Assembly (NCBI RefSeq): GCF_000240165.1
Contig: NC_017585.1
Location: 1,736,001-1,800,000 of the forward strand
DNA from: Streptantibioticus cattleyicolor NRRL 8057 = DSM 46488
GTDB taxonomy: Bacteria > Actinomycetota > Actinomycetes > Streptomycetales > Streptomycetaceae
Reading direction: 5' to 3'
Length of the DNA: 64,000 nt
Shown here: positions 1 to 64,000 of the stretch, piece by piece
Layout: the number at the start of each line of letters is the position of its first letter
Numbering within the stretch: the stretch's first letter is position 1
Notes under the pieces: generated by a model
Told to the model about the DNA's origin: nothing
Database searches by the model: none
What the model saw: only the letters and a program-made list of their open reading frames with translations
Made by a program: the position numbers and the translations under genes

Positions 1-2
1 TG

Positions 3-950
3 CGGCGTTCGGCGGGCCGTTCACCGCTGCCGGCGGTACTCGGACACGAGGGGGCCGGAGTCGTGGCGGAGACCGGCGGCCCGGGCACCGGCCTGCGCGT
101 CGGCGACCACGTCGTGCTGAGCTTCGACTCCTGTGGACACTGCCGCAACTGCCTGGGCGCGGTCCCCGCCTACTGCGACTCCTTCGCCTCGCTCAACCTC
201 TTCGGCGGGCGCGAGACGGACGCGGCCCGGTTCACCGACGCGGCCGGGGCCGAACTGGCCCCCCGATGGTTCGGCCAGTCGTCGTTCGCCGAGTACGCGC
301 TGGTCAGCGCCCGCAACGCCGTCCGCGTCGACCCGGCGCTCCCCGTGGAACTGCTCGGACCGCTCGGCTGCGGCTTCCTCACCGGGGCCGGAGCGGTCCT
401 GAACGCCTTCCGGGCCGGCCCCGGTGACACCGTCGCGGTCTTCGGCGCCGGAGCCGTGGGCCTGGCCGCGGTGATGGCGGCCACCGCCGCCGGTGCGACG
501 ACGGTAGCCGTCGACCGTCACGCCCGACGGCTCGCGTTCGCCGAGCGGTTCGGCGCGATTCCGTTGCAGGTCACATCGTCCGGCCTGCCGGACCGCGTGC
601 GGCGGTTGACCGACGGTGGCGCACAGTACGCCGTGGACACCACCGGCTCCGTCCAGCTCATCAACGACGCGCTCCGCTCCCTGCGTCCGACCGGCCACCT
701 CGGTCTGGTGGCACGGCTCCACACCGCGCTGTCGCTGGAACCCGGAACACTGGACCGGGGCCGGCGGATCTCCCACATCTGCGAGGGCGACGCGGTGCCG
801 AGCCTGCTGATCCCGAGGCTGACCGCGCTGTGGCAGGCCGGACGGTTCCCGTTCGACCAGCTGATCCGCACGTATCCGCTCGCCGATGTCAACGAGGCCG
901 AACGCGACAGCGACCTGGGATGTGTGGTCAAGCCGGTGCTCGTGCCGTAG
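3..950 (+). CDS. Zinc-dependent alcohol dehydrogenase, 5' partial
   Basis: This is the C-terminal part of a medium-chain zinc NAD(P)-dependent alcohol dehydrogenase, of the kind that oxidises primary or aryl alcohols. The reading frame is open from base 3 and already contains the catalytic GHEGAGVV motif before the first possible GTG at 63, so the true start lies left of the window. Structural zinc cysteines are visible in CGHCRNCLGAVPAYC, and the nucleotide-binding motif is VFGAGAVGLAA. The C-terminus (GRFPFDQLIRTYPLADVNEA) is typical of aryl-alcohol dehydrogenases. About 60 N-terminal residues are missing. It converges on a methyltransferase on the other strand, so its operon partners, if any, are outside the window. 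Confidence 0.9.
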   Translation, partial: RRSAGRSPLPAVLGHEGAGVVAETGGPGTGLRVGDHVVLSFDSCGHCRNCLGAVPAYCDSFASLNLFGGRETDAARFTDAAGAELAPRWFGQSSFAEYALVSARNAVRVDPALPVELLGPLGCGFLTGAGAVLNAFRAGPGDTVAVFGAGAVGLAAVMAATAAGATTVAVDRHARRLAFAERFGAIPLQVTSSGLPDRVRRLTDGGAQYAVDTTGSVQLINDALRSLRPTGHLGLVARLHTALSLEPGTLDRGRRISHICEGDAVPSLLIPRLTALWQAGRFPFDQLIRTYPLADVNEAERDSDLGCVVKPVLVP

Positions 951-990
951 GGCGGGGAACCGGTGCCTGCCGTCGCCCCGCCCGGAGCGG

Positions 991-1896
991 TCACGGACGC
1001 GGCTTGTCCGCGAACACCCACCGGTTGCCCGCCAGCGCGTCGTTCGGCTCCGGCAGCGGTCCGCGTCCGTACCGACGGGTGAACTCGAAGGGGGTGTGCA
1101 CCGAGGTGGACCAGCCCTTGGCGGCCAGATCACCCGCGGAGTCGGGCCGCGGTTCGAGGGAGAACAACGTGAGCAGGTCGATGCCGATCTGCTCCCGGGT
1201 CGCGGTGTAGGTCGGGCTGTCGCGGTAGGCCAGCAGGTCCTTCTCGAGCTTGGCCTCGTACGCCAGAGCGCTTCCCGCCGCGGCCAACCGGTCCACCGTG
1301 TCGATGAGATACCTCTCGGCGGCGTTGGGCAGGTAGAACAGCAACCCCTCGGCCAGCCACACGCTCGGCACCGTCGCGTCGAAGCCCGCATCGGCCAGCG
1401 CCCCGACCCAGTCGGCACGCAGATCGGTCGGTACCGGGACGCGTGCCGTCCTCGCGGTGGCCGACAGCCCGCCGAGCACCTCGTGCTTGAACGCCAGCAC
1501 GCCCTCCCTGTCGATCTCGAACATCACGCAGCCGGCCGGCCAGTCGAGTCGGAAGGCACGGGAATCCAACCCGGCCCCCAGCAATACCACTTGACGGGCG
1601 CCGGCCTGCGCCGACCGGAGGAGGAAGTCGTCGAAGACCCTCGTCCGCAGCCCGAAGTACCGCGCGAACCGCCCCCACAACGGGTTCGCGTCCCCGTCCG
1701 GCACCTGCTCCATGCCGACCGGCCACCCCGCGGACGCCGGTGCCGCCCGTACGAAGTGTTCGGCGTACACGTCCCGTACCAGACTGTCGGGCCGGTGACT
1801 CTCGATCGCCCGAGCCGCGGCGACCAGGAGCGCGGTCAGCCCGACCCCCCCTTCCACGCCCCCCACACCCGTGTCCCGACGCGCTGCGCCCACCAT
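991..1896 (-). CDS. SAM-dependent methyltransferase (TIGR00027 / leucine carboxyl methyltransferase-like)
   Basis: A class I SAM methyltransferase of the actinobacterial TIGR00027 group, related to leucine carboxyl methyltransferases. The SAM-binding stretch VVLLGAGLDSRAFRLDWP is followed by the acidic FEIDRE that usually contacts the ribose. WLAEGLLFYLPNAAERYLID matches the conserved C-terminal half of the family. I chose the ATG at 1896 because GGAGGG lies just upstream; an in-frame ATG at 1932 has no ribosome-binding site. The protein is about 301 residues, normal for the family. The substrate is unknown; members are often O-methyltransferases of secondary metabolites. The next gene on the same strand is 436 bases upstream, so co-transcription is uncertain. 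Confidence 0.88.
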   Translation of the reverse strand: MVGAARRDTGVGGVEGGVGLTALLVAAARAIESHRPDSLVRDVYAEHFVRAAPASAGWPVGMEQVPDGDANPLWGRFARYFGLRTRVFDDFLLRSAQAGARQVVLLGAGLDSRAFRLDWPAGCVMFEIDREGVLAFKHEVLGGLSATARTARVPVPTDLRADWVGALADAGFDATVPSVWLAEGLLFYLPNAAERYLIDTVDRLAAAGSALAYEAKLEKDLLAYRDSPTYTATREQIGIDLLTLFSLEPRPDSAGDLAAKGWSTSVHTPFEFTRRYGRGPLPEPNDALAGNRWVFADKPRP

Positions 1897-2332
1897 GTGC
1901 CCTCCGTTGCCTTGAGCGGATCCCACCGACATCGCCGAACAGCGGTGACGGAAAGGTCCTGGCGGCCGTCGTGGTCAGCGGCTGCCGCGACGAACGACCG
2001 CCGGTCACGAGGACCGTCGCCGCGCGGACCGCCGGTCACGGCAGGCGACTCGGCGACGCCACGGATCCGTCCCGTCGAACCGCTCGTACCACGGTACGCA
2101 GGTGGTGCGCACGCCGACAGTGGTCCTGGTGTGGTGGCGGTCCGGTTTCCGGGTCGTTCGGCAGTGCCGGAGGATCGCCGGCGGCGGTCGGTCGTCGGCG
2201 CGTCCGGCGCAGCGATGGGCACTCCATGAACCGGTCCGGAACCGGATGCCTCATAGCCTTCGCACTGTCCCGTCGGCCGGTATCGTCTTTCGAACGGAAA
2301 GCCCGCCAGAATTCACCCGACCAGCACATCGG
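1897..2332. other. Intergenic stretch between two methyltransferase genes
   Basis: No open frame here shows a recognisable domain or credible ribosome-binding site. It probably carries the promoter of the methyltransferase at 991-1896. I see no tRNA, strong hairpin or repeat. Confidence 0.5.
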
Positions 2333-3085
2333 TCATTTCCTGGCGGCGATGATCAGGGAGTGTGCTGTCAGGTAAAACCTGTGGAGATCAGGATGGGCGG
2401 AGGGCTCCGGCATGCTCGTTTCAACGAAAACGCAGATGGCCAGCCCAGCGGCCAGTACGGCGCGTACGTGATACCCGATGGGTCGGTGATAATGGGTGAC
2501 CGTGGCCGACGGAGCCATGCCGCCGAACGGGTTCTTCGTCCACCGGACCGGCACGGTATAGCGTCGCCGTGGTCGGCATCCCTGCTGTTCTCCGCTGCTT
2601 TCCTGTCGGCCAAGGATGTGGGCGGAGAAACACGGATGGGTGATGGAGAACACGAACCGGCCGTTCTCCTTGAGGACCCGCTCCGCCTGCCGAACCACGT
2701 CGGCCACCTGGTCGACGTCCATGAGCACCATGTTGTACACGGCCACGTCGAAATTCCGCTCCGGGTACGGCAGAACCGTCCGAATGTCGGACTGCCGAAA
2801 GGCAACGGCAAGTCCGGCCGAGGCACGGCGGGCGATGGCGATCATGCCGGCCGAGCCGTCGACGCCGTCGACGACGGCACCCATGCGCGCCAGGGTCCGG
2901 GCCAGGTGTCCCTCACCGCAGCCCAGGTCGAGAACGCGACTACCTGAAACGTCGCCAATGACCTCAAGCACCGCTGAAGTGACCATCTCGGTCACCTCTT
3001 TGCCGTCCGGGCCGTCGGCTCCGCTGAGCCAATCCGCGTATCGCTGGGCCACCGAATCCCATCGGCGAATGTCGTTACGGTCCAT
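2333..3085 (-). CDS. Class I SAM-dependent methyltransferase
   Basis: A small-molecule methyltransferase with the canonical motif I VLDLGCGEGHLARTLARMG, then VDGVDGS (ribose-binding acidic residue) and DVAVYNMVLMDVDQV, the motif IV region. The ITHPCFS stretch after the last Rossmann strand is common in UbiE/BioC-like methyltransferases. The ATG at 3085 (MDRNDIRRWDSVAQRYADW) is preferred because GGAAGAG lies upstream; a longer frame to 3178 adds 31 residues without homology. The length of 250 residues is usual. Nothing nearby indicates a substrate. Confidence 0.85.
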   Translation of the reverse strand: MDRNDIRRWDSVAQRYADWLSGADGPDGKEVTEMVTSAVLEVIGDVSGSRVLDLGCGEGHLARTLARMGAVVDGVDGSAGMIAIARRASAGLAVAFRQSDIRTVLPYPERNFDVAVYNMVLMDVDQVADVVRQAERVLKENGRFVFSITHPCFSAHILGRQESSGEQQGCRPRRRYTVPVRWTKNPFGGMAPSATVTHYHRPIGYHVRAVLAAGLAICVFVETSMPEPSAHPDLHRFYLTAHSLIIAARK

Positions 3086-3396
3086 CGAGACTCTTCCGAC
3101 CAGGGCTTCCACGAGCTCACGAAGCGGCCACTTCGCCAGCGCCGGGCCCTCGCGTGCGGGCCCTGCTCTCCAGGCCAACGATCCACCGCCTTCGCGGCAA
3201 CGGGCCGGACCCGGCCCCGGTCCTGTCCGGCGGTGCGACCCGTCGCGGCGGTTGCTCGATGGTCCAGGCGGGAATTGACGCGGGCGTGGCTACCGGGCGT
3301 GATGCGGCGGATCGGCTTCCCGGTCTTGATCCGTTGCCGTGTCCGGTGAGGTCCCGGCGCCTCCTTGGCCGGGGGATCAGCGCCTCGGCGGTGGAG
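3086..3396. other. Gene-free stretch upstream of the methyltransferase
   Basis: This segment lies between the methyltransferase start and the end of the sigma/anti-sigma operon, both on the minus strand. It should hold the methyltransferase promoter. No coding frame, RNA or repeat is recognisable. Confidence 0.4.
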
Positions 3397-4188
3397 TCAC
3401 CACCTCATCAATGACTTGCTGTGGATGGTGCGGGTCGTGCCGTCGGTGAGGGTGAGGACGACGTTGCCGGACAGCAGTCCGTCGGGGTTGCCGTTGGGCC
3501 ACCAGGCGGTCCATCGGCCGTGGTCGAGGGTGGCGTGGACGACGTGTCCGTGGTCGTGCAGGGTGATCTTCGTGACGTCGGGACCCGCGGATCCGAGGGC
3601 GTAGTTGAACTCGGCCGCGCCCCTGCCGCGGGAGCCCGTGGTCTCGATGGTGATCCGGCCGGCGGGGACGGTGGCGGTCGGGGGCATGCCCATCGCCATG
3701 CCGGTGCCGTCCGGGCCGGCCAGGCAGTACAGCGCGTCGTTGCCCTGGGTGATGACCATCGAGGCGACCTTGCCGCGGATGTCCGCGTTGCTGATGCGGG
3801 GGGTGGCTCCGGCGCCGGGGAAGCCCTTGGCGTCGTCCAGGCACCATTTCACCGCTGCGGAGGAGGCGCCGCCGGTGGGCAGGGTGTTGGGGGTGCTGGT
3901 CCAGGAGGCCAGGTCCGCGGAGGACAGCGGGCCGGCGGCGCCGGAGCCGGACAGGCGGCCAGCCAGCATCACCACGGCCGCGCCCGCGGCGACCGCTCCG
4001 GCCACCATGAGCACCCTGCGCCGCACGAGGGGCCGGCCCGGCGCGGCGCCGACGAGCCGGCCGGGCCGCCCGGTGTCGGCGAGGACGGTGCGCAGCAGCT
4101 GCTCCTTGCGGTCCAGATCGACGGCGGCCAGTTCGTCGTGCGGTGCGGCGTCGAGTCGGGCGAGGCGGGAGAGGAGATCGTCGGTCAT
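3397..4188 (-). CDS. Single-pass membrane protein, putative anti-sigma factor partner
   Basis: A 263-residue protein with a cytosolic N-terminus of about 55 residues (MTDDLLSRLARLDAAPHDEL), one transmembrane helix near residues 58-78 (VLMVAGAVAAGAAVVMLAG) and an extracytoplasmic domain of about 180 residues ending in beta-rich sequence. This layout and its place 12 bases after an ECF sigma gene are those of CU044_5270-like sigma partners, so it probably binds the sigma factor in the cytosol and senses something outside. No zinc-binding HxxxCxxC anti-sigma motif is visible, so the role rests on topology and context. The start is the ATG at 4188 with AAAGGGA upstream. Confidence 0.7.
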   Translation of the reverse strand: MTDDLLSRLARLDAAPHDELAAVDLDRKEQLLRTVLADTGRPGRLVGAAPGRPLVRRRVLMVAGAVAAGAAVVMLAGRLSGSGAAGPLSSADLASWTSTPNTLPTGGASSAAVKWCLDDAKGFPGAGATPRISNADIRGKVASMVITQGNDALYCLAGPDGTGMAMGMPPTATVPAGRITIETTGSRGRGAAEFNYALGSAGPDVTKITLHDHGHVVHATLDHGRWTAWWPNGNPDGLLSGNVVLTLTDGTTRTIHSKSLMRW

Positions 4189-4200
4189 GGCGGATCCCTT

Positions 4201-4734
4201 TCAGTCGGTCACGGTGACGGCGGGGGAGGCCGGGGCTGCGGGGGCGAGATGGCCGGCGAGGCGGCGTTTGGCACGGGTCAGGCGCATGGCGTAGGCGGCG
4301 CGGGTACAGCCGAGTACCTTCGCCGCCTCCCTGGCGGCCAGCCCTTCCCACACGTGCAGCGCGAGGACTTCCTGGTCGGCCGGGGCGAGCGCCTGCCAGG
4401 CGGCGACCAGGTCGATCCGGTTGTCCACCTGGGCCATCGCGTCGGCCGCCGGGGCGTGGACGGCGGAGTGCGCGGTCTGCTGGATGTGCACCGCCAGCGC
4501 GGTCCGCCGCCGCGTGCCCCGGTTCGCGTTGAGCATCACGTTGCGTGCCGTGCCGAACAGCCAGGCCCGCGGGTCCCCGCGCAGCTCCCGCCGGCGCCGC
4601 CACGCCGCCAGGAACGTCTCCGCCACGATGTCGTCGACCTCCATCGGCTGGGCACGACGGCGCACGAACCGCAGCACGTCCTCGTAGTGAGCCCGATACA
4701 CTTCCGTGAACCGGGCCTCGGTATCGATCGGCAT
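4201..4734 (-). CDS. ECF-type RNA polymerase sigma factor
   Basis: An extracytoplasmic-function sigma factor of 177 residues. Region 2 (FTEVYRAHYEDVLRFVRRRAQ, then VDDIVAETFLAAWRR with the 2.3/2.4 core-binding and -10 recognition residues) is followed by region 4 (LAPADQEVLALHVWEGLAA, then AAKVLGCTRAAYAMRLTRAKRRL, the -35 binding helix-turn-helix). The ATG at 4734 is taken because GGAAGGA sits upstream; an in-frame ATG at 4779 adds residues outside the family. The gene is followed at 12 bases by the putative anti-sigma gene, a normal regulator pair, and such sigma factors usually activate their own operon. Confidence 0.92.
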   Translation of the reverse strand: MPIDTEARFTEVYRAHYEDVLRFVRRRAQPMEVDDIVAETFLAAWRRRRELRGDPRAWLFGTARNVMLNANRGTRRRTALAVHIQQTAHSAVHAPAADAMAQVDNRIDLVAAWQALAPADQEVLALHVWEGLAAREAAKVLGCTRAAYAMRLTRAKRRLAGHLAPAAPASPAVTVTD

Positions 4735-5020
4735 GGCTTCCTTCCGTCGCTTGCACCCGTACCTGTCCGCCACCAGCACAGGTGCAACAGCCGCCGTTCC
4801 CCGCCGCTCCCGGCCCGCACGCCCCGCAGCCGCCGGCCGCGGTGGCCTGCGGATCAGCAGTCCACGGGATGTTCGGGGCCTCAGCGCTCACGCGCCACTT
4901 CGGTGGTCTCGTACGCCGCAGTGCGTACCGGGTGTCGTAGTCCTGATGCAAGATGGGGATGGCCTCCGTGCCAGGGCGTGGAGGCAGTCGGGGTCTGCTG
5001 GATTTCTTTGGGGGGCGTTC

Positions 5021-6406
5021 GTGTTCCAGCGTCATCTTCACCGTCACGACGACGTCGATCTGGTGATGTCGGCGCTGGGGGACGATCCTCAGTGCCTGCC
5101 GGTCTTGATCACGCTGGGTGCGGCCCTGCGGCGTGACGTGGCTTCGGCCCTGCGGGAGGTCATCGCGACCGGTGTGTGGCAGAACGACGCCCATGTACGC
5201 AGGGCCAGTGCCCGCTGGCGCGAGGAACCCCGCTTCTCCTCCTTCCTCGATCACGGACTCGAGAAGCGCCGTGACCGAGGTCCCAAGTATGAACACCTCT
5301 ACGCGGCCCTGCTGACGTTCCCCGAGACCAGGGCCGCCCTGTACCGGGTGCATGCGGCGGAATGCCCGCAGCACTGCCGCACGCAGACCTCCGCGTTCCA
5401 CGCAGAGCGGCATGTCGACGACTATCGGGAAGCACTGTTCGGCTGGTACGCCGTCATCCAGCACGCGCACGCCTGCGTGGTGCGGGCAGCGCGGTGGTTC
5501 GCGGACGCCGACCATCGCGACCTGCGACGCCCGCAGACGTTCACCGAGTGGCTCGTCCACAGCGAACCACGGCGCGACCGACGGGCCGGAGCCGAAACGC
5601 CGCCTGCCGTCCGGGAGGAGGCAGTGCGGGAGATCCTCCTGATGATGCATGCCTGGAGTCCCCACACCTTCGAAGCCCTCGACGTGGCCTTCCGCGTAGC
5701 GGAGGGAGAACGCGCGTCCCACGCCTGGGGCGGCAGCTTCGAACCCGCCGGCCGGCCCGAAGCCCAGGCCGCCGCCGAAGCCCTCGCGAGTGTGCTTTCC
5801 CCGCAGGAGCGCCAACACCTGCGGGACGTCATCGCCGGCATCGAAGCCGACGACGCGTGGGACCGGGACATGGACCTGGCCAAGGGCGGCACACTGCCGT
5901 GTACCAGCGGCCGACACCATGCCTGGGGCACCGCCAGTTCCGGGGAGCGAGAGGAGTGCGCCACGGCCCGAAGCCGCGTGTACGACGAGGCATCCCGGAC
6001 CTGGAGCGAAGGCGTCGACCGCGCGGCCGACGCTGTCAGGCTTGCCCGGTTCCTGCTCGGTCCCCGTACCGACCGGATCCAGGCCACCCTCGCCACGGCA
6101 CGCGCAGCCGTTGCCCGGTCCACCGCCGAGACCGCGCCGCAGGTCTGGCACGACAACGCCGAAACGCTCCGGGAAGCCCGTGAAGCCGCAGGACTCGACC
6201 TCGATGCCGCCGCGGGCGATCTCGGCATCAAGCCCGCCACACTGCGGCGCTTCGAACAGGCAGCGGGCAAGCTTCCCGGACGACCGGTATCCCTCGGCTA
6301 CCTCCAACTCCTCACCCTGACCTGTGCCCAGGCGGGTCACACCGTCCCCGCCTGCATCCCGCAGGCCATCTCCCAGCCGGTCATCTCCCTGCCGACCACC
6401 CTGTAG
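5021..6406 (+). CDS. Hypothetical protein with C-terminal helix-turn-helix
   Basis: A protein of about 461 residues with no function I can name. The last 80 residues contain an XRE-like helix-turn-helix (LREAREAAGLDLDAAAGDLG, then IKPATLRRFEQAAG) placed unusually at the C-terminus. The rest is helical and rich in Arg, His and Trp, without membrane segments. I chose the GTG at 5021, eight bases after a GGGGGG run; the open frame extends to 4706, but those residues look like translated promoter of the divergent sigma gene. The 286 bases between the two genes should hold both promoters. It could be an autoregulated DNA-binding protein; this is inference. Confidence 0.6.
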   Translation: MFQRHLHRHDDVDLVMSALGDDPQCLPVLITLGAALRRDVASALREVIATGVWQNDAHVRRASARWREEPRFSSFLDHGLEKRRDRGPKYEHLYAALLTFPETRAALYRVHAAECPQHCRTQTSAFHAERHVDDYREALFGWYAVIQHAHACVVRAARWFADADHRDLRRPQTFTEWLVHSEPRRDRRAGAETPPAVREEAVREILLMMHAWSPHTFEALDVAFRVAEGERASHAWGGSFEPAGRPEAQAAAEALASVLSPQERQHLRDVIAGIEADDAWDRDMDLAKGGTLPCTSGRHHAWGTASSGEREECATARSRVYDEASRTWSEGVDRAADAVRLARFLLGPRTDRIQATLATARAAVARSTAETAPQVWHDNAETLREAREAAGLDLDAAAGDLGIKPATLRRFEQAAGKLPGRPVSLGYLQLLTLTCAQAGHTVPACIPQAISQPVISLPTTL

Positions 6407-6734
6407 TGCGCCACCGCGCCCACCCCGCCTGCTCCCATCCCACCACTGTGAATAACCTCGTGACCGGACAGATCCATCACCGGCCCTGCGGACGCCCCAC
6501 CAAGCCCCGTACTCCCCGCCGTGCACAGTTCCCCGGCCCGGACTTCGCCTGCGAACTGCACACCACCGGCCACGAAAAGCCTTGGTGGAGGCGTAACGGC
6601 AGAGCCTTGAGTCCGCCCGGTGCGGTCGTGTGTGTCCCGTGCTGCTGGGCTCGGAGCGATCGCCAGTGATGTCGGCTCAGCCGGACCGGTCCGTCCTGTT
6701 GGCGTTGTCCGGCCCGGATCGGTACCGCAGGTCT
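6407..6734. other. Intergenic stretch between convergent genes
   Basis: No credible gene. A GTG directly overlapping the upstream stop (TAGTG) opens an 87-codon frame with no domain and no ribosome-binding site, which I do not call. Confidence 0.4.
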
Positions 6735-7202
6735 TCAGGTGGCGTTGTGCCGCTGCTCAACGATGCGGGCGAGATCGCCGTCCACGGGGATGTCGAAGGC
6801 GTCGGCGATCGAGCCGGTGGCGGCTCCGACACGAGCGCGCATCGCCCGTAACGCTTCCCAGAAGGGCCCGAAGTCCCCGGGGGCTTGTGTGGGCATGCGG
6901 GTGAGGAACTCGCGCAGGGCTGCCTGGATCTCGCGAAGACCGTCCCGGAGTGCGACGGATTCGCATCGGGGGATGTGCTCGCTCAGGTAGGCGCGCAGAC
7001 GGTCGGCCGACTCGACCACCGCGTCGAAGAACTCGTCTTCGTACGGGTCGTAGAGCATCCGGTGATCCTCGAGGTGATGCAGGTTCTGCCGGGCTCGCGC
7101 GCGCTCGGTCTCCTGGGCCTCCCAGCTCAAGGCCGCGCCGGTGAGCGAGACGCTGACGCTGGTGAGTCGCCTTCTCCTGTCCCGCTGCCGCCTGAACCAC
7201 AT
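6735..7202 (-). CDS. Hypothetical protein, helical, actinobacterial type
   Basis: A 155-residue protein beginning MWFRRQRDRRRRLTSV, with GGGAG a few bases before the ATG at 7202. It has a basic N-terminus, a predicted long helix (ALSWEAQETERARARQNLHHL) and an acidic segment (LYDPYEDEFFDAVVESADRL) followed by more amphipathic helices, which suggests a coiled-coil cytosolic or membrane-peripheral protein. There is no signal peptide and no hydrophobic helix long enough to cross the membrane. I do not recognise the family. It stands alone on its strand. Confidence 0.55.
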   Translation of the reverse strand: MWFRRQRDRRRRLTSVSVSLTGAALSWEAQETERARARQNLHHLEDHRMLYDPYEDEFFDAVVESADRLRAYLSEHIPRCESVALRDGLREIQAALREFLTRMPTQAPGDFGPFWEALRAMRARVGAATGSIADAFDIPVDGDLARIVEQRHNAT

Positions 7203-7483
7203 AGGCTCCCGCCCCGCACGCGCACGGTCCAACTCCCGTGGCGCAAGCGTAGTGACCGCCCGACTTCACCGGCAAGCAGCCCAGTTGCGACGTCGCAGGA
7301 CACCGCGCGTGCCACGCCCCCGCGCGCAGCCGCGAGTGCGGCCACCGGCGCCCCTGCTGAACCGGTCTCGTCCTCCCGCCGCCCGCGTCGGCCCACATCG
7401 CGGCGGCACCGGACGGGCTCGGCCGCTGGCGCTCGGCCGGTGGAACGCTTTCGGGGCGCCTGGCCCCCCAAGGCGAGGCCATC

Positions 7484-7605
7484 GTGCCCAACACCGCCGA
7501 AGGCATCGTGGAACCGCTCGATCCCACGCGGTGCCGCGTCATCACGGGCTCCTGGTCGTGGACGGCCCGCGTCGCCGGTCTTGGCCGCTTCGACGCGCCC
7601 GGCAG
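7484..7605 (+). pseudogene. Remnant of a WYL-domain regulator C-terminus
   Basis: The frame from 7484 reads IVEPLDPTRCRVITGSWSWT followed by RVAGLGRFDAPG. This resembles the end of the WYL domain of YafY-type regulators, where a conserved EPLD..TCRV.TG....LA..L stretch closes the domain. No intact upstream HTH or WYL core is found in any frame of 7203-7904, so it would be a fragment. The rest of that interval shows no recognisable gene. The assignment rests on pattern memory alone. Confidence 0.3.
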
Positions 7606-7904
7606 CCCTCCCCACGAAGCCCACGCCCCCGCCCGGCGTGTCGGCCTCGTGGCGAGGCGCTGTGACGCTTGTCCGCCACCGATCGCAACCGTCTCGGCGA
7701 CAGTGCGCTCAGTGACAACGAGCCTGCGCTCACCGCCGTGGCACCACCGGCCACGGCGCGGGACGATCCACCTACCAGCACGGCGCAGTGGGCGAGGGAA
7801 GGCTCTCGGACCAGGTCCGTTCCTTCGGGAAGTGACGCGAGAGACACAACGTCGCCCGAACACATCGTGTCGTGTCCATCAGCAACAGGGGGAGAGAACG
7901 GGAC

Positions 7905-8273
7905 ATGAACATCCGCAGGAGTCTCACGGCCGCCGCTGCGGCCTGCCTGACAGCTGGAGCGGTCTTCGCGGCCGTCCCCACCCAGGCGGTCGCCGCCCCG
8001 GTCCAGCCGGCTTACTTCACCTGCAACTACACGGCCAGCGAGCCGGAGTTGTCCGTCGGAGACACCGGAACGGCGGTCAAGCAGGCTCAGTGCCAGCTGA
8101 ACAGCGTCCTCGACCGGCATGTGGTTTCCGACGGCATCTTCGGCTCGGGTACCCGGAACGCGGTCATCGCCTTCCAGGAATGCGCGGGGCTCGGCACCGA
8201 CGGCATCATCGGCCCGAACACCTGGTCGGCTCTCGACTACTGGTGGCTCAACGACATCGACTGCCACAAGTAG
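7905..8273 (+). CDS. Secreted peptidoglycan-binding domain protein
   Basis: A 122-residue exported protein. A Sec signal peptide (MNIRRSLTAAAAACLTAGAV with AVAA before the cleavage site, residues 1-30) precedes one PG_binding_1 domain: LSVGDTGTAVKQAQCQLNSV, SDGIFGSGTRNAVIAFQ and GTDGIIGPNTWSAL are its typical repeats. Four cysteines in the mature part could form disulphides. There is no catalytic domain, so it probably binds the cell wall as such. The ATG at 7905 follows GGGGGAGAG; the frame also opens 11 codons earlier, which would spoil the signal peptide. Confidence 0.88.
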   Translation: MNIRRSLTAAAAACLTAGAVFAAVPTQAVAAPVQPAYFTCNYTASEPELSVGDTGTAVKQAQCQLNSVLDRHVVSDGIFGSGTRNAVIAFQECAGLGTDGIIGPNTWSALDYWWLNDIDCHK

Positions 8274-8920
8274 GCCGCGGCCCGCGTCATCCCGCCGCAC
8301 GATAGTGGCCTGCCGGCGCGCACGGTAGTCCACCACCGGTCACCATCCGGCCCGGCCCTGCCCCTGGCGGGACCGGGTCGGCGACCGGCACGAGTGAAGT
8401 CCCGGGGTTGCCCGCTGTGCGCAACGCCTGTACGCCCGCGCCCTGTTGCAGCGACGGCAGGCGTGGTCACGGTCACGGCACAGGTACGTGATCTGCTCCC
8501 CGCGATGGTCGTCGTGCCATCGCTTCCGGCCGAGATGGGGAACAGCCGTCTGCGTCGGCCCGGAGCGATGCCCTCATGCCGGCGGAACGCTCTGCTGAAA
8601 GCCGCGTCATGGGTGTTGGCGGTGAGGGCCTGTTCGCCACCGTGGGCCACGTACAGCCGCCACACTGGACGCGGGCCGAGCCGCTCCTCGTTCAGCGCGG
8701 CCAGTTCTGTCCCAGCAACGTCGTAAACGCCGCTGACCTGGGCCAGGGCGCCCGGCCTGAACCAGCGGTCCTCACCCGCCCGCAGGGCCCGGTCCAGCCC
8801 CCAGCGCCGCCGAGACCCCCTGGGAGGATCTGGCACCGGGACCGGCGACATCCGCGTGTGTCCGGTGCGCGGCGCGAAGGCCGAGCTGCCGCGTGGTGAG
8901 GGTGAGACAGGGATGACCAT
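8237..8920 (-). CDS. Doubtful open frame, possibly a degenerate small gene
   Basis: The 8274-9226 interval has no clear gene. The best candidate is this frame, whose ATG at 8920 follows GGAG at good distance and whose middle reads EDRWFRPGALAQVSGVYDV, which vaguely resembles small GxRFRPG...SGxY proteins. The C-terminal 80 residues are Arg/Gly/Pro-rich low-complexity sequence overlapping the end of the convergent peptidoglycan-binding gene, which argues against a real gene of this length. It may be a short gene that lost its stop, or chance. Confidence 0.2.
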   Translation of the reverse strand: MVIPVSPSPRGSSAFAPRTGHTRMSPVPVPDPPRGSRRRWGLDRALRAGEDRWFRPGALAQVSGVYDVAGTELAALNEERLGPRPVWRLYVAHGGEQALTANTHDAAFSRAFRRHEGIAPGRRRRLFPISAGSDGTTTIAGSRSRTCAVTVTTPAVAATGRGRTGVAHSGQPRDFTRAGRRPGPARGRAGPDGDRWWTTVRAGRPLSCGGMTRAAAYLWQSMSLSHQ

Positions 8921-9226
8921 GACGCTTCTCCAAGTCCTCTGCCGCGAGGACCAGTTCAGCGTGGTGAAAAGCGGGCTTTTCCGCACGGAGGCGGGGCTGC
9001 GTCTTCCGTAGGTCAGCCCCCGTCCGCGTCCTGCGAAGAGCATGGTGACCGCCCGGCAGGAGGAGCCCTCGGCACGCCCCCGTGGCCGACCGCCGGCTCG
9101 CCTTCTCAGCTGTGTACCGGGGGACTCGGTGCCGCGTGTCGCCGGGGGCGAGCGGCAGGCCGGCCCCCGGCGAGACCGGGGCGTCCGGGGCTGCGGGCGT
9201 CACCGATGCCGTATACCGGCTGGTTG

Positions 9227-10858
9227 TCAGCGGGTGGCCGCAGCGGCGGGCTGCGTGCTGGTGGGGCGTTGTTCGATGGTGATGTCCACGCCGCGGGCGC
9301 TGTGGTGGTAGGCCGGGGTGAAGCCGGCGCGGATGAGGGCCTGCTTCTGGGCTGCGGCGGTGCGGGCGGCGGCCTGGCGGGCGCCGGGGGACAGGTGGGT
9401 GCAGCTGACGTGCCATACCCGGGAGGTGTGGCTCAGACGCTGTTGCAGGAGGGCCGGGTCGGCGGGCAGGTTGTCCAGGGCGCCGGACGCGGCGGCGGTC
9501 CGGGCCCGGCCCACATCGGGGCGGTTGGTGAAGGCCTCCTTGAAGGCGGTGGCCATCAGCCCGCATCGGGCGCCGGCGAACAGGACGGCGTCGCCGGGGG
9601 CGTCGCGGGTGCTCAGGGAGCTGATCACGGCGTGGGTGTCCCACTGGCGGCTGTCCACCTGGCGTATGGCCTGGTGGGACGCGTACATGGGCACGGCCGC
9701 GAGGAGCGCGAGCAGCAGTTGCTGGTACGGGGGGACGACGGTGGTGGCCAGGGCGAGCAGCAGGGCCAGGGCGGGCAGGCAGAACAGCAGGTAGCGGTAG
9801 GCGAAGAGGGGGTGGCCCAGGGAGACGGCCAGGAGGAGCAGCGGGGGCACGGTCAGCCAGGGCACGCCGACCGCCAGGGCCTGCGGCGGGGCCTTGCGCC
9901 GATGCACGGCGAGGAGGACGAGGGCGGCGAGCGCGGTGGAGGTGAGCAGGAGTCGCAGTGCGGTGGGCAGGGTGCCCTGGCCGGGCGTGAGGAGCCAGGA
10001 GAAGTAGCCGAACGGGGTTCCGGCGCTGACCGGTGCGGCGTCGCCGACGGCGGAACGCTGAGCGGCGGCGAGAACCAGCAACGGGACGACGGCGGCGAAG
10101 CCCGCGGCCGAGGCCAGGAGCAGGCGGACGACGACACGGCGTCCGGGGCGGCACAGGACCACGGTGACCGCGTGGGCGGCCACCAGCAGCAGCCCGATGA
10201 GGTTGAACCAGCCCAGCAGGGCGATCAGCACGGCATAGGCGACCGGCCACCGCCCCCGGGCGCCGGTGGACAGGACTTTCACCAGGACACCCGTCGCCAG
10301 CACCGCCACCGCCATGACGAAGGCGAACGAGCGGGCCTCCTGCGCGTAGCGCGACGCGGTCGGCAGGACGGCGAGCACCAGCCCCGCGTACAGCCCCGGA
10401 CGCCGGCCGCCGAGCAGCCGCCCCAACCACGTCAGACCGGCCGCCGCGACGGCCACCGCCACCGCGGACGGCACCCGTGCCGCGTACCAGTACAGCCCAC
10501 CGTTCACCTGCCCGACCAGCCACATCAGCACGTAGTGCAGGCCGTGGACCGCGTCGACCCGCCCCAGCAGCTCCATCATCTGCGGCCAGGAGCGCCGTGC
10601 CACGTCGATGGTGACGATTTCGTCGGTCCACGGGGAGGGATACCAGGCCCCCCACAGACCGAGGACCAGCGCGACGACCGCCGGCATGAACCCGGCCGCC
10701 CGGCTCAACAGCGCGCGGCCGGCGGACGCGCCGGGTATGACCGGCAGGGCGGGCTGGGGTGAGGTGGCCGTCACAGTGGTGCTTTCCTCGCTAGTACTCC
10801 GCGCAGCGGACGGTGCCGGGACGAGGGCGAACCGCATCGTGTGTGACGCGAGCAGCAT
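9227..10858 (-). CDS. GT-C-fold membrane glycosyltransferase (GT39/mannosyltransferase-like)
   Basis: An integral membrane protein of 543 residues with about 10-12 hydrophobic helices between residues 45 and 400. The first extracytoplasmic loop has WYPSPWTDEIVT, matching the acidic (D/E)E motif used for catalysis by polyprenyl-phosphate-dependent GT-C transferases, and RYAQEARSFAF follows as in the GT39/PMT-like group. The C-terminal 150 residues are extracytoplasmic. It likely transfers a sugar from a polyprenyl-phosphate donor to protein or cell-wall glycan outside the membrane; the acceptor is unknown. I prefer the ATG at 10858, after GGAGGGG. It diverges from the HTH gene at 11148. Confidence 0.8.
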   Translation of the reverse strand: MLLASHTMRFALVPAPSAARSTSEESTTVTATSPQPALPVIPGASAGRALLSRAAGFMPAVVALVLGLWGAWYPSPWTDEIVTIDVARRSWPQMMELLGRVDAVHGLHYVLMWLVGQVNGGLYWYAARVPSAVAVAVAAAGLTWLGRLLGGRRPGLYAGLVLAVLPTASRYAQEARSFAFVMAVAVLATGVLVKVLSTGARGRWPVAYAVLIALLGWFNLIGLLLVAAHAVTVVLCRPGRRVVVRLLLASAAGFAAVVPLLVLAAAQRSAVGDAAPVSAGTPFGYFSWLLTPGQGTLPTALRLLLTSTALAALVLLAVHRRKAPPQALAVGVPWLTVPPLLLLAVSLGHPLFAYRYLLFCLPALALLLALATTVVPPYQQLLLALLAAVPMYASHQAIRQVDSRQWDTHAVISSLSTRDAPGDAVLFAGARCGLMATAFKEAFTNRPDVGRARTAAASGALDNLPADPALLQQRLSHTSRVWHVSCTHLSPGARQAAARTAAAQKQALIRAGFTPAYHHSARGVDITIEQRPTSTQPAAAATR

Positions 10859-11147
10859 TGCCCCTCCGTTGGGCACAGTAGTTGAAATACGGACCTAATG
10901 TCCAAAAGAGTGCCGTCCGGGGCGGTGGTCCCATCGTGCTGGCTCGGGCGGCGGCGGGGCAGGAGGCCGGGCCACGCGGTCAAATCCGGGACGCCGAGCC
11001 CGTGACCTGGAGGTTCCCTCCGGCCGCTGACGCAATTCCGGGACGGGGACGGCGCACGGATGACCAAAAAGCGCTGGGCGTCCGCCTGCGGGACCAGTCC
11101 GCGATGCGCCATCGTTGAATGTGACGCGGCACGTAGGGGGACGCGGC

Positions 11148-11898
11148 ATGGGGCGATGGAAACCGTTGGCCGACGATCTGGAACCGTCGGTGCGTCAATT
11201 GGTCGTCCGCTTGCGGGAGATCAAGGACCGCATGGGCGTCAGCACGGCGACCCTGGCGGTCAAGACCGCCTTCAGCAGGTCGTCGTGGGACCGGTATCTC
11301 AACGGGCGGGCGCTGCCGCCGCGTGATGCGGTCGAGGCCATCTGCAAGGTGTCCGGCGCCGACCGGGCGAACACGCTCGCGCTGTGGGAAGTAGCTGAGC
11401 GGGCACACGCACGGACACGGCACACCGCGCGCCCCGGTCCCCGGGGGCGGAGGCCGGACGCGGCACGCCTGCCGGAAGGACACGCCTCGCCCGGCCGGCG
11501 CGCAGCCGTGATCGCCGTCGTCGCGTCGGTGCCGGCCCTGCTGGGCGCGGTCGGCTGGCTGGTGCTGCGCCAGGCACCCGGACCGGAACCCTCCGCCCGC
11601 CAGGGTCAGCCCCTGGCATCCGTGCGGCCCGGCGGCTTCGCCTGCCACTACGCGCGGCGAGGCGGACGGTTGTTCGCCGGCCACAGTGCGTCCGAGCCCC
11701 TCGTCCTGCTGAACGCCGGCGGCGAGCCGGTGGCCGAGGTCCAGTGTCTGCTGACCTACCACGGGCACCCCCCCGGGCCGGATCGACGGACTCTTCGGAG
11801 AGCGCACGCAGTCCGCCGTCGAAGAACTGCGACGCGCGGGCGGCGCCGCGGTCGACGGAAAAGTGGGCCCGCAGACCTGGGCCCTGCTGCGGGCGTGA
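11148..11898 (+). pseudogene. HTH-TM-peptidoglycan-binding protein, frameshifted
   Basis: The ATG at 11148 (after AGGGGGA) starts MGRWKPLADDLEPSVRQL, an actinobacterial XRE-type helix-turn-helix with the signature SRSSWDRYLNGRALPP. A transmembrane helix follows (VIAVVASVPALLGAVGWLV), then an outer part containing GGFACHYARRGG and AEVQCLLTYHG. At the seven-C run near 11767-11773 the frame breaks. One frame over, a complete peptidoglycan-binding end continues: RIDGLFGERTQSAVEELRR, then KVGPQTWALLRA and a TGA at 11896-11898. The intact product would be about 250 residues, a cytosolic DNA-binding head tethered to a wall-binding domain. The TGA overlaps the next gene's GTG (GTGA). A sequencing error in the C-run is as likely as real inactivation. 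Confidence 0.75.
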
Positions 11899-12796
11899 CC
11901 GGCTCAGCCTGGCGGGCGCTCCCGCCGACCCTCGACCCGCAGGTCGCCCATTTGATCACCGTGCTACGGGAGTTGAAGGACCGCTCCGGACTCAGCCTGA
12001 ACACCCTGGCGGCCGAGACCGCGCACGGCAGGTCCTCGTGGAACCGATATCTCAACGGCATGGCGTTGCCTCCCCGCAGCGCGGTCGAGATGCTGGGGCG
12101 CCTCGCCGGTGAGCCCCCTGAACGGCTGGTGGCTCTGTGGAGGCAGGCCGAGGCGCGGTACAGCGGGCGGGACGCCGGGCCCGCACCGGCGGGCGGTTCC
12201 GTGGAGGCGGCGCCGCGCGACGACGCCTCGCCGTCGCCCGCCGTCGACCGTTCCGGCCGGACCGGCTGGTCCATCGCCGGCCGCCGGTTCCCCCTCGCGG
12301 TGATCGCGGTGATCGCGATGGCGGCGGTGCTGGCCGCCTTCGCGTGGGCAGGTTTCCGCCTCCTCGATCCACGGGGCACGGTGTCGTCCGTGGGACTCGA
12401 GCCGGGGCCGTTCAGTCCCGTCCCCTTGACCGTGGGTTGCCGGAGCGTCAGTGCGCGGGACCGGAAGCCGCGGCCATGGCCTGTGACGTGGACGCGGCCT
12501 CGTACGCCGCCGTGAAGACCGGTCCCAGCCGCGTGGAGGTCCGTGTGAGCCGCAACTGTGCCGCCGCCTGGGCGCGTATCTCGTACTCATCCGTGGGGGA
12601 CCACGTCAGCGTGCGGACCCGATCGGGCGCTGCCGAGACGGTCGCGGTCACCGACGACAGGACGACCGACCAGGACGTCGTCACGCACATGGTCCCCGCC
12701 TCGTCACCCACTCAGGTGCGAGCGTGCTGGGAGCCCCGCTCCGGCGGGCGGCAGTGCACGCCCTGGGGGCGGGCGGCGCCCGTGGTCGTGCGATGA
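11895..12796 (+). pseudogene. HTH-TM-DUF2690 protein, frameshifted
   Basis: A GTG at 11895, within the GTGA that ends the upstream gene, starts a paralogue: TLDPQVAHLITVLRELKDRSG, HTH signature GRSSWNRYLNGMALPP, one transmembrane helix (FPLAVIAVIAMAAVLAAFAW) and an outer tail. In the opening frame translation ends at 12515. In the frame used by 12455-12796 there is a DUF2690-like domain: QCAGPEAAAMACDVDAASYA, then RVEVRVSRNCAAAWARISYS. The shift lies near 12440-12450 (tgccggagcgtcagtgcg). DUF2690 is normally the C-terminal domain of such HTH-TM proteins, so this is a second frameshift in a coupled pair. The two HTH domains are very similar, pointing to tandem duplication. Confidence 0.72.
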
Positions 12797-12836
12797 GTTG
12801 TGCTCGCGTGAGCGAAACAGCGGGGCCGGACGGTTG

Positions 12837-13802
12837 CTACGGCCGGTTCGCTGCCTGCTTGACGGTCCTGATCACCGGTGCCGTTTCGAGGTGGGTGATG
12901 GCTGGGAGTGCGGCGACCCGGGTGGTCAGGTACCGGTACAGCTCCCGTTGGTCCGCGCACACCACGCTCGCGTACAGGTTGGTCGGGCCGGTCGTGGCGG
13001 CGGCGAACGCGATCTCCGGATGCCCGGCCAGCGCCTGCCCGGCCTCCTGGAGGTGCGCGGGGGCGACCGAGAGCCAGAGCAGAGTCCGGGTGTTCACGCC
13101 GAACATGCGCCAGTCGACGTCGATGTCGAGGTAGAGCAGGCCGTGTTCGCGCAGCTCCGTCATCCGGCGCCGGACCGTCGTCGGAGACCAGCCGGTCGCC
13201 GCGGCCAACTGCTCGAACCCGGCGCGGCCGTCGGTGGCGAGCAAGGCGAGGAGTTCGCGGTCACCGTCGTCGAGCCGCACCGGCCCCCGCCGATGCGGTA
13301 CCGGAGGCGGGCGCAGTCGCTCGATCGCCTCAGCGTCCAACGACCCGAGCTTTCCCACCAGGTTGTCCGGGCCGCCGTAGAAGGCGTGCAGCACGGAGTG
13401 CGCGGTCACGCCCTCCACACGCGGGGTACGGGGGAGCTTGGCCAGCAGCAGCGCCTCGCTGTCCGCCTCGCTCTCGGTACGGACCACGCAGGTGATCTCG
13501 GTGCCGCCGGAGCTGAGGCTCACCCAGGACGTGTCGGGGCGCCTGGCCAGGGCTTCGGCGACCGGGAGTGACGCGGCGGGCGCGCACCGCACCCGCAGGA
13601 ACCACAGAACGGCGCCCAGCGCGGTGGGGTCGACCGCGCCCACCACCCGTACCGCCCCGGCCGAACGCAACCGGGCGTACCGGCGGGCGACGGTGCGATC
13701 CGATACGCCGAGAACCTCGGCGATGGTGCTGAACGCGGCACGGCCGTCGATCTGCAGGGCGTGCACGAGCCGACGATCCAACTCGTCGTAGTCGGATTCC
13801 AC
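12837..13802 (-). CDS. Lrp/AsnC family regulator with two HTH-ligand units
   Basis: A 321-residue double-length AsnC-type regulator. The first winged helix (DELDRRLVHALQIDGRAAF, then VLGVSDRTVARRYARLRSAG) is followed by a RAM-like ligand domain, and both are repeated from about residue 175 (LDDGDRELLALLATDGRAGF, then ATGWSPTTVRRRMTELREHG). I start at the GTG at 13802; the frame continues upstream but would overlap the divergent monooxygenase. The regulator and monooxygenase face away from each other across 115 bases with repeated TTGCT/AGCAA elements, so it probably controls that gene and itself. The effector is likely an amino acid or aromatic compound, by family. Confidence 0.88.
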   Translation of the reverse strand: MESDYDELDRRLVHALQIDGRAAFSTIAEVLGVSDRTVARRYARLRSAGAVRVVGAVDPTALGAVLWFLRVRCAPAASLPVAEALARRPDTSWVSLSSGGTEITCVVRTESEADSEALLLAKLPRTPRVEGVTAHSVLHAFYGGPDNLVGKLGSLDAEAIERLRPPPVPHRRGPVRLDDGDRELLALLATDGRAGFEQLAAATGWSPTTVRRRMTELREHGLLYLDIDVDWRMFGVNTRTLLWLSVAPAHLQEAGQALAGHPEIAFAAATTGPTNLYASVVCADQRELYRYLTTRVAALPAITHLETAPVIRTVKQAANRP

Positions 13803-13839
13803 CGAGCCGAGGGTAGACGGCGTCAGTTCCCGACGCAAT

Positions 13840-13910
13840 CGAGCCCGTTGCTGGCTCGAACGGCTCGGCCGGCGGAGTGTTGCTTCCGTCCTGATCGACA
13901 CAGCAACAGG
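13840..13910. promoter_or_regulatory. Candidate AsnC-family operator region
   Basis: The divergent promoter region holds an inverted repeat TGTTGCT (13878-13884) ... AGCAACA (13902-13908) separated by 17 bases, and a further TTGCT near 13847. Such spaced half-sites suit a multimeric Lrp/AsnC regulator. The right arm lies just before the monooxygenase ribosome-binding site. Confidence 0.4.
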
Positions 13911-13917
13911 AGAGTCC

Positions 13918-15354
13918 ATGGATACCGATGTGCTCGTCGTCGGCGCCGGCCCGACCGGAATGACGCTGGCCAACGAGCTGCTGCTGGCGGGGGTGTCAAC
14001 CGTGCTGGTCGACAAGCTGGCGCAGCGCGGCGACCTGTCCAAGGCAGGCGGCGTGCAGTCCCGCACCCTGGAGGCGCTCGACCAACGAGGGCTGCTGGAG
14101 CCCTTGCTGGCCACCGGGGACCACCCCGTCACCACTGGCCACTTCGCCGGTGTCCCCCTGCCGCTCCACTCCAACCGGCACCGTCTGCCCTGGCGGTCCG
14201 TGCCGCAGGTGGTGATCGAGGGGTTCTTCGAGCAGCACCTCGCCGCGCACGGCCTCCACGCCCGCAGGGACCACGAACTGGTCGGCCTCGCCCAGGACGA
14301 CGACGGGGTCACCGCAGCCTTCGCCAACGGCGCCACCCTCCGTTCCCGCTACCTCGTCGCCGCCGACGGCGCCCACAGCACCGTACGGTCACTGCTGCGG
14401 GCCGAATTCCCCGGACAGCCCGGAACGGTGACGATCACCTCCGCCGACGTGCGCCTGGGCGGCGCCGTACCGTCCACGTCGCACACCTGGAGCGAGGACG
14501 GGCACTGGGCGGCGCTGTTCCCGCTCGGCACCGATCCGCAGGGCAGGCAGCTGCGCCGACTGGTCCTCGGCGGGCCGGACCGGTCCCTGCCGAGGGAGGT
14601 CCCGGTCACCGAGGACGAAATCCGCGACGGCCTGAGCACCGTGTTCGGAACGCGCGTGCACCTGCTCGAACTGCGCTACGCCCGCCGTATCACCAACGCG
14701 TCACGGCAGGTCGAGCGGTACCGGCACGGGCGGGTGTTCCTGGCGGGCGACGCCGCCCACGTCCATCTCCCGCTCAGCGCGCAGGGCATGAACACCGGGA
14801 TGCAGGACGCGCTCAACCTCGGCTGGAAGCTCGGTGCCGCCGTGCACGGCTGGGCGCCGAAGAACCTGCTCGACACGTATCACGCGGAACGGCACCCGGC
14901 CGGGGCCGCCGTGTTGCGCAACGTGCGGGCACAGAGCCTGCTGATGGACTGGGCCGGCACCCGCGATCCGGACGTGCTGGCCGCCCGGGAGATCTTCACG
15001 GCACTGGCCCAACTGCCCGAAGTCCAGCAGCATCTCGCCGACCTGACGTCCGGGATGTCCGTCCGCTACCCGATGCCGGGCACCGAAACCCATCCGCTCG
15101 TCGGCCGGCCCGCACCGGACCTGGACCTCGGCCCGGCCCGGCTGCACGAACTGCTGCGGTCCGGGCACGGCGTCCTGCTGGACCCGGCCGACACGTTCGC
15201 CACGGTCGCCGGCGCCTGGTCGGACCGGGTGGACCGGGTGGGCCAGGGCGCTGACACCGAGCCGATGCTCATCCGTCCGGACGGCTACGTGTGCTGGGCC
15301 GGCGCGGACGACCTGGAACCGGCGCTCAACCGCTGGTTCGGCGAGCCCCGCTGA
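13918..15354 (+). CDS. FAD-dependent aromatic hydroxylase (group A flavin monooxygenase)
   Basis: A 478-residue flavoprotein of the PHBH-like class, close to rifampicin monooxygenase and angucycline hydroxylases such as PgaE and RdmE. The N-terminal dinucleotide fold has VLVVGAGPTGMTLANELLLA. The middle DG motif is VAADGAHSTVRSLL. The FAD GD motif is FLAGDAAHVHLPLSAQGMN. The C-terminal 100 residues form the thioredoxin-like domain seen in these longer members. It should use NAD(P)H and O2 to hydroxylate an aromatic or polyketide substrate; the substrate is not visible. AGGAGA lies before the ATG. Regulation is probably by the divergent AsnC-type protein. Confidence 0.9.
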   Translation: MDTDVLVVGAGPTGMTLANELLLAGVSTVLVDKLAQRGDLSKAGGVQSRTLEALDQRGLLEPLLATGDHPVTTGHFAGVPLPLHSNRHRLPWRSVPQVVIEGFFEQHLAAHGLHARRDHELVGLAQDDDGVTAAFANGATLRSRYLVAADGAHSTVRSLLRAEFPGQPGTVTITSADVRLGGAVPSTSHTWSEDGHWAALFPLGTDPQGRQLRRLVLGGPDRSLPREVPVTEDEIRDGLSTVFGTRVHLLELRYARRITNASRQVERYRHGRVFLAGDAAHVHLPLSAQGMNTGMQDALNLGWKLGAAVHGWAPKNLLDTYHAERHPAGAAVLRNVRAQSLLMDWAGTRDPDVLAAREIFTALAQLPEVQQHLADLTSGMSVRYPMPGTETHPLVGRPAPDLDLGPARLHELLRSGHGVLLDPADTFATVAGAWSDRVDRVGQGADTEPMLIRPDGYVCWAGADDLEPALNRWFGEPR

Positions 15355-15365
15355 GCAGGCGATCA

Positions 15366-15449
15366 CGAAGCCGGCGGCTCAGCCCCGCCGCGCCGGGCCG
15401 TGATGGATACCTGCCGCGGCGGCCCCGTGTCCGTGAGCCGCCGGCTTCG
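15366..15449. terminator. Long inverted repeat between convergent genes
   Basis: Perfect 16-base arms CGAAGCCGGCGGCTCA (15366-15381) and TGAGCCGCCGGCTTCG (15434-15449) enclose 52 bases. It lies right after the monooxygenase stop and before the end of the convergent amidohydrolase, so a bidirectional transcription end is likely. There is no U-tract, as usual in Streptomyces. A small decayed mobile element is another possibility. Confidence 0.55.
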
Positions 15450-15532
15450 ATCACCCCTGACGGTCCACTGGTACGGATCGCGCCCGCGTACGCGAGGGCG
15501 GACATCACCCGCCAGTGGCTGTGATCGCGGTT

Positions 15533-16774
15533 TCAGCGCTTGTCGACGGTGAGTTCGCCGTTGAGGATCACCATGCGGAGGTCGCGGAGGTTGCCGATGT
15601 CCGCAGTGGGATCAGCGTTCAGCACGAGCAGGTCGGCGCGCTTGCCGGGGGACACCGTGCCGAGGTCGGGGCGGGCACACTGGCGAGCCGCGCCGCTGGT
15701 GCCCGCGGACAGCACCTGGGTGGGCGCCATCCCGGCCGCCACCATGAGTTCGGCCTCTTCCAGGGTGTTGGCTCCGAAAAGGCCCCGACCGCTGAAGGTG
15801 TCGCTGCCCAGCGCGACGTGCACGCCGGCGTCGGCGACCTTCTTGAGGTTGCCGCGGGCGTCCGGGTGGGCGTCGTCGATCCAGAGCGTGGGTGTGTAGG
15901 TGATGTCGTGTTCGAGCATGAGGTCGATGAGCGAGTGGTCGGTGAGGGGCTCGACGGTGACACCGTGCTCCAGGCCGTCCGCCCCGGCCTCGATCGCCTC
16001 GCGCGCCGCGACTTGCTGGGTGGTGTGGACGGTGACCCGAAGGCCCCGCTCGTGCCCGGCCTCGATGCCCGCCCGGAGGAGATCGAGGGGGAGCCGTTCC
16101 AGCTCGACGCCGTCCGGGAAGGCAGGGTTCCGCCAGAGGTACTTCGGCCCGCCGGAGTGCGCGCAGGCGCCTTCCGACAGGAGTTTGACCGCGTCCACCT
16201 TGCGGTCGGCGAGGTGGTGCACCAGGTCGCGGATCTGCTGCACGCTGTCGACCTCTCCCGTGAAGCGCTCGCGCGCCCAGGGGTTGCCGCTGAAGACGGT
16301 GGCGGCGGGATGTCCGTCGCGGCCGGTGATACCGCAACCGGTCGCCAGCAGTCGCGGGCCCCGCAGCGTGCCCGCAGCGATCTTGGCCCGCGTGTCCAGG
16401 ATCCCGCCCGTCGGGTCGCCCACCGACTTGATGGTGGTGATCCCGTGGTCGAGGAAGAGCCCGAGCCTTCCGGGAAGCTCGTTCTGCTCGAAGGCCCGCA
16501 TCGAATCGGGACCGGAGACCGCGTGCACGTCGTAGAAGTGGATGTGCGTATCGATCAGGCCCGGCATGACCCATCCTTCGGCCGCGTCCACCTCCTGTCT
16601 GCCGCGGAGCGGCTGGGCCGAGACGAAGGCGATCTGCGCGCCGTCGACGGCGACGTCGTACAGCCCGGCGAGCGCCTGGCGGCCGTCGAAGACATGTGCG
16701 CGACGGATCACGAGGTCGTAGGCCGCGGAGCCGCGAACCCCGGTGCTCGCCGTTGCTTCGGGTTCCTCGGGCAT
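15533..16774 (-). CDS. Amidohydrolase family protein (imidazolonepropionase/prolidase-like)
   Basis: A 413-residue metal-dependent hydrolase with the composite N- and C-terminal beta domain and a TIM barrel. Visible ligands are the HxH motif (PGLIDTHIHFYD), the lysine expected to be carboxylated in DAVKLLSEGA, His in VTVHTTQQ and GLEHGVTVE, and the last Asp in VALGSDTFSGRG. This set fits the binuclear group that cleaves cyclic amides or Xaa-Pro-like substrates; the substrate is unknown. The ATG at 16774 follows AGGAGTGAG; the open frame reaches 16930 through the operator. A dyad found here and before the adjacent Rrf2 gene suggests Rrf2 control. Confidence 0.88.
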   Translation of the reverse strand: MPEEPEATASTGVRGSAAYDLVIRRAHVFDGRQALAGLYDVAVDGAQIAFVSAQPLRGRQEVDAAEGWVMPGLIDTHIHFYDVHAVSGPDSMRAFEQNELPGRLGLFLDHGITTIKSVGDPTGGILDTRAKIAAGTLRGPRLLATGCGITGRDGHPAATVFSGNPWARERFTGEVDSVQQIRDLVHHLADRKVDAVKLLSEGACAHSGGPKYLWRNPAFPDGVELERLPLDLLRAGIEAGHERGLRVTVHTTQQVAAREAIEAGADGLEHGVTVEPLTDHSLIDLMLEHDITYTPTLWIDDAHPDARGNLKKVADAGVHVALGSDTFSGRGLFGANTLEEAELMVAAGMAPTQVLSAGTSGAARQCARPDLGTVSPGKRADLLVLNADPTADIGNLRDLRMVILNGELTVDKR

Positions 16775-16875
16775 CGCTCTCACTCCTGGTACGTGCTGAG
16801 TAGGTGTTCGGACCGTGGTGCCGCGGATGGATCGTGCGGCCTGGCCGCTGACATCGGGAGCCGGGCCCGGCCCGG

Positions 16876-16900
16876 AACTGTAGCTATGTCGGTTACAGTT
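16876..16900. promoter_or_regulatory. Candidate Rrf2 operator upstream of the amidohydrolase
   Basis: An inverted repeat with arms AACTGTAGC (16876-16884) and GTTACAGTT (16892-16900) around seven bases. The same 9-7-9 design occurs before the Rrf2 gene. It sits about 100 bases before the amidohydrolase ATG, in the gap after the Rrf2 stop. Confidence 0.65.
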
Positions 16901-16944
16901 AAGTCGTGCGTCATGGTGCGGGGCGCGCATGCGTCACCGCTTGG

Positions 16945-17388
16945 TCAGTGAGCACTCGGTTCGTTGTCGAAGGCGAGTATCCGTTGCAGCAGGCCGGCGA
17001 TGGTCGTCCTGCCGAGCTGTTCCTCCAGGGCTCGCTCCGCCTTCTGGAACTCGACGTCGAGCAGGACGCCGATGGTGCGTCCGACCTCGCACGCCCCGCT
17101 GGGCGGACGGGTGTGCCGCGAGAAGATCTGCCCCTCCTCGACGGCGGCGTACGCGTCGTGGAGCGTGATGTCCCGCGGGTCGCGAGCAAGGGACCAGCCG
17201 CCGCCCCGACCCTCGGTGGACCACACCAGATGAGCGTCGCGCAAACGGCCGAGGACGCGCCGCACCAGGACGGGATTGCTTTCCAGGCTGTCCGCGATCT
17301 CCGCGGAGGTCAACGAGCCCCCACGCCGGTGCGCCAGCATCGCGAGCGCGTGAATCGCGACTACGCTCCTGCCGCTGAGCCCCGCCAT
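16945..17388 (-). CDS. Rrf2 family transcriptional regulator
   Basis: A 147-residue Rrf2-type winged-helix protein: SVVAIHALAMLAHRRGGSLT, LESNPVLVRRVLGRLRDAHLV (recognition helix) and the family motif GRGGGWSLARDPRDITLHDAYAA (positions 60-83). Only one cysteine (SGACEVG) remains where NsrR and IscR carry three, so it is unlikely to hold a 2Fe-2S cluster and more likely answers to a metabolite or redox change. The ATG at 17388 follows GGAG. It lies just upstream of the amidohydrolase on the same strand, and both genes are preceded by matching dyads. Confidence 0.9.
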   Translation of the reverse strand: MAGLSGRSVVAIHALAMLAHRRGGSLTSAEIADSLESNPVLVRRVLGRLRDAHLVWSTEGRGGGWSLARDPRDITLHDAYAAVEEGQIFSRHTRPPSGACEVGRTIGVLLDVEFQKAERALEEQLGRTTIAGLLQRILAFDNEPSAH

Positions 17389-17415
17389 CTCCCGCTCCTG
17401 CCGTCACCGCCGATT

Positions 17416-17440
17416 AACTGTAATCAGGCTAGTTGCAGTT
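17416..17440. promoter_or_regulatory. Candidate Rrf2 autoregulatory operator
   Basis: Arms AACTGTAAT (17416-17424) and GTTGCAGTT (17432-17440) around seven bases, 28 bases before the Rrf2 ATG. It matches the dyad at 16876-16900, giving a shared pattern AACTGTARY-N7-GTTRCAGTT. The AT-richness against a very GC-rich background supports a promoter/operator. Confidence 0.7.
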
Positions 17441-17867
17441 GAATCGGTCGTCAACCAAGCACCTGAGGCGAGTCCGCGCCCGAGGCGAGGGCCGAAGGCC
17501 CAGGCCGACCAAGATCGGCCTGGACGCCGGTGCCACGGTGTTCCACGCCCCGGACATCACCGACGGCCTCCTCAGCCCCGCCGTGTCGCACCATGCCACT
17601 GGGCGAGCTGCCGCGCCCGCTGCTTCCGCCCCGCGTCTACCCGAGCCTCCCTGCGGCTGGACGAGGCGGAGACGGGCGAGCACGGCACCGGAACCGTCGT
17701 GTCCCTGTGTTGGTGTGAGGGACCGGCGCATCCCGGCACCGAACTCGGCCACGTCGCGGCCTAGTTGCGGCGCGGGGTCCGGGCTCCGACCGGATCCCGT
17801 TCGTCAACCACCCCCGTTTCTCGCGTTGCTCGCCATCACCCGACGTGTGACGCGCGAACCGGTCGGC
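17441..17867. other. Intergenic stretch with no recognisable feature
   Basis: Frames on both strands give only low-complexity Arg/Pro/Ala sequence. No RNA gene, repeat or domain is seen. Confidence 0.4.
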
Positions 17868-18731
17868 TCAGGGGTTCCAGTACACGTTGGTGAACGCCCG
17901 GTCGAAGCGCCCGGCCTCCAGGTCCTTGCGCTGGATCGCCCAGTGGACGCTGGACCCGGCGGCCACGTCACCGAGTTCGGGGCTCCAGCTCGCGAGCAGC
18001 ACCCAGTCGTCGACGTTCTCCGACACCGGTTCCCCGCCGCCCCATTCGCTCGTCGACGCCTGCTCCACCGCGCAGCGCACGAGGTTTTCCAGCGGGTCGA
18101 GATGAACCATCTCCTCGTCGGCGTACCCGCCTATGTGCAAGGGGCCCCGGAGGTCGAGGTAGCGGCACGCCATCTCCCACTCCTCGGCCAGTTCCTCGGC
18201 GTGGGGGAAGCCGGGCAGCGGCTCCAGGTCGCCATCGGGCAGTTCGACCTCGTAGTGGTACGGCAGCGACGGCTCCGTCCGCACCCGCAGCTCGCCCTGC
18301 GGGAAGGCGTCGGCGACCTCCCGTTCCTCCGGTATGCCGTACGGGTCCCAGGCGTACGTGTCGTGTTCCTCCGTGGGCGTTCCGGCGGGAACGTGCACGA
18401 CCGCGCCGTGGTTGCTGAGGTCACCCTTGTCGCGCGGCCAGGCGAAGAGGAGCAGGTGGCCGTCGGACGGCAGGGGCAGGTCGGTCGAGTCCGGCGGCAG
18501 CGCCGAGAGGTCGATGGAGGCGACGTAGGGGAACGCAGGGTGCGGGGTGCCGGCCGGCAGCCGCGCGGGGCCGCCGAACCGGGCGGCGACCGGGCCGTCG
18601 TCGCGCGTCGACAGGACCGCGCAGGGCCGCACCATGTCGATCCACCGGTCGACCTCGTCGGCCGGGATGTCCAGTTGGACCGCCTCGTCGCGGAAACGGG
18701 CCAGTCGCTCGCGTAGTTCTTCGGTAGTCAC
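17868..18731 (-). CDS. DUF1963 (YwqG-like) protein
   Basis: A 287-residue cytosolic protein of the DUF1963/YwqG family. Characteristic stretches are RFGGPARLPAGTPHPAFPYV near residue 50, DGHLLLFAWPRDKGD, and HIGGYADEEMVHLDPLENLV near residue 205, followed by DDWVLLASWSPELG. The family's biochemical role is unknown. I start at the GTG at 18731 (VTTEELRERLARFRDEAVQL), the first position that begins like the family; the open frame extends upstream as low-complexity sequence. No neighbour suggests a function. Confidence 0.82.
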   Translation of the reverse strand: MTTEELRERLARFRDEAVQLDIPADEVDRWIDMVRPCAVLSTRDDGPVAARFGGPARLPAGTPHPAFPYVASIDLSALPPDSTDLPLPSDGHLLLFAWPRDKGDLSNHGAVVHVPAGTPTEEHDTYAWDPYGIPEEREVADAFPQGELRVRTEPSLPYHYEVELPDGDLEPLPGFPHAEELAEEWEMACRYLDLRGPLHIGGYADEEMVHLDPLENLVRCAVEQASTSEWGGGEPVSENVDDWVLLASWSPELGDVAAGSSVHWAIQRKDLEAGRFDRAFTNVYWNP

Positions 18732-19050
18732 ACGACCAAGGTAGGGCCCGGCACTGACATCGATGCCGATACCGGGGTTCCGGTGGCCGCGGCGCGGGCG
18801 CCTCCCTCGCGCTGGTCGACGCGCGCCGGAAGCCGCGGTCCGCCGTGTCGGCATCGGGCTCCCGCCCGCGCCGACGTCAGGGCCCGGTCCGCCGCCTGCC
18901 CCGGCCTGGGCGTCAACTGGGCGCCTCTTACGTGCGGTTGACCTGTCGGGAACGCCGCCGTACTCACCCGCGCCGTCGGGACGGAACGCATCCGGCCACC
19001 ACGGGCGGGTGGCACGGCTGACTCCGCCCCGGCACGGCCGCCACGCGGCG
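18732..19050. other. Intergenic stretch between DUF1963 gene and sigma operon
   Basis: No coding frame with a domain and no strong hairpin. It probably holds the DUF1963 promoter. Confidence 0.35.
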
Positions 19051-19455
19051 CTACCTCGGGGCGGCCCCCGTGAACCGGGGGCCGGGAGGCTCGACCCGGC
19101 TGCCGGAGGGCGGTGGGGCGGGGACGGGTGCCGCGGTCCCCGGACCCGGGGACGCCGTCGGGCGGCGGGGGCCATCGGACGGGGAGGCCGAAGGACCGGC
19201 CGGAACCACTGAAGGGCCCCGCGACCGATCCGCCGCGCCGTGCACGAGGAAGACGGCCGCGGCCACCACGGCCGCCAGTCCGACGGCCGCCAGCACGGCC
19301 GGGTGGAGCCTGTGCCGCCGCGGCACGCCGGCCGGCGACGGTGGTCGCGCCGGACGCAGATCCCCGGCACCGACGCTGTCGGCGCGCGCGGCGAGCGCCT
19401 CCCGCAGCACCTCCTCCAGCCGGTCCGGACCGTGGGGACCGCTCCGCCCGCTCAT
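19051..19455 (-). CDS. Small membrane protein, putative regulator of the SigE-type sigma factor
   Basis: A 134-residue protein: a cytosolic N-terminus (MSGRSGPHGPDRLEEVLREA) of about 50 residues, one transmembrane helix (LAAVGLAAVVAAAVFLV) and a Pro/Ser/Ala-rich outside tail. Its ATG overlaps the upstream sigma stop as ATGA, so translation is coupled. This architecture is common for anti-sigma or signal-input partners of SigE-family sigma factors, though no anti-sigma motif is visible. The outside tail is low-complexity and perhaps glycosylated. Confidence 0.6.
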   Translation of the reverse strand: MSGRSGPHGPDRLEEVLREALAARADSVGAGDLRPARPPSPAGVPRRHRLHPAVLAAVGLAAVVAAAVFLVHGAADRSRGPSVVPAGPSASPSDGPRRPTASPGPGTAAPVPAPPPSGSRVEPPGPRFTGAAPR

Positions 19456-20117
19456 CCGATTGCCTCCAGCTTCCTGCCCAGGGCGTCCAGCGCCCGGCTG
19501 GCCGTGGACTTCACCGTGCCACGCGACAGTCCGAGCGTTTCAGCGATCCGCGCTTCCGACAGATGGGACCAGTACCGCAACACCAGCACCTCGCGCTGCC
19601 GTCGGGTGAGCGACCGCAGCGCCGCCAGCACCTGCCGGTGTTCTTCCTTCAGCAGCACGTCCTCGTCGGCCGGCGGTACGGTGACGGGCCGCTCCGGCAC
19701 GTGGGCCCGGGCGGTCCGGCGCCTGCGCAGGACCGAGCGCGCGCCGTTCACCACGCTGGTCCGCAGATACGCCTCGGGGTCGGCCAGGCCGGCGAGTGTG
19801 CCGCCATGACGGCGGAACATCGCCGTGAACGCGTCCTGGACGACGTCCTCGGCGGTGGGGAGGTCGTCCACGAGCAGCAGGGCCAGACGCACGTAGTGGA
19901 GCCGGCGGTGGTGGTACAGACCGTCGAAGTCGGGAGTGATGTCGTCGTGGCATCCGCCGGGTGCGGCCCGGGCCGGTCCGAGGGTGATGACGTGATCCCC
20001 GCCGTGCCGTGGCCCTTGGGACAGCCTCAGCAGCAGTCGCGTCCAGCGTCGGCGGAGCCCGCCGGTGTCCGTACCGGCAGCCGCGGGCGAACCCGTCGGC
20101 CAGGCGGCCACGTTCAT
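19452..20117 (-). CDS. SigE-family ECF sigma factor
   Basis: A sigma-70 family protein with region 2 (DFDGLYHHRRLHYVRLALLL, then DLPTAEDVVQDAFTAMFRRH) and region 4 (LRSLTRRQREVLVLRYWSHL, then ARIAETLGLSRGTVKSTASRAL). The linker ADPEAYLRTSVVNGARSVLRRR is typical of the actinobacterial SigE/SigL-like group. The ATG at 20117 gives 221 residues, about 50 longer at the N-terminus than usual, so a start nearer 19960 is possible, though none has a good codon and ribosome-binding site. Co-translated with the small membrane protein downstream. Confidence 0.88.
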   Translation of the reverse strand: MNVAAWPTGSPAAAGTDTGGLRRRWTRLLLRLSQGPRHGGDHVITLGPARAAPGGCHDDITPDFDGLYHHRRLHYVRLALLLVDDLPTAEDVVQDAFTAMFRRHGGTLAGLADPEAYLRTSVVNGARSVLRRRRTARAHVPERPVTVPPADEDVLLKEEHRQVLAALRSLTRRQREVLVLRYWSHLSEARIAETLGLSRGTVKSTASRALDALGRKLEAIG

Positions 20118-20490
20118 CGCCGACGTGCCCTCTCCCCGGCCGGGGCCCCGGCGCCGGACGAGGGCCGGAGCGCTCTCGTGACGGTGGTGACGTCGGGATC
20201 GGTCATGCGGAACCTCACAACGTGTCGGCGTGCGGAGGCGGCCTGCCTGCCTCCCTCCTTCAGACGTCCACCCCCCGCCCACGTTGCGGGTGCCGGGAAG
20301 AATATGACGCCGCTCACACGTCACACCGCACGGTGCGCCGCGTGCGGACGGGAAGGCGGAGCCCGGGCATGCCGGAACCCCCGTGCGGCGCAACCTCGGA
20401 CCTCGCCGGGCGTCTGTCGGAATGAAGCCATCGTCCGGCGCCTGGCGGCTGCCTGCCGACGCCACCGCTCACCGCTCACGGAGACCGTCC
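20118..20490. other. Divergent promoter region of the sigma gene and a secreted hydrolase
   Basis: The two genes face away from each other here. No conserved frame is present, and no ECF-type promoter is obvious. An AT-richer patch near 20290-20310 (gggaagaatatgacg) may be part of a promoter. Confidence 0.35.
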
Positions 20491-21753
20491 TTGACACACC
20501 ACGACACACCCGCGGCTGCGCGCCGCCGTCTGCTTCGAGCCCGCGTACTCGCCGTGTCCGCGGCGGCCCTCTTCGCGCCGCAGGCCCTGGCGGGGAGCCC
20601 CGCGTCCGCCGCGACCCCCGATGGGCCGGGGGGCGTCGCCACCGTCACCTACAACCTGGGCGACCAGGCCTATCGGCTGCCCGGAACCGGGGAACCGGTC
20701 GAGATCGCCGCGACCGTGCACTACCCGAAGGACCTCGGCACCACGCCGCGGCCACTCGTCGTCCAACTGCACGGCTGGCACGAGACCTGCGCGGACCGGG
20801 CGGCAGCGGCTGCCCGCGACGCCGCCGAAAAGGCCGGGGACCAGGACGCGTACGCGGCTGCCGGCCGGAAGCTGTTCAGCTGGCCCTGTGCCCCCGGTAC
20901 ACGCCCCATCCCCAACGAGCGCGGCTACGACTACCTCGGCGAGGAACTGGCCGGCCACGGGTTCATCGTGGTGTCCATCCGCGCCAACGGCATCAACGCC
21001 TCGTCGGTGTGGGGCGACGAGAACGCCTCCGCACGGGCCGACCTGATCAACAAGCACCTCGCCCTGTGGCAGCAGCTCGACGACGCGGGCCGTGGCGGTC
21101 TCGTCGGCGCGTTCCGCGACGCGGTCACGGGCAAGCCGCGACGCGTCGACTTCAGGCACCACGTCGACCTGAACGAGGTCGGCACCATGGGCCACTCGCG
21201 CGGCGGCGCGGGCGTGACCTGGCAGGCGGCCGATCGCCACAAGGCCCAGTGGCCCGCCGGGGTCAAGGTCAGGGCGGTCATGGCGCTGGCCCCCGCCTAC
21301 AACGTCATGACCGAGGACATGACCGCGTACCGGATCACGAAGACGCCCGTGGCCGTGATGCGCGGGACCTGCGACGGCCAGGTCGGGCGTGAGGCCTTCT
21401 CCTTCGCCGCCGACGCGACGGCCAAGAGCTCCGCAGCGTTCTACCGGTTCGAGATCCACGGTGCGAACCACAACTACTTCAACACACAGTGGTCGCCGGA
21501 GAGCGGACAGGTCGCCGCCGCCGACGACGCCGGCCACGACGCCGCTCACCCCGGCCAGTGCACCGGGCGCGATGACCCCGCCTACGACCCCCAACTGACC
21601 GAAGCCGGCCAACGCCAGGTCGCCGTCGCCTACATCGACGCCTTCTTCCGGCGCCACCTCACCGGTGACAAGCGGTTCGACGCGATCCTGACCGGCAAGC
21701 GGCACCCTCTGGCGGGCGTCGCCTCCGTGGACGTGACGGCCGACCGCCGCTGA
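20491..21753 (+). CDS. Secreted alpha/beta hydrolase
   Basis: An exported serine hydrolase of about 420 residues. An N-terminal signal peptide (RRRLLRARVLAVSAAALFAP, then AGSPASAA) leads into an alpha/beta-hydrolase: oxyanion region LVVQLHGWHETCAD, nucleophile elbow GTMGHSRGGAG, and a likely catalytic His in FEIHGANHNYF. It resembles large secreted esterases of the chlorophyllase/PET-hydrolase-like type; the substrate is unknown. I prefer the TTG at 20491, seven bases after GGAG, because it places the signal peptide correctly; an ATG at 20422 lacks a ribosome-binding site. Confidence 0.82.
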   Translation: MTHHDTPAAARRRLLRARVLAVSAAALFAPQALAGSPASAATPDGPGGVATVTYNLGDQAYRLPGTGEPVEIAATVHYPKDLGTTPRPLVVQLHGWHETCADRAAAAARDAAEKAGDQDAYAAAGRKLFSWPCAPGTRPIPNERGYDYLGEELAGHGFIVVSIRANGINASSVWGDENASARADLINKHLALWQQLDDAGRGGLVGAFRDAVTGKPRRVDFRHHVDLNEVGTMGHSRGGAGVTWQAADRHKAQWPAGVKVRAVMALAPAYNVMTEDMTAYRITKTPVAVMRGTCDGQVGREAFSFAADATAKSSAAFYRFEIHGANHNYFNTQWSPESGQVAAADDAGHDAAHPGQCTGRDDPAYDPQLTEAGQRQVAVAYIDAFFRRHLTGDKRFDAILTGKRHPLAGVASVDVTADRR

Positions 21754-21887
21754 CTGCGACACACCGCCACCGGATCCGGGCGCGGGCGCGCGTCCGGGTC
21801 CGGCGCGGCGTGCTGTTCACCGAGGCCGCCCTCGGCACCGCTCCGGCCGGTCTCCCGCCGAGCCGGCCGGAACGGATCACCGCGCCG

Positions 21888-22301
21888 TCACGGCCGGTCG
21901 AGCACGATGGAGTTGATCGGGCCGAAGTCGAGCTGGATGCCCATGCGGGGGAGGATCTGCTTGGTGCAGTCGGCCCCGTTGTAGCCGGTGCAGGTCTCCG
22001 CCCACGCGTTCATCGACGAACTCGGCGTCTGGTTGTTGACCAGCCAGTGCCAGCCGTACTCGTTGCTGAGGTTGTGGGACCCGTAGCTCCAGTAGACGTT
22101 GGTGATCCGGCTGGGGTCCAGCCCGTCCCAGCCCTGTGTGGCGTCCTGGGCGTAGAGGCAGACCGCCCCCGCCGGGCAGCCGTAGTACGAGTCGTCGGCG
22201 GCCCGGTGCCCGGCCGCCACGGCGCTGTTGGCACCGACGAGACCGAGCGAGGCGAGGGCGACGACGCCGGAAAGGGACGCAACGGTGCGTGACAGTCTCA
22301 C
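21888..22301 (-). CDS. Small secreted protein, peptidase-inhibitor I36-like
   Basis: A 137-residue exported protein with a clear signal peptide (SGVVALASLGLVGANSAVAA). The mature part has four cysteines and the stretch YYGCPAGAVCLYAQDATQGW, which resembles the start of Streptomyces metalloproteinase inhibitors (family I36) and related small secreted proteins; the remainder (SRITNVYWSYGSHNLSNEYG) fits the same beta-rich fold. A protease-inhibitor role is possible but not shown. Translation starts at a GTG (22301), five bases after GGAGG. Confidence 0.72.
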   Translation of the reverse strand: MRLSRTVASLSGVVALASLGLVGANSAVAAGHRAADDSYYGCPAGAVCLYAQDATQGWDGLDPSRITNVYWSYGSHNLSNEYGWHWLVNNQTPSSSMNAWAETCTGYNGADCTKQILPRMGIQLDFGPINSIVLDRP

Positions 22302-22469
22302 ATTGCCTCCGTGAGGGGATGGGTCCCGGAAAGGAACGGTTGTGTCCTGTCGCGGCAGGCGCCGCTCGAGCGGGACACCGCGACGTTAGGTCCGCCGCCC
22401 CGTACCGGCCTTGGCGAAATGCGAACGGCTCGGCCGAGGGCCCTTTCCTGCCCCGCGCCGCTGCGCGGC

Positions 22470-22790
22470 TACGCGCGGGGCGCCCCCCGGGCGCCGCGGC
22501 GGCGAGGACCAGCTTCCCGGTGGTCCCTCCGGATTCGACGCGGCGGTGGGCCTGCGCCGCCTGTTCCAGCGGCGGGGACTCGACCCGCACCCGCAGGGTT
22601 CCCCGCGCCGCGCCTCGACCGCGCGGCGCAGGGCACGCCCGGCGTCTCGGGGAAGGCGGCGGAGAAGGCCGCGGGTTGAACCCGCAGACGGCCCTGTTGG
22701 TGAACCACAGGCTGTTGGCCATGACGGCGGCGTCGTTGGCGCCCGAGGCGTTGCCATCACCGTTGATGTCGGTGAGATTCCAGTGCCGGT
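22470..22790 (-). pseudogene. Gene remnants: quinone oxidoreductase tail and EF-hand-like fragment
   Basis: Reading leftwards on the minus strand, one frame gives TLRVRVESPPLEQAAQAHRR, then VESGGTTGKLVLAA (about 22505-22620). This matches the C-terminal end of zinc-binding quinone oxidoreductases (...PLEQAAEAHR.LESG.T.GKIVL). A neighbouring frame supplies ALRRAVEARRG, which would precede it in an intact enzyme, implying a frameshift. To the right (about 22680-22790) the same frame reads WNLTDINGDGNASGANDAAV, with an EF-hand/dockerin-like calcium loop. Neither piece has a start or a complete domain. Confidence 0.5.
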
Positions 22791-22973
22791 CGCGGATGTA
22801 CCCCGGTCGCGGCGACCAGGCGTCCAGCAGCCGCCGCACCTGTGGGGGAGCGGGCATGGCGGCCGCCGAAGCGACGACCTGCGGAGGGTTGAGGCCGGCC
22901 AGCCGGTCCAGATGGGCCCGATCGTGGCGTCCAGCCCCGCGGTTCGCCGAGGCGTACGAGGAGGCCGGCGGGG

Positions 22974-23156
22974 GTGCTGGCCGCGGCGGGGTGTGAGCGG
23001 TTGTACTGGCGGGTGCGGGACGCACTGGCGTGTTCGGAGGAGGTGCGGGTGGTGGCGCGGTCGTGGCGGGAGGCGGGGAGAACCGAGCTGACGACGGGAG
23101 TCGTGGAGGGGCGGCTGGATGCCTATGTCACCGCCCTGATGGACACGTTGGGCTGA
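22974..23156 (+). pseudogene. C-terminal gene fragment of unknown family
   Basis: A 60-codon frame reads CERLYWRVRDALACSEEVRV, then EGRLDAYVTALMDTLG and a stop. The codon pattern and helical sequence look like the end of a real protein, but no upstream frame continues into a full gene. I cannot name the family. It lies in the remnant-rich 22.4-23.2 kb stretch between intact genes. Confidence 0.3.
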
Positions 23157-23181
23157 GCGAGGCGCACGCAAGCCCGAGGGG

Positions 23182-23832
23182 CTACGCGCCGACCGTGAAG
23201 CGTTCGCCGACGTGGTCACCGCTTTCGATCTCGTCCACGAGGGCTACCGCGAAGTCCTCGGTGGAGATGCGGCTTTCACCGTCGGCGCCCACGATCAGGT
23301 CGTCGAGAGCGGTGCGGTAGGTGCCGGTGCGTTCGCCGGGGGCGATCTGCGCGGCGGGGCTGAGGCAGGTCCAGCGGACATCGTGGACGGACCGGTAGAA
23401 GTCGAGCGCGTCACCGTGCGCGTGCATGATCTGGAGCAGGAACTCGGGCAGCCCTTCGGCATCCCACACCTGCTTGCCGTCGGGTGTGCGCAGCGAGCCG
23501 GCGCCGTTGACGGCGATCAGTCGCGGTGCCTTTCCGCCCAGCGAGCGCAGGCCGGCGACCAGGGACTGGGCGGCGGGCTCGATGGTGGCCACGTGACCGG
23601 GGCCGTCGCCGCCGCCGACGGCGCTGACGACGACGTCCTGCCCGTCGGCGACGGCGGCCACCGAGGCGGGGTCGAGTACGTCGCCGGTGGTGACCGTGAG
23701 GTTCGGGTGCCGCTCGGTGAGCTTTCCGGGGTCGCGGACGGCGGCCGTGACGTGGTGACCGCGGTCCAGCGCCTCGCGCAGGACGCGGCTGCCGATGGTA
23801 CCGGTGGCGCCGTAGAGGGCGATCTTGGCCAT
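23182..23832 (-). CDS. NAD(P)-binding oxidoreductase (NmrA/YwnB-like atypical SDR)
   Basis: A 216-residue atypical short-chain dehydrogenase. The N-terminal MAKIALYGATGTIGSRVLRE carries the GxxGxxG dinucleotide motif. DVVVSAVGGGDG, LIAVNGAGSLRTPDG and DVRWTCLSPAAQIAPGERTG follow the pattern of YwnB/SDR_a5-type proteins, which lack the YxxxK pair of classical dehydrogenases. The function may be redox sensing or reduction of an unknown substrate. GAGGAGA precedes the ATG. The MarR gene lies upstream on the same strand across about 120 bases, so the two may be linked in regulation. Confidence 0.87.
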   Translation of the reverse strand: MAKIALYGATGTIGSRVLREALDRGHHVTAAVRDPGKLTERHPNLTVTTGDVLDPASVAAVADGQDVVVSAVGGGDGPGHVATIEPAAQSLVAGLRSLGGKAPRLIAVNGAGSLRTPDGKQVWDAEGLPEFLLQIMHAHGDALDFYRSVHDVRWTCLSPAAQIAPGERTGTYRTALDDLIVGADGESRISTEDFAVALVDEIESGDHVGERFTVGA

Positions 23833-23953
23833 GAGGTCTCCTCGGAACCGCAGTGGGCTGGAGAGACCACGCTAGCGACGGATACCCGCCCTGCCCGGGA
23901 AGGCGCGCGATACCGGCCGGGCACGAGGCGACCGGCGCGGGTGCGCGGTGGTC

Positions 23954-24472
23954 CTACGTGGCGGACGGCGGCGGGGGCGCGTCGGCGGTGCCCGGGGCGG
24001 GCAGCCGGGCGGTGGAGTCGGCGTACTTGAGGAGGAGGCGGGCGAACTCGAGCCGTTCGGCTTCGGGCCAGTCGCGGGTGATGTATTCGAATGCCTGCCG
24101 TTGCTGGCGGCGGAAGTGGTTGAGGAGGGCGGTGCCTTCCTCGGTGAGGTGGAGCACGGTGCGGCGGCCGTCCTGTTGCGAGGCCGCGCGGACCAGGTAG
24201 CCGTGGGCGATGCAGTCGCTCACCATGCGGCTGGCCACCGACGGGTCCACCAGGAGGTGGGCGGCGAGCCCGCCGACCGTCATCTCGGTGCCCGCCTCGG
24301 CCGCCTCGTCGACGATGTTGAGGACCAGGTTGCGCTTGAGGTCCTTGGGCCCGGAGGGCGGGTCGACCGGGGCCTGCATGGTGCGCCGCCTCAGCCGGGC
24401 GAAAGCTGTGCCGACGGCTTCCAGAAGGTCCTCGCCCTGCGGTGTCGAGGCATCCGTGTTGGTCACCCCCAC
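23954..24472 (-). CDS. MarR family transcriptional regulator
   Basis: A 172-residue winged-helix regulator: KRNLVLNIVDEAAEAGTEMT, HLLVDPSVASRMVSDCIAHG (recognition helix) and the wing RAASQQDGRRTVLHLTEEG with the MarR DxRR-type wing residues. It starts with GTG at 24472 and diverges from the amidohydrolase at 24609. The 136-base gap has a dense set of ATGCA/TGCAT elements, probably its operators. The ligand is likely an aromatic or xenobiotic substrate of the divergent hydrolase; this is inference. Confidence 0.9.
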   Translation of the reverse strand: MGVTNTDASTPQGEDLLEAVGTAFARLRRRTMQAPVDPPSGPKDLKRNLVLNIVDEAAEAGTEMTVGGLAAHLLVDPSVASRMVSDCIAHGYLVRAASQQDGRRTVLHLTEEGTALLNHFRRQQRQAFEYITRDWPEAERLEFARLLLKYADSTARLPAPGTADAPPPPSAT

Positions 24473-24482
24473 AGCCTAGCGC

Positions 24483-24537
24483 ATGCACATGCAACTCGCA
24501 GATGCATGTCAATGTGCATGGAATTGCAGTTTGCATT
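24483..24537. promoter_or_regulatory. Candidate MarR operator cluster
   Basis: A perfect inverted repeat ATGCACAT (24483-24490) / ATGTGCAT (24512-24519), with additional ATGCA or TGCAT copies at about 24488, 24502 and 24532. The stretch is strikingly AT-rich for this genome and sits between the divergent MarR and amidohydrolase genes, covering both expected promoters. Confidence 0.65.
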
Positions 24538-24608
24538 AGTGTGGTCCCCGCGGTGGGAAGAGCTCGGCATCAGCGCGAGCGACGAACCTGCCCGGAGGAG
24601 AGTGGGTC

Positions 24609-25862
24609 ATGATCACAGCCATCATCAACGGCCGGGTGTTCGACGGTGAGCGCGTGCTGGAGGACGCCACCGTCGTGCTGGACGGCACGCGGATCGCCGC
24701 CGTGGGAGGCGAAGCGCCGGCCGAGGCGGACATCGTCGACGCCCGGGGCGGAACACTGCTGCCCGGTCTGATCGACGCCCACGTCCACACCTCCGACGAG
24801 GCACTCGCGCTGGCACTGCGGTTCGGGGTCACCACCGAACTGGAGATGCAGGGCATGAACACCGGGGCCGGCCGCGCGCACATCACGGAGAACGACTCCC
24901 TCGCCGACGTCCGCTCCGCCGGATTCGGCATCACCCCTCCCGGCGGCCACCCCAGCGAACTCATGCCCGAGGACTTCAGCCCGGAAGGCCACGGCGAAGC
25001 GGACGACCAAGGCGAACGGCCCGGCCCGCACGAGATGCCCCTGATGCCGTTCTCCACCACACCGGAGGAAGCGGTCGCCTTCATCCCCCAGCTCGTCGCG
25101 GCGGGCTCGGACTACATCAAGTTCATGGTCGACGACGGAACCGTCGAGGGCCACCCCGGTCTGCCCATGCTCGACCAGGCGACCCTGACCGCCGGGGTCG
25201 CCGAGGCCCACCGGCACGGGATGCTCACCATCGCCCACACCCTGACCGTCGACGCGACCCGGATGGCGATCGAGGCCGGCATCGACGGCTTCGCCCACCT
25301 GTTCATGGACCAGCCGCACACCGCCGAGATCATCGAACTCATCGCCGCCTCCGGCGCGTTCGTCGTCCCCTGCGTCGTCCTGAACGCCTCCATGATGGGC
25401 ATCACCGGCGCGTCCCTCACCGCGGACCCCCGCGTCGGCTCCCGCCTGAACGAGGCCTGGACCAACACCCTCAACAGCAGCTACGACCGGTACCCGCACG
25501 GCAGACTCGACGACGTCCTGGCCTCGGTCAAGGCCCTCCACGACGCCGGCGTCGACCTGTTGGCGGGCACCGACGCGGCCCCCATGCCACTGCCGTTCCT
25601 GGGCGGTGTGGTCCACGGCGCCAGCCTCCACCAGGAGTTGCAGTACCTCGTCCGGGCCGGCCTCACCCCGGTCCAGGCCCTGCGCGCGGCGACCGTCACC
25701 CCGGCACGTCGCTTCGGCCTGGACGACCGTGGCCGCATCGCCGCGGGCCTGCGGGCCGACCTGCTGCTCGTGGACGGCGACCCCACCACCACGATCGGCG
25801 ACACCCTCAACCTGCGCGAGGTGTGGCGCCGCGGCACCCGCACCACGCTCTCGGCCTCGTAG
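24609..25862 (+). CDS. Amidohydrolase family protein
   Basis: A 417-residue metal-dependent hydrolase. Metal-site residues are seen in PGLIDAHVHTSDE (HxH), the candidate carboxylated Lys in DYIKFMVDDG, His in LTIAHTLTV and GFAHLFMDQ, and Asp in LLAGTDAAPMPL. C-terminal GLDDRGRIAAGLRADLLLVD is the usual beta-sandwich ending. It belongs to the same broad family as the gene at 15533-16774 but the two are not close copies. GGAGGAG lies before the ATG. The divergent MarR protein probably represses it. Confidence 0.9.
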   Translation: MITAIINGRVFDGERVLEDATVVLDGTRIAAVGGEAPAEADIVDARGGTLLPGLIDAHVHTSDEALALALRFGVTTELEMQGMNTGAGRAHITENDSLADVRSAGFGITPPGGHPSELMPEDFSPEGHGEADDQGERPGPHEMPLMPFSTTPEEAVAFIPQLVAAGSDYIKFMVDDGTVEGHPGLPMLDQATLTAGVAEAHRHGMLTIAHTLTVDATRMAIEAGIDGFAHLFMDQPHTAEIIELIAASGAFVVPCVVLNASMMGITGASLTADPRVGSRLNEAWTNTLNSSYDRYPHGRLDDVLASVKALHDAGVDLLAGTDAAPMPLPFLGGVVHGASLHQELQYLVRAGLTPVQALRAATVTPARRFGLDDRGRIAAGLRADLLLVDGDPTTTIGDTLNLREVWRRGTRTTLSAS

Positions 25863-25933
25863 CCACCCGGCCCCGGCGAACCACCGCTGCCCGCCACGCC
25901 TTCGATGGCGGGCCGCCACGGAACGCGGTGACG

Positions 25934-28705
25934 TCAGCCCACCATGCGTTCGCCCACGTCGCTGCCGGCGAAGTCCTCGAAATCCATGGTGCCGATGCCG
26001 AGGTTGCAGCTGACCTCGATGGCCGCGTCGGGCCGGATGCGGAACTGCGTGACGAAGGCCTCCTCGTCCGGCTCGAAGGGCTCGCCGTCCCACTCGGTGG
26101 ACACGGCGAGCGGCGGATGCGCCTTGTGACGCATCGTGGTGGCGTCGGCGATGAAGACCGCCCCGGGCAGGTCCGGCTCGGGCAGGGCCGCGCGTACGGC
26201 CTTGAGGACGCGTTCGGCGGGGACGCCGTCGTACGCGGGCTCGCAGACGAGGTGCGGCTCCGGGATGTTGTCCATCCACGGTTCCCCAAGCCTCGTGACG
26301 ACCTGGTTCCAGGCGTCCTCGTCGCTGAAGTCTGTACGGATCACCAGCGGGCTCAGCGTGTCGCGTTCCGCGATCACCAAGGGCGGCAGGGCGTCCCCGG
26401 TGTCGGGCGCCACGACGGGCTCCGCCGAGGGGACCGGCACACCACCGAGCAGTACACCGCCGAGCCCGGCGGCATCGGGTACCACCCCGCAGACGCGGAA
26501 CAGCAACTCGAAGCGGTGCCGGTCGCGGTCGTTCTCCGCCAGCGCGGCGGCCACCTCGGGCACCTTGACCCCTTTGCGCCGGAACGGCTGGTCCGTGAAC
26601 TCGCTCACCAGCTCGCCGCGTTGGTGAAGGGTGAACCGCGCACCGTAGCCGTTTCCGCCGGCCGGCGCGTGCACCACCGCGACCGACTCCGCCAGCACCG
26701 ACCGCGCCACCGGCAGCGTGGCATCGTCGCTGAGAACGATGACGTCCGGCCCCGCGGCGACCACCGCGACGACACTTCCCGCACCCACCGCTTCCCGCCG
26801 CTGCTGGAGCTGGCGCCACGTGCCCCGCACCACCGAGCACGGCACGACGCCGAGACGCTCCAGCACCTGCGTGGGCGAACTCTCCTCGACCACCGCGACG
26901 CAGAATCCGCGGCCCTGTCCGATCAACGCCCCGAACCAGGCGGCCAGTACGTCGTTGCGCGGCACAGCCGGCTCGCGCACCGGCGTGCCGTCGAGCCGGG
27001 CCGGGCCGTTGGCGGATGCCCAGACGACGCCTCCCGTCTCGTCGCGCAGCTCCGCAGCCCCTCGCGCCACGACCAGTTCGGTGCCCGGCCCGGCGATGCG
27101 TTCCAGCTCGGAGCCGTCGAGCGCCAGCGCGCGCAGAACGCCGTCCTCGCCGAGTTCGAGAACGTTGTGTTGGTCGTAGAACCTGTCCCAGTGGGAGGTG
27201 TGGCCCTTGACGATGCAGCGCAGGACACGGCCGTCGTGGAAGAGCACGGTCGACCCGTCAGCACTGGTGAGCGTCTGCCCGTAGAGGCTTTCGCCCCGGC
27301 GCATCCGCGATCCGCGGGCGACCGTGGGCAGTTCGCCCGACGCGGCCGGAACCTCGGGGATTCCGGTGCTCCACACGATGCCACCGTGCGCGTCGGTCAG
27401 GACCAGGTCGCCGGTGTCGCGCATCTCCAGCCGCCGCACGCCCCGCCACGCGGTGCCCGTACCCCACACCCGCCGGCCGTGGTGGTCCCAGGCGGCCAGG
27501 TCTCCGTCGGGGCCCAGGGACAGCAGGCTGAACGACCGCGCGTCGCCGACCCACACGTACGCGCGCGTGAGGTTGTCGCGTATCGCCAGTGGCGGGTCGT
27601 ACACCCCGCTCAGCACCGTGAACCGGCCCGATGGTGAGGTCGAGGACTCCATCGAGAGCGCGCCACCGAGCGGGAGCCAGGAACAACCGGGCTGCCATGC
27701 TGAGGGCGTTGTCGCGTCGTCGGGCAGTGGCTGCGACGGGATCTCCGGTGGTATCCGCATCACGCGTGTTCCGCGGCAGGCGACGGGGGAGTGGCCCGCT
27801 CGTTGCCGGTAGCCGACGAATCCGCCGCTGCCGGCCAGGAACCGGACGGCTTCGAGTTGCAGGTGCGGGGAGCCGTTGCTGCCGGTGATGTCGAGACGGT
27901 AACGGTTGTAGGCTCCGGGTCGGGCTATGCGGTACGTCCGGGACCGGTGCCGGCCGGGAAGGGACTGGCCCGTGCGGGCATCGAGGGTGCGCCACAGCCT
28001 TCCGTCCGCCGAGCCGCGCAGAGTCCAGGCCGCCGGATCGCGGTCCGGAGCGTCGTTCGCGGAGGTCAGGACGTACCGCTTCACCGGGACCGGTTGGGAG
28101 AGCCGGAAGTCCAGGGACGCATGACTGTGGGGCGCGAACCATTTGCTGCTCGAGGTGTCGACGAGGTTCGCGGCAACCTCGCCCGCGCCGTGGTGCTCGG
28201 CGCTGGCCGACACGGCGACAACGAGGTCGCTCACATCCGCGTTGCCGGTCGGACCCGCCGGGCGCAGCGTCAGCGAACACGCGTTGCCGGACCGGTCGTG
28301 CCAGGCCACCCACTGCACGGGGGCCCGACTACCGTCCTCGACCAGCACCCGCAGCCGCCCCGCGGGAATCCAGCCGTCGGCATCCCGCACCTGCGTGTCG
28401 AACTCGTATCCCTGGGCGCCCTCGCGATCCTGCTCCCCCCGCTGCTCATCGAGTTCGCCACGGACCTCCACCATGTCACCGTCGGCGGTGCGGCGTTGGC
28501 CGTAGCAGCCGGCCAGGTCGGGTGAAAAGCCCAGCGAGCACTGCGTGCCGTCCTCGGTGGTCCAGGACAGTTGCGCCAGCGCCTCGGTTCCACCGTCGTC
28601 GACGTGCACCAGCAGCCGTGCCCCTGGCACCCACGGCTCCGAGTCCCGCGCGCGCTGCCACATCCGGAACGCGAGCGCAGACGTCTGATCCGGTACGGGC
28701 CGCAC
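25934..28705 (-). CDS. Large multidomain protein: discoidin-like, bulb-lectin-like, DUF6461/DUF6924-like
   Basis: A 923-residue protein without signal peptide or membrane helix. Residues about 15-70 and 100-150 are two copies of one beta-rich unit (EPWVPGARLLVHVDDG / DGWIPAGRLRVLVEDG). Residues 170-292 resemble an F5/8 type C (discoidin) domain (WFAPHSHASLDFRL, AYNRYRLDITGSNGSPHLQL). Residues 360-450 and perhaps 480-565 look like bulb-type lectin repeats (LGPDGDLAAWDHHGRRVW, GDLVLTDAHGGIVWST). About 588-750 resembles DUF6461 (GFCVAVVEESSPTQVLERLG) and 795-923 DUF6924 (PLVIRTDFSDEDAW). Domain names are from pattern memory. The GTG at 28705 follows GAGGAGG. A cytosolic or Sec-independent carbohydrate-recognition role is possible; the function is unknown. 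Confidence 0.75.
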   Translation of the reverse strand: MRPVPDQTSALAFRMWQRARDSEPWVPGARLLVHVDDGGTEALAQLSWTTEDGTQCSLGFSPDLAGCYGQRRTADGDMVEVRGELDEQRGEQDREGAQGYEFDTQVRDADGWIPAGRLRVLVEDGSRAPVQWVAWHDRSGNACSLTLRPAGPTGNADVSDLVVAVSASAEHHGAGEVAANLVDTSSSKWFAPHSHASLDFRLSQPVPVKRYVLTSANDAPDRDPAAWTLRGSADGRLWRTLDARTGQSLPGRHRSRTYRIARPGAYNRYRLDITGSNGSPHLQLEAVRFLAGSGGFVGYRQRAGHSPVACRGTRVMRIPPEIPSQPLPDDATTPSAWQPGCSWLPLGGALSMESSTSPSGRFTVLSGVYDPPLAIRDNLTRAYVWVGDARSFSLLSLGPDGDLAAWDHHGRRVWGTGTAWRGVRRLEMRDTGDLVLTDAHGGIVWSTGIPEVPAASGELPTVARGSRMRRGESLYGQTLTSADGSTVLFHDGRVLRCIVKGHTSHWDRFYDQHNVLELGEDGVLRALALDGSELERIAGPGTELVVARGAAELRDETGGVVWASANGPARLDGTPVREPAVPRNDVLAAWFGALIGQGRGFCVAVVEESSPTQVLERLGVVPCSVVRGTWRQLQQRREAVGAGSVVAVVAAGPDVIVLSDDATLPVARSVLAESVAVVHAPAGGNGYGARFTLHQRGELVSEFTDQPFRRKGVKVPEVAAALAENDRDRHRFELLFRVCGVVPDAAGLGGVLLGGVPVPSAEPVVAPDTGDALPPLVIAERDTLSPLVIRTDFSDEDAWNQVVTRLGEPWMDNIPEPHLVCEPAYDGVPAERVLKAVRAALPEPDLPGAVFIADATTMRHKAHPPLAVSTEWDGEPFEPDEEAFVTQFRIRPDAAIEVSCNLGIGTMDFEDFAGSDVGERMVG

Positions 28706-29091
28706 TGGTCCTCCTCGCCTTTACGTGGACGACAGCGTAATCCGCCGAGCTTGTGTCAGCTCAACTGCCGTTGCGCGTGAGCGCGTTGATGTGTTCCGGG
28801 ACCTCGTCGTGGTCCGGCGTCGACCATCGTCCCTGACCCCGCGATGCACTTCGGCGGGTGCCGAGCCGCCGTTCCGGCCTTTCTGCTCCGAAGCCGTGAT
28901 GGGCCGTAAAGTCGGATGTCTCGGTGTATGTCCGTCCGGCTTTGTAGGGGCCTTGTAACAGGGGCCTTGGTGGCTTTGAAGTGCGTGGTTCCGGCATGTT
29001 GGGGTGAGGAGTGCCCGGGGCCTCCCCGGGCAGAAGTTGATCTGACGCGGTCGGCCCGTCCGGGGCCGACCCTTTGCGTGAGGAGCGTTGT
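28706..29091. promoter_or_regulatory. Divergent upstream region with a direct repeat
   Basis: No gene is recognisable. It holds GGGGCCTTG twice in direct orientation (28947-28955 and 28961-28969), 14 bases apart, upstream of the small secreted protein gene. The repeat could be an activator site; no -10/-35 pair is convincing. Confidence 0.35.
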
Positions 29092-29328
29092 ATGAAGTCG
29101 TGGCGCAAGCGAATGACCTACGGTCTTGCTGTCGTGGCCGCTACGGTCGCGATTCCGTTGACTGCCGGCTCCGCCTCCGCCGCCAGCTGGCACGACATCG
29201 CCGGTGGTCCGGAGATGTACCCCGACATGGCCGCGTGCCAGGCGGACATCCCGACGGCGAAGCAGCATTACCAGGACGCCACTTGTGTCGACAACAACGG
29301 GCGCATCTCCCTCTGGGTGCTGTACTGA
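29092..29328 (+). CDS. Small secreted protein of unknown function
   Basis: A 78-residue protein: a signal peptide (MTYGLAVVAATVAIPLTAGS, then ASAA) and a mature part of about 45 residues with two cysteines (PDMAACQADIPTAK and QDATCVDNNGR) that could form one disulphide. GAGGAGCG precedes the ATG at 29092. Short secreted proteins of this kind are common in Streptomyces and mostly uncharacterised. A strong hairpin follows about 50 bases downstream. Confidence 0.75.
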   Translation: MKSWRKRMTYGLAVVAATVAIPLTAGSASAASWHDIAGGPEMYPDMAACQADIPTAKQHYQDATCVDNNGRISLWVLY

Positions 29329-29381
29329 GCTGTTTCCGAGCCGGCGGCGCTGACCGCGGGTTGGACCGTCCTGCGTAACGA

Positions 29382-29439
29382 CGAAGCTCCTGGTGGACGG
29401 GTTCTCGACCAAGATCACCCGTGTCCGCCAGGAGCTTCG
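29382..29439. terminator. Strong hairpin between convergent genes
   Basis: Arms CGAAGCTCCTGG-T-GGAC-GGGT (29382-29402) and ACCC-GTGTCC-GCCAGGAGCTTCG (29417-29439) pair over about 20 bases with one mismatch and a small bulge around a 14-base loop. It lies between the small secreted protein and the convergent propeller gene, so bidirectional termination is likely. A mobile-element end cannot be excluded. Confidence 0.6.
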
Positions 29440-29484
29440 CGTGCTCGTCCACTCGTCCTCGATCCGCGTGAGGTCGGAGAGAGC

Positions 29485-30867
29485 TCAGTGCTCGCCCGGC
29501 GTACGGGCGTAGACGTGCCAGTCGTTGGACGTGGTGCCTCCGGGGAGCAGGTTGGTGCTGTTGTCGGTGAACTCCACGGTTCTGCCGTTGTCGGACACGT
29601 ACGGGGCGATCGCGGCGCCGTCCTGTTGTGAACCGTCGGAGGCCGTGCTGATGGTTTCGGTGCGGCCGGTCGCCAGGTTCTGGCGGTAGAGGTCGTGGCG
29701 GGCCTGCCGGGCGTGGATGATCGTGTCGGAGCAGCCGCCGGAGAAGTAGACCCACCGGTCGTCGGAGCTGATGGCCGCCGAGGGGTCCGCCCAGCAGATC
29801 GCCGCCGGGTTGGCCGAGGTGCGTGCGCTGTTCACCTTGCCTGTTCGCAGGTCGTGGACGAACAGTTCGGTGCGGGCCTTGCCGCCGGGCAGCGGGGACG
29901 CGCCGAGGGCGTAGGCGGCGTAGCGGCCGTCGGGGCTGAGCCGGAGGGCCGGGGCCGCCGGGCCGGCCGTGCCGTCGGCGGCCAGGCTGGCGAGAGTGGT
30001 GGTGCGGCGGTGCAGGTCGTAGGTGTAGAGGTTGGTGTAGCGCAGGCCGTGCGGATGGACGGCGCCGTTCGCCGGGGTGGCGGGTGGTAACAGGTTCGTG
30101 GCCCGGGAGCTGAAGCCGACGGTACCGCCGTCCGCGCTGATCGTCGGGTTGTCCGAGTCGTTGTCGGCTGCCTGCCCGTTCGCGCCGGGTGATGCCAGGC
30201 GGGTGTGACCGGTGATGCGGTCGGTGACGTAGATGTTCCGGGTGTCCGGCTTGACGGCGGCGCCCGGCACGAGGTCGGTGCGGGTCGACATGTAGACGAT
30301 GCGCCGGCCGTCGGCGCTGATGGCCGGGTGGTAGGCGCCCGGGTCGCCCTGGGTTCCGCCGGTCGGGGTGCCGGTGGTGACGAGCCGGGTACGTGCCTTG
30401 ACGCGGTCGCGGACGTAGACGTTGTACGCGCCGTTGGCGGGCTGGCCGGGCGCCACGTCGGCGGCGCCGCTGGAGAAGACGACGTACCGGCCGTCGCCGC
30501 TGATCCCCGCCCTGTCGTCGAGCGCGGTCAGCGGGGTGCCGTCGTCGGCCCGGCTGACCAGTTCGGTGCGGCCGGTACGCAGATCGCGGACGTACAGGCC
30601 GAAGCCGGCCTTCGCGCCGTCCGGCACCAGATTGGTCGCCGACGAGGCGAAGAGCGCGTAGTGGCCGTTGCCGCTGATCCCCAGGCTCGTCGACGGCTGG
30701 TCCGCCGGGGCGCCGTCCGTCCCGCGGTCGACCTGGGTGACGGGGCCCCACGCCGCGTCGGCCCGGGCGGGCGCGGCGGTGCCTGCGACGGCCGTGGCCG
30801 CCGCCAGCACGCAGGCGCCGAGCGTGAGTCGGCCTCTGGTACGGGTCGTTCGGTGGGTCTGCTCCAT
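29485..30867 (-). CDS. Secreted TolB/WD40-like beta-propeller protein
   Basis: A 460-residue exported protein. After a signal peptide (LTLGACVLAAATAVAGTAAP, then ARADA) come repeated blade motifs built as ISGDGRYVVFSS, ISADGRRIVYMS, ISADGGTVGFSS, LSPDGRYAAYAL and VSDNGRTVEFTD, each followed by NIYVTDRITGHT- or DLYRQNLATGRT-like strands. This is the pattern of TolB/PD40 propellers, about six blades. No catalytic domain is attached, so it probably binds a ligand or protein outside the cell. The ATG at 30867 is chosen since it begins the signal peptide; the open frame extends to 31287 without homology. Confidence 0.85.
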   Translation of the reverse strand: MEQTHRTTRTRGRLTLGACVLAAATAVAGTAAPARADAAWGPVTQVDRGTDGAPADQPSTSLGISGNGHYALFASSATNLVPDGAKAGFGLYVRDLRTGRTELVSRADDGTPLTALDDRAGISGDGRYVVFSSGAADVAPGQPANGAYNVYVRDRVKARTRLVTTGTPTGGTQGDPGAYHPAISADGRRIVYMSTRTDLVPGAAVKPDTRNIYVTDRITGHTRLASPGANGQAADNDSDNPTISADGGTVGFSSRATNLLPPATPANGAVHPHGLRYTNLYTYDLHRRTTTLASLAADGTAGPAAPALRLSPDGRYAAYALGASPLPGGKARTELFVHDLRTGKVNSARTSANPAAICWADPSAAISSDDRWVYFSGGCSDTIIHARQARHDLYRQNLATGRTETISTASDGSQQDGAAIAPYVSDNGRTVEFTDNSTNLLPGGTTSNDWHVYARTPGEH

Positions 30868-31139
30868 GCTGATCCGTCCTCCCCGGATGGCTGCTCCCAC
30901 CCGCCCCCGGCAGTCCGCGGACGGGTTCCAGGAGAGCCAATCGCCGACGCCGCCGACGGTCAACGGGGGAGGAGGAACCGATCGAAAAACGCGAGGGGTT
31001 CGTCTGCGGCGGCGACGACCCCGGCCGTGCCCTGGGGGATCCACGGCGGCCGGCCGGTACCTGTCCTCCCGCGCCTCATCGCAGGTGCGTCGCCGCCGAG
31101 CCGGTCCCCGGCGGCCCAGCGGCAGCCGCCCGTCGCTCA

Positions 31140-31394
31140 CTACGCGCTCCGCGAGCGTCCGTAGCGCCGCTCGAAGCGCTCGACGCGCCCCGCGGTGTCC
31201 AGGACCCGCTGGGTGCCGGTGTAGAAGGGGTGGCTCGCCGAGGAGATCTCGACGTCGATGACCGGGTAGGTGTTGCCGTCCGCCCACACGACGGTCTTGT
31301 CGCTGGTGGCCGTCGAACGGGTCAGGAAGGCGAAGTCGGCCGCCCGGTCACGGAAGACGACCGGGTGGTAGGCGGGGTGGATTCCGGGCTTCAC
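31140..31394 (-). CDS. rpmE2: 50S ribosomal protein L31 type B (zinc-free)
   Basis: An 84-residue L31: [20 protein letters not shown], then [20 protein letters not shown] and the FERRYG ending. It lacks the CxxC zinc cysteines of type A L31, so it is the paralogue that replaces the zinc form when zinc is scarce. It lies just after the zinc-free L33 gene, in the likely operon rpmG-rpmE2 read leftwards from the candidate Zur box at 31585. Expression should rise when Zur loses zinc. Confidence 0.95.
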
Positions 31395-31399
31395 GGCTC

Positions 31400-31564
31400 T
31401 CAGCGCTCCTCACGGAAGTCGACGTGGCGGCCGGCGACCGGGTCGTACTTGCGCAGCGTCAGCCGGTCGGGGTTGTTACGGCGGTTCTTGCGGGTCACGT
31501 ACGTGTAGCCGGTGCCGGCGGTGGACCTGAGCTTGATGATCGGGCGCAGTTCGTTACGGGCCAT
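31400..31564 (-). CDS. rpmG: 50S ribosomal protein L33, zinc-free paralogue
   Basis: A 54-residue L33: [20 protein letters not shown], then [20 protein letters not shown]. All cysteines of the zinc ribbon are absent, marking the C-minus form. The ATG at 31564 lies about 20 bases from a candidate Zur box. The L31 gene begins only a few bases after its stop. The pair would let zinc be released from ribosomes during starvation, as known for Zur regulons of Streptomyces and Mycobacterium. Confidence 0.95.
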
Positions 31565-31584
31565 GGACGACACCATACACACAT

Positions 31585-31599
31585 TGATTTTCATTTTCA
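31585..31599. promoter_or_regulatory. Candidate Zur box
   Basis: TGATTTTCATTTTCA (minus strand TGAAAATGAAAATCA), an AT-rich element in very GC-rich DNA, centred between divergent zinc-free ribosomal protein genes. It closely resembles the Streptomyces Zur site TGAAAATGATTTTCA. It would control both rpmG-rpmE2 to the left and rpsN to the right. Confidence 0.75.
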
Positions 31600-31644
31600 T
31601 CAAGCTGTTAGTGTGCCGCTGTTGCCGCCAACAGAGGAGGAAGC

Positions 31645-31959
31645 ATGTCCGACCACCGCCAACCCGCCGGCCGCCGGCCCGTGCAGAACGGACAGCGGCG
31701 CCTTGTCGTGGCCCGCTACGCCGCACGCCGCGCCGCGCTGAAGGCGATCAGCTCATTCCCCCGACCCTCCGACGAGGAACGCGCCGCCCCCCAACGGGAA
31801 GCGCGCCGACAACCCCGCGACGCCGACACCACCCACCCGCGCACCCGCGACGCCGTAGCCGGGCGTCCCCGTGGCCGCCTGCGCGCCTTCGGCCTGACCC
31901 GCATCCGCGCGCGAGACGGCACGCGTGAACGAACTGCCCGGCGCCACAGGGGCAGTTGA
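31645..31959 (+). pseudogene. rpsN: 30S ribosomal protein S14 zinc-free paralogue, C-terminus frameshifted
   Basis: This frame encodes most of an S14 of the C-minus type: [48 protein letters not shown], without zinc cysteines. The last residues of S14 normally read like RE.AHRGELPGV.KASW. Here they appear one frame over (RETARVNELPGATGAV), while the open frame ends DGTRERTARRHRGS. The shift lies in the CGCGCGCG run near 31906-31914. The conserved KASW end and its stop are missing in the other frame too, so a single-base error alone does not restore a normal gene. GAGGAAG precedes the ATG at 31645. Confidence 0.75.
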
Positions 31960-32069
31960 CGATCCACACCCGATCCGCTCACGCCGTGACGGGAACGGTG
32001 GCGCGGGGCGCGACGGACCCGGCAACGGCACCGGGCGGCGCACGACACCGCGCCCGTGCCTGCCTGGCG

Positions 32070-32175
32070 CGGACCCCGGCGCCCTGGACCTGGACGCGCC
32101 GACCAACCACCTCCGCATCCGTCACCAGGTCGAACTGCTCGCCCCGCTACGTACGCGGGGTGCGGGCGGCGGCCG
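32070..32175 (+). pseudogene. Remnant of an ABC transporter ATPase (Walker B region)
   Basis: The frame continuing from the shifted S14 end reads GALDLDAPTNHLRIRHQVELL, then APLRTRG (text split at residue 20 for length: the RHQVELL part follows directly). It matches the Walker B/D-loop stretch LLLDEPTNHLDIRHQLELL.LLR of metal-siderophore ABC ATPases, with the catalytic Glu replaced. Walker A and signature motifs are absent. It suggests a deletion joined rpsN to a metal-uptake ATPase gene. Confidence 0.45.
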
Positions 32176-32265
32176 TCGACCACCGGGCGCCGGCGGACGG
32201 CCCCGGGACGGACGCGGCGGCGGAAGCGGGCTCCGGCCGCCACGCCCGGTCACCGGCCGCCTCGG

Positions 32266-32913
32266 TCACAGAATGCCCAAGCGGAGCGCGTACACGACGG
32301 CGTGCGTGCGGTTGCGGAGGTTGAGCCGTGTGACGATGCTGTGCACGATGCTCTTCACGGTTCGTTCCGAATAACTGAGCTTTGTGGCGATCTGCTTCGT
32401 GCTCCACCCGTCGGCCAGCAGGCGGAGCACTTCGACCTCTCTGTCCGCCAGGCCGGCGACGTTCAACCCGTGCGGCACGAGGACGGTGTCCCTGATGGCC
32501 TTGATCTGCTTGATCAGGGCCTGTTGCACGTCCCCGCACCGTTCGATGCCGTGGGTCACGGCGCCCATGACGGCCCGCCGCACTTCTTCGAAGCAACTCT
32601 GCTGACGGGGTAAGAAGCTCACCAGACCGAGGTCGATCGCGCGCAGGAGATGGTGCTCGGGAAGTTCATGGGCGACCATGACCACGGGGAGCGTGTGGTC
32701 CGAGGTCTCGTGCTGGACCTGTTCCACCCGGGAAAGCGTGTCCCCGGTGACCTCTGTCGCCAGTACCAGCAGGATGTCGGCGGGGAGACGCTCGGAGCAG
32801 TAGCTCGCCTGGATCTCCTTGTGCGACGAAAGCCACGAGACGGCTCCTTCTCCGGTGACCGGGTCATTGGCAAGTACGGACACGGTGATGGGTTTCACAG
32901 TCTTACTTGTCAT
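32266..32913 (-). CDS. LuxR/NarL-type regulator with degenerate receiver domain
   Basis: A 215-residue protein in response-regulator format. The C-terminal HTH is standard NarL/LuxR type: AGLADREVEVLRLLADGWST, then TKLSYSERTVKSIVHSIVTR. The N-terminal 120 residues have receiver length, but the site normally read as DVVLLD is ADILLVLATEV, so Leu replaces the phospho-accepting Asp, and the conserved Lys is absent (SFLPRQQ). It is probably controlled by ligand or protein contact instead of phosphorylation. It diverges from the NRPS cluster across 1.1 kb and is its likely pathway-specific regulator. Its codons are less GC-biased than its neighbours. Confidence 0.88.
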   Translation of the reverse strand: MTSKTVKPITVSVLANDPVTGEGAVSWLSSHKEIQASYCSERLPADILLVLATEVTGDTLSRVEQVQHETSDHTLPVVMVAHELPEHHLLRAIDLGLVSFLPRQQSCFEEVRRAVMGAVTHGIERCGDVQQALIKQIKAIRDTVLVPHGLNVAGLADREVEVLRLLADGWSTKQIATKLSYSERTVKSIVHSIVTRLNLRNRTHAVVYALRLGIL

Positions 32914-34042
32914 GGCTCATCAATCTCGGTGGAGGAAACAAGGTCGGCCGGCGATTTGAAGAAGTGGTCAGGACGCACCTGGGACGCGTTCCGCTCGTTC
33001 CGTCGGTGAGTGCCGCGAGAGGTGAACGACCGCCAAGCGAACGGGAGTCCGGACCGGGAGCGCTGTGCGATTCCCCGGCGGCTCGAACGCGACGGCGCGG
33101 AAACCGCCTTTACGCCTTTGCGGATCAGGCGTGTCCGTAGGCCGCGCAATCTCCCTGGCCCGGCGGGTCGTTGAGCGGGCGGGCATGGGGCGCCGTGCCG
33201 AACGACCGCACGTCCCGGTCGCCCTGGCCGACCGGGACGGCCAGGGACCTGGGACGGCCGGGGAGACGGCAGGTGTCAGGGGTCGGTGGCCATGCTTCAC
33301 CCGCGGTGGTCGAGGATCCCCCCGTCACGCCGGCACCGGCCCAGGCTGGATCGTCGGCACCACGGCTCACCCATCCTGATCACCATCCCGCCGCGCGTCG
33401 TGCGGAGCTGTCCGTGCGCCACACGACGTCGCTGGAGTAGTCGGTACGGATAACCAGGTCAGCGTAGCCCACGTCCGCCGATTCATGATCGATTCCACCC
33501 GGCCAATGGTCGGTTGTGCCGTCGCCGTCGGTACGGGACCGTGGCGTGTCTGCCTGGCCATACCGCGAGGTTTACCCCTGGGGGCACGGGGACGGGTGAA
33601 CCGGGGCAGTTCCGTGCCGCCGGAGGGCGGTCCGTGGGGGTGGAGCGGCCGTCGCGGACCATGAGCCGTCGGCGGCCCTGCTCCCGAAGTCTCCCGTACC
33701 GGCGCGAGGAGCCGGTGATGGTCCCTCGCGCTCCAGGACGACGCAATGGCGGCGCACCAATGTGCACCCTTCAACTCCCCAAAGGGTGGGGCGGCTTGCG
33801 TCCGTCTGCTGGGCCGTTCATCTTGGGAGCAGTGCGGATCGGGAGCGGAATAACGTTCCACGTGGTGTGTGCATCTGTTGTGTTTCATTGAATTGAGAAC
33901 AGGCTGTATGCGTTTCCTGGGGTGAAATCGCGGGCAGCACGCAGCAGTTCCCGGGAATCCGCGTCTCATCCGCGCCGGTCCCCGGTTCTCGTGCACCCCG
34001 ACGGAGCCTGACTCGATACAGCGGACAGAGGGGAAGCCTGGG
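32914..34042. promoter_or_regulatory. Long gene-free leader between regulator and NRPS cluster
   Basis: No credible gene in 1.1 kb. It should hold the promoters of the LuxR-type gene and the NRPS operon. Notable are overlapping hairpins at 33211-33252 (listed separately), small dyads CCCC-T-GGGG at 33575 and CCCCAAAGGGTGGGG at 33777, and an AT-richer patch around 33860-33910 (cattgaattgagaaca) that is the best promoter candidate for the NRPS operon. Confidence 0.4.
33211..33252. promoter_or_regulatory. Overlapping, mutually exclusive hairpins
   Basis: CGTCCCGGTC (33211-33220) pairs perfectly with GACCGGGACG (33230-33239). CCCTGGCCG (33222-33230) pairs perfectly with CGGCCAGGG (33238-33246). 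A third palindrome, CCAGG-GA-CCTGG, spans 33241-33252. The first two stems share bases and cannot form together, as in attenuators or RNA switches. The region is non-coding and about 800 bases before the NRPS operon. Confidence 0.4.
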
Positions 34043-34429
34043 ATGGTGCCCGACGGGCAGGAAGTGGGAGATACCGCGGCGGAACAGCCACCGCGGACTC
34101 TTCCGGATAGGGAACACGCCGGGACCGCGGACGGTCCGGCACGGACGGGCCAAGCGTTGGACAACGAGGTGCGGCACTCGGTCACCCGCATATGGGAAGA
34201 CGTGCTCCGCCTGGACGATCTGGCTGCCGGAGACAACTTCTTCGAGCTGGGAGGCCATTCGCTCTCCGCTTCCCAGGTCATCTCCCGCATACGGGACTCG
34301 TTACAGGTCGAGGTGTCGCTCGCCGCCTTCTTCGAGTACCCCACGATCGCCGAACTCGCCCACTTCGTGGCGCGGCAGCGCGCACTGGCGCACGCGGACG
34401 GCCCCCGCCGGGAGAAGGGCGAGGGCTGA
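34043..34429 (+). CDS. Free-standing peptidyl carrier protein
   Basis: A 128-residue protein with a disordered N-terminus of 40 residues followed by one thiolation domain (VTRIWEDVLRLDDLAAGDNF, then FELGGHSLSASQVISRI). Ser73 in GGHSL is the phosphopantetheine attachment site. There is no adenylation domain, so it must be loaded in trans; the MbtH-A protein downstream is the obvious source. The GGHS form is typical of carriers that serve condensation domains. It ends two bases before the C-A-T gene, so the two are translated together. As first gene it is the natural starter carrier. Confidence 0.9.
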   Translation: MVPDGQEVGDTAAEQPPRTLPDREHAGTADGPARTGQALDNEVRHSVTRIWEDVLRLDDLAAGDNFFELGGHSLSASQVISRIRDSLQVEVSLAAFFEYPTIAELAHFVARQRALAHADGPRREKGEG

Positions 34430-34430
34430 C

Positions 34431-37400
34431 ATGGGCGTAGACCACTCGCCACTGGCGTCCGCGCAACAACGACTGTGGTTCCTGTGGCGGTTACGGCCGG
34501 ACGGCAACGAGTACAACGTGCCGAAGGCCACCCGGCTGCGCGGCACGCTCGATGCGGCTTGCCTGGAGCGGGCGCTCGCCCGGCTGGTCGAGCGGCACGC
34601 CGTCCTGCGGGCCACCTTCCCCTTCCTGGACGGCGAACCGGTCCTGCGGATCGCGCGGAACGCCACCGTGCCACTGGGCCGGACCGACCTCTCCGACACA
34701 CCCGCCGCAGCGCGCCACACCGCCCTGCGGGACGAGGTCGACCGGGTGGCCCTGGGCGCCTTCGACCTGGTGAACGGCCCGGTGTTCCGGGCCCAGTTGA
34801 TCCGGCTCGCCGAAGACGACCACGTACTGGTACTCGCCTTCCACCACATCGTCGTCGACGGCTGGTCGCTGGGCGTCATCGAGCGCGAACTCGCGGCCGT
34901 GTACGCCGCGAACCTCGACGGCGCCGAGGACCCGTTGCCCGTGGTGCGCCACGGGTACCAGGACCATGTCGCCGCCGAGCGGGAGATGCTGTCCGGGCCA
35001 CGCCACGCCGAGGCACTGGAGTTCTGGCGCCGCAACCTCGCCTCCGCGCCGCGGCAACTACCACTGCCCACCGACCGGCCGCACCCACCCGTCCAGAGCT
35101 ACGCCGGTGACAGCCGGGGCTTCACCGTCGCCCCCCAACTGAGCGAGCACATCAGGTCGTTGGCCGCCCGCCACCGGGCGAGCAGGTTCGTCGTGCTGCT
35201 CAGCGCCTACGCCGCACTCCTTTCCCGGCTGGCCTCGGCGCCGGAGGTGGTCATCGGCGTACCGGTCAGCGGACGGACGACGCTGGAGGCCGAAGCCGTC
35301 GTCGGCCTGTTCGTCAACATGCTGCCGTTGCGCATCCGGATCCAGGAGGGCATGACCTTCGCGGAACTGCTGCGTCACGTCCGCGACACCTTCCTCGCCG
35401 CGCACGAGTACCAGGACCTGCCCTTCCAGCGGGTGGTGGAGGATCTGCAACCCGAGCGTCTGACCTCACGCAACCCGATCTTCCAGTGCGCCTTCACCTA
35501 CGAGGAATCCGCCGGTGACGTCGGCGCGTTCCCCGGTCTGGAGGCGAGCCCCGTCCCGGTGCGGATCGAGACCGCCAAGTTCGAGCTGACCCTGCACATG
35601 GCGTGGAGTGCGGAACGGGTCGAAGGCTGGATGGGTTACCAGACCGATGTGTTCGACGGACGCACCGCGGAACTGCTCGGCGCACGTTACCTGCGGCTGC
35701 TCTCCGGGGCGTTGGCGGCACCGGACACACCGGTCGCACGACTGCCCCTGCTGGGCGCCGAGGAGGAGCGGACGGTCCTGGCCGGCGGCCCGCGACCACC
35801 GGCCGCCGACGGCGAACGCGTGGAACGGATGGTGGAACGCCACGCCCGCGAACGACCGGACGCCGTGGCGGTGCGTGCGGGGGAGCGGGCGCTGACCTAC
35901 GCGCAGCTCGACCAGCAGGCGAACCTCCTCGCCACGGTGTTGCGCGCGTCGGGCGCGGGCCCCGGAACCCTCGTCGCCACCTGCCTGCCCCGCGGCGTGG
36001 ACCTGGTGATCGCCGAACTCGGCATCGTCAAGACCGGAGCCGCCTACCTCCCGCTCGACCCGGCCAACCCGCCGCCCAGACTGGCCGCCGTCCTCACGGA
36101 AGCGGATCCGCTGCTCACCGTGGCGGACAGCGAACACACCACATCGCTGCCGACCGGGAAGATCCTCACCCTTGAGCGGATCCGGACGTCCGGCACCGTC
36201 GCCGCACCCGCGCCCGCGCCGAGCACGGACCCGGCGGACCTCGCCTATGTCGTCTACACATCCGGCTCGACGGGCCGCCCGAAGGGCGTGATGGTCGAAC
36301 ACCGCGCACTGTCGAACCTGGTCGCCTGGCACCATGAGGAGTTCGGCATCGGGCCGGGCGACCGCACCACGCTGATGGCCGCTCCCGGCTTCGACGCGTC
36401 CGCCTGGGAGATCTGGTCGGCGCTCACCGCCGGGGCCACGCTGGAGGTGCCCGACGCCGAGACCGTGCTCTCCCCCCGTGACCTGATCCGCTGGCTGGTC
36501 GCGCGGGAGGTGACCAGTTGCTTCGTTCCCACCCCTCTCGCCGAGCGACTGGCCCGCGCCGACTGGCCGGCCGAAGGCGCCCCGCGTTCCGTGCTGACCG
36601 GCGGCGACCGGCTGCGCGGAACGGGATCCGGAACGCTGCCGTTCCGGCTGGTCAACAACTACGGGCCGACGGAGAGCACGGTCGTCGCCACCTCGGGCAC
36701 GGTCCAGCCCGAACCCCACCGCCGGGGAGTCCTGCCGGACATCGGGCGTCCGATCGCGGGGGTGGAGGTCTACGTGCTGGACGCGGAGTTGCGTCCGGTG
36801 CCGGTGGGGGTGCCCGGTGAGTTGTATCTGGGCGGGGTCGCGCTGGCGCGTGGGTACCTCAATCAGCCTGGTCTGACGGCGGACCGGTTCGTGCCGAGTC
36901 CGTACGGGGGCAGGCCGGGGGCCCGGTTGTACCGGACCGGTGACCTGGTGCGGTGGCGTTCCGACGGCAGCGTCGACTTCCTGGGCCGCAACGACCACCA
37001 GGTGAAGATCCGTGGCTTCCGTATCGAGCCGGGGGAGATCGAGAACGTCCTGCGCGGCCACCCCGGGGTGCGGGACGCCATCGTCACCACCACACCGGTC
37101 ACCACCGGGTCCGCCGAACCCGCCCTCGTCGCCTACCTGGTGCGGGCGAGCCGGACGGAACACCGCACGGAATCGTGGGCCGTCCTGGACGACGACGCGT
37201 TCGCCGCCCTCCTCCGCGACCATCTGCGGGACCACCTGCCCCGCTACATGGTCCCCGGTCACCTGGTCGTCCTGCCCCGGTTCCCGCTCAACCCGAGCGG
37301 CAAGGTCGACCGCGCCGCGCTGCCGGTCCCCGAACTCGGCGGCGTGGGACGGCACGTGGGCCCCCGTGACGAGATCGAACGGGTACTGGCCGGCATCTGG

Positions 37401-37682
37401 TCCCAGGTCCTCGGCCGACAGCACAGCGACGTCACGGAGGACTTCTTCGAGATCGGCGGCGATTCGCTCAAAAGCATCCAGGTCGTCCACCGCGCGCGCG
37501 AGGCCGGACTCACCCTCACCGTCAGCCACATCTTCCACCACCCCACCATCGAGGAACTCGGGGCCCATCTGCGGCAGGAGACCGCGGCCGGCACGCCTGC
37601 GGAGCCCGTACCCGAACCGCTGGTGTCAGGCACCGCCGAGGAGCGGGCGGACAACGCCGGCCGGGAACGGGAGAGCCGGTGA
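34431..37682 (+). CDS. Nonribosomal peptide synthetase, C-A-T module (predicted Leu)
   Basis: A 1083-residue NRPS. The condensation domain (residues 6-440) has an intact HHIVVDG at 138-144. The adenylation domain (465-965) has YTSGSTGRPKG at 609-619, and its specificity residues read D655 A656 W659 F698 L722 G724 N743 V751 V752 K958, giving DAWFLGNVVK, one of the classic leucine codes. The carrier domain has Ser1012 in FFEIGGDSLKSIQ. There is no epimerase, methyltransferase or thioesterase domain. The last codon overlaps the type II thioesterase start (GTGA). In the proposed line it extends the residue on the free carrier with Leu. Confidence 0.95.
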   Translation: MGVDHSPLASAQQRLWFLWRLRPDGNEYNVPKATRLRGTLDAACLERALARLVERHAVLRATFPFLDGEPVLRIARNATVPLGRTDLSDTPAAARHTALRDEVDRVALGAFDLVNGPVFRAQLIRLAEDDHVLVLAFHHIVVDGWSLGVIERELAAVYAANLDGAEDPLPVVRHGYQDHVAAEREMLSGPRHAEALEFWRRNLASAPRQLPLPTDRPHPPVQSYAGDSRGFTVAPQLSEHIRSLAARHRASRFVVLLSAYAALLSRLASAPEVVIGVPVSGRTTLEAEAVVGLFVNMLPLRIRIQEGMTFAELLRHVRDTFLAAHEYQDLPFQRVVEDLQPERLTSRNPIFQCAFTYEESAGDVGAFPGLEASPVPVRIETAKFELTLHMAWSAERVEGWMGYQTDVFDGRTAELLGARYLRLLSGALAAPDTPVARLPLLGAEEERTVLAGGPRPPAADGERVERMVERHARERPDAVAVRAGERALTYAQLDQQANLLATVLRASGAGPGTLVATCLPRGVDLVIAELGIVKTGAAYLPLDPANPPPRLAAVLTEADPLLTVADSEHTTSLPTGKILTLERIRTSGTVAAPAPAPSTDPADLAYVVYTSGSTGRPKGVMVEHRALSNLVAWHHEEFGIGPGDRTTLMAAPGFDASAWEIWSALTAGATLEVPDAETVLSPRDLIRWLVAREVTSCFVPTPLAERLARADWPAEGAPRSVLTGGDRLRGTGSGTLPFRLVNNYGPTESTVVATSGTVQPEPHRRGVLPDIGRPIAGVEVYVLDAELRPVPVGVPGELYLGGVALARGYLNQPGLTADRFVPSPYGGRPGARLYRTGDLVRWRSDGSVDFLGRNDHQVKIRGFRIEPGEIENVLRGHPGVRDAIVTTTPVTTGSAEPALVAYLVRASRTEHRTESWAVLDDDAFAALLRDHLRDHLPRYMVPGHLVVLPRFPLNPSGKVDRAALPVPELGGVGRHVGPRDEIERVLAGIWSQVLGRQHSDVTEDFFEIGGDSLKSIQVVHRAREAGLTLTVSHIFHHPTIEELGAHLRQETAAGTPAEPVPEPLVSGTAEERADNAGRERESR

Positions 37683-38425
37683 AGAACCGATGGCTGCTGC
37701 GCTTCCCGCCCCGCCCGCAGGCACGGATGCGCCTGCTGTGCCTGGCCGGGGCGGGCGCCGCGGCGTCGATGTACCGCTCCTGGTCCCAACACCTCCAGCC
37801 CGAGGTGGAAGTCTGCGCCGTCCAGCTGCCCGGCCGCGGCGCCCGGCTGCGTGAGGCGCCGTTCACGAGGATGGAGCCGCTGGCCGACGCCCTCACCGAC
37901 GTGGTCCGGGCCGAGTCGGACCGCCCGATGGCGATCTTCGGTCACAGTCTCGGCTCGCTGATCGGGTTCGAGGTGGCCAGCCGCCTGCTCAGCACCGGCG
38001 CGGACACACCACTCCGGCTGATCGCCGCGGCACACCGGGCCCCACGGCTGGGCAGCGCGCGCCTGCCGTACCACCGCCTGCCCACGCCGGAGCTGATCGA
38101 CGTCATGGGAGGGCTCGGCGGGACACCCCCCGACCTCCTCGCGATGCCGGACGTCATGCGGCTGACCCTGCCCGCCGTCCGGGCCGACTTCGAGATCGAC
38201 TACACCTACCGGTACCGGGAACGGCCCCCGCTCCCCGTCCCCATCAGCGTGTTCGGCGGCATCGACGACACGACCGTCTCCAAGGCGGAACTGGAGGCGT
38301 GGCAGGAACACACCAGCACCGGGTTCAGCCTTCGCCTGCTACCCGGCGACCACTTCTTCCACGAAGGACCAGGCGGCCCGCGGATGCTCGCGCGGATACG
38401 CCGGGAACTCCTCCAACACGTCTGA
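37679..38425 (+). CDS. Type II thioesterase
   Basis: A 248-residue alpha/beta hydrolase of the NRPS/PKS type II thioesterase family. It has [16 protein letters not shown] near the N-terminus, [15 protein letters not shown], nucleophile Ser90 in FGHSLGS, the acidic residue in FGGIDDTTV and His in [10 protein letters not shown]. These proteins clear misloaded or stalled carriers and do not normally release the product. Its GTG start overlaps the NRPS stop by four bases. Since no type I thioesterase domain exists in the cluster, a release role cannot be excluded. Confidence 0.93.
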
Positions 38426-38462
38426 CCGGCCCGGCCGACCGCAACCGAAAAGGAGTGCCGAC

Positions 38463-40256
38463 ATGTTCGAGGACGGCGACGACCGCCGCTATCTCGTGGT
38501 GCGCAACCACGAGGAACAGTATGCGATATGGCCAAAGGACCATGAGATGCCGCCGGGCTGGGACCCGGTGGGCGTGGCCGGCAGCAAGCCGGAGTGCCTG
38601 GCCCACATCGAGAAGACATGGACCGACATGCGTCCGCTCAGCCTCCGGTCCGCGCCGGAACTCTGCCTCCACCAGGTGTTCGCCGCCCAGGTGGCGCGCA
38701 CCCCGGACGCCCCGGCCGTCCGGGACGGGCGGGAAGAACTCACCTACCGGCAACTCGACGAGCGGGCCTCCCGGCTCGCGGCCGTGATCCTGCGCCAGGT
38801 GTCCGGACCCGGCGCCCGCGTCGGCATCTGCCTGCGACGCGGCAACAACGTGGTGACCGCGATCCTGGCCGTGCTCAAGGCCGGCTGCGCCTACGTACCG
38901 CTCGACCCCGACTACCCGCCGGAACGGGTGCGCTTCATGGCCCAGGACGCCTCGGTCGACATGGTGCTGGCGGACCCCGGTACGCGTTCGGCGCCCGATG
39001 CGGCACGTGTCGTCACCGTCGAGGACAGCCTGTGGTCGGACGACGCACCCCGCGCCGACGACGTCCAGGTGGGCCCGGACGCACCCGCCTACGTCATCTA
39101 CACCTCGGGATCGAGCGGACGGCCCAAGGGGGTCGTGGTCTCGCACCGCAATGTGACCGCGCTCCTCGACGCCTGCGACCGGATCCTCGACACCGACGGC
39201 ACGGACGTGTGGACGCTCTTCCACTCCTACTGCTTCGACTTCTCGGTCTGGGAGATGTGGGGGGCGTTGTCGCACGGCGCGACACTCGTGGTGGTACCGG
39301 CCGACGTCGCCCGGTCCCCCGAGGCCATGCTCGACCTGCTGCGCGAACAACGGGTGACCGTGCTCAACCAGGTGCCCTCGGTGTTCCGGTACCTGTCGCG
39401 CGCCGCGACCGGTGCGAAGGCCACGGGAGCCGGAACGGCGCTCAAGTACGTGGTCTTCGGCGGCGAGGCCGTCGACGTCGAAGCGGTCCGCGACTGGCGG
39501 CGGGCCCACGGCACGCGCACCGAGTTCGTCAACATGTACGGCATCACCGAGACCACGGTCTTCGCGACATACCGACGGCTGCCCGCCGACGAGATCGACG
39601 CGCCGCCCGCCCCGCCCGGGGCGGACCCGTCGGCACCGGACGGCGCGGAGACCACCGGCACCCGGCGGAACCCTCCCGACCCAGCGCTCAACATCGGCCT
39701 GCCGCTGAACGGATTCGACATCGCGCTGCTCACCGAGGACGGCCTTCCGGCCCGCCCGGGAGAGATCGGCGAGATCCACCTGGCAGGCCCGCAACTGGCC
39801 ATCGGATACCTGGAGCGGCCGGAGCTGACGGCTGAGCGCTACCCCGTGCTGTCCCTGCGCGGCGAGGCCCCCCGCCGCTACTACCGCAGCGGCGACCTGG
39901 CCGTGGCCCGGGAGGACGGCACGCTGGAGTTCGCCGGACGCGCGGACGACCAGGTGAAGATCAACGGGTACCGGATAGAGATCGGCGAGGTCGAGTCCGC
40001 ATTGCGGACCGCCGAGGGCGTCGGCGATCTGGTGGTGGTCCCGACCACCAGCCGGATCGGCGAACGGACGCTCGTCGCCTTCTACACGACGACGGACGAC
40101 GGCGCACCGGACACGCTCTCCGAACGGCTGGCCGGCCACGCCAGGACCGCCCTGCCGGCCTTCATGGTGCCGAGCCGGTTCGTCAACGTGCCCACCCTGC
40201 CGCTGAGCCCCTCGGGAAAGACCGACAAGCGGGCGCTCGCCGAGCAACTGCGCTAG
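38463..40256 (+). CDS. MbtH-adenylation domain fusion, no carrier (predicted Thr-like)
   Basis: A 597-residue fusion. Residues 1-62 are a full MbtH-like domain ([42 protein letters not shown] with its conserved tryptophans 23, 33 and 53). From residue 68 a complete adenylation domain follows: [11 protein letters not shown], then [28 protein letters not shown] and LSPSGKTDK at the end. The specificity residues D259 F260 W263 N302 V331 G333 M358 V366 F367 K give DFWNVGMVFK, one change from the threonine code DFWNIGMVHK besides I/V. No carrier follows, so it must load the free carrier and/or the C-T-C carrier in trans. MbtH-A fusions are known in NikP1 and SlgN1. Confidence 0.93.
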
Positions 40257-40273
40257 CCCGTACGGGAGGACAA

Positions 40274-43200
40274 ATGGACGACAACCGATCGCGGGACCTC
40301 GACGGAGCTCGGACCACGCTGACCCAGCACCTTCCCCTGTCGGTCAACCAGGAGGCGATGTGGGTCACTTGGCAGATAGACCCCACCAAGTGGGAACACA
40401 TCATTCCGCTGGCGCTGGACGTCAAGGGCGTCCTGGACCTTCCCCGCCTGCGAGCGGCCGTCGCCCAGCTGAGCCGACGCCACCCCATGCTGCGGGCACG
40501 CGTCCGTGACGTCTCCGGGCACCTGTGCCTCGACTGGGCCGGCACCGCCTCGCTCCCGGTGACCGTGCGCGCCGTCACCGCCCCGCGCGACGAAGCGGTC
40601 ATCGCCGCCCGTTCCCCGTTCGACCTGGACGAAGGCCCACTGGCCCGGGTGGAGGTGCTGGAGGGACCCGACTACACCGTCCTGCTGATAACGGTGCACC
40701 ACATCGTCCTGGACGGCACCGCGACCCCGCTGCTCCTCGACGATCTGCGCCGCGCCTACGCGGGGGAGGACCTGGGGCTGCCGGAGGACCTCACACCACT
40801 GGTGGACCACGCCCGACGCTCACGGGAGGCCGCCGACGGGGCGATCGGCGAGGAATCGCGGCGCTACTGGCGCGACGAGTTGGCGGACATGCCACCCGCC
40901 CGCACCCTCCCGGTGCGATCCGCCGAAGGGGCGCGGGCACTGACGCCGTTCACCGTGGACGCCCAACTGAGCCGGCAGGCACGCCGACTCGCCAGGGAAC
41001 TGGGCGTCTCCTACTTCACCGTGATGCTCGGCGCCCTGTTCATCACGCTCTCCCATCACACCGGCAGCGACGACCTGATCGTCTCCGCGCCCTATCACGG
41101 CAGATCGGACAAGCGACTTGGGGAACGGGTCGGTTACTTCGTCAACGTGCTGCCGTTCCGCCAGAAGCTGTGCCCCTCCGACACCTACGAGCGGTTCCTG
41201 CGGAAACTGCGCACCACCGTGCGTGACGGGCTGAAACACGGCGACCTGCCGCTCCCATCGATCCTACGGGCCGCCCACCTCGTGGGACCGGACGCCCGTG
41301 CCCACACCCACCAGGTGGTGTTCGAGTACTGGGACACCACCAGCACCAGCGGACTGGATGTGCACCGCTTCGAACTCGTCGGCGGCGGCTCCCGGTGCCG
41401 ACTCAGCTACCTCGACTCGACGGACGTCGCCGACTACCGGCTCACGGCGCAGCTCAACGAGGGCAGCACCGGTAGCAGGATGCTGTGGAAGGACCCGGGC
41501 GGCACCGTCGGGCCCACCGCCCTGGCAGCGCTGACACGTGACTACCTGTCCATCGTGGCCGACATGGTGGCCGACCCGGGTCGCACCCTCGGCGAGGCGA
41601 CGGCACGGCTGCCCGCCGTCGTCCTCCCGGACACCGGCGGCACGGAGCCGGCCGAGGACACCGAACGCCCCCGCGAACCGGCGGGCACGGCGGCCACGCC
41701 CGCGTCGGCCGCAATGCTCGGTGAAATCTGGCGCGAGGTACTGCGGATCCCCGAGGTGTCCGCCGACGATTCCTTCTTCGAGCTGGGCGGGCACTCCCTG
41801 CTCGCCACCACGCTGCTGAACCGGATCACGGAGCGCCTCGGTGTCGAGCTGTCCGTACGCGATCTGTTCAGCCACCCCAGGTTCGGCCGGCTCGCCGAGG
41901 TCATCGACGACCGCCGCGCCGCCGCCCCGGTGGACGCGGACGACACACCGCACCCCGAGGAGACCTGGGAGGACGTCTTCCCGGCCTCGGTCTTCCAGGA
42001 GAGCATCTGGCTGGCCGAACGCCTCGACCCCGCGCACGCCAAATACCACATCCCGCTCCTGTGGAAGGTACGGGGAACCCTCGACGGTGACGCCCTCTCC
42101 CGCGCACTCGCGCTGCTGGTCTCCCGGCACGAGATCCTGCGTACCCGTTTCGTCGACAAGGACGGCAGGCTCTACCAGGAGGTCACCGAGCCCTGGGCTC
42201 CCTTGGTGGACCGGCTCGACGTGACCGCCGCCGCCGAGGCCGGCCAACGGCAGTGGCTGCGGAAGTGGTCCGACACCACCACCAGCGCCTTCGACCCCTC
42301 CACCGCACGGCTGCTCGCGGCCGGCTGGTTCTCCCTGCCGGACGGCGGCCAGTTGTTCTCCCTCTGCCTGCACCACCTGGTACTCGACGGGGAGTCCGTC
42401 CCCGTCCTCGTCCGCGACCTGGAACGTTGTTACCAGCAGGCGGCGGGCCTGGCATCCGGGCCGCTCCCGGAACCCGGCCAGTACCGCGAGCTGGTCTTCG
42501 CCCAGCAGACCGAATCAGCCCGGTCCAGAACGGCGGCGGACCTGGCGTACTGGCAAGACCACCTCTCCGGCGCCCCGGCCTCCCTCGGACTGGCCGGGCC
42601 CCGCGCCGCGGGCGAATCCGGCAACATCCCCCTGCGACTCGACGGCGACACGGCACAGCGGCTGACCGCCCTCGGCACGGAGCGGAACGCCTCCCGGTTC
42701 ATGGTGACCGCCGCGGCCTTGGCGGCGGTGCTGCACCGGGCGTCCGGGCTGCCGGACATCACCTTCGGCGTCCCGGTGGCGAGCAGGTCGGCAGGTGTCT
42801 TCGACGATGTCATCGGGCCGTGCATGAACACCCTCGTGCTGCGTTCCCGCTGCGGGGCGGAGACGACCTACTCGGATCTGCTGCGAACGGTGCGGGAAGA
42901 AGTCATCGCGGCCTTCGAGCACCAAAGCGCCCCGTTCGACGACGTGGTCCGGCGGCTACGGCCCCCACGGTCGCGAGGACGAACGCCCTTCGTCGACTGC
43001 CTGCTCAACAGCGTCGGGATGGACCAGTGGTCGGCCACGCTCGGCGACGCCCGCCTGGTCTTCCTCGATCAGGACCTGCGGGGCGAAGAAGTTAGCAAGT
43101 TCCCCCTCACCGTGACCTTCACCACGGCGCAGGACGTGGTGGAGGGGAACCTCGCCTACCGCGGCGACTGCCTCGACGCGGCAGGCGCGCTGCGGTTGAC

Positions 43201-43285
43201 GGACGAAATCACCACGGTGCTCGGTGACTTCACGGCACTGCTGCCGCGACGGGTGTTCGACGCCGATCCGACCAGGGAGCTCTGA
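40274..43285 (+). CDS. Nonribosomal peptide synthetase, C-T-C without adenylation domain
   Basis: A 1003-residue protein with two condensation domains around one carrier. C1 (20-450) has HHIVLDG at 142-148. The carrier (475-545) has Ser508 in FFELGGHSLLATTLL. C2 (565-1000) has HHLVLDG at 700-706 and NTLVLRSRC. Both catalytic His motifs are intact. Without an A domain the carrier must be charged in trans, most simply by the MbtH-A protein. C2 has no downstream carrier, so it may release the chain onto a free nucleophile, cyclise it, or act on a substrate carried elsewhere. The stop is six bases before the monooxygenase GTG. Confidence 0.93.
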   Translation: MDDNRSRDLDGARTTLTQHLPLSVNQEAMWVTWQIDPTKWEHIIPLALDVKGVLDLPRLRAAVAQLSRRHPMLRARVRDVSGHLCLDWAGTASLPVTVRAVTAPRDEAVIAARSPFDLDEGPLARVEVLEGPDYTVLLITVHHIVLDGTATPLLLDDLRRAYAGEDLGLPEDLTPLVDHARRSREAADGAIGEESRRYWRDELADMPPARTLPVRSAEGARALTPFTVDAQLSRQARRLARELGVSYFTVMLGALFITLSHHTGSDDLIVSAPYHGRSDKRLGERVGYFVNVLPFRQKLCPSDTYERFLRKLRTTVRDGLKHGDLPLPSILRAAHLVGPDARAHTHQVVFEYWDTTSTSGLDVHRFELVGGGSRCRLSYLDSTDVADYRLTAQLNEGSTGSRMLWKDPGGTVGPTALAALTRDYLSIVADMVADPGRTLGEATARLPAVVLPDTGGTEPAEDTERPREPAGTAATPASAAMLGEIWREVLRIPEVSADDSFFELGGHSLLATTLLNRITERLGVELSVRDLFSHPRFGRLAEVIDDRRAAAPVDADDTPHPEETWEDVFPASVFQESIWLAERLDPAHAKYHIPLLWKVRGTLDGDALSRALALLVSRHEILRTRFVDKDGRLYQEVTEPWAPLVDRLDVTAAAEAGQRQWLRKWSDTTTSAFDPSTARLLAAGWFSLPDGGQLFSLCLHHLVLDGESVPVLVRDLERCYQQAAGLASGPLPEPGQYRELVFAQQTESARSRTAADLAYWQDHLSGAPASLGLAGPRAAGESGNIPLRLDGDTAQRLTALGTERNASRFMVTAAALAAVLHRASGLPDITFGVPVASRSAGVFDDVIGPCMNTLVLRSRCGAETTYSDLLRTVREEVIAAFEHQSAPFDDVVRRLRPPRSRGRTPFVDCLLNSVGMDQWSATLGDARLVFLDQDLRGEEVSKFPLTVTFTTAQDVVEGNLAYRGDCLDAAGALRLTDEITTVLGDFTALLPRRVFDADPTREL

Positions 43286-43291
43286 AGCGGC

Positions 43292-44182
43292 GTGACCAGC
43301 AGGTTCCGATTCGGTGTCATCCTCGTCCCGGGTCCCGGGCGCCAGGAGTGGTGGCAGAGCTGTCGCACCGCCGAACGGCTCGGCTACGACGTCATCGCGG
43401 TCCCCGACCACCTCGGGGTACAGGCCCCGTTCCCCGCGATGGTCTCCGCCGCCGCCGCGACGGAGCGGGTGCGCCTGACCACCTACGTCCTCAACAGCGC
43501 CTTCTGGAATCCCACCCTCCTGGCCAGGGAGATCCTCAGCACGGACCTCCTCACCGACGGCCGGGTCGAGGTGGGGCTGGGCACCGGATACGTTCGCGCG
43601 GAATTCGACAAGGCCCGGGTCGAGTGGGGCACCGCCGGCAGCCGGGTGCGACGGCTGGAAGAGGCCATCGTCTCCCTGCTTGGCCATCTGGCGGATCCCC
43701 GCGGCCTCGGCTTCACGCACGCACCGCCACAACTGCCGCTGCTGGTCGGCGGAAACGGTGACCGGGTGCTGCGACTGGCCGCGGCACACGCGGACATCGT
43801 CTCGTTCGCCGGTGCGGTACTCGCGCCAGGCTCCTCACGAGGCACGTTGCGACTGATCGACGGCGACGCCATGGCGGAAAGGGTCAGGTATTTCGAGAAC
43901 GTGGCGGGCGACCGCGCCGCCCGGCCGGAACGCAACATCCTCGTGCAGTCGGTGGTGGTGACCGCCGACCGGCGGGGCACCACCGAGGCGCTGCGCCGCC
44001 GCATGCCGTACCTCACGGCCGAGCAGGTGGCCGACGTTCCCACACTGCTGATCGGGACTTCGAAGGAGATCGCGACCATGCTCCTGGAACGGCGGGAACG
44101 CTACGGGTTCTCCTACGTCTGCGTCCAGGAACGCGACATGACCGCCTTCGCCCCGGTGATCGAGCTCCTGGCCGGGGAGTGA
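43292..44182 (+). CDS. Luciferase-like (LLM class, probably F420-dependent) monooxygenase
   Basis: A 296-residue TIM-barrel flavin/F420 enzyme of the TIGR03621-like group: MTSRFRFGVILVPGPGRQEW, VIAVPDHLGVQAPFPAMVSA, GRVEVGLGTGYVRAEFD and PLLVGGNGDRVLRLAA. These proteins use F420 or reduced FMN to oxidise or reduce small molecules. It is the only tailoring gene of the NRPS cluster and is translationally close to the C-T-C gene (GTG at 43292), so it probably acts on the peptide or on an amino-acid precursor, for example by hydroxylation or dehydrogenation. The choice of cofactor cannot be read from sequence alone. Confidence 0.88.
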   Translation: MTSRFRFGVILVPGPGRQEWWQSCRTAERLGYDVIAVPDHLGVQAPFPAMVSAAAATERVRLTTYVLNSAFWNPTLLAREILSTDLLTDGRVEVGLGTGYVRAEFDKARVEWGTAGSRVRRLEEAIVSLLGHLADPRGLGFTHAPPQLPLLVGGNGDRVLRLAAAHADIVSFAGAVLAPGSSRGTLRLIDGDAMAERVRYFENVAGDRAARPERNILVQSVVVTADRRGTTEALRRRMPYLTAEQVADVPTLLIGTSKEIATMLLERRERYGFSYVCVQERDMTAFAPVIELLAGE

Positions 44183-44574
44183 CAACACACCGCTCAGCAT
44201 GGCCCTCGCGCGGCACGCTCGTTGCCGATCGTCGACCTGGACGGCGGCCTGGTCCACGTACGCCCTGGTGAAGCGGGACGTGACCGTATCCGCTGCCGGG
44301 TTGACGGGCGGCGCCGGCGACGGCCCGGGGCGGCAGCCGGGGGAGCCGGGGACCGCACTGCTCCGGCCCCGGGGCGTTCGCGCCCGAGTCCGCCGGCCAT
44401 CGTGCGCAGAACCAGCCCCATCCGGCGCCCTCATGGGTTCCCTGGCGTTGATCAGTTGTTGTGCGGTCGTGTTCGCGGCGCGAGTCGTGTTCCCGTCAAT
44501 CCGCTCCGCCCACTGGATATGACCAGGGACCCGCGCCGGAAACCCGACCACACGTGGTGAAGGGGGATGTCTTC
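44183..44574. other. Gene-free region after the NRPS cluster
   Basis: GC-rich low-complexity sequence with no recognisable gene. It probably contains the NRPS operon terminator, but no hairpin stands out. Confidence 0.35.
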
Positions 44575-45280
44575 ATGAGCACCGGGAAGCAGGGGGCGAC
44601 CGCCAGCGCGATGAGGGGCGGCACTGCGGTCCGTAACGGCGGTCGCTCCTGGTGGACGAGGGCCGCCGCCACGACTGGGCAGACCATCGCCCTGACGGCC
44701 GGCGCGACAGCACGGGTACCGGCCTTCGCAGCCGGCCACTCCACCGGCGCACGACCGGGCATCACCTGTGCAGTGCGATTCGTTCGCGGCCTGGAAGCTC
44801 TACGAGAACCTGGCGGGCCTGCAGGGCAGCGCCGCGGGCCAGACTCCTCCCGGCAGCATCCCGGCGGCCGGCTGGGTCCCCCTGGTGGCCCAACGCCGTC
44901 ACCGATCCGCAGGACGGCAACCCGCCGGACACGGTGCACGGTATCCCGGGCAGCAGCAACGGCCATGTCGGGTTCGTCTCGGACGTCTACCCAGACGGGT
45001 CGATCACCGTCGAGTCCTACAACATGCGGGAGAACGGCGCATACTCGGTCGTCCAGGTGAAGTACGACAGCGGGTACACCGACACCAGCTTCGGGCTGTC
45101 CGCCTTCGGCGTTCCGTGGCCGGGCGGCTTCACCCGCATCGGCGATTCCGACCGCAGCCCGCCACGTCGTCCCCGTCCGAGGCCGCCGACCCCGGAGTCG
45201 TGCAGTCGCTCTACCCCTCGGCCACGTGGACCGGCATCCGTCGTGCCGGAACCCGGCCGCCGGAACCAGGGACGCATCAT
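44575..45280 (+). pseudogene. Secreted CHAP-domain amidase, broken by several frameshifts
   Basis: The ATG at 44575 follows AGGGGGA and opens a signal-peptide-like frame (TGQTIALTAGATARVPAF). At about 44765 the gene continues in another frame with the catalytic-Cys segment QCDSFAAWKLYENLAG. At about 44885 it moves to a third frame with NAVTDPQDGNPPDTVHGI and the His segment GHVGFVSDVYPDGSITVESYN (44940-45010), ending PWPGGFTRIGD. Together these make a CHAP peptidoglycan amidase/endopeptidase, but no frame alone encodes it. Near 45180-45240 yet another frame reads VVQSLYPSATWTGI. At least two frame changes make assembly error alone less likely. Confidence 0.72.
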
Positions 45281-45285
45281 CCAGT

Positions 45286-45945
45286 TCAGGTCGCCAGCCC
45301 GTGGCGGTAGGCGTAGACGACGGCCTGGACGCGGTCGCGGAGCTGGAGTTTGGCGAGAATGCGGGAGACGAAGGTCTTGACGGTCTCCTGGCTGATGACG
45401 AGGGCCGCGGCGATCTCGCTGTTGGAGAGGCCCTCCGCGATGAGGCGGAGGACTTCCAACTCGCGTGGTGTGAGCGGGATGTCGCGGGAGGTGTTCTCGG
45501 CGGGACGGATGCGGGCGGCGTAGTGCCCGACGAGCCGGCGTGTCACGTCGGGGTCGAGGAGGGCCGCGCCGGTGGCCACGGTCCGGATGCCGTGGAGCAA
45601 CCGGGCCGGAGGGGCGTCCTTGAGGAGGAAGCCGCTGGCGCCGACACGTAGTGCCTCGTAGACGTACTCGTCCAGGTTGAACGTGGTCACCACGAGGACT
45701 TTGACCGGGTGGGGCACTCCGACACCGGCCAGCAGTCGGGTGGCTTCGAGGCCGTCGAGGACCGGCATGCGGATGTCCATCACGACGACGTCGGGCTCCG
45801 CCTTCCGGGCGAGGTCGACCGCGGTCCGCCCGTCCGCGCACTCGCCCACCACCTCCATGTCGGGCTGGGCGCCGATGATGGTGACCAGGCCGGTGCGGAC
45901 CAGCATCTGGTCGTCGCAGACCAGGACCCGGATCGGTGCGCTCAC
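45286..45945 (-). CDS. NarL-family response regulator
   Basis: A 219-residue two-component response regulator. The receiver has the acidic pair in RVLVCDDQMLVRTG, phospho-acceptor Asp in DVVVMDIRMPVLDG and the conserved Lys in GFLLKDAPP. The HTH is LTPRELEVLRLIAEGLSNSE, then VISQETVKTFVSRILAKLQL. Its GTG overlaps the kinase stop (GTGA), so the pair is co-translated. The partner kinase and the CPBP protease upstream form one operon. Targets are unknown; such systems often answer to envelope stress or antibiotics. Confidence 0.95.
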   Translation of the reverse strand: MSAPIRVLVCDDQMLVRTGLVTIIGAQPDMEVVGECADGRTAVDLARKAEPDVVVMDIRMPVLDGLEATRLLAGVGVPHPVKVLVVTTFNLDEYVYEALRVGASGFLLKDAPPARLLHGIRTVATGAALLDPDVTRRLVGHYAARIRPAENTSRDIPLTPRELEVLRLIAEGLSNSEIAAALVISQETVKTFVSRILAKLQLRDRVQAVVYAYRHGLAT

Positions 45946-47117
45946 AAGGCGCCGCCGAGGGGGATGCGTGCCCGGACGGTGAAGCTGCCGTCCGCGCCGC
46001 GGCCGGCGCTGAAGTCGCCGTCCAGGACGTCGACGCGTTCCCGCAGGCCCGCAAGGCCCCGGCCGCTGCCGGTGGCGACGGCGGCGCGTGAGCCGGTTCC
46101 GTCCGTGCCGACCTCCACGGTGATCTCCCTCTCGCCGTACCGGATCTGTACGGAAGTGCGGCTGCCGTGAGCGTACTTGAGGGCGTTGGTCAGCGCCTCC
46201 TGCACCACCCGGTAGGCGACGAGGTCGGCGCTGCCCGTCGACGCCGGCGGTGTGCCCTGCTCGGTGAAGTCCACGGGCTGCCCGGCCCGGCGGGTCTGCT
46301 CGACGAGGGTGCCGACCCTGCCGACGGCCGGTGTCCTGGTCCGCGTGGCCTCCGCCGTGCCGACGCCGTGGTCGGGGTTGAGCAGGTCCAGCAGGTGGCG
46401 CAGGTCGGTGATGGCGCGGCGGCCGGTGTCGCTGACCGCGGTCAGGGACCGCTCCAGCCGCTCGGGTGCGGCAGTCAGGTAGCGGGCGGCTTCGGCCTGT
46501 ACGACCATCGCGGTCACGTGGTGGGTCACCACGTCGTGCAACTCGCGGGCGATGCGGGTGCGTTCGGCGGCACGGACCTCGGCGGCCACGCTCTCGCGGC
46601 GTTCGGCCTCCGCGGCTCGACCGGAACGCAGCCACGCCCCCGCCCCCCAGGCCAGAGTGAGAACCAGGTAGAACGTCACGAACCCCGTCGGTGTCTCGCC
46701 GCCCGAACCGAGCCGGCTGAGCGCGATCGCCAGTGGCACGTATGCCACGGAGAGAAGGATCACGGTGGTGCGCCGGCGTTGTTCCAGATGGGAGCCCGCA
46801 CTGATCAGCGCGATGGGCAGGGTGGCACCGGCGACCGAGTGGTAGCCGCGCAACTGGTCGAGAGCGAAGCCGCACGCGACCAGCGCGAGGCAGACGACCG
46901 GCCACCGCCGGCGCACCACGAGGGAGAGGCATTCGAGGGCGAGGGCCACGCCGGCGAGCGCGTCGAAGGGGCGGGTCGGCAGGTCCCCGACCTGCGTCCC
47001 GTGGCCGCGCAGCCCCGGCAGGAACGACGCGACCAGGAACAGTGTCCCCAGGGGGAGGTCGCGCAGGGTGACGTCGAGTCGGCGCCACGTCTGGTCGGCC
47101 CCCTGAAGACTGATCAC
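45942..47117 (-). CDS. Two-component sensor histidine kinase (HisKA_3)
   Basis: A 391-residue membrane kinase. The N-terminal 160 residues contain about five hydrophobic helices (ALAGVALALECLSLVV, WPVVCLALVACGFAL, GFVTFYLVLTLAWGAGAWL) and little outer loop. The dimerisation helix carries the phospho-His in RIARELHDVVTHHVTAMVVQ. The ATPase domain has VVQEALTNALKYAHGS and GSGRGLAGLRERV. It is of the DesK/LiaS-like intramembrane-sensing type. The GTG at 47117 overlaps the CPBP protease stop, and its own stop overlaps the response regulator start, both by four bases. Confidence 0.93.
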   Translation of the reverse strand: MISLQGADQTWRRLDVTLRDLPLGTLFLVASFLPGLRGHGTQVGDLPTRPFDALAGVALALECLSLVVRRRWPVVCLALVACGFALDQLRGYHSVAGATLPIALISAGSHLEQRRRTTVILLSVAYVPLAIALSRLGSGGETPTGFVTFYLVLTLAWGAGAWLRSGRAAEAERRESVAAEVRAAERTRIARELHDVVTHHVTAMVVQAEAARYLTAAPERLERSLTAVSDTGRRAITDLRHLLDLLNPDHGVGTAEATRTRTPAVGRVGTLVEQTRRAGQPVDFTEQGTPPASTGSADLVAYRVVQEALTNALKYAHGSRTSVQIRYGEREITVEVGTDGTGSRAAVATGSGRGLAGLRERVDVLDGDFSAGRGADGSFTVRARIPLGGAL

Positions 47118-47947
47118 CGGGCGAGTGTAGCGAGGGCGTCGACGCGCCCGGCACGCTGCCGGGGGACGATGTGGCCGCGTCGGCGGGCCAGCCACAGGAA
47201 GGCAACCGTGAGCAGCGCGCCGAACAGCATCGCGTACACGCTGGCCTCCGGCCCGAACTCGCCGCCGCTGATCAGCCGGGGGCCCGACGTCGAGGCGTCC
47301 AGCAGCCCGTGTACGTCGCCGTTGCCCGAGACCTCGGTGCCGAAGATGCCGGACTCCGCGAAGTTCCAGCCGAAGTGCAGGCCGATCGGTAGCCACAGGG
47401 AACGGGTGGCGGCGTACGCGGCGGCGAGCATGCCGCCGGCCTCGAGCGCGATGGCGATGGCGCCCAGCACGGTGGCGTCCTTGTTGAGCAGGTGGACCGC
47501 GCCGAACACCACACCGGACAGCGCCAGCGCGATGTACGTTCCCAGACCTCGCTCCACGAGCCGGAAGAGCAGGCCACGGAACATCAGCTCCTCCGAGACG
47601 GCGGCGCCGGCCATGAAGCCGACCAGCCCGATCGCTCCGGTCGGCGAGCCCAGGCCGTGGACCTCGTAGTCCCCGAGGAAGGAGATGTTCGCGATGACGC
47701 ACCCGAACATCGCGACCCCGATGACCAGGCCCCGCAGAAGCGACCCGGACGCTCCCTCGCGGGCCAGTTCCGCGACCGGGCGCCGCTCGGTGCGCCCCAC
47801 GACCCATCGGTAGACGACCACCGAGAGCACGACCGCCACAGCGCCCAGGAGGAGTGAGAGCCACGGGTCGTCCCGCACCGCGGTGACGCTCCGACCGCCG
47901 ACCGCACCGACCACGACCACGGCCAGGATCTGCCACACCAGTTTCAA
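47114..47947 (-). CDS. CPBP family intramembrane metalloprotease
   Basis: A 277-residue membrane protein of the CAAX/Abi (CPBP) family with about seven helices. The motifs are AVSEELMFRGLLFRL (EExxxR), SGVVFGAVHLLN (FxxxH) and GLHFGWNFAES (HxxxN). These glutamyl proteases lie in the membrane and are linked to self-immunity to peptides or to regulated proteolysis. The start is TTG (47947) with AAGGAG five bases upstream. It is the first gene of an operon with the kinase and regulator, suggesting it either feeds the signal or is part of the response. It lies about 3 kb from the NRPS cluster, so an immunity role is possible but speculative. Confidence 0.92.
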   Translation of the reverse strand: MKLVWQILAVVVVGAVGGRSVTAVRDDPWLSLLLGAVAVVLSVVVYRWVVGRTERRPVAELAREGASGSLLRGLVIGVAMFGCVIANISFLGDYEVHGLGSPTGAIGLVGFMAGAAVSEELMFRGLLFRLVERGLGTYIALALSGVVFGAVHLLNKDATVLGAIAIALEAGGMLAAAYAATRSLWLPIGLHFGWNFAESGIFGTEVSGNGDVHGLLDASTSGPRLISGGEFGPEASVYAMLFGALLTVAFLWLARRRGHIVPRQRAGRVDALATLAR

Positions 47948-48143
47948 GACGACTCCTTCTTCGTTCCCGTTCCCGGTTCTCGTCCGGTCCGCGAGCGGGC
48001 GCCGCGGCCGAACTGAACGCTAGGGAACCGGTGATCAGGAATCGTCACCTCACAGAGGACACCCGCGCGTAGCTCTCACGGGGGACAGCCCCCGCCACCC
48101 CGGTCCGGCTGAGCGGGCGGTCGACCGCCAGGCGGACAGGAGT

Positions 48144-48533
48144 TCAGAAGAACACCCCGCACCGCAGCAGCACGTTCGCGTACGGCCGGGCCTCCCCGGT
48201 CCGGACCACCAGACGCGCGTCCGCCGCGAGTTCCTTCAGCCGCTCGTGGGGGACGAGGGCCAGATCGGGGAAGCGGTCCTCCAGCAGCGCGGCCGTAGGC
48301 GGATTGGCCTGCCGTACCTCCGTCGCCGCCGTGGCGGCTTCGATCACCAGCTCGGCCAGCAGGCCGTCCAGGACCTCGGCGAAGGACGGCACCCCCGCGC
48401 GGAACGCCAGGTCCACCACGCGCGGCCCGGCCGGAATCGGCATGCCCGCGTCGCACACCAGTAACCCGTCGGTGTGCCCCAGTTCGGCCAGCGCCCCGCA
48501 CAGGTGACGGTTGAGGATGCCGGTTTTCCTCAC
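48144..48533 (-). CDS. rbsD: D-ribose pyranase
   Basis: A 129-residue RbsD, which interconverts beta-pyranose and beta-furanose forms of ribose so that RbsK can use it. Conserved parts are KTGILNRHLCGALAELGHTD with its catalytic His, LLVCDAGMPIPAGPRVVDLA, and the C-terminal VVRTGEARPYANVLLRCGV. The GTG at 48533 overlaps the rbsK stop by four bases. It is the last gene of the ribose operon. Confidence 0.95.
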   Translation of the reverse strand: MRKTGILNRHLCGALAELGHTDGLLVCDAGMPIPAGPRVVDLAFRAGVPSFAEVLDGLLAELVIEAATAATEVRQANPPTAALLEDRFPDLALVPHERLKELAADARLVVRTGEARPYANVLLRCGVFF

Positions 48534-49447
48534 AGCGCGTCGACCTCCGCCGCCGTGGGGTAGGACTCCTGCGCGCCGTGCCTGGTGACGGCCACCGCGC
48601 CCACCCGGGCCGCGTAGCGGGCCGCCTCCTGCAAGGACGCTCCCGCGCCCAGCCGGCAGGCCAGCGCCGCGGTGAACGCGTCGCCCGCGCCCGTGGTGTC
48701 CACGGCGTCCACCGTCACCGACGGCACCCTGACCACCCGCTCGGGCCACGCCACCAGCGCGCCCTCGGCGCCCAGGGTGACGACCACCGAGCGCGGGCCG
48801 AGGGCGAGCAGCGCCCGCGCCCACCCTTGCGGATCCTCGCCAACGTCCGCGCCGCTCCCGTCCGCCCCGGCGAGGATCACCTTGGCCTCGTGCTCGTTGA
48901 CGATCAGCGGGTCGCAGGCCTCCAGCAGTTCCCGCGGCAGCGGACGCGGCGGGGAGGGGTTGAGCACGAAACGGCTGCCGGGAGCCAGGTGCCGTACCGC
49001 CTCCACGACCGTCTCCAACGGGACCTCCAACTGCGCGGAGACCACCCGGGATGCCTGGAAGAGCCCGGCCGCCGCCCGCACGTCCTCGGGCGTGAGCCGG
49101 CCGTTGGCACCCGGCGAGACCACGATGCTGTTGTCCCCGGACGGGTCCACCGTGATCAGCGCCACCCCGGTGGGCGCCCCGCCCACCAGCACGCCCACCG
49201 GGTCCACCCCGGCCGCGCGCTGCGCGTCGAGCAGCAGCCGGCCGTGTGCGTCGTCGCCGACCCGGGCCAGCAGTGCCGTACGGGCCCCCAACCGGGCGGC
49301 GGCCACCGCCTGGTTGGCGCCCTTGCCGCCGGGGTGGACGGCCAGGTCCGAACCGAGCACCGTCTCGCCGGCCGCGGGCCGCCGCTCGACGCCGATCACC
49401 AGGTCGGCGTTGGCCGACCCCACGACCAGCAGGTCGTACTCGTCCAT
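48530..49447 (-). CDS. rbsK: Ribokinase
   Basis: A 305-residue PfkB-family kinase that phosphorylates ribose at O5. Motifs: VVGSANADLVIGVERRPAAG, the GG motif HPGGKGANQAVAAARLG, and the ATP/anion-hole motif VDTTGAGDAFTAALACRL with the catalytic Asp. The ATG at 49447 is preferred since GAGGAGG lies seven bases before it; the frame begins seven codons earlier. It follows rbsCB by 41 bases and is coupled to rbsD. Confidence 0.95.
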   Translation of the reverse strand: MDEYDLLVVGSANADLVIGVERRPAAGETVLGSDLAVHPGGKGANQAVAAARLGARTALLARVGDDAHGRLLLDAQRAAGVDPVGVLVGGAPTGVALITVDPSGDNSIVVSPGANGRLTPEDVRAAAGLFQASRVVSAQLEVPLETVVEAVRHLAPGSRFVLNPSPPRPLPRELLEACDPLIVNEHEAKVILAGADGSGADVGEDPQGWARALLALGPRSVVVTLGAEGALVAWPERVVRVPSVTVDAVDTTGAGDAFTAALACRLGAGASLQEAARYAARVGAVAVTRHGAQESYPTAAEVDAL

Positions 49448-49488
49448 GCAAAGTACCTCCTCGCCCATCCGCCCAGGGTTCCCGCCGG

Positions 49489-51438
49489 TCAGCCGGTGAA
49501 GCCGGCCACGTTCTCCTTCGTGACCACCTTGACCTGCACCTTCACCATCGGGTCGACCGCCTTGCCCTGGACCGCCTTGAGCGCGTTGTCCACCGCGATC
49601 CGGCCCAGCTGGCTGGGCTGCTGCGCCACGGACGCGTACAGCGTGCCGTTCTTGACCGCGGCCAGCCCGTCCGGGGTGCCGTCGAAACCGACGACCTGCA
49701 CCGACGTACCGGCCTTGGCGCCCAGCGCCTTGACGGCGCCGAGGGCCATCTCGTCGTTGGCGGCTATCACACCCTGCACGTCCGGGTGGGCCTGGAGCAG
49801 GTTGGACATCACATCCAGCCCCTTGGTCCGGTCGAAGTCGGCGGGCTGCTGGGCCACGACCTGGATGCCCGGGTATTCCTTGAGCCCCTGGGCGAAGCCG
49901 GCGGCGCGCTCCCGGGCGGCGGAGGTGCCCGCCTGACCCTGGAGGATCACGATCCTGCCCTTGCCGCCCAGCTTCTGGGCGATGGTCCGCGCGGCCAGTT
50001 CGCCGCCGGCCACGTTGTCGGAGGCGACGAGCGCGTTCGTCCTGGCGTTGTTGACCCCGCGGTCCACGGCGATCACCGGGATCCTCGCCTTGTCGGCGGC
50101 CTTGACCGAGTTGCTCGCCGCGTCCGAGTCGACCGGGTTGACGATGATCGCGCCCAGGCCCGAACTGGTGAAGTTCTGCAACTGGTTGGCCTGCTGCGAG
50201 GCGTCGTTCTGGGCGTCGGTGACCGTCAGGTCGATGCCGAGCTTCTTCGCCTCGGCCTGGGCGCCCGCCCGGATCTGCACGAAGAACGGGTTGTTGAGCG
50301 TCGACAGCGACAGGCCCATCTTCGGCGTGCCCGAGCCGGAGCCGGTGTGCAGGAACGAGGTCGCGGCCACCAGGGCCACGGTGACCACGGCCGCCAGTCC
50401 GTACGTCGCCGCCTGCCGGCCCTTGCCGCCACCGCCGGTCCCCGCGGACACCGGTGTCGCCCCGGCCCTGCGGCGCACGGTGTCGAGGAGTACCGCCAGC
50501 GCGATCACGGCACCGATGACGACCTGCTGCCAGAAGGCGGAGACCGACAGCAGGTTCAGGCCGTTGCGCAGCACCGCCAGGATCAGCGCGCCCACCAGCG
50601 TGCCCGACGCCTTGCCGGTGCCGCCCGCGAGCGACGCGCCGCCGATGACGACCGCGGCGATCGCGTCCAGCTCGTAGCCGTTGGCGGCCTGCGGCTGCGC
50701 GGAGGACAACCGGGCGGCGAGCACGATGCCCGCGGCGGCGGCGAACAGACCGGACAGGGCGTAGATCGCGAGCTTCTGCTTCTTGACCTTCAGCCCCGAC
50801 AGACGGGCCGCCTCCTCGTTGCCGCCGATCGCGTACATCGAACGGCCGATGTAGGTGCGGCCCAGCACGAGCGCCGTGAGCAGCCCCATCACCACCATGA
50901 CCAGCACGGGCACCGGCAGCCAGCCGCCGAGGGTGTCACCCAGGTGGGCGACGGAGCCCGGCAGGGCGATCGGGGAACCCTGCGAGATGACCAGCGACAG
51001 ACCACGGCCCACCGACAGCATCGCCAGCGTCGCGATGAACGGCGGCAACTTCCCGTAGGAGACCAGGAAGCCGTTGACCAGGCCCGCCACCACGCCGGTG
51101 GCGACGGCCAGGACGACCGCGAGCACGACCGGCACGCCGTGCGCGGTGGCGCTCCAGGCGAGCACCGTCGCCGACAGCGCCGCGACCGAACCGACCGACA
51201 GGTCGATACCCGCCGAGACGATCACGAAGGTGACACCGAAGGCGAGGATCGCGGTCACCGCCGCCTGCACACCGATGTTCAGCAGGTTGTCGGTGGTCAG
51301 GAAGTCACCTGACAGCGCCGACAGCGCGATCACGAGGACGATGAGCGCGGTCAGCGCGCCGTTGTCGAGCAGCAGACGACGCAGACCACCCGAAGCGCCA
51401 CGCGCGCCCGTCGTGCTCTTGAGCGTGTCAGTGGCCAC
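49489..51438 (-). CDS. Ribose ABC transporter permease fused to substrate-binding protein (RbsC-RbsB)
   Basis: A 649-residue fusion of what are normally two proteins. Residues 1-330 are the RbsC permease with 8-10 helices (FGVTFVIVSAGIDLSVGSVA, PPFIATLAMLSVGRGLSLVI). A further membrane helix near 345-362 (GLAAVVTVALVAATSFL) then acts as anchor for a periplasmic-type binding domain (370-649: LSTLNNPFFVQIRAGAQAEA, VDSDAASNSVKAADKARIPV, FDGTPDGLAAVKNGTLYASV). The receptor is thus tethered to its permease. Such fusions occur in some Actinobacteria. The GTG start overlaps the end of rbsA by 11 bases, with GGAGG in the rbsA end. Confidence 0.93.
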   Translation of the reverse strand: MATDTLKSTTGARGASGGLRRLLLDNGALTALIVLVIALSALSGDFLTTDNLLNIGVQAAVTAILAFGVTFVIVSAGIDLSVGSVAALSATVLAWSATAHGVPVVLAVVLAVATGVVAGLVNGFLVSYGKLPPFIATLAMLSVGRGLSLVISQGSPIALPGSVAHLGDTLGGWLPVPVLVMVVMGLLTALVLGRTYIGRSMYAIGGNEEAARLSGLKVKKQKLAIYALSGLFAAAAGIVLAARLSSAQPQAANGYELDAIAAVVIGGASLAGGTGKASGTLVGALILAVLRNGLNLLSVSAFWQQVVIGAVIALAVLLDTVRRRAGATPVSAGTGGGGKGRQAATYGLAAVVTVALVAATSFLHTGSGSGTPKMGLSLSTLNNPFFVQIRAGAQAEAKKLGIDLTVTDAQNDASQQANQLQNFTSSGLGAIIVNPVDSDAASNSVKAADKARIPVIAVDRGVNNARTNALVASDNVAGGELAARTIAQKLGGKGRIVILQGQAGTSAARERAAGFAQGLKEYPGIQVVAQQPADFDRTKGLDVMSNLLQAHPDVQGVIAANDEMALGAVKALGAKAGTSVQVVGFDGTPDGLAAVKNGTLYASVAQQPSQLGRIAVDNALKAVQGKAVDPMVKVQVKVVTKENVAGFTG

Positions 51439-52957
51439 GGTGGGCCTCCACTTCGTTGGTAGGGGTGCTGACGGCGAGGGACATGACCGCGTCCTGCGTG
51501 GCCTGGCCGGCGCCGAGTTCGCCCGCGATCCGGCCCTGGGCCATCACCAGCACCCGGTCACTCATGCCGAGCACCTCGGGCAGATCGCTGGAGATCAGCA
51601 CGACGGCGGCGCCGGCGGCCGTGAGTTCGTTGATGAGCTGGTAGATCTCGACCTTGGCGCCGACGTCGATGCCACGCGTCGGCTCGTCGAGGATGAGTAC
51701 CTTGGCGTCGGCCAGCAGCCACTTGCCGATGACGACCTTCTGCTGGTTGCCGCCGGAGAGCGTGCGCACGTGCTGGCCCAGGCCCGCCATGCGCACGCCG
51801 AGCTGCGCGGCGATCCGCTCGGCGGCCCGGCGCTGCCCCTTGAGGTCGACGAGCCCGCAGCGGGCGGCCGACCGCAGCGTCACCAGGCCGAGGTTCTCCG
51901 CCACGGAGGCGTCCAGGACCAGCCCCTGGCCCTTGCGGTCCTCGGGCACCAGCCCGACCCCGGCGGCCATGGCGGCGCCCACGTCGTGGCGCCTGAGCGG
52001 TGTGCCCGCCACCTTCACGGTGCCCTTGTCGTACGGGTCCGCGCCGAACACCGCCCGCGCGACCTCCGTGCGCCCGGCGCCGACGAGCCCGGCGATGCCG
52101 ACGACCTCCCCGGCGCGCACCTGGAAGCTGATGTCGTGGAAGACCCCGTCCCGGGTGAGCCCCTCGACGGTGAGCAGCGCGGAGGCCCGTCCGGCGTCCG
52201 CCGGCCGCTCCCGCGGATACTGCTGCTCGATCGAACGCCCCACCATGAGCCGCACCAGCTCCTCCTGCGGCGTGGTGGCGGGCACCCGGCCGACACTCCT
52301 GCCGTCCCGGATCACCGTGACCCGGTCGCCGAGGGCGGCGATCTCCTCCAGGTGGTGCGTGATGAACACGATGCCGACACCGTCCGCGCGCAGCGCCCGC
52401 ACGATGGTGAACAGCTTCTCGACCTCCTCGGAGGTGAGCACGGCGGTCGGCTCGTCCATGATCAGCACGCGCGCGTCCAGGCTGAGCGCCTTGGCGATCT
52501 CCACCATCTGCAGCCGTGCGATGCCCAGTTCGCGCACCCGCGCACGCGGCGACACGTTCACCCCGACGCGGGCCAGGAGCGCGGCGGCGTCCGCTTCCAT
52601 CCTCCCGCGGTCGATCAGCCCGAAGCGGCGCGGCTGCCGCCCCAGGAAGATGTTCTCGGCGACCGTGAGGTCCGGTACGAGGTTGAACTCCTGGTAGATG
52701 GTGGCGATCCCGAGGCGCTCGGAGTCCTGGGCGCCATGGATGCGCACTTCGCGCCCCTGGACCAGAATCCGTCCGGCGTCGGGGGCGTAGGCGCCCGACA
52801 GCGTCTTGATCAGGGTGCTCTTGCCGGCTCCGTTCTCACCGAGCAGGACGTGCACCTCGCCGCGGCGCAGGTCGAAGTCGACGCCGTCCAGCGCGACCAC
52901 GCCCGGGAACGCCTTGCGGATGCCTTCGATGCGCAGCAACTCATCCGGGTCGCTCAC
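51428..52957 (-). CDS. rbsA: Ribose ABC transporter ATP-binding protein
   Basis: A 509-residue protein with two ABC domains. The first has Walker A LLGENGAGKSTLIKTLSG and Walker B RVLIMDEPTAVL. The second has a degenerate P-loop region (GLVGAGRTEVARAVFG), signature LSGGNQQKVVIGKWL and Walker B VLILDEPTRGIDVG, as usual in the RbsA/MglA/XylG group. The GTG at 52957 follows AAGGAG and overlaps the LacI-type regulator's stop (GTGA), so regulator and transporter are co-translated. Confidence 0.95.
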   Translation of the reverse strand: MSDPDELLRIEGIRKAFPGVVALDGVDFDLRRGEVHVLLGENGAGKSTLIKTLSGAYAPDAGRILVQGREVRIHGAQDSERLGIATIYQEFNLVPDLTVAENIFLGRQPRRFGLIDRGRMEADAAALLARVGVNVSPRARVRELGIARLQMVEIAKALSLDARVLIMDEPTAVLTSEEVEKLFTIVRALRADGVGIVFITHHLEEIAALGDRVTVIRDGRSVGRVPATTPQEELVRLMVGRSIEQQYPRERPADAGRASALLTVEGLTRDGVFHDISFQVRAGEVVGIAGLVGAGRTEVARAVFGADPYDKGTVKVAGTPLRRHDVGAAMAAGVGLVPEDRKGQGLVLDASVAENLGLVTLRSAARCGLVDLKGQRRAAERIAAQLGVRMAGLGQHVRTLSGGNQQKVVIGKWLLADAKVLILDEPTRGIDVGAKVEIYQLINELTAAGAAVVLISSDLPEVLGMSDRVLVMAQGRIAGELGAGQATQDAVMSLAVSTPTNEVEAHRGH

Positions 52958-53970
52958 GACGTGCTCCTTCGGGTGGGGGACGGCTCGCCGCACGAGCGCC
53001 GCGCGACGAGACGGGCGGGAAGGGTGACGGACCGGGGAGGCCGTCCCTCGATGCGGGCCACCACGGCCTGTACGGCGGCCCGGCCCAGTTCGCCCGTCGG
53101 CTGGGCGATGGCGGTGATCGGCGGATCGGTGTGCACGAACCAGGAGATGTCGTCGAACGCGGCCAGCGCGATGTCGTCGGGGACCCGCAGCCCCCGGGCG
53201 CGGATCGCGTCCAGCGCGCCGAGTGCCATCAGGTTGTCGGCGGCGAACACCACCTCGGGCGGCTCGGCCAGGTCGAGGAACCTCTCGGTCACCCGCCGCC
53301 CGCTGCCGGCCTGGAAGTCGCCCTGGCCGGTGTAGGCGTCGGGAAGGGCGAGCCCGTACTCGGCCATGGCCTCCCGGAACGCCCGTACGCGTTCACTGCC
53401 GGTGGTGGTGGCGGCCGGCCCCGCGATGATCGCCAGCCGCCGGTGCCCGAGCCCGTACAGGTGGGCCACGAGTGCCCGGATGGCCCCCTGCCCGTCCGCG
53501 CGGACCACCGGCACGTCCACACCCTTGATCCACCGGTCCACGAACACCATCGGTGTCCCCGCCCGCGCGGCGTCCAGCATCAACGGCGAGCCGCCGTCGG
53601 TCGGTGAGACGAGCAGCCCGTCGATCCGCCGGTCCAGCAGCGTCCGCACATGGTGGTCCTGGAGCTCGGGCCGCTCATCGGCGTTACCGATGATCACGCT
53701 GTACCCCAGCGCACGGGCCTCCTCCTCGACGGAACGCGCCAGCTCGGTGAAGTACGGGTTGAGCACATCACTGATGACCAGCCCGAGCGTGCGGGTCTGG
53801 TCGGTACGCAGGGAACGGGCGACGGCGTTCGGCCGGTACCCCAGCACCGCCACGGCGGCCAGCACCCGGGCGCGCGCCTCGGAGCTGACCGACGGATGGT
53901 CGTTGAGCACCCGCGAGACCGTGGCGACGGACACCCCGGCCTCGGCGGCGACGTCCTTGATACCCGCCAT
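52954..53970 (-). CDS. rbsR: LacI family regulator of the ribose operon
   Basis: A 338-residue LacI/GalR protein. The HTH and hinge are IKDVAAEAGVSVATVSRVLN and RPNAVARSLRTDQT, and the sugar-binding core is typical (LGLVISDVLNPYFTELARSV, VFAADNLMALGALDAIRARG, LAAFDDISWFVHTDPPITAI). The last residues end at the start of rbsA. Two palindromic operators lie just before its ATG, so it should repress the whole operon including itself until ribose or a phosphate of it binds. AGGAGG precedes the ATG. Confidence 0.93.
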   Translation of the reverse strand: MAGIKDVAAEAGVSVATVSRVLNDHPSVSSEARARVLAAVAVLGYRPNAVARSLRTDQTRTLGLVISDVLNPYFTELARSVEEEARALGYSVIIGNADERPELQDHHVRTLLDRRIDGLLVSPTDGGSPLMLDAARAGTPMVFVDRWIKGVDVPVVRADGQGAIRALVAHLYGLGHRRLAIIAGPAATTTGSERVRAFREAMAEYGLALPDAYTGQGDFQAGSGRRVTERFLDLAEPPEVVFAADNLMALGALDAIRARGLRVPDDIALAAFDDISWFVHTDPPITAIAQPTGELGRAAVQAVVARIEGRPPRSVTLPARLVARRSCGEPSPTRRSTS

Positions 53971-53985
53971 CGCCTGCCACCTCCT

Positions 53986-54023
53986 CGTGTAATCGATTAC
54001 ACGAGGATTGGAATCGATTACAC
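53986..54023. promoter_or_regulatory. Paired LacI-type operators of the ribose operon
   Basis: An 18-base perfect palindrome CGTGTAATCGATTACACG (53986-54003) is followed by a second copy with one degenerate arm, GGAATCGATTACAC (54010-54023). The central ATCGAT with flanking TAA/TTA fits LacI/GalR operators with a central CG. They lie 16-50 bases before the rbsR ATG, overlapping the expected promoter. Confidence 0.85.
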
Positions 54024-54600
54024 ACCTTCAAGACAAGGGGGCGTTATCGAACCGTGACGAGGTGGGCAGGCGAGCGCGGTCGGCTCCGTCCCGCAGGCGA
54101 TCCGGTCCGGCTTCGCCCCGCAGGAGCGCACCACCGTTGCGGACCGCGGCGGTCAGGCGACGCCCCACCAGCCCCTGCACATCACACCGCTCGCATGCGT
54201 GTAGCACGTCTGCCCGCATCAGCGGCGGCGGAAGAGGCCGTGGAACGGCGCCGTGATCCCGCCCCACCGTCTTGCGCAGTCGCACCGGCGCGGCGACTTG
54301 ATCGCCACGACTGCACCGAAACGGTGGGAAGACACCCCGTTACCCGGGGCTGATCCGGCCGCTTGGAGGCGGCGGGCAGCGTACTCGAAGGCGTGAGCGC
54401 GGTCACCGGGGTGGTCACGGTGGTGGCGCGCCGCCGCTGACGCCCAGGCTCCGGAGCCGTGTCGTGGCATGCGGGCCGGGTGCGAACTTCGCATCCGCGC
54501 CACCGCAGTGCTCATCGAACGTGATGCGGGCCGTGGTCGGCAGGTCGCTGACCCCGCTGCCGCGGGCACCTGCGGGAGCGGACTCTTTTGTCTACTCTCC
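54024..54600. other. Gene-free region beside the ribose operon
   Basis: No convincing gene on either strand; all frames are Arg-rich low-complexity sequence. It holds the upstream region of rbsR and, at the right, the DUF2716 leader. Confidence 0.35.
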
Positions 54601-54626
54601 AGGTGGGGCCGGTGGCGGCCCCACCT
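54601..54626 (+). promoter_or_regulatory. Stem-loop in the leader of the DUF2716 gene
   Basis: AGGTGGGGCC (54601-54610) and GGCCCCACCT (54617-54626) are perfect arms, and the next G-C pair extends the stem to 11 with a GTGG loop. It ends about 10 bases before the ribosome-binding site of the GTG at 54648. It could be an attenuator, an operator or the end of an upstream transcript. Confidence 0.5.
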
Positions 54627-54647
54627 CTACCGCAAAAGGAGCGCTGC

Positions 54648-55133
54648 GTGGATATCCCGTTCCGCAGGGAATTGAACGATGCGGAGACAACGTCCGCGTG
54701 GCATACCGCTCAACACCGGCTCGGGTTCGACCACCTGCGGCCCTCCTCCGTCAAGTCGGCCCCCAGCGTGACCTGGTCACTGGCCAGCCTGACCACACCG
54801 GACGGCTTCCCGGACGAGGACCGGGTGGACGCACTGTGCCGCGTTGTCAGCGACGCGCTGCGAGCATGTACCCCGCAGGGCACCGACCTGTTGCTCCTGG
54901 ACTGGCAACATCTCTGCTACAGCGTCGATCCGCACCGCGCGGCGGCCTCAGTCTGGAGCAACGCCTTCATCCCCGACCCGGACCCGGCGTTCGTCATAGC
55001 ACCCGACTTCAGCTACGGGGTGTTCGGCCAGGCCTCCGACGACACACTGCTCGTCTTCGGACAGGCCCTTGTCGACCGGACCATGCCACAACTCAACCCC
55101 GTCCTCGGAGAGCCGGTCGGCAAGGACGCCTGA
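54648..55133 (+). CDS. DUF2716 family protein
   Basis: A 161-residue cytosolic protein. VKSAPSVTWSL, then LLLLDWQHLCYSVDP and PDFSYGVFGQASDDTLLVFG follow the DUF2716 pattern (SxTW...LDWQHxCY...DxxxGxFGxxxxxTLxVFG). Family function is unknown; it is frequent in Streptomyces, often beside other small DUF genes. The GTG at 54648 follows AAAGGAG; the frame starts 20 codons earlier inside the hairpin, which I regard as leader. Confidence 0.78.
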   Translation: MDIPFRRELNDAETTSAWHTAQHRLGFDHLRPSSVKSAPSVTWSLASLTTPDGFPDEDRVDALCRVVSDALRACTPQGTDLLLLDWQHLCYSVDPHRAAASVWSNAFIPDPDPAFVIAPDFSYGVFGQASDDTLLVFGQALVDRTMPQLNPVLGEPVGKDA

Positions 55134-55256
55134 CAGCCCCCGCTCCCGCACCCCCAGCCATGCGCGCGGTGGGCCGCTCTTCGTGCGACGCGTACGCGTT
55201 CGCGGACACCTACGAGGACGGTGCGCGTCTTCCTGCGAGCCGGCGGGAGAGCACCT

Positions 55257-55712
55257 ATGGAACCATCCGCGCGGGCCGCCTGCCCGGTTCAGGGGACCGG
55301 CAAGGATCCTTCGCTGTTGGTCGGGACGCGGCTGGTGGAGGTTGTGGCGTCGCGGCTGACCGTGGTGGATCGCTGTGAGAGAGAGCCGGTCGATGTGTGG
55401 CTCCGCGACGACGTCGGTGCCTGGACCTGGATCACCGCAGGTTCGGACTGGTGTCTGGCCGTAGCAGCCTCACCCCCGCCGGAAGCTTATGATCTGGGCG
55501 AACTGGGCCGGATCGACGTAGCGCCCGATCGCAGCTCTCCCTTCCACCGTCACCTCGGGGAGCCGGTGACCGCGGTCCGCGAGCGGTTCGACCCGTTCAC
55601 GGGCCGGACGGGCCTGCTCGTCCTGTTCCCGTCCGGTGGTGTCGACTGCGACACCTGGAACGGTGACCTGCGCGTGCGCCGACAGGTTCTCGGGGCCGCG
55701 GCTGAGCGGTGA
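55257..55712 (+). CDS. Hypothetical protein, actinobacterial
   Basis: A 151-residue protein starting at the ATG at 55257, six bases after GGGAGA. Its sequence (LTVVDRCEREPVDVWLRDDV, WITAGSDWCLAVAASPPPEA, FDPFTGRTGLLVLFPSGGVD) is beta-rich, without membrane segments or signal peptide. It looks like a conserved Streptomyces family but I cannot give it a name. It follows the DUF2716 gene on the same strand after 123 bases. Confidence 0.6.
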   Translation: MEPSARAACPVQGTGKDPSLLVGTRLVEVVASRLTVVDRCEREPVDVWLRDDVGAWTWITAGSDWCLAVAASPPPEAYDLGELGRIDVAPDRSSPFHRHLGEPVTAVRERFDPFTGRTGLLVLFPSGGVDCDTWNGDLRVRRQVLGAAAER

Positions 55713-55784
55713 CTGCGGCATCCCAGGGCGCGCCGTGGCCCTTCCTGATCCGTGCCGGTGGCCGATGTTCCCGGATGCCCTGGA

Positions 55785-56027
55785 TCAGATGTGGGCCCTG
55801 ATCTGCCGGACGGGGTGCCCGAGTTGATGGGCCACGGCGGCCAGTTCCTCCTCGGTGAACCAGATACGTTCGGGGTTGGTGACGGCGATCTGGAAGCGGG
55901 CGAAGCCGAGGGGCCACTGGTAGTGGAGCGCGTCGAGCGTGGCGGCGGAGCCGCAGCAGGGAACCCGCACGGCCAGACTGGCGAAGCCGTCGAGGTAGCG
56001 GGCATCGACGGCGCGGCGAAGCCGGAC
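55785..56027 (-). pseudogene. 3' fragment of a conserved hypothetical gene
   Basis: The minus-strand frame holds the end of a conserved protein: DARYLDGFASLAVRVPCCGS, then LHYQWPLGFARFQIAVTNPE and ELAAVAHQLGHPVRQIRAHI followed by a stop. The C-terminus looks complete, but upstream of about 56027 the frame becomes antisense to a methyltransferase and has no homology. The N-terminal part was probably lost in the same event that removed the start of the methyltransferase. Confidence 0.6.
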
Positions 56028-56645
56028 GAGAACCTGGCCGCCTACCTCGACCAGGGTCTGATCGCTCCCTGCCGGGCCCTGGGCCTGGGTTGCGGACCGG
56101 GCCGCAATGCCGTCTACCTCGCCTCGCACGGCTTCGAGGTGGACGCCGTCGACCTCTCCCCGGTGGCCGTCGCCTGGGGCAACGACCGGGCCGACCAGGC
56201 CGGAGTCGACGTCCGCTTCCTGTGCGGTGACGCTTTCGCCCTCCCCGTCACCGAGTTGAGCGGCCCGTACGACCTGGTCGTCGACTCAGGATGCTTCCAC
56301 CACCTGCTGCCGCACCGCCGCGTCAGCTACCTGGCCCTCCTCGACCGCGTTCTCGCCCCCGGCGGCCATCTCGCACTCACCAGCTTCGCCGTCGGCGAGG
56401 CGGGAATGGGTTCGGAGCTGTCCGACGCGGACCTCTACCGTGAACGCGATTTGCAGGGCGGCCTCGCCTACACACCCGACTCGCTGCGTTGGATCTTCTC
56501 CGACCTGATGGAGGTCGAACTGCGCCGCATGCGGGAGGAACCGCCCGAGTCGGCGCTGTTCGGGGTGGCGTTCCTGTGGACCGCGTTGTTCCGCCGGGGC
56601 GCGGCTGCGTCAGGCGACGTTCATCCTGCTCACGACCTCGCGTAG
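56010..56645 (+). pseudogene. Class I SAM methyltransferase, truncated at both ends
   Basis: The sequence begins abruptly at PDENLAAYLDQGLIAPCRAL, then GLGCGPGRNAVYLASHGFEV; the family normally has 30-50 residues before this and reads DLGCG, so the first Asp of motif I is Gly here. VDAVDLSPVAVAWGNDR, DLVVDSGCFHHLLPHRRVSY and FGVAFLWTALFRR follow the family to near its end. The last 17 codons are antisense to a transposase remnant. The open frame continues left to 55752 only as antisense of another gene fragment. No start codon with ribosome-binding site lies near the junction, so it is probably not expressed as an active enzyme. Confidence 0.65.
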
Positions 56646-56696
56646 GCGCTCGTCCTGGGCCTGTTCGTTTCGCCGGATGATGTAGCGGTGGATCAT
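56610..56696 (-). mobile_element. IS630-family transposase C-terminal remnant
   Basis: The minus frame reads MIHRYIIRRNEQAQDERLRE, then VVSRMNVA and a stop. This closely follows the conserved end of IS630-type transposases (IxRYIxWRN...D..LRxIVxRANVA). Nothing of the DDE domain remains to the right, so it is a short remnant. It overlaps the 3' end of the truncated methyltransferase. Confidence 0.6.
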
Positions 56697-56804
56697 GCTG
56701 CCCCGCCCCCAGGCAGCTCCCTTGCCGCTCATGGCCCGGTCGGCAAGCGCAGATGCCGCAGAGCAATCACTGACGAGGTCTCCTCTTGCCACACGCCTGC
56801 ACCC

Positions 56805-56924
56805 ATGTCCGTCGAAAGGCGCCGTCGCCTCATCCAACGGTGCAAGAGCCGACCGATCGCCCACGTCGCTGTCGAGATGACGATCTCCCGTGCATACGCG
56901 CCAAAGTGGGTCAACCGCTACCGG
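56805..56924 (+). mobile_element. IS481-family transposase N-terminal remnant
   Basis: The frame reads ERRRRLIQRCKSRPIAHVAV, then EMTISRAYAPKWVNRYR. This is the N-terminal helix-turn-helix of IS481-type transposases (GRRRLVxRCxxRPIAHVAAEMGISRxxxSKWVNRYR). After this the frame degenerates and no catalytic core is present. With the IS630 tail next to it, the area is a decayed insertion hot spot. Confidence 0.65.
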
Positions 56925-57313
56925 CTGCGGACGTGCTCTGTTGCCGGGGCGCCGGAGAACATTGGTTGTCGGCGTTCTCCAACGACCCGGCTTTCGCGGA
57001 GGTCTCGTTCGCAGTAGATGGAGGAGCACCGCCGTAGTCGCCAACAGTAGCCGCCGGAGAACGCCGTTCTCCACGGTGCTGTGATGTGGAAAGCCCCGAT
57101 CCCGCCCTCGCTGCCTCGGATCTGCACGTGGTGATGTGCTGTGCGATGTGCACTGTTACCTGTACGCGGTGCTGAGCTGCATTGTCATAAGGGGAGTCGA
57201 ACCCCCGCGTTGCTCCTCACGCGCCAGGAGTGGGCCGGAAAACCGCCGGCCCTCGGTGTGTGCACGCCTCCGAAGCTGCTACCTGCTCCACATCTCCCAG
57301 CTTGCCGGTGAAC
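56925..57313. other. Degenerate sequence with a tRNA T-arm-like element
   Basis: No intact gene. At 57184-57207 the minus strand reads like a tRNA T-arm and 3' acceptor strand (GGGGG-TTCGACT-CCCCT-TATGACA), but no matching 5' acceptor strand, D-arm or anticodon arm is found to the right. It may be a core attachment-site remnant of an integrative element, or chance. Confidence 0.25.
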
Positions 57314-57784
57314 TCAGTCCAGCAGATAGACTTCCCAATTCGTACGCTGGATCCGCACATCGACCTCGCGGATCTCCCGGGCGAGTGCGTCTGCCTGTCC
57401 GCGCAGTTCCGCGACCGGAAGCGCGGAAAGCATCATCAGCTCCGACCGAAGCTGTCGGCCGTATCCCCGCTCGCCCTTCCCCGCCGCCGCATCAGCCGCC
57501 GCGGTGACCACGGAGTGACGCAACCGTAGGACATCCCGGCGTGCGAGAGCATCGGTGAGCGTGCCGTCCGGACCCATCTGCACAGCGGCATTGGTCCGGT
57601 TGATCCGCCGGATCAACGTTTCCAGAGCGTCAAGTACCTCACCGGCCTCAGCCAGCAACTGCGCTGCGTCCTCGGCGGGTGTCTCCCCTTCCTGGTACCG
57701 CGCACTGCTGACGATACGCGCTCGCAGCTGTTCTACACGGCGCGTCGCCTCCGCACGTTCTGCCAGTGCCTCAGCAAGCTTCAT
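57314..57784 (-). CDS. DIP1984 family protein
   Basis: A 156-residue helical protein of the DIP1984 (septicolysin-like) family: MKLAEALAERAEATRRVEQL, VSSARYQEGETPAEDAAQLL, LIRRINRTNAAV and REIREVDVRIQRTNWEVYLL are its conserved blocks. The cellular role is unknown; the helices suggest an elongated coiled coil. The ATG at 57784 follows GGGGGAGG; the frame extends 21 codons upstream into the promoter. An inverted repeat at 57826-57843 lies just upstream. Confidence 0.9.
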   Translation of the reverse strand: MKLAEALAERAEATRRVEQLRARIVSSARYQEGETPAEDAAQLLAEAGEVLDALETLIRRINRTNAAVQMGPDGTLTDALARRDVLRLRHSVVTAAADAAAGKGERGYGRQLRSELMMLSALPVAELRGQADALAREIREVDVRIQRTNWEVYLLD

Positions 57785-57825
57785 TGTCTCCACCTCCCCC
57801 TCCACGAACTCGCACGAGTATACGA

Positions 57826-57843
57826 GTACGAACCAGCTCGTAC
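57826..57843. promoter_or_regulatory. Inverted repeat upstream of the DIP1984 gene
   Basis: GTACGA (57826-57831) and TCGTAC (57838-57843) form a perfect dyad with six bases between. ACGAGTA occurs twice just to the left (57814-57828). The site lies 42-60 bases before the ATG at 57784 in a locally AT-richer promoter, so it is a plausible repressor site. Confidence 0.5.
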
Positions 57844-57847
57844 GCAC

Positions 57848-58682
57848 CTGGTTCTGATCTGCCGGAGACCCGACCAGTCACAGGAGCGAGTGTGGTCACC
57901 CCTTCGCGAGCCGGGCCACCATCGGGACACACACCCGGCCACCAGACGTCAGCCGCGATCTGTCACGCCGCAGCTGCCCGCATCGCGGCATGGCGGAAAA
58001 GCCGTCGGCATTGACCTGTCCGCAGCCAATTCGGCGAGCCCGTTGCCAGCCGCGTGCCACAGGAGTTCGAAGGCCTCGGCCCCTGCCAAGTCTCGCGCTG
58101 ACCACAGCGTGCATGGCACGTGTCCGAAGGCGCGAAAACGCCAAGACTGTAGTTGTCCGCTTTGATGATGTCTGACGTCGGGTCGCCGGATGCGGTGGAG
58201 TTGGGCCTGTGGAAGTCTTGCGCCCGTGCTTCGGCGCGACACTCCGAGTTGTACCGAGTGTCGCAGGTGTCTTGGTGGGCCTGGCCCCGCAGGACCGACG
58301 ACCATGAGGTCGCCGGTCCTCAACCCTCGGAACTCAAAGCCGATACCGCCTTGAGTCTGCGGCTACACCCCGAAGTCTCCAAGTTCGTCGAGGAGACGGC
58401 TTCGTGCCGCCTGTAGGTTTTCGTCGTAGTCGGCGGCGAAGATTTCCGGAATTTTGGTCTCCAATGAGCCGCTGATCTTCAACAGCGGTTTCCATACTGC
58501 ACGGTGGCAAGCCCCATGGGCGCCCGCGCCGAGTCTCGTTCGCGCTCTCGTGGCGCACCACGGTCACCAACTTGCCGAAACAGCGCGGGCTCAGCCCGGG
58601 AACGGGGCTACCCAGGACGGCTCGGACGCCGTGATCACACCAGTCACAGCGTGATCGTCCCAGAGCCCGACCACATGGCACG
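57848..58682. other. Gene-poor stretch with one possible minus-strand gene end
   Basis: No gene with a start can be called. On the minus strand about 58367-58500 reads KPLLKISGSLETKIPEIFAA, then DYDENLQAARSRLLDELGDF followed by GV and a stop. This acidic helical peptide uses several AT-ending codons, unlike its surroundings, and looks like the end of a real but degenerate gene. No family is recognised. Confidence 0.3.
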
Positions 58683-59159
58683 ATGACGACCATGTCAGGT
58701 CAGGTCTGGGTGTCACTCATATCGTTGGGCGGCGTTGTCCTCGGCGGCATGCTGTCCTACCTCGTGCAGCACAGGACTCAACTGTCAGCGGAACGCGCTG
58801 AAGCGCAACGGCAACAGAACACCCTGTCGGAGGCTCGGCGCGCGGAACGGCTGACGCTGCTTGAGCGGTTCATCGAGGTGGCGGCCGAGGCCGAACGCTC
58901 CGCGTTCAGTCGGCCTCCCGAGTTCGATGACACCCACCCCTGGTACCTGAAGACCCAGGACGTCATGAACAGGCTATGGGTCGCCGAGCGGCTCATCCGC
59001 GTCCAGTTCCCCCTGCCGGTGCATGACGCGGCACGTGCGTACTTCCTCGACCTCAACCGGACGGTATGGGAAGGCTTGCCCGGCGGTGAGAGCGTACGGG
59101 ACTACCTGGAGGACAACCGGCTGGCATTCCTCGACACGGCCCGAGCGGTTATGGGATAG
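58683..59159 (+). CDS. Membrane-anchored coiled-coil hypothetical protein
   Basis: A 158-residue protein. The N-terminus is one transmembrane helix (WVSLISLGGVVLGGMLSYLV) followed by a charged helix (RTQLSAERAEAQRQQNTLSE, then ARRAERLTLLERFIEVAAEA), so it probably faces the cytosol from a membrane anchor. The C-terminal 80 residues are mixed. Similar short TM/coiled-coil proteins are common in Streptomyces accessory regions; the function is unknown. An ATG three codons later (58692) is an alternative start. Confidence 0.65.
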   Translation: MTTMSGQVWVSLISLGGVVLGGMLSYLVQHRTQLSAERAEAQRQQNTLSEARRAERLTLLERFIEVAAEAERSAFSRPPEFDDTHPWYLKTQDVMNRLWVAERLIRVQFPLPVHDAARAYFLDLNRTVWEGLPGGESVRDYLEDNRLAFLDTARAVMG

Positions 59160-59279
59160 CCCACCACCGAGTCCTGAAGATCTTTACGGGACAGTCTTCA
59201 GAGGTCGTTTTGTCCCGGAGTTTCATGCCGAAATCTAATATTTAGCCGGATATGTCGGGTGCGCCAGGGCCGTGTTTCC

Positions 59280-59480
59280 CGTGCGGGGAGTCGTGCGGGA
59301 GGTAACGCCACTGCACCCCGGTCCGGTCCACGTAAAGGATCGCGTCCATGATGTCGCGCAGGTCGTGTTCCGGCGGCCGGCCGAAGTCGACAGCCCTGCC
59401 GCGGCGCTCGAACCGCCAGGCCGCAAGGACCGGCTCGATCAACTCCCAGGGGGCGGGGGCATCGGACAGATCACTCGGAG
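59280..59480 (-). mobile_element. IS5-family transposase N-terminal remnant
   Basis: The minus frame reads [40 protein letters not shown] and [11 protein letters not shown], then loses similarity and stops at 59242. This is the start of an IS5-type transposase (SDLTDAxWxLIEPxL...HDLRxIxxAILYVxRTGxxWRYLPHDFP); the DDE core is absent. The AT-rich stretch at 59235-59255 (ctaatatttag) just beyond may mark the break. Confidence 0.7.
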
Positions 59481-59484
59481 ACGG

Positions 59485-59829
59485 GCGTGGCGCCGGCATG
59501 CTGCCGGCGTACCGCCCCGGACCGAGTCCACCCAGCCGCACAGCGACGACAACGAAAACACGCGGCCGCGAAGGTCAGGCATCCTGGGATGAGACAGGCA
59601 TCAACCACGTGCCGGATCCGGCGGGGCGCGGTGGATCGTATGGAGACGCCACGGCCGCCGCACGGTTTCGTCGTGAGTGGGGACGGCGCGGTAGCCCTGG
59701 CCGGTGATCGGGGCGATTGTCGTGGCGGGGAGACCGAGAACTCGGTCGGCCACTCCCGCGGCCGGCTGGTGCCGTCGGGGAGCAACTGGTGGAGAGGCGG
59801 TATCCCGAGGGTGTGCTATTCACGGATGC
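59485..59829. other. Gene-free segment between transposase and hydrolase remnants
   Basis: All frames are Arg/Gly-rich without a domain. No repeats or terminal inverted repeats of an IS could be matched by eye. Confidence 0.35.
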
Positions 59830-60459
59830 CTACGGCCTCGATCGCAGGCCGACGGCTTGCACTTCAGGTCGCGGCCGACGCGGTGGCCAGGGCGACGAAG
59901 ACGCAGATCGCGACGGTCCCCCTATCTGGGGCCAAGGGATCACCGTCGGAGCCGCCGTCACGAGCCCGCTCAACGGGGCGTGTTGGGTCATCGCGGCCAG
60001 TACGGTCGCCAAGGTGGCGAGGGCTGTGCCGGTGACCACCGCCACGGCGGACTCGGCCGCGGCGGCCTTGACCTCGTAGTCCCACGACCGCGCGTCCGGG
60101 GCGATGGGGATCTTGTCGTGGGGTCTCTTGATCGCGGCCGGGTTCGAGAAGGAGAAGAGCGGATGCTCGTGCCAGACCGGGCTGACCGTGCCGTGGCCGC
60201 CGGCTGCCTTGCCCGTGTTGCTGATGTGGTGTTCGAACGTGGTGATGTTCCGGACTGCCGGAGGCACTGGTACCGGCGCCGGCAGGTGGGCCGTGGCCAG
60301 CTCGACGGTCTCGGTGGGTTCCCTGGTCGCGGCGGTCTGCAGCCCGCCTTCGGCGCGCAGCTGCTCCAGCAGGTTCGTGCCCAGGGCGTGGATGGTGTTG
60401 TCGTGCACCACGCCGCAGCGTGTGGAGCCGTCGGTGGAGCGGTAGCTGACCCGCCTCAT
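59830..60459 (-). pseudogene. Fumarylacetoacetate hydrolase family protein, truncated
   Basis: Residues 1-130 follow the N-terminal half of FAH-family hydrolases: MRRVSYRSTDGSTRCGVVHD, then PAPVPVPPAVRNITTFEHHI, HEHPLFSFSNPAAIKRPHDK and IPIAPDARSWDYEV. Right after the first metal-ligand region (DYE) the similarity ends and the remaining 79 residues are unrelated, so the second half of the active site is gone. The start lies 52 bases after the epoxide hydrolase stop on the same strand, so the two once formed an operon. The ORF is open, but the product should be inactive. Confidence 0.7.
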
Positions 60460-60511
60460 CGGGCAAGGCCCCCCGGGTGTAGTGGTGGAGTCTTCGTGAT
60501 CCCAACTGTTC

Positions 60512-61621
60512 TCACGGGGTCACCGTCCGGGCGAACTTGACGATCTCCTCGACGAACAACTCCGGCTGCTCCAGGGCGGCGAAGTGGCCGCACGCGGGGA
60601 TGTCGTCGGTGAAGTAGCGCAGGTCGTGGTTGGCGCGCTCGGCCCGGATGCGCGGGGTGCGCGTCAGTTCGTCCGGGAAGACGCTGACGCCGACGGGGAG
60701 GTCCGGCTCGGTCAGGGCGAGTGGCTGCCGGGCGTACTCCCAGTACAGGCGGGCAGAGGATGCGCCGGTGCCGGTGTACCAGTACAGGGAGATGTGGTCG
60801 AGGATCTCGTCGGGGGTGAGGGCGTCGGGCCGTGTCCAGTCGAGGAACTTCTCGTAGATCCACGTGGCCTGCCCGGCGGGGGAGTCGGTCAGGGCGTAGC
60901 CGATGGTCTGCGGCCGGGTGCGCTGCACGACGTGGTATCCGGAATGGACGGTGAGGAAGCGGCTGCCTTGTTGGGGTGCGGCCTTCTCCTCGGGGGTCGG
61001 GTCGTCGCCGACCGGTGGCGCGGCGAGGAATTCGGGGAAGTTGAGGTGGATCGCGCGCAGGCCTGCCGGGCGCTGCGCCCCCATGCGGGTCGCGATGACA
61101 CCGCCCCAGTCGCCGCCCTGGGCCAGGTAGGAGTCGTAGCCGAGGCGCTGGATGAGTACGCCGTACGCGCGGGCGATCCGGTCCGGGCCCCAGCCGGTGG
61201 AGGTGGGCTGGTCGGAAAAGCCGTAGCCGGGCATCGAGGGGATGACGAGGTGGAAGCCGTGGCCGGTGAGCGGGCCGACGGTCCCCAGGAACTCCAGGAA
61301 CGGGCCGGGCCACCCGTGGAGCAGCAGCAGGGGGGTGGCGTCGGGGTGCGGCGAGCGCACGTGCGTGAAGTGGATGCCGAGGCCGTCGATGGTGGTACGG
61401 GACTGGCCCAGCTCGTTGAGCTGCCGCTCCAGCTTGCGCCAGTCGTAGCCGGTGGCCCAGTACTCCAACAGCTCTTCAAGGCGCTCCCGTTGCACCCCCT
61501 GGCTGTTGTCCGGTGCTGTCTGCCGGCCGGCCAGGCGTACCCGGTGGAGCCGGTCCTTCAGATCCTCCAGGGCACTGTCCGGAATGGCGATGCGAAAAGG
61601 TGTCACGCTGTTCGATGTCAC
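60512..61621 (-). CDS. Epoxide hydrolase (EHN-type alpha/beta hydrolase)
   Basis: A protein of about 369 residues. The N-terminal EHN domain (VTPFRIAIPDSALEDLKDRL, then GYDWRKLERQLNELGQSRTT) precedes an alpha/beta hydrolase: LLLLHGWPGPFLEF (oxyanion hole), nucleophile Asp in AQGGDWGGVIATRMGA, and the catalytic His in PACGHFAALEQPEL. Tyrosines in the cap (GYGFSDQP, SLYWYTGTGASSAR) activate the epoxide oxygen. It hydrolyses epoxides to diols; the substrate is unknown. The start is unclear: I give the GTG at 61621, but GTGs at 61627-61630 and an ATG at 61681 are in frame. The divergent LysR gene is its probable regulator. Confidence 0.88.
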   Translation of the reverse strand: MTSNSVTPFRIAIPDSALEDLKDRLHRVRLAGRQTAPDNSQGVQRERLEELLEYWATGYDWRKLERQLNELGQSRTTIDGLGIHFTHVRSPHPDATPLLLLHGWPGPFLEFLGTVGPLTGHGFHLVIPSMPGYGFSDQPTSTGWGPDRIARAYGVLIQRLGYDSYLAQGGDWGGVIATRMGAQRPAGLRAIHLNFPEFLAAPPVGDDPTPEEKAAPQQGSRFLTVHSGYHVVQRTRPQTIGYALTDSPAGQATWIYEKFLDWTRPDALTPDEILDHISLYWYTGTGASSARLYWEYARQPLALTEPDLPVGVSVFPDELTRTPRIRAERANHDLRYFTDDIPACGHFAALEQPELFVEEIVKFARTVTP

Positions 61622-61715
61622 GATCACCACGGTGCGGCCACCACGGGTTCGCGGTCCAATGATTGTTCCGCAAAACGTCATACGGGGTTTGCATAATGCC
61701 AGTTAGGGTGGGTTG

Positions 61716-62642
61716 ATGTCCGAGCCCTTCCCCGCGCCCGTCGACCTCGACCTGCGGCTGGTGCAGTGCTTCACGGTCGTCGCCGAGCACCGGCATTTCG
61801 GCCGTGCCGCCGAGGCGCTGCACACCACGCAGCCGTCGCTGAGCCGGCAGATCCGCCGCCTCGAACAGCAAGTGGGCGTCCGCCTGCTCGACCGCACCAC
61901 GCACGCACCCGGCTCAGCGAGGCCGGCGAGATCTTCCTGCCCCGGGCCAAGGGGCTGCTGCGTGCCGCGGTCGAGGCGATGGCCCGCACCCGGGCCGCGT
62001 CCCGGCCCAGCAGCGTCACCATCGGCTACACCAAGGGGCTGATCATCACTCCGGCGGTGCGCGCCCTGCGCGACCGCGATCCCGGTGCCGAGGTCAACAC
62101 CCGCCTGCTCGCCTGGAACGACTCGCGCGGCGCGTTGCTGGAGCACCGCGTCGACGCGGTGGTGACGCGTCTGCTGTTCCCCACCGGCCAGCTACGCGTC
62201 ACCGTCCTCTACGACGAGCCGCGCGTGCTGATTGTGGCGCGGGACCATCGTCTGGCCGGCAAGGAGTCGGTCACCCTCGACGACATCGTGGACGAGCCGA
62301 TCCCCCGCGTACGCCGGTCCGACCCGCTGCTGAACGCCTACTGGCGCCTCGATCCCCGGCCCGACGGGCGGCCCGCGCCCGACGGCCCCCTGCTCGAAGC
62401 CCTCGAAGACGAACACGAACTCATCGCCGCCGGGCAGGCCGTGGCCATCGGGCCGCCCCCTCGACTACGCGACCGGGCTGCATCCCAGCCTCACCACGGT
62501 CCCGTTGCGCGGGGTCGGACCGAGCCAGGTCGTGCTCGCCACCCGCGCCGGCGACCGCAGCCGTCTGGTCACCGCTTTCCGCAAACACGCCGAAGCTCTG
62601 CTCACCGGAACCCACCAGATCGGACCGGCACGCACAACATGA
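61716..62642 (+). pseudogene. LysR-family regulator with two frameshifts
   Basis: The ATG at 61716 opens a LysR HTH: LDLRLVQCFTVVAEHRHFGR, then LHTTQPSLSRQIRRLEQQVG. Near 61910 (cacgcacccggc) one base is missing and the protein continues a frame over: RLSEAGEIFLPRAKGLLRAA and the ligand domain VTIGYTKGLIITPAVRALRD. Near 62455, in a C-run, it shifts again to LDYATGLHPSLTTVPLRGVG, then FRKHAEALLTGTHQ, ending at TGA 62640-62642. Pieced together it is a full-length LysR of about 308 residues, so the gene is either recently broken or misread at two homopolymer-like sites. Confidence 0.8.
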
Positions 62643-63259
62643 TCCGCGGCGGCTCCGCCCGCCCGCCCACACGAGCGATCACGGCCCGCGCCTGATCTGC
62701 CGCCCCGGCGCCCCGGTGAGACCGCCGGACCGGTCCGGGAACTTCCTCCGCACCGTCGAACTGGACGACGCCGCGCGGGCCGCGCTCGGTCTGGGCGTGC
62801 CCGACCCGGTCTCCACCGTGTTCTCCCCGGACGCCGTATCCCTCGCACCACAACGCGTCCTCGCCGGACACACCCCGCGGAAAATCGCACGCCGGCTGTG
62901 TCGGAATGCTCCGGCGGATCGGGCCTTAGCCGCCAGTGGACCCTGTTCCCGGCCGTCATCGGATTTCATGGGATCTCCTTGGACCGGAGCCCGGAAAAGA
63001 CCGGTCCATCGGGCCCCGCCGGGCCTGTCGTCATTCTTTCCTACGGCGACATGAAAGCGCGGAGGCCGGTGACCGGCGAATCCAGGCCGGGCAGTGGTGA
63101 ACTCGATGGCGCGGAAAGACACCGCCGGCGTTCAAGGGCGGGTTCGCCCATAAGGCAGGCGGGCACCGGGAGCGCGATTGGCGATGTACGGAACGGCGGA
63201 ATGCGTGATACGCCACACGGTCAGCCGTCACGGATTCAGACGTAATGACATGGCTCGCC
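62643..63259. other. Gene-free stretch, possible TOBE-domain fragment
   Basis: No complete gene. Around 62745-62860 (+) the frame reads FLRTVELDDAARAALGLGVP, then VFSPDAVSLAPQRVLAG, which is faintly like the C-terminal TOBE region of molybdate ABC ATPases, but too short and divergent to assign. The rest is low-complexity. Confidence 0.25.
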
Positions 63260-63279
63260 AGGTAAGTCAAGACTTACCT
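63260..63279. promoter_or_regulatory. Perfect palindrome upstream of the HelD-like gene
   Basis: AGGTAAGTC (63260-63268) and GACTTACCT (63271-63279) form a perfect inverted repeat with two bases between. It lies 51 bases before the start of the helicase gene, in a locally AT-richer promoter. It does not match the rifamycin-associated element known for some helD/helR genes; the outer halves faintly resemble iron boxes. It is probably an operator. Confidence 0.6.
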
Positions 63280-63329
63280 TTCGGAATCCTTGGTCGTATG
63301 GTGTGGCTCCAATCGAAGGAGCCTCCCTG

Positions 63330-64000
63330 TTGTCGAAGATGAATGACCCAGCTGTGCGTGCGGTTGACTTGGAGCAGGATTATGTGTCCTCCGTGTACGA
63401 GTTGCTCACCGAGCGGCTTTGCGAGGCGCGAGCACACCGGGCGAGTGTGCTGAAGGCCCCGGCGGGCAGCCCCGGTGAGGCGTACGCGAGGGAAATCGCC
63501 GCCGAGCGTCTGGCGAAGGAGATCGGCCGGCTGGAGGGCGCCGAAAAGGGGCTGGTCTTCGGACGCATCGACTGGACGGATGGCACGGCCCTGCGCATCG
63601 GGCGCATCGGACTGCATACGGAGGAGGACGACCTGCCTCTGCTCGTCGACTGGCGCGCGAACGCGGCGCGGCCTTTCTACGAGGCGACACCGGTCCACCC
63701 GATGGGCCTGCGGCGGCGCCGGCACCTGCGCCTCGAGGAGCGCACGGTCATCTCGGTGAGCGACGAACTGCTGGACGGGACCGCCCCGACCCACGATGAC
63801 ATCGTGGGGGACGGCCCGTTGACCGAGGCTCTGTCGGCACGGCGTACGGGCAGGATGCACGCGGCCGTCGCGACGCTGCAGGCCGAGCAGGACGAGATCG
63901 TCCGCTCCGCCCACCGCGGGGTGACCGTGGTGCAGGGCGGCCCCGGCACCGGCAAGACGGTGGCCGCCCTGCACCGGGCGGCCTATGTCCTGTACGCGTT
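63330..64000 (+). CDS. HelD-like UvrD/Rep-family helicase, 3' partial
   Basis: The N-terminal 223 residues of a large (usually about 700 residues) HelD-type SF1 motor that removes RNA polymerase from DNA. The N-terminal coiled region (LEQDYVSSVYELLTERLCEA, ERLAKEIGRLEGAEKGLVFG) is followed by FGRIDW..ALRIGRIGL, LPLLVDWRANAARPFYEATP and Walker A GGPGTGKTVAALHRAAYVL. The gene runs off the right edge. The start may be the TTG at 63330, nine bases after AAGGAG, or the ATG at 63339. Some members protect RNA polymerase against rifamycins. A perfect palindrome lies upstream. Confidence 0.88.
   Translation, partial: MSKMNDPAVRAVDLEQDYVSSVYELLTERLCEARAHRASVLKAPAGSPGEAYAREIAAERLAKEIGRLEGAEKGLVFGRIDWTDGTALRIGRIGLHTEEDDLPLLVDWRANAARPFYEATPVHPMGLRRRRHLRLEERTVISVSDELLDGTAPTHDDIVGDGPLTEALSARRTGRMHAAVATLQAEQDEIVRSAHRGVTVVQGGPGTGKTVAALHRAAYVLYA

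Follow-up and report, generated by a model that had tools for sequence, protein, structure and literature searches.

A pepstatin-type gene cluster of Streptantibioticus cattleyicolor, probably contracted by recombination between pepB and pepD

The window analysed here is a stretch of 64,000 nucleotides of Streptantibioticus cattleyicolor NRRL 8057 (contig NC_017585.1, positions 1,736,001 to 1,800,000). Within it lie six genes for nonribosomal peptide synthesis that the initial annotation had described as co-directional and nearly overlapping, and their coordinates, order and location on the + strand were all confirmed in the window sequence, with intergenic distances, from the first gene to the sixth in turn, of 1, -4, 37, 17 and 6 bases. 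The features are given below under the names of their pepstatin (pep) counterparts.

32266..32898, - strand: probable pepJ counterpart, a LuxR-type regulator with a GerE domain, 68-74% identical to the gene adjoining pepA in most related clusters
34043..34429, + strand: PepA, free carrier protein (PP-binding, motif GGHSL), 49-67% identical to PepA of related clusters
34431..37682, + strand: hybrid C-A-T protein, with C domain and A-domain Leu pocket of PepB type and A-domain C-terminus and carrier of PepD type
36741..37214, + strand: crossover interval of the pepB/pepD hybrid in the A6-A8 region, bounded by the switch of diagnostic sites from residue 770 to 929
37679..38425, + strand: PepE, type II thioesterase (PF00975), 58-70% identical to PepE of related clusters
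38463..40256, + strand: PepF-PepG, MbtH protein fused to a stand-alone A domain with a Thr-like code, Val being proposed in the main text on pep (PMC12081711)
40274..43285, + strand: PepH, C-T-C protein without A domain, as assigned from the domain scan and from relatives
43292..44182, + strand: PepI, F420H2-dependent ketone reductase (match to kvPepI, 9G64, E = 6e-112)

Pfam and NCBIfam models detected PP-binding in the first gene, Condensation, AMP-binding and PP-binding in the second, Thioesterase in the third, MbtH and AMP-binding in the fourth, Condensation, PP-binding and Condensation in the fifth, and Bac_luciferase in the last. Domain and motif scans bear out the earlier count of three carriers and three C domains against two A domains, with HHxxxDG intact in all three C domains and GG(H/D)SL in all three carriers; as two A domains serve three carriers, loading in trans is indeed required. 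The first C domain of PepH gave an additional partial match to the acyltransferase PapA5 model. The specificity code of the C-A-T protein is DAWFLGNVVK, identical in 9/9 PepB proteins compared, and that of the MbtH-A protein is DFWNVGMVFK. We take these, following established code-to-residue assignments, as a Leu code and a Thr-like code, respectively, in agreement with both earlier calls. The last gene had been read as a luciferase-like monooxygenase; the luciferase fold stands, but the protein groups with the F420H2-dependent ketone reductase PepI and not with oxygenases. More specifically, its top NCBIfam model is TIGR03621 (F420-dependent oxidoreductase; 321 bits versus a cut-off of 213), and it aligns to the crystallised homologue kvPepI (9G64), keeping the equivalents of His62, Tyr122, Glu126, Gln229 and Gln289. 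Around the cluster, an apparent broken gene spread over two frames, which we take to resemble a CHAP-type amidase, lies downstream of pepI (window 44573-45280), and the - strand at 25934-28663 encodes a large protein that combines an OAA-family lectin domain with DUF6924.

In 2025, Mo et al. characterised the pepstatin cluster (pepA-J) in Streptomyces catenulae DSM40258 (PMC12081711). According to the main text of that study, it encodes a PCP (pepA), a C-A-PCP for Leu (pepB), a KS-AT-ACP (pepC), a C-A-PCP for Ala (pepD), a thioesterase (pepE), an MbtH protein (pepF), an A domain (pepG), a C-PCP-C protein (pepH), the F420H2-dependent ketone reductase (pepI) and a LuxR-type regulator (pepJ), and pepstatin is acyl-Val-Val-Sta-Ala-Sta (PMC12081711). 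PepG, which is predicted to activate Thr, is proposed there to activate Val and to load it twice in trans, once on PepH and once on PepA; the chain would begin on PepH, whose second C domain would hand acyl-Val to PepA, PepB would follow, PepE would release the product and the PepD carrier would return its chain to the PepB C domain (PMC12081711). These steps are mostly proposals in the main text, and what is shown comes from deletions of pepD, pepI and pepJ and from PepI biochemistry (PMC12081711). The same text describes a "third subtype" among pep-like clusters, in which homologues of both PepC and PepD are lacking; the authors doubted that statine is produced there, and the text assigns this subtype neither origin nor product (PMC12081711).

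The six window genes match pepA, pepB, pepE, a fused pepF-pepG, pepH and pepI, but neither pepC, the PKS gene, nor the NRPS gene pepD has a counterpart in the cluster. Compared with the pepstatin cluster through its published description alone, the window has a free PCP followed by a Leu C-A-PCP, the thioesterase, MbtH, a Thr-predicted stand-alone A domain beside an A-less C-PCP-C protein, a PepI-type reductase with His62, Tyr122 and Gln229, and a LuxR-type gene, which is conserved beside pep clusters and is the probable pepJ counterpart. It differs by the fusion of pepF to pepG, by its hybrid C-A-T gene and by two absences: the KR-less PKS PepC that adjoins pepB in statine-making clusters is missing from the cluster, the genome and a second record of the replicon, and the separate PepD (Ala) module is gone, its C-terminal part alone surviving inside the hybrid. 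With pep genes present and PepC and PepD homologues missing, the window layout agrees with the third subtype as far as the main text goes (PMC12081711). The earlier view that the layout lacked a known match is thus overturned, since Mo et al. already describe both the pep cluster and the third subtype (PMC12081711). We regard the locus as probably a contracted pepstatin-type cluster, in which the hybrid gene and its account of origin are new.

The pep proposals also bear on the assembly line that had been drawn for these genes, in which the free carrier bears Thr, C-A-T adds Leu, C-T-C brings in Thr again and a final C domain releases or cyclises the product. The Thr-like A code speaks for this order. 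However, the stand-alone A domain of pep is likewise Thr-predicted, and the pathway proposed for the same genes begins with acyl-Val-Val and needs no Thr; it starts at PepH, the C-T-C protein, passes acyl-Val to PepA by way of the final C domain and leaves release to PepE (PMC12081711). We consider the Thr-Leu-Thr line barely credible.

Related clusters were collected by PepI-based searches of overlapping sets (395 genomes of Streptomycetaceae, 70 of the genus of G231, 393 of the genus of G298 and 395 of the class), and the search of the 395 genomes of the class gave no further pep clusters. The same gene order, with mostly 53-76% identity, was found in 13 related clusters of other Streptomycetaceae, all with pepC and pepD; for two of them, in G073 and G257, the assembled sequences contain frameshifts. 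In relatives, the C-A-T and thioesterase genes are usually separated by a KR-less PKS gene and another C-A-T gene. The complete pep clusters of cis-AT and trans-AT type (L092 of S. parmotrematis; L131-L133, L135, L137 and L139; L136, L138 and L159), whose other genes are orthologous to those of the window at mostly the same identities, retain both pepC and pepD, located between pepB and pepE, unlike the window. Among the 14 pep-type clusters examined, the contraction survives scrutiny in the window alone, and in a PepI tree the window cluster is nested among PKS-bearing clusters, making the PKS-less state a derived one. MbtH and A domain are separate genes in the complete clusters, whereas they are fused in the window; the exception is the complete cluster of G267 (L139:13237-15030), so the fusion is not tied to the loss of pepC.

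Two further groups of homologues came to light. PepI relatives with 53-54% identity lie outside pep clusters (L140:591-1481, L141:17973-18872 and L142:590-1495), with neighbors of similar size in the three genomes. C-T-C proteins also form a second group at some distance from PepH (about 42-44% identity); most of its members adjoin a stand-alone A domain, and asparagine-synthase-like and/or acyl-CoA-dehydrogenase-like genes lie nearby (L082:9972-14617, L083:8144-19499, L084:10413-17294, L085:4337-11301 and L087:3-5482).

The double origin of the C-A-T gene lay beyond the reach of the initial annotation. We aligned the window protein with nine PepB and ten PepD proteins and scored the sites that distinguish the two. 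Among the 121 diagnostic sites that precede or include residue 770, 110 are of PepB type, 3 are of PepD type and 8 match neither, while from residue 929 on all 19 are of PepD type, and sliding identity along the protein follows the same switch. At the level of sequence, the window C-A-T gene is therefore a clean pepB/pepD hybrid joined within the A6-A8 stretch. In nine full clusters (L131-L133, L135-L139 and L077/L092), a stretch of about 360 bp matching residues 781-900 of the window protein has stayed similar in the pepB and pepD genes of the same cluster. The mean DNA identity of pepB and pepD within a cluster is 0.90 over residues 781-840 and 0.85 over residues 841-900, versus 0.81 and 0.78 for pepB compared between clusters, and it falls to only 0.51-0.58 in the flanks (residues 460-770 of the preceding A-domain part and 961-1045 of the carrier part). 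Being more alike within a cluster than pepB genes are between clusters, the two stretches bear the signature of gene conversion; the pepB and pepD genes of S. parmotrematis have 394 identical bases in common. Recombination within this A6-A8 stretch would give exactly the gene set of the window with the Leu pocket kept. Considering these results, the locus is probably a pep cluster in which recombination within the stretch common to pepB and pepD removed the 3' portion of pepB, the entire pepC gene and the 5' portion of pepD, and which would make a different, simpler peptide without statine.

A repeat of this kind may also mislead assembly, and the contraction could be an artefact in which pepC, together with portions of pepB and pepD, dropped out of a full pep cluster by collapse of the repeat, whose identical run reaches up to 394 bases. 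Exactly such a collapse was found for one of the 13 related clusters, that of Streptomyces sp. ICBB 8177 (G015), where pepC and flanking pieces of pepB and pepD occupy a 6,076-bp contig of their own (L143, G015:C5:1-6076) whose ends overlap a hybrid gene on the main contig (L078:13094-13484); this genome was accordingly rejected as a second PKS-less cluster, its pepB/pepD hybrid being false. In S. cattleyicolor, by contrast, no stray pepC piece was found, and neither contig of the genome gave a PepC orthologue. The top KS matches to PepC lie mostly in large modular PKS genes and reach 48-50%, whereas PepC orthologues show 75-86% when they come from outside Streptomyces and 58-60% when they belong to Streptomyces. 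Searches for the N-terminal part of PepD gave no match over 40% among the A and C loci of the genome. Moreover, the window PepI is 100% identical to a site in NC_016113.1 (Streptantibioticus cattleyicolor NRRL 8057 plasmid pSCAT), which we take to come from a separate sequencing project. The two records differ in length (1,809,491 bp versus 1,812,548 for the window contig), are identical over 32,888 bases that include the cluster, and both have no PepC orthologue. Six near-identical 16S loci were all resolved in one contig, which also argues against collapse. We therefore judge an assembly artefact quite unlikely and the deletion very probably real.

Apart from the deletion, the cluster appears intact, and we asked what it may still produce. 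The loss of two core pathway genes would fit a dead, decaying pepstatin cluster without product. The remaining ORFs are open, however, their motifs are intact and pN/pS is not elevated for PepE, PepG, PepH or PepI in the window cluster (0.34-0.47 for PepI, versus a mean of 0.48 among the other clusters), although a recent loss could look alike. A dead cluster is thus possible but rather unlikely. The evidence for the contraction itself can be read directly in the sequence, from the hybrid gene, from a genome in which neither pepC nor pepD was found and from the intact remainder, whereas the pathway steps below are transferred from the pep model.

By this analogy, PepF-G would activate Val through its Thr-like code and load both PepH and PepA in trans. 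The first C domain of PepH would acylate Val with a short acyl-CoA and the second would move acyl-Val onto Val-S-PepA, after which the PepB-type C domain of the hybrid would couple acyl-Val-Val to the hybrid's own Leu, and PepE would release the product. The likely products are peptides of the N-acyl-Val-Val-Leu type without statine; the isovaleryl form has a calculated [M+H]+ of 414.296. A second Leu (calculated [M+H]+ 527.380) may be added, since the carrier of the hybrid is of PepD type, which according to the pep proposal returns its chain to a PepB C domain.

With PepC missing, no beta-keto group and no statine would be formed, leaving PepI without a ketone to reduce. Against the preferred account of a contracted, statine-free line stands the retention of PepI catalytic residues and constraint, which is odd without a substrate unless the deletion is young; the pep steps on which it leans are, in addition, mostly proposals, and the pepB/pepD repeat did collapse in another assembly. 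A PKS encoded elsewhere might act in trans on the Leu of the hybrid, PepI then reducing the ketone of a statine peptide that is still made, consistent with an intact, constrained PepI and with the many PKS genes of the genome. Yet a PepC orthologue is lacking, the KS matches of at most 50% identity lie in unrelated PKS genes, and the carrier of the hybrid is of PepD type and not of the PepB type that passes the chain to PepC, making a trans-acting PKS very unlikely. PepI constraint by itself fits a young deletion, another ketone substrate and a trans-acting PKS alike.

Other product classes were considered and dropped. A Beta-lactamase2-family gene directly 3' of pepI occurs in S. sp. ICBB 8177 (L079:1793-2611) and S. 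parmotrematis (L076:8898-9716); the window has none in that position, and a beta-lactam or beta-lactone product was discarded. S. cattleya is a producer of 4-fluorothreonine, and loading of this amino acid by the Thr-like A domain was set aside, as nearly the same code occurs in clusters of other genera. Detoxin/rimosamide and ichizinone clusters had come up through common features, a PKS insertion in relatives and a luciferase-like gene, and were abandoned as pep matches gene for gene. The ichizinone cluster resembles the window in its dissociated NRPS genes, MbtH, thioesterase and luciferase-like oxidoreductase, but it is described with four NRPS modules that each have their own A domain, another order and a pyrazinone product, and a C-T-C gene is not reported for it (PMC12144821). 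Ichizinone-type clusters combine four A-bearing NRPS modules with a PKS and an SRPBCC cyclase; the window cluster has two A domains and neither PKS nor cyclase.

In summary, what had been an unfamiliar NRPS layout now belongs to a named family with a testable product, and recombination of adjoining genes in a common A-domain stretch is a possible origin of PKS-less pep-like layouts. As the same A6-A8 stretch wrongly made the cluster of another public genome look PKS-less, third-subtype entries warrant a check for collapse. More tentatively, and with the odds against it, the crossover may have created a working shorter line in which the hybrid extends its own chain to acyl-Val-Val-Leu(-Leu) and PepI is kept for a different ketone, the third subtype then representing recurrent pepB/pepD recombination (or collapse at the same place) and not an independent architecture. 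The hybrid gene is a natural case of the A-domain crossover that NRPS engineers seek to copy.

Follow-up and report, generated by a model that had tools for sequence, protein, structure and literature searches.

Gene content of the locus

The 64,000-nucleotide stretch of DNA analysed here, referred to as the window, belongs to the megaplasmid of S. cattleya NRRL 8057 (Streptantibioticus cattleyicolor). It carries an operon of the pepstatin (pep) type (Table 1), whose gene set and order are shared with the pep loci of S. catenulae, S. parmotrematis, K. mediocidica and others. The pepA-J genes of Streptomyces catenulae were identified by pepD deletion and heterologous expression (Mo et al. 2025, PMC12081711). 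Like the S. catenulae cluster, the window encodes a free carrier, a Leu C-A-T module, a thioesterase, an MbtH domain, a carrier-less PepG with the same type of specificity code, a C-T-C protein (PepH), PepI and PepJ. Unlike it, the window lacks pepC (PKS) and pepD (Ala), contains a PepB/PepD chimera, and has pepF fused to pepG. The homologs of PepA, PepE, PepG and PepH follow each other in this order, whereas pepJ lies upstream and divergent, which differs from S. catenulae and is as in other pep loci.

All remaining ORFs and catalytic motifs of the operon are intact. The PepH homolog has two intact HHxxxDG motifs and an intact GGHS; PepH has the domain order C-PCP-C, and the chemistry of PepI has been shown experimentally (Mo et al. 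2025, PMC12081711). When the PepI homolog of the window was aligned to kvPepI (9g64), H62, Y122, E126 and Q229 were found to be kept.

Table 1. Features of the pep operon in the window (positions counted from the first nucleotide of the window)
Feature	Position	Strand	Basis
PepJ-like LuxR-type regulator, divergent	32266..32913	-	Pfam GerE; 54-74% to PepJ of other loci
PepA homolog, free-standing carrier (GGHS)	34043..34429	+	PP-binding, E 4.2e-18; 48-67% to PepA
C-A-T module, PepB/PepD chimera	34431..37682	+	Pfam; informative positions PepB-like, then PepD-like
Interval of the PepB-to-PepD switch; matches direct repeat of complete clusters	36681..37217	+	Sequence comparison
PepE homolog, thioesterase (GHSLG)	37679..38425	+	Pfam PF00975; 58-70% to PepE
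PepF-PepG fusion ORF	38463-40256	+	597 aa, ATG start, GGAG upstream
MbtH domain (PepF part), residues 1-62	38463..38648	+	Pfam PF03621, E 2.7e-19; 62-74% identity to intact separate PepF ORFs
Adenylation domain (PepG part), without carrier, most likely for valine	38649..40256	+	Pfam AMP-binding; homology
PepH homolog, C-T-C; expected acceptor of aminoacyl group in trans	40274..43285	+	Pfam, motifs; 53-65% to PepH
PepI homolog, luciferase-type, F420-dependent ketone reductase	43292..44182	+	PDB 9g64, E 5.9e-112; TIGR03621

Relatives of PepI with about 50% identity occur in many of the sampled Streptomycetaceae. They were rejected as markers of further pep loci: pepH was absent beside those that were read, and they belong to the general F420 family. 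A possible remnant of a lost pep cluster lies in another genome (G035, locus L139, around 16454-16954), where a PepI relative (76%) is represented by its C-terminal half and pepH and the other pep genes are missing from the vicinity. Elsewhere in the window, the minus strand at 25934-28705 encodes a large protein with an OAA-family lectin domain, an F5/8 type C-like stretch and DUF6924.

The fused MbtH-adenylation protein

In the product of the fused ORF, Pfam detected MbtH at residues 3-50 (E value in Table 1), AMP-binding at residues 73-450 (E 8.9e-86) and AMP-binding_C at residues 509-586 (E 4.3e-10), and no PP-binding (carrier) domain. The linker between the MbtH and A domains is very short. 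The MbtH motif is complete but for one Ser to Ala change (QYAIWP vs QYSxWP), motifs A3, A5, A7, A8 and A10 (SPSGKTDK) are all found in the PepG part, and the protein ends 11 residues past Lys586 of A10. A preliminary description of this ORF as a complete MbtH domain running into an A domain without a thiolation domain thus agrees with both the Pfam and the motif results. A sequencing error can be dismissed as the source of the fusion, because two megaplasmid records, NC_016113.1 (1,809,491 bp) and the contig containing the window (1,812,548 bp), are identical over 17,791 bases. The PepG part shows 62-72% identity to PepG of the pep loci including S. catenulae (about 65% to S. catenulae alone), and its orthology with S. 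catenulae PepG is borne out by identity, code and trees. A carrier-less A domain is normal for this family, since stand-alone PepG is proposed to load PepH and PepA in trans; here, too, the carriers and the C-T-C protein come from the adjoining genes.

The layout had been likened to that of SlgN1, and this likeness was reproduced by an alignment with 4gr5 spanning the MbtH domain, the linker and the start of the A domain. Like the window protein, SlgN1 (streptolydigin; PDB 4GR4/4GR5) has an N-terminal MbtH domain joined directly to the A domain and has no carrier; the MbtH-to-A spacing of the two differs by about three residues. Unlike the window protein, SlgN1 belongs to another pathway and activates 3-methylaspartate (PMC11253843), and its sequence score was below those of THR1, CytC1 and LgrA. 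The AlphaFold model of the fused protein has a mean pLDDT of 81; its structural matches covered well only the A part, and SlgN1 was not among the 50 matches listed.

MbtH-A fusions had been called rare, and this holds for the pep loci, where two fused loci stand against 12 with a separate mbtH ORF. In the 12 split loci mbtH has its own stop codon and lies a few dozen bases 5' of pepG; the gap usually contains a GAGG that resembles a ribosome-binding site. Among the pep loci read, read-through without a stop was seen only in the window and in L138 (Kitasatospora). When 395 Streptomycetaceae genomes were searched with a probe consisting of MbtH and the start of the A domain, which detects close relatives only, so that the result is no census of MbtH-A fusions in general, the junction was open only in these same two loci. 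The junctions of the two fusions differ (one reads RPLSLRRAPRCLHQ), and the tree does not place the two loci as sisters; two separate origins of the fusion are therefore most likely. Conclusions from trees are based on pepE, pepG, pepH and pepI; for pepB, loci L004 and L005 entered the tree with their pepD, as their pepB is cut off. Fused MbtH domains have been suggested to evolve under looser constraint (PMC6668435), with which the Ser to Ala change in the window motif is consistent. The sole effect of the fusion would be to tether MbtH to the A domain in a 1:1 ratio. Elsewhere in the S. cattleya genome (L082, C1:1112334-1112477) another MbtH lies near the end of a 567-residue open frame, which could be a second fusion or merely a long open frame.

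Absence of pepC and pepD, and a PepB/PepD chimera

In the complete relatives pepC and pepD sit between pepB and pepE. No ortholog of the KR-less PKS PepC was found in the window operon or in the whole S. cattleya genome (best KS 46-52%), and no ortholog of the Ala module PepD was found genome-wide, the best match (46%) being the C-A-T protein of the window itself. The possibility that the two genes are located elsewhere in the S. cattleya genome was thereby rejected. PepD remains in the window only as the C-terminal part of this C-A-T protein, which at informative positions is PepB-like to residue ~779 and PepD-like from residue 929 to the end, including the carrier. The chimera keeps the C domain and the A core of PepB, with the code DAWFLGNVVK (Leu) as read by eye from the motifs, whereas the C-terminal part of its A domain and its carrier (GGDS) derive from PepD.

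In several complete clusters the same stretch forms a direct repeat shared by pepB and pepD (406-802 bp at 76-94%). In S. parmotrematis (L129, reversed) copies at 3715 and 9859 share 394 bp exactly, and in L137 the segments 3865-4266 and 9938-10339 are 94% identical over 406 bp. Such repeats suggest gene conversion and a deletion-prone layout. Because the switch in the chimera falls in a stretch matching the repeat, recombination between the pepB and pepD copies would explain its origin: pepC and most of pepD may have been deleted in one step, leaving the chimeric gene. There is precedent for NRPS module deletion in the evolution of assembly lines (PMC8097286). An assembly line can, on this evidence, shorten by recombination of two module genes and be left with a hybrid module that looks intact, which as a natural design is of interest to engineers.

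Repeats of this kind can also mislead sequence assembly, and the window could owe its lack of pepC and pepD to a collapse at the repeat, the actual S. cattleya cluster being complete. Exactly this has happened in the draft genome G015. Its pep cluster (L130, 11618-17410) looks PKS-less, and its pepC and pepD are on a separate 6,076-bp contig (L157, contig C5), which overlaps the repeat at both ends and matches the missing stretch; the PKS-less appearance of G015 is an assembly collapse. With this contig fell the idea, previously backed by tree and chimera, that pepC and pepD were lost twice independently, in the window and in G015, and the dN/dS values of G015 were excluded as evidence on PKS-less loci. 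For S. cattleya, in contrast, the assembly consists of two contigs with no leftover and holds no pepC or pepD ortholog anywhere, a second record, which differs in length, agrees at every base over 17.8 kb, and no PepC was found among the best matches in the megaplasmid of that record. We therefore consider collapse a distinctly unlikely cause of the absence of pepC and pepD from the window.

A third subtype of pep-like clusters, PepI-linked and PKS-less, without PepC and PepD homologs, has been described (Mo et al. 2025, PMC12081711). The window fits this definition, as PepI is present and homologs of PepC and PepD are absent; the fusion, the chimera and its origin by recombination are not mentioned in the main text of that paper (PMC12081711). 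Since the PKS-less form of at least one draft genome is a collapse, the published subtype needs to be rechecked.

Substrate specificity of the adenylation domain

Anchoring on motifs A4, A5 and A10, together with alignments to the crystallised THR1 and CytC1, gave the code DFWNVGMVFK (D259, F260, W263, N302, V331, G333, M358, V366, F367 and K586 in protein numbering), the same ten letters that had been read by eye. The remark that Phe replaces the His of Thr-type codes was also correct: at code position 331 the alignment places His319 of THR1, and Phe of CytC1. A His side chain of THR1, printed as H119 in a review, contacts the hydroxyl of Thr, as do M310 and V318; THR1 activates Thr, and the best substrate of CytC1 is L-Val (PMC11253843). 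H119 and His319 are most likely the same residue. CytC1 (cytotrienin; PDB 3VNQ) resembles the window protein in being a free-standing A domain with a DFWN-type pocket and Phe at 331; unlike the window protein it has no MbtH fusion, and it has Gly at 322 where the window has Met. Valine is threonine with a methyl group in place of the hydroxyl. Taking into account that a polar contact is lost when Phe replaces His, the pocket would therefore fit Val.

Of the 13 further PepG homologs read at pep loci, 12 have Phe at code position 331 and one, that of S. varsoviensis, has Leu; PepG of L134 (Kitasatospora) has code changes at 239 and 322. The code of S. catenulae PepG is DFWNIGMVFK, and the family form is DFWN(I/V)GMVFK. 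S. catenulae is a proven producer of pepstatin, which contains two valines and no Thr (PMC12081711). These observations bear on the suggestion, made in the preliminary description, that the Phe indicates an unusual beta-hydroxy or related amino acid. One may think of a beta-hydroxy amino acid, diaminopropionate or 4-fluorothreonine, as the code differs from that for Thr by one letter and S. cattleya makes 4-fluorothreonine. However, the Phe is nearly universal in PepG, including species from which no such compounds are known, it is shared by the L-Val-preferring CytC1, and it makes the pocket less polar than in Thr enzymes, not more. As the Phe is a family trait, an unusual or fluorinated Thr analogue was discarded as substrate; we would give it hardly any chance. 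Apart from Ile or Val at 299, the code appears to match a known A domain whose substrate is ordinary.

Threonine itself, or Thr and Val both, could also be the substrate, and the product would then contain a Thr-type residue. Nine of the ten code letters agree with the Thr type, the predictor used by the pepstatin authors calls PepG a Thr enzyme, and the pocket region is closest in sequence to THR1. The fold match of the A domain to THR1 (Z 50.3, rmsd 2.6, 411 aligned residues) points the same way, but the structures do not separate THR1 from CytC1 (Z 49.0, rmsd 2.4, 419 aligned). Against Thr stand the loss of the THR1 His at position 331, the same Phe in S. catenulae PepG, whose product holds Val, and the preference of the Phe-bearing CytC1 for Val. 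PepG, although predicted to activate Thr, has been proposed as the Val loader of PepH and PepA in trans (Mo et al. 2025, PMC12081711). Activation of Thr thus seems improbable, and as judged from sequence the fused A domain most likely activates L-valine. For A-domain codes, this adds Val as the probable meaning of Phe331 in a Thr-like pocket. A PepG-like A domain (57%, DFWNIGMVFK) was also seen in S. inhibens (L007, 6582-16274), with PepH-like C domains in another NRPS layout.

Possible product of the shortened assembly line

The fusion is thus upheld and the exotic substrate is not; the shortened line with its hybrid module is the more interesting matter. Very probably, PepF and PepG are naturally fused in this ORF, and its product is a free-standing A enzyme of a pepstatin-type line that has MbtH in cis and loads L-Val in trans. 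The domain architecture, homology, gene order, code, chimera, lack of pepC and pepD orthologs in the genome and intact motifs are results of the analysis, and the Val specificity of this protein, the product and the tethering role are inferred. The fused enzyme would form Val-AMP and load Val in trans, probably twice, onto the PepH carrier and onto PepA, an order of loading that is also the proposal of Mo et al. 2025 (PMC12081711). Val on the PepH carrier would be N-acylated, the second C domain of PepH would couple the two residues to acyl-Val-Val, and the chimera, whose PepB pocket is preserved, would add Leu. Because pepC and pepD are gone, the chain would most likely end here and be released by PepE as acyl-Val-Val-Leu or with additional Leu attached. 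The cluster therefore probably makes a shorter peptide than pepstatin. For this producer of thienamycin and fluorometabolites, a defined question results: what the product of a pepstatin line is once the polyketide step has been cut out.

Some observations fit this scheme less well. Predictors call Thr, the identity to S. catenulae PepG is only about 65%, and without pepC and pepD the parallel with pepstatin ends after Val-Val-Leu. In addition, PepI is constrained (its dN/dS against two Kitasatospora relatives is 0.23-0.28, and these two compared with each other give about the same value), though the PKS that would make its statine ketone is missing. It is conceivable, but we hold it doubtful, that the line is a functional new pathway in which the chimera adds one or several Leu to acyl-Val-Val in trans and PepI reduces a non-statine ketone to yield a new non-statine peptide. 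The carrier of the chimera is of the PepD type, the proposed donor for the PepB C domain in pepstatin synthesis (PMC12081711). It is also improbable that the shrunken cluster is in decay and yields no product; two genes have been lost, but the remaining ORFs and catalytic motifs are intact, and dN/dS is similar to that between complete clusters.
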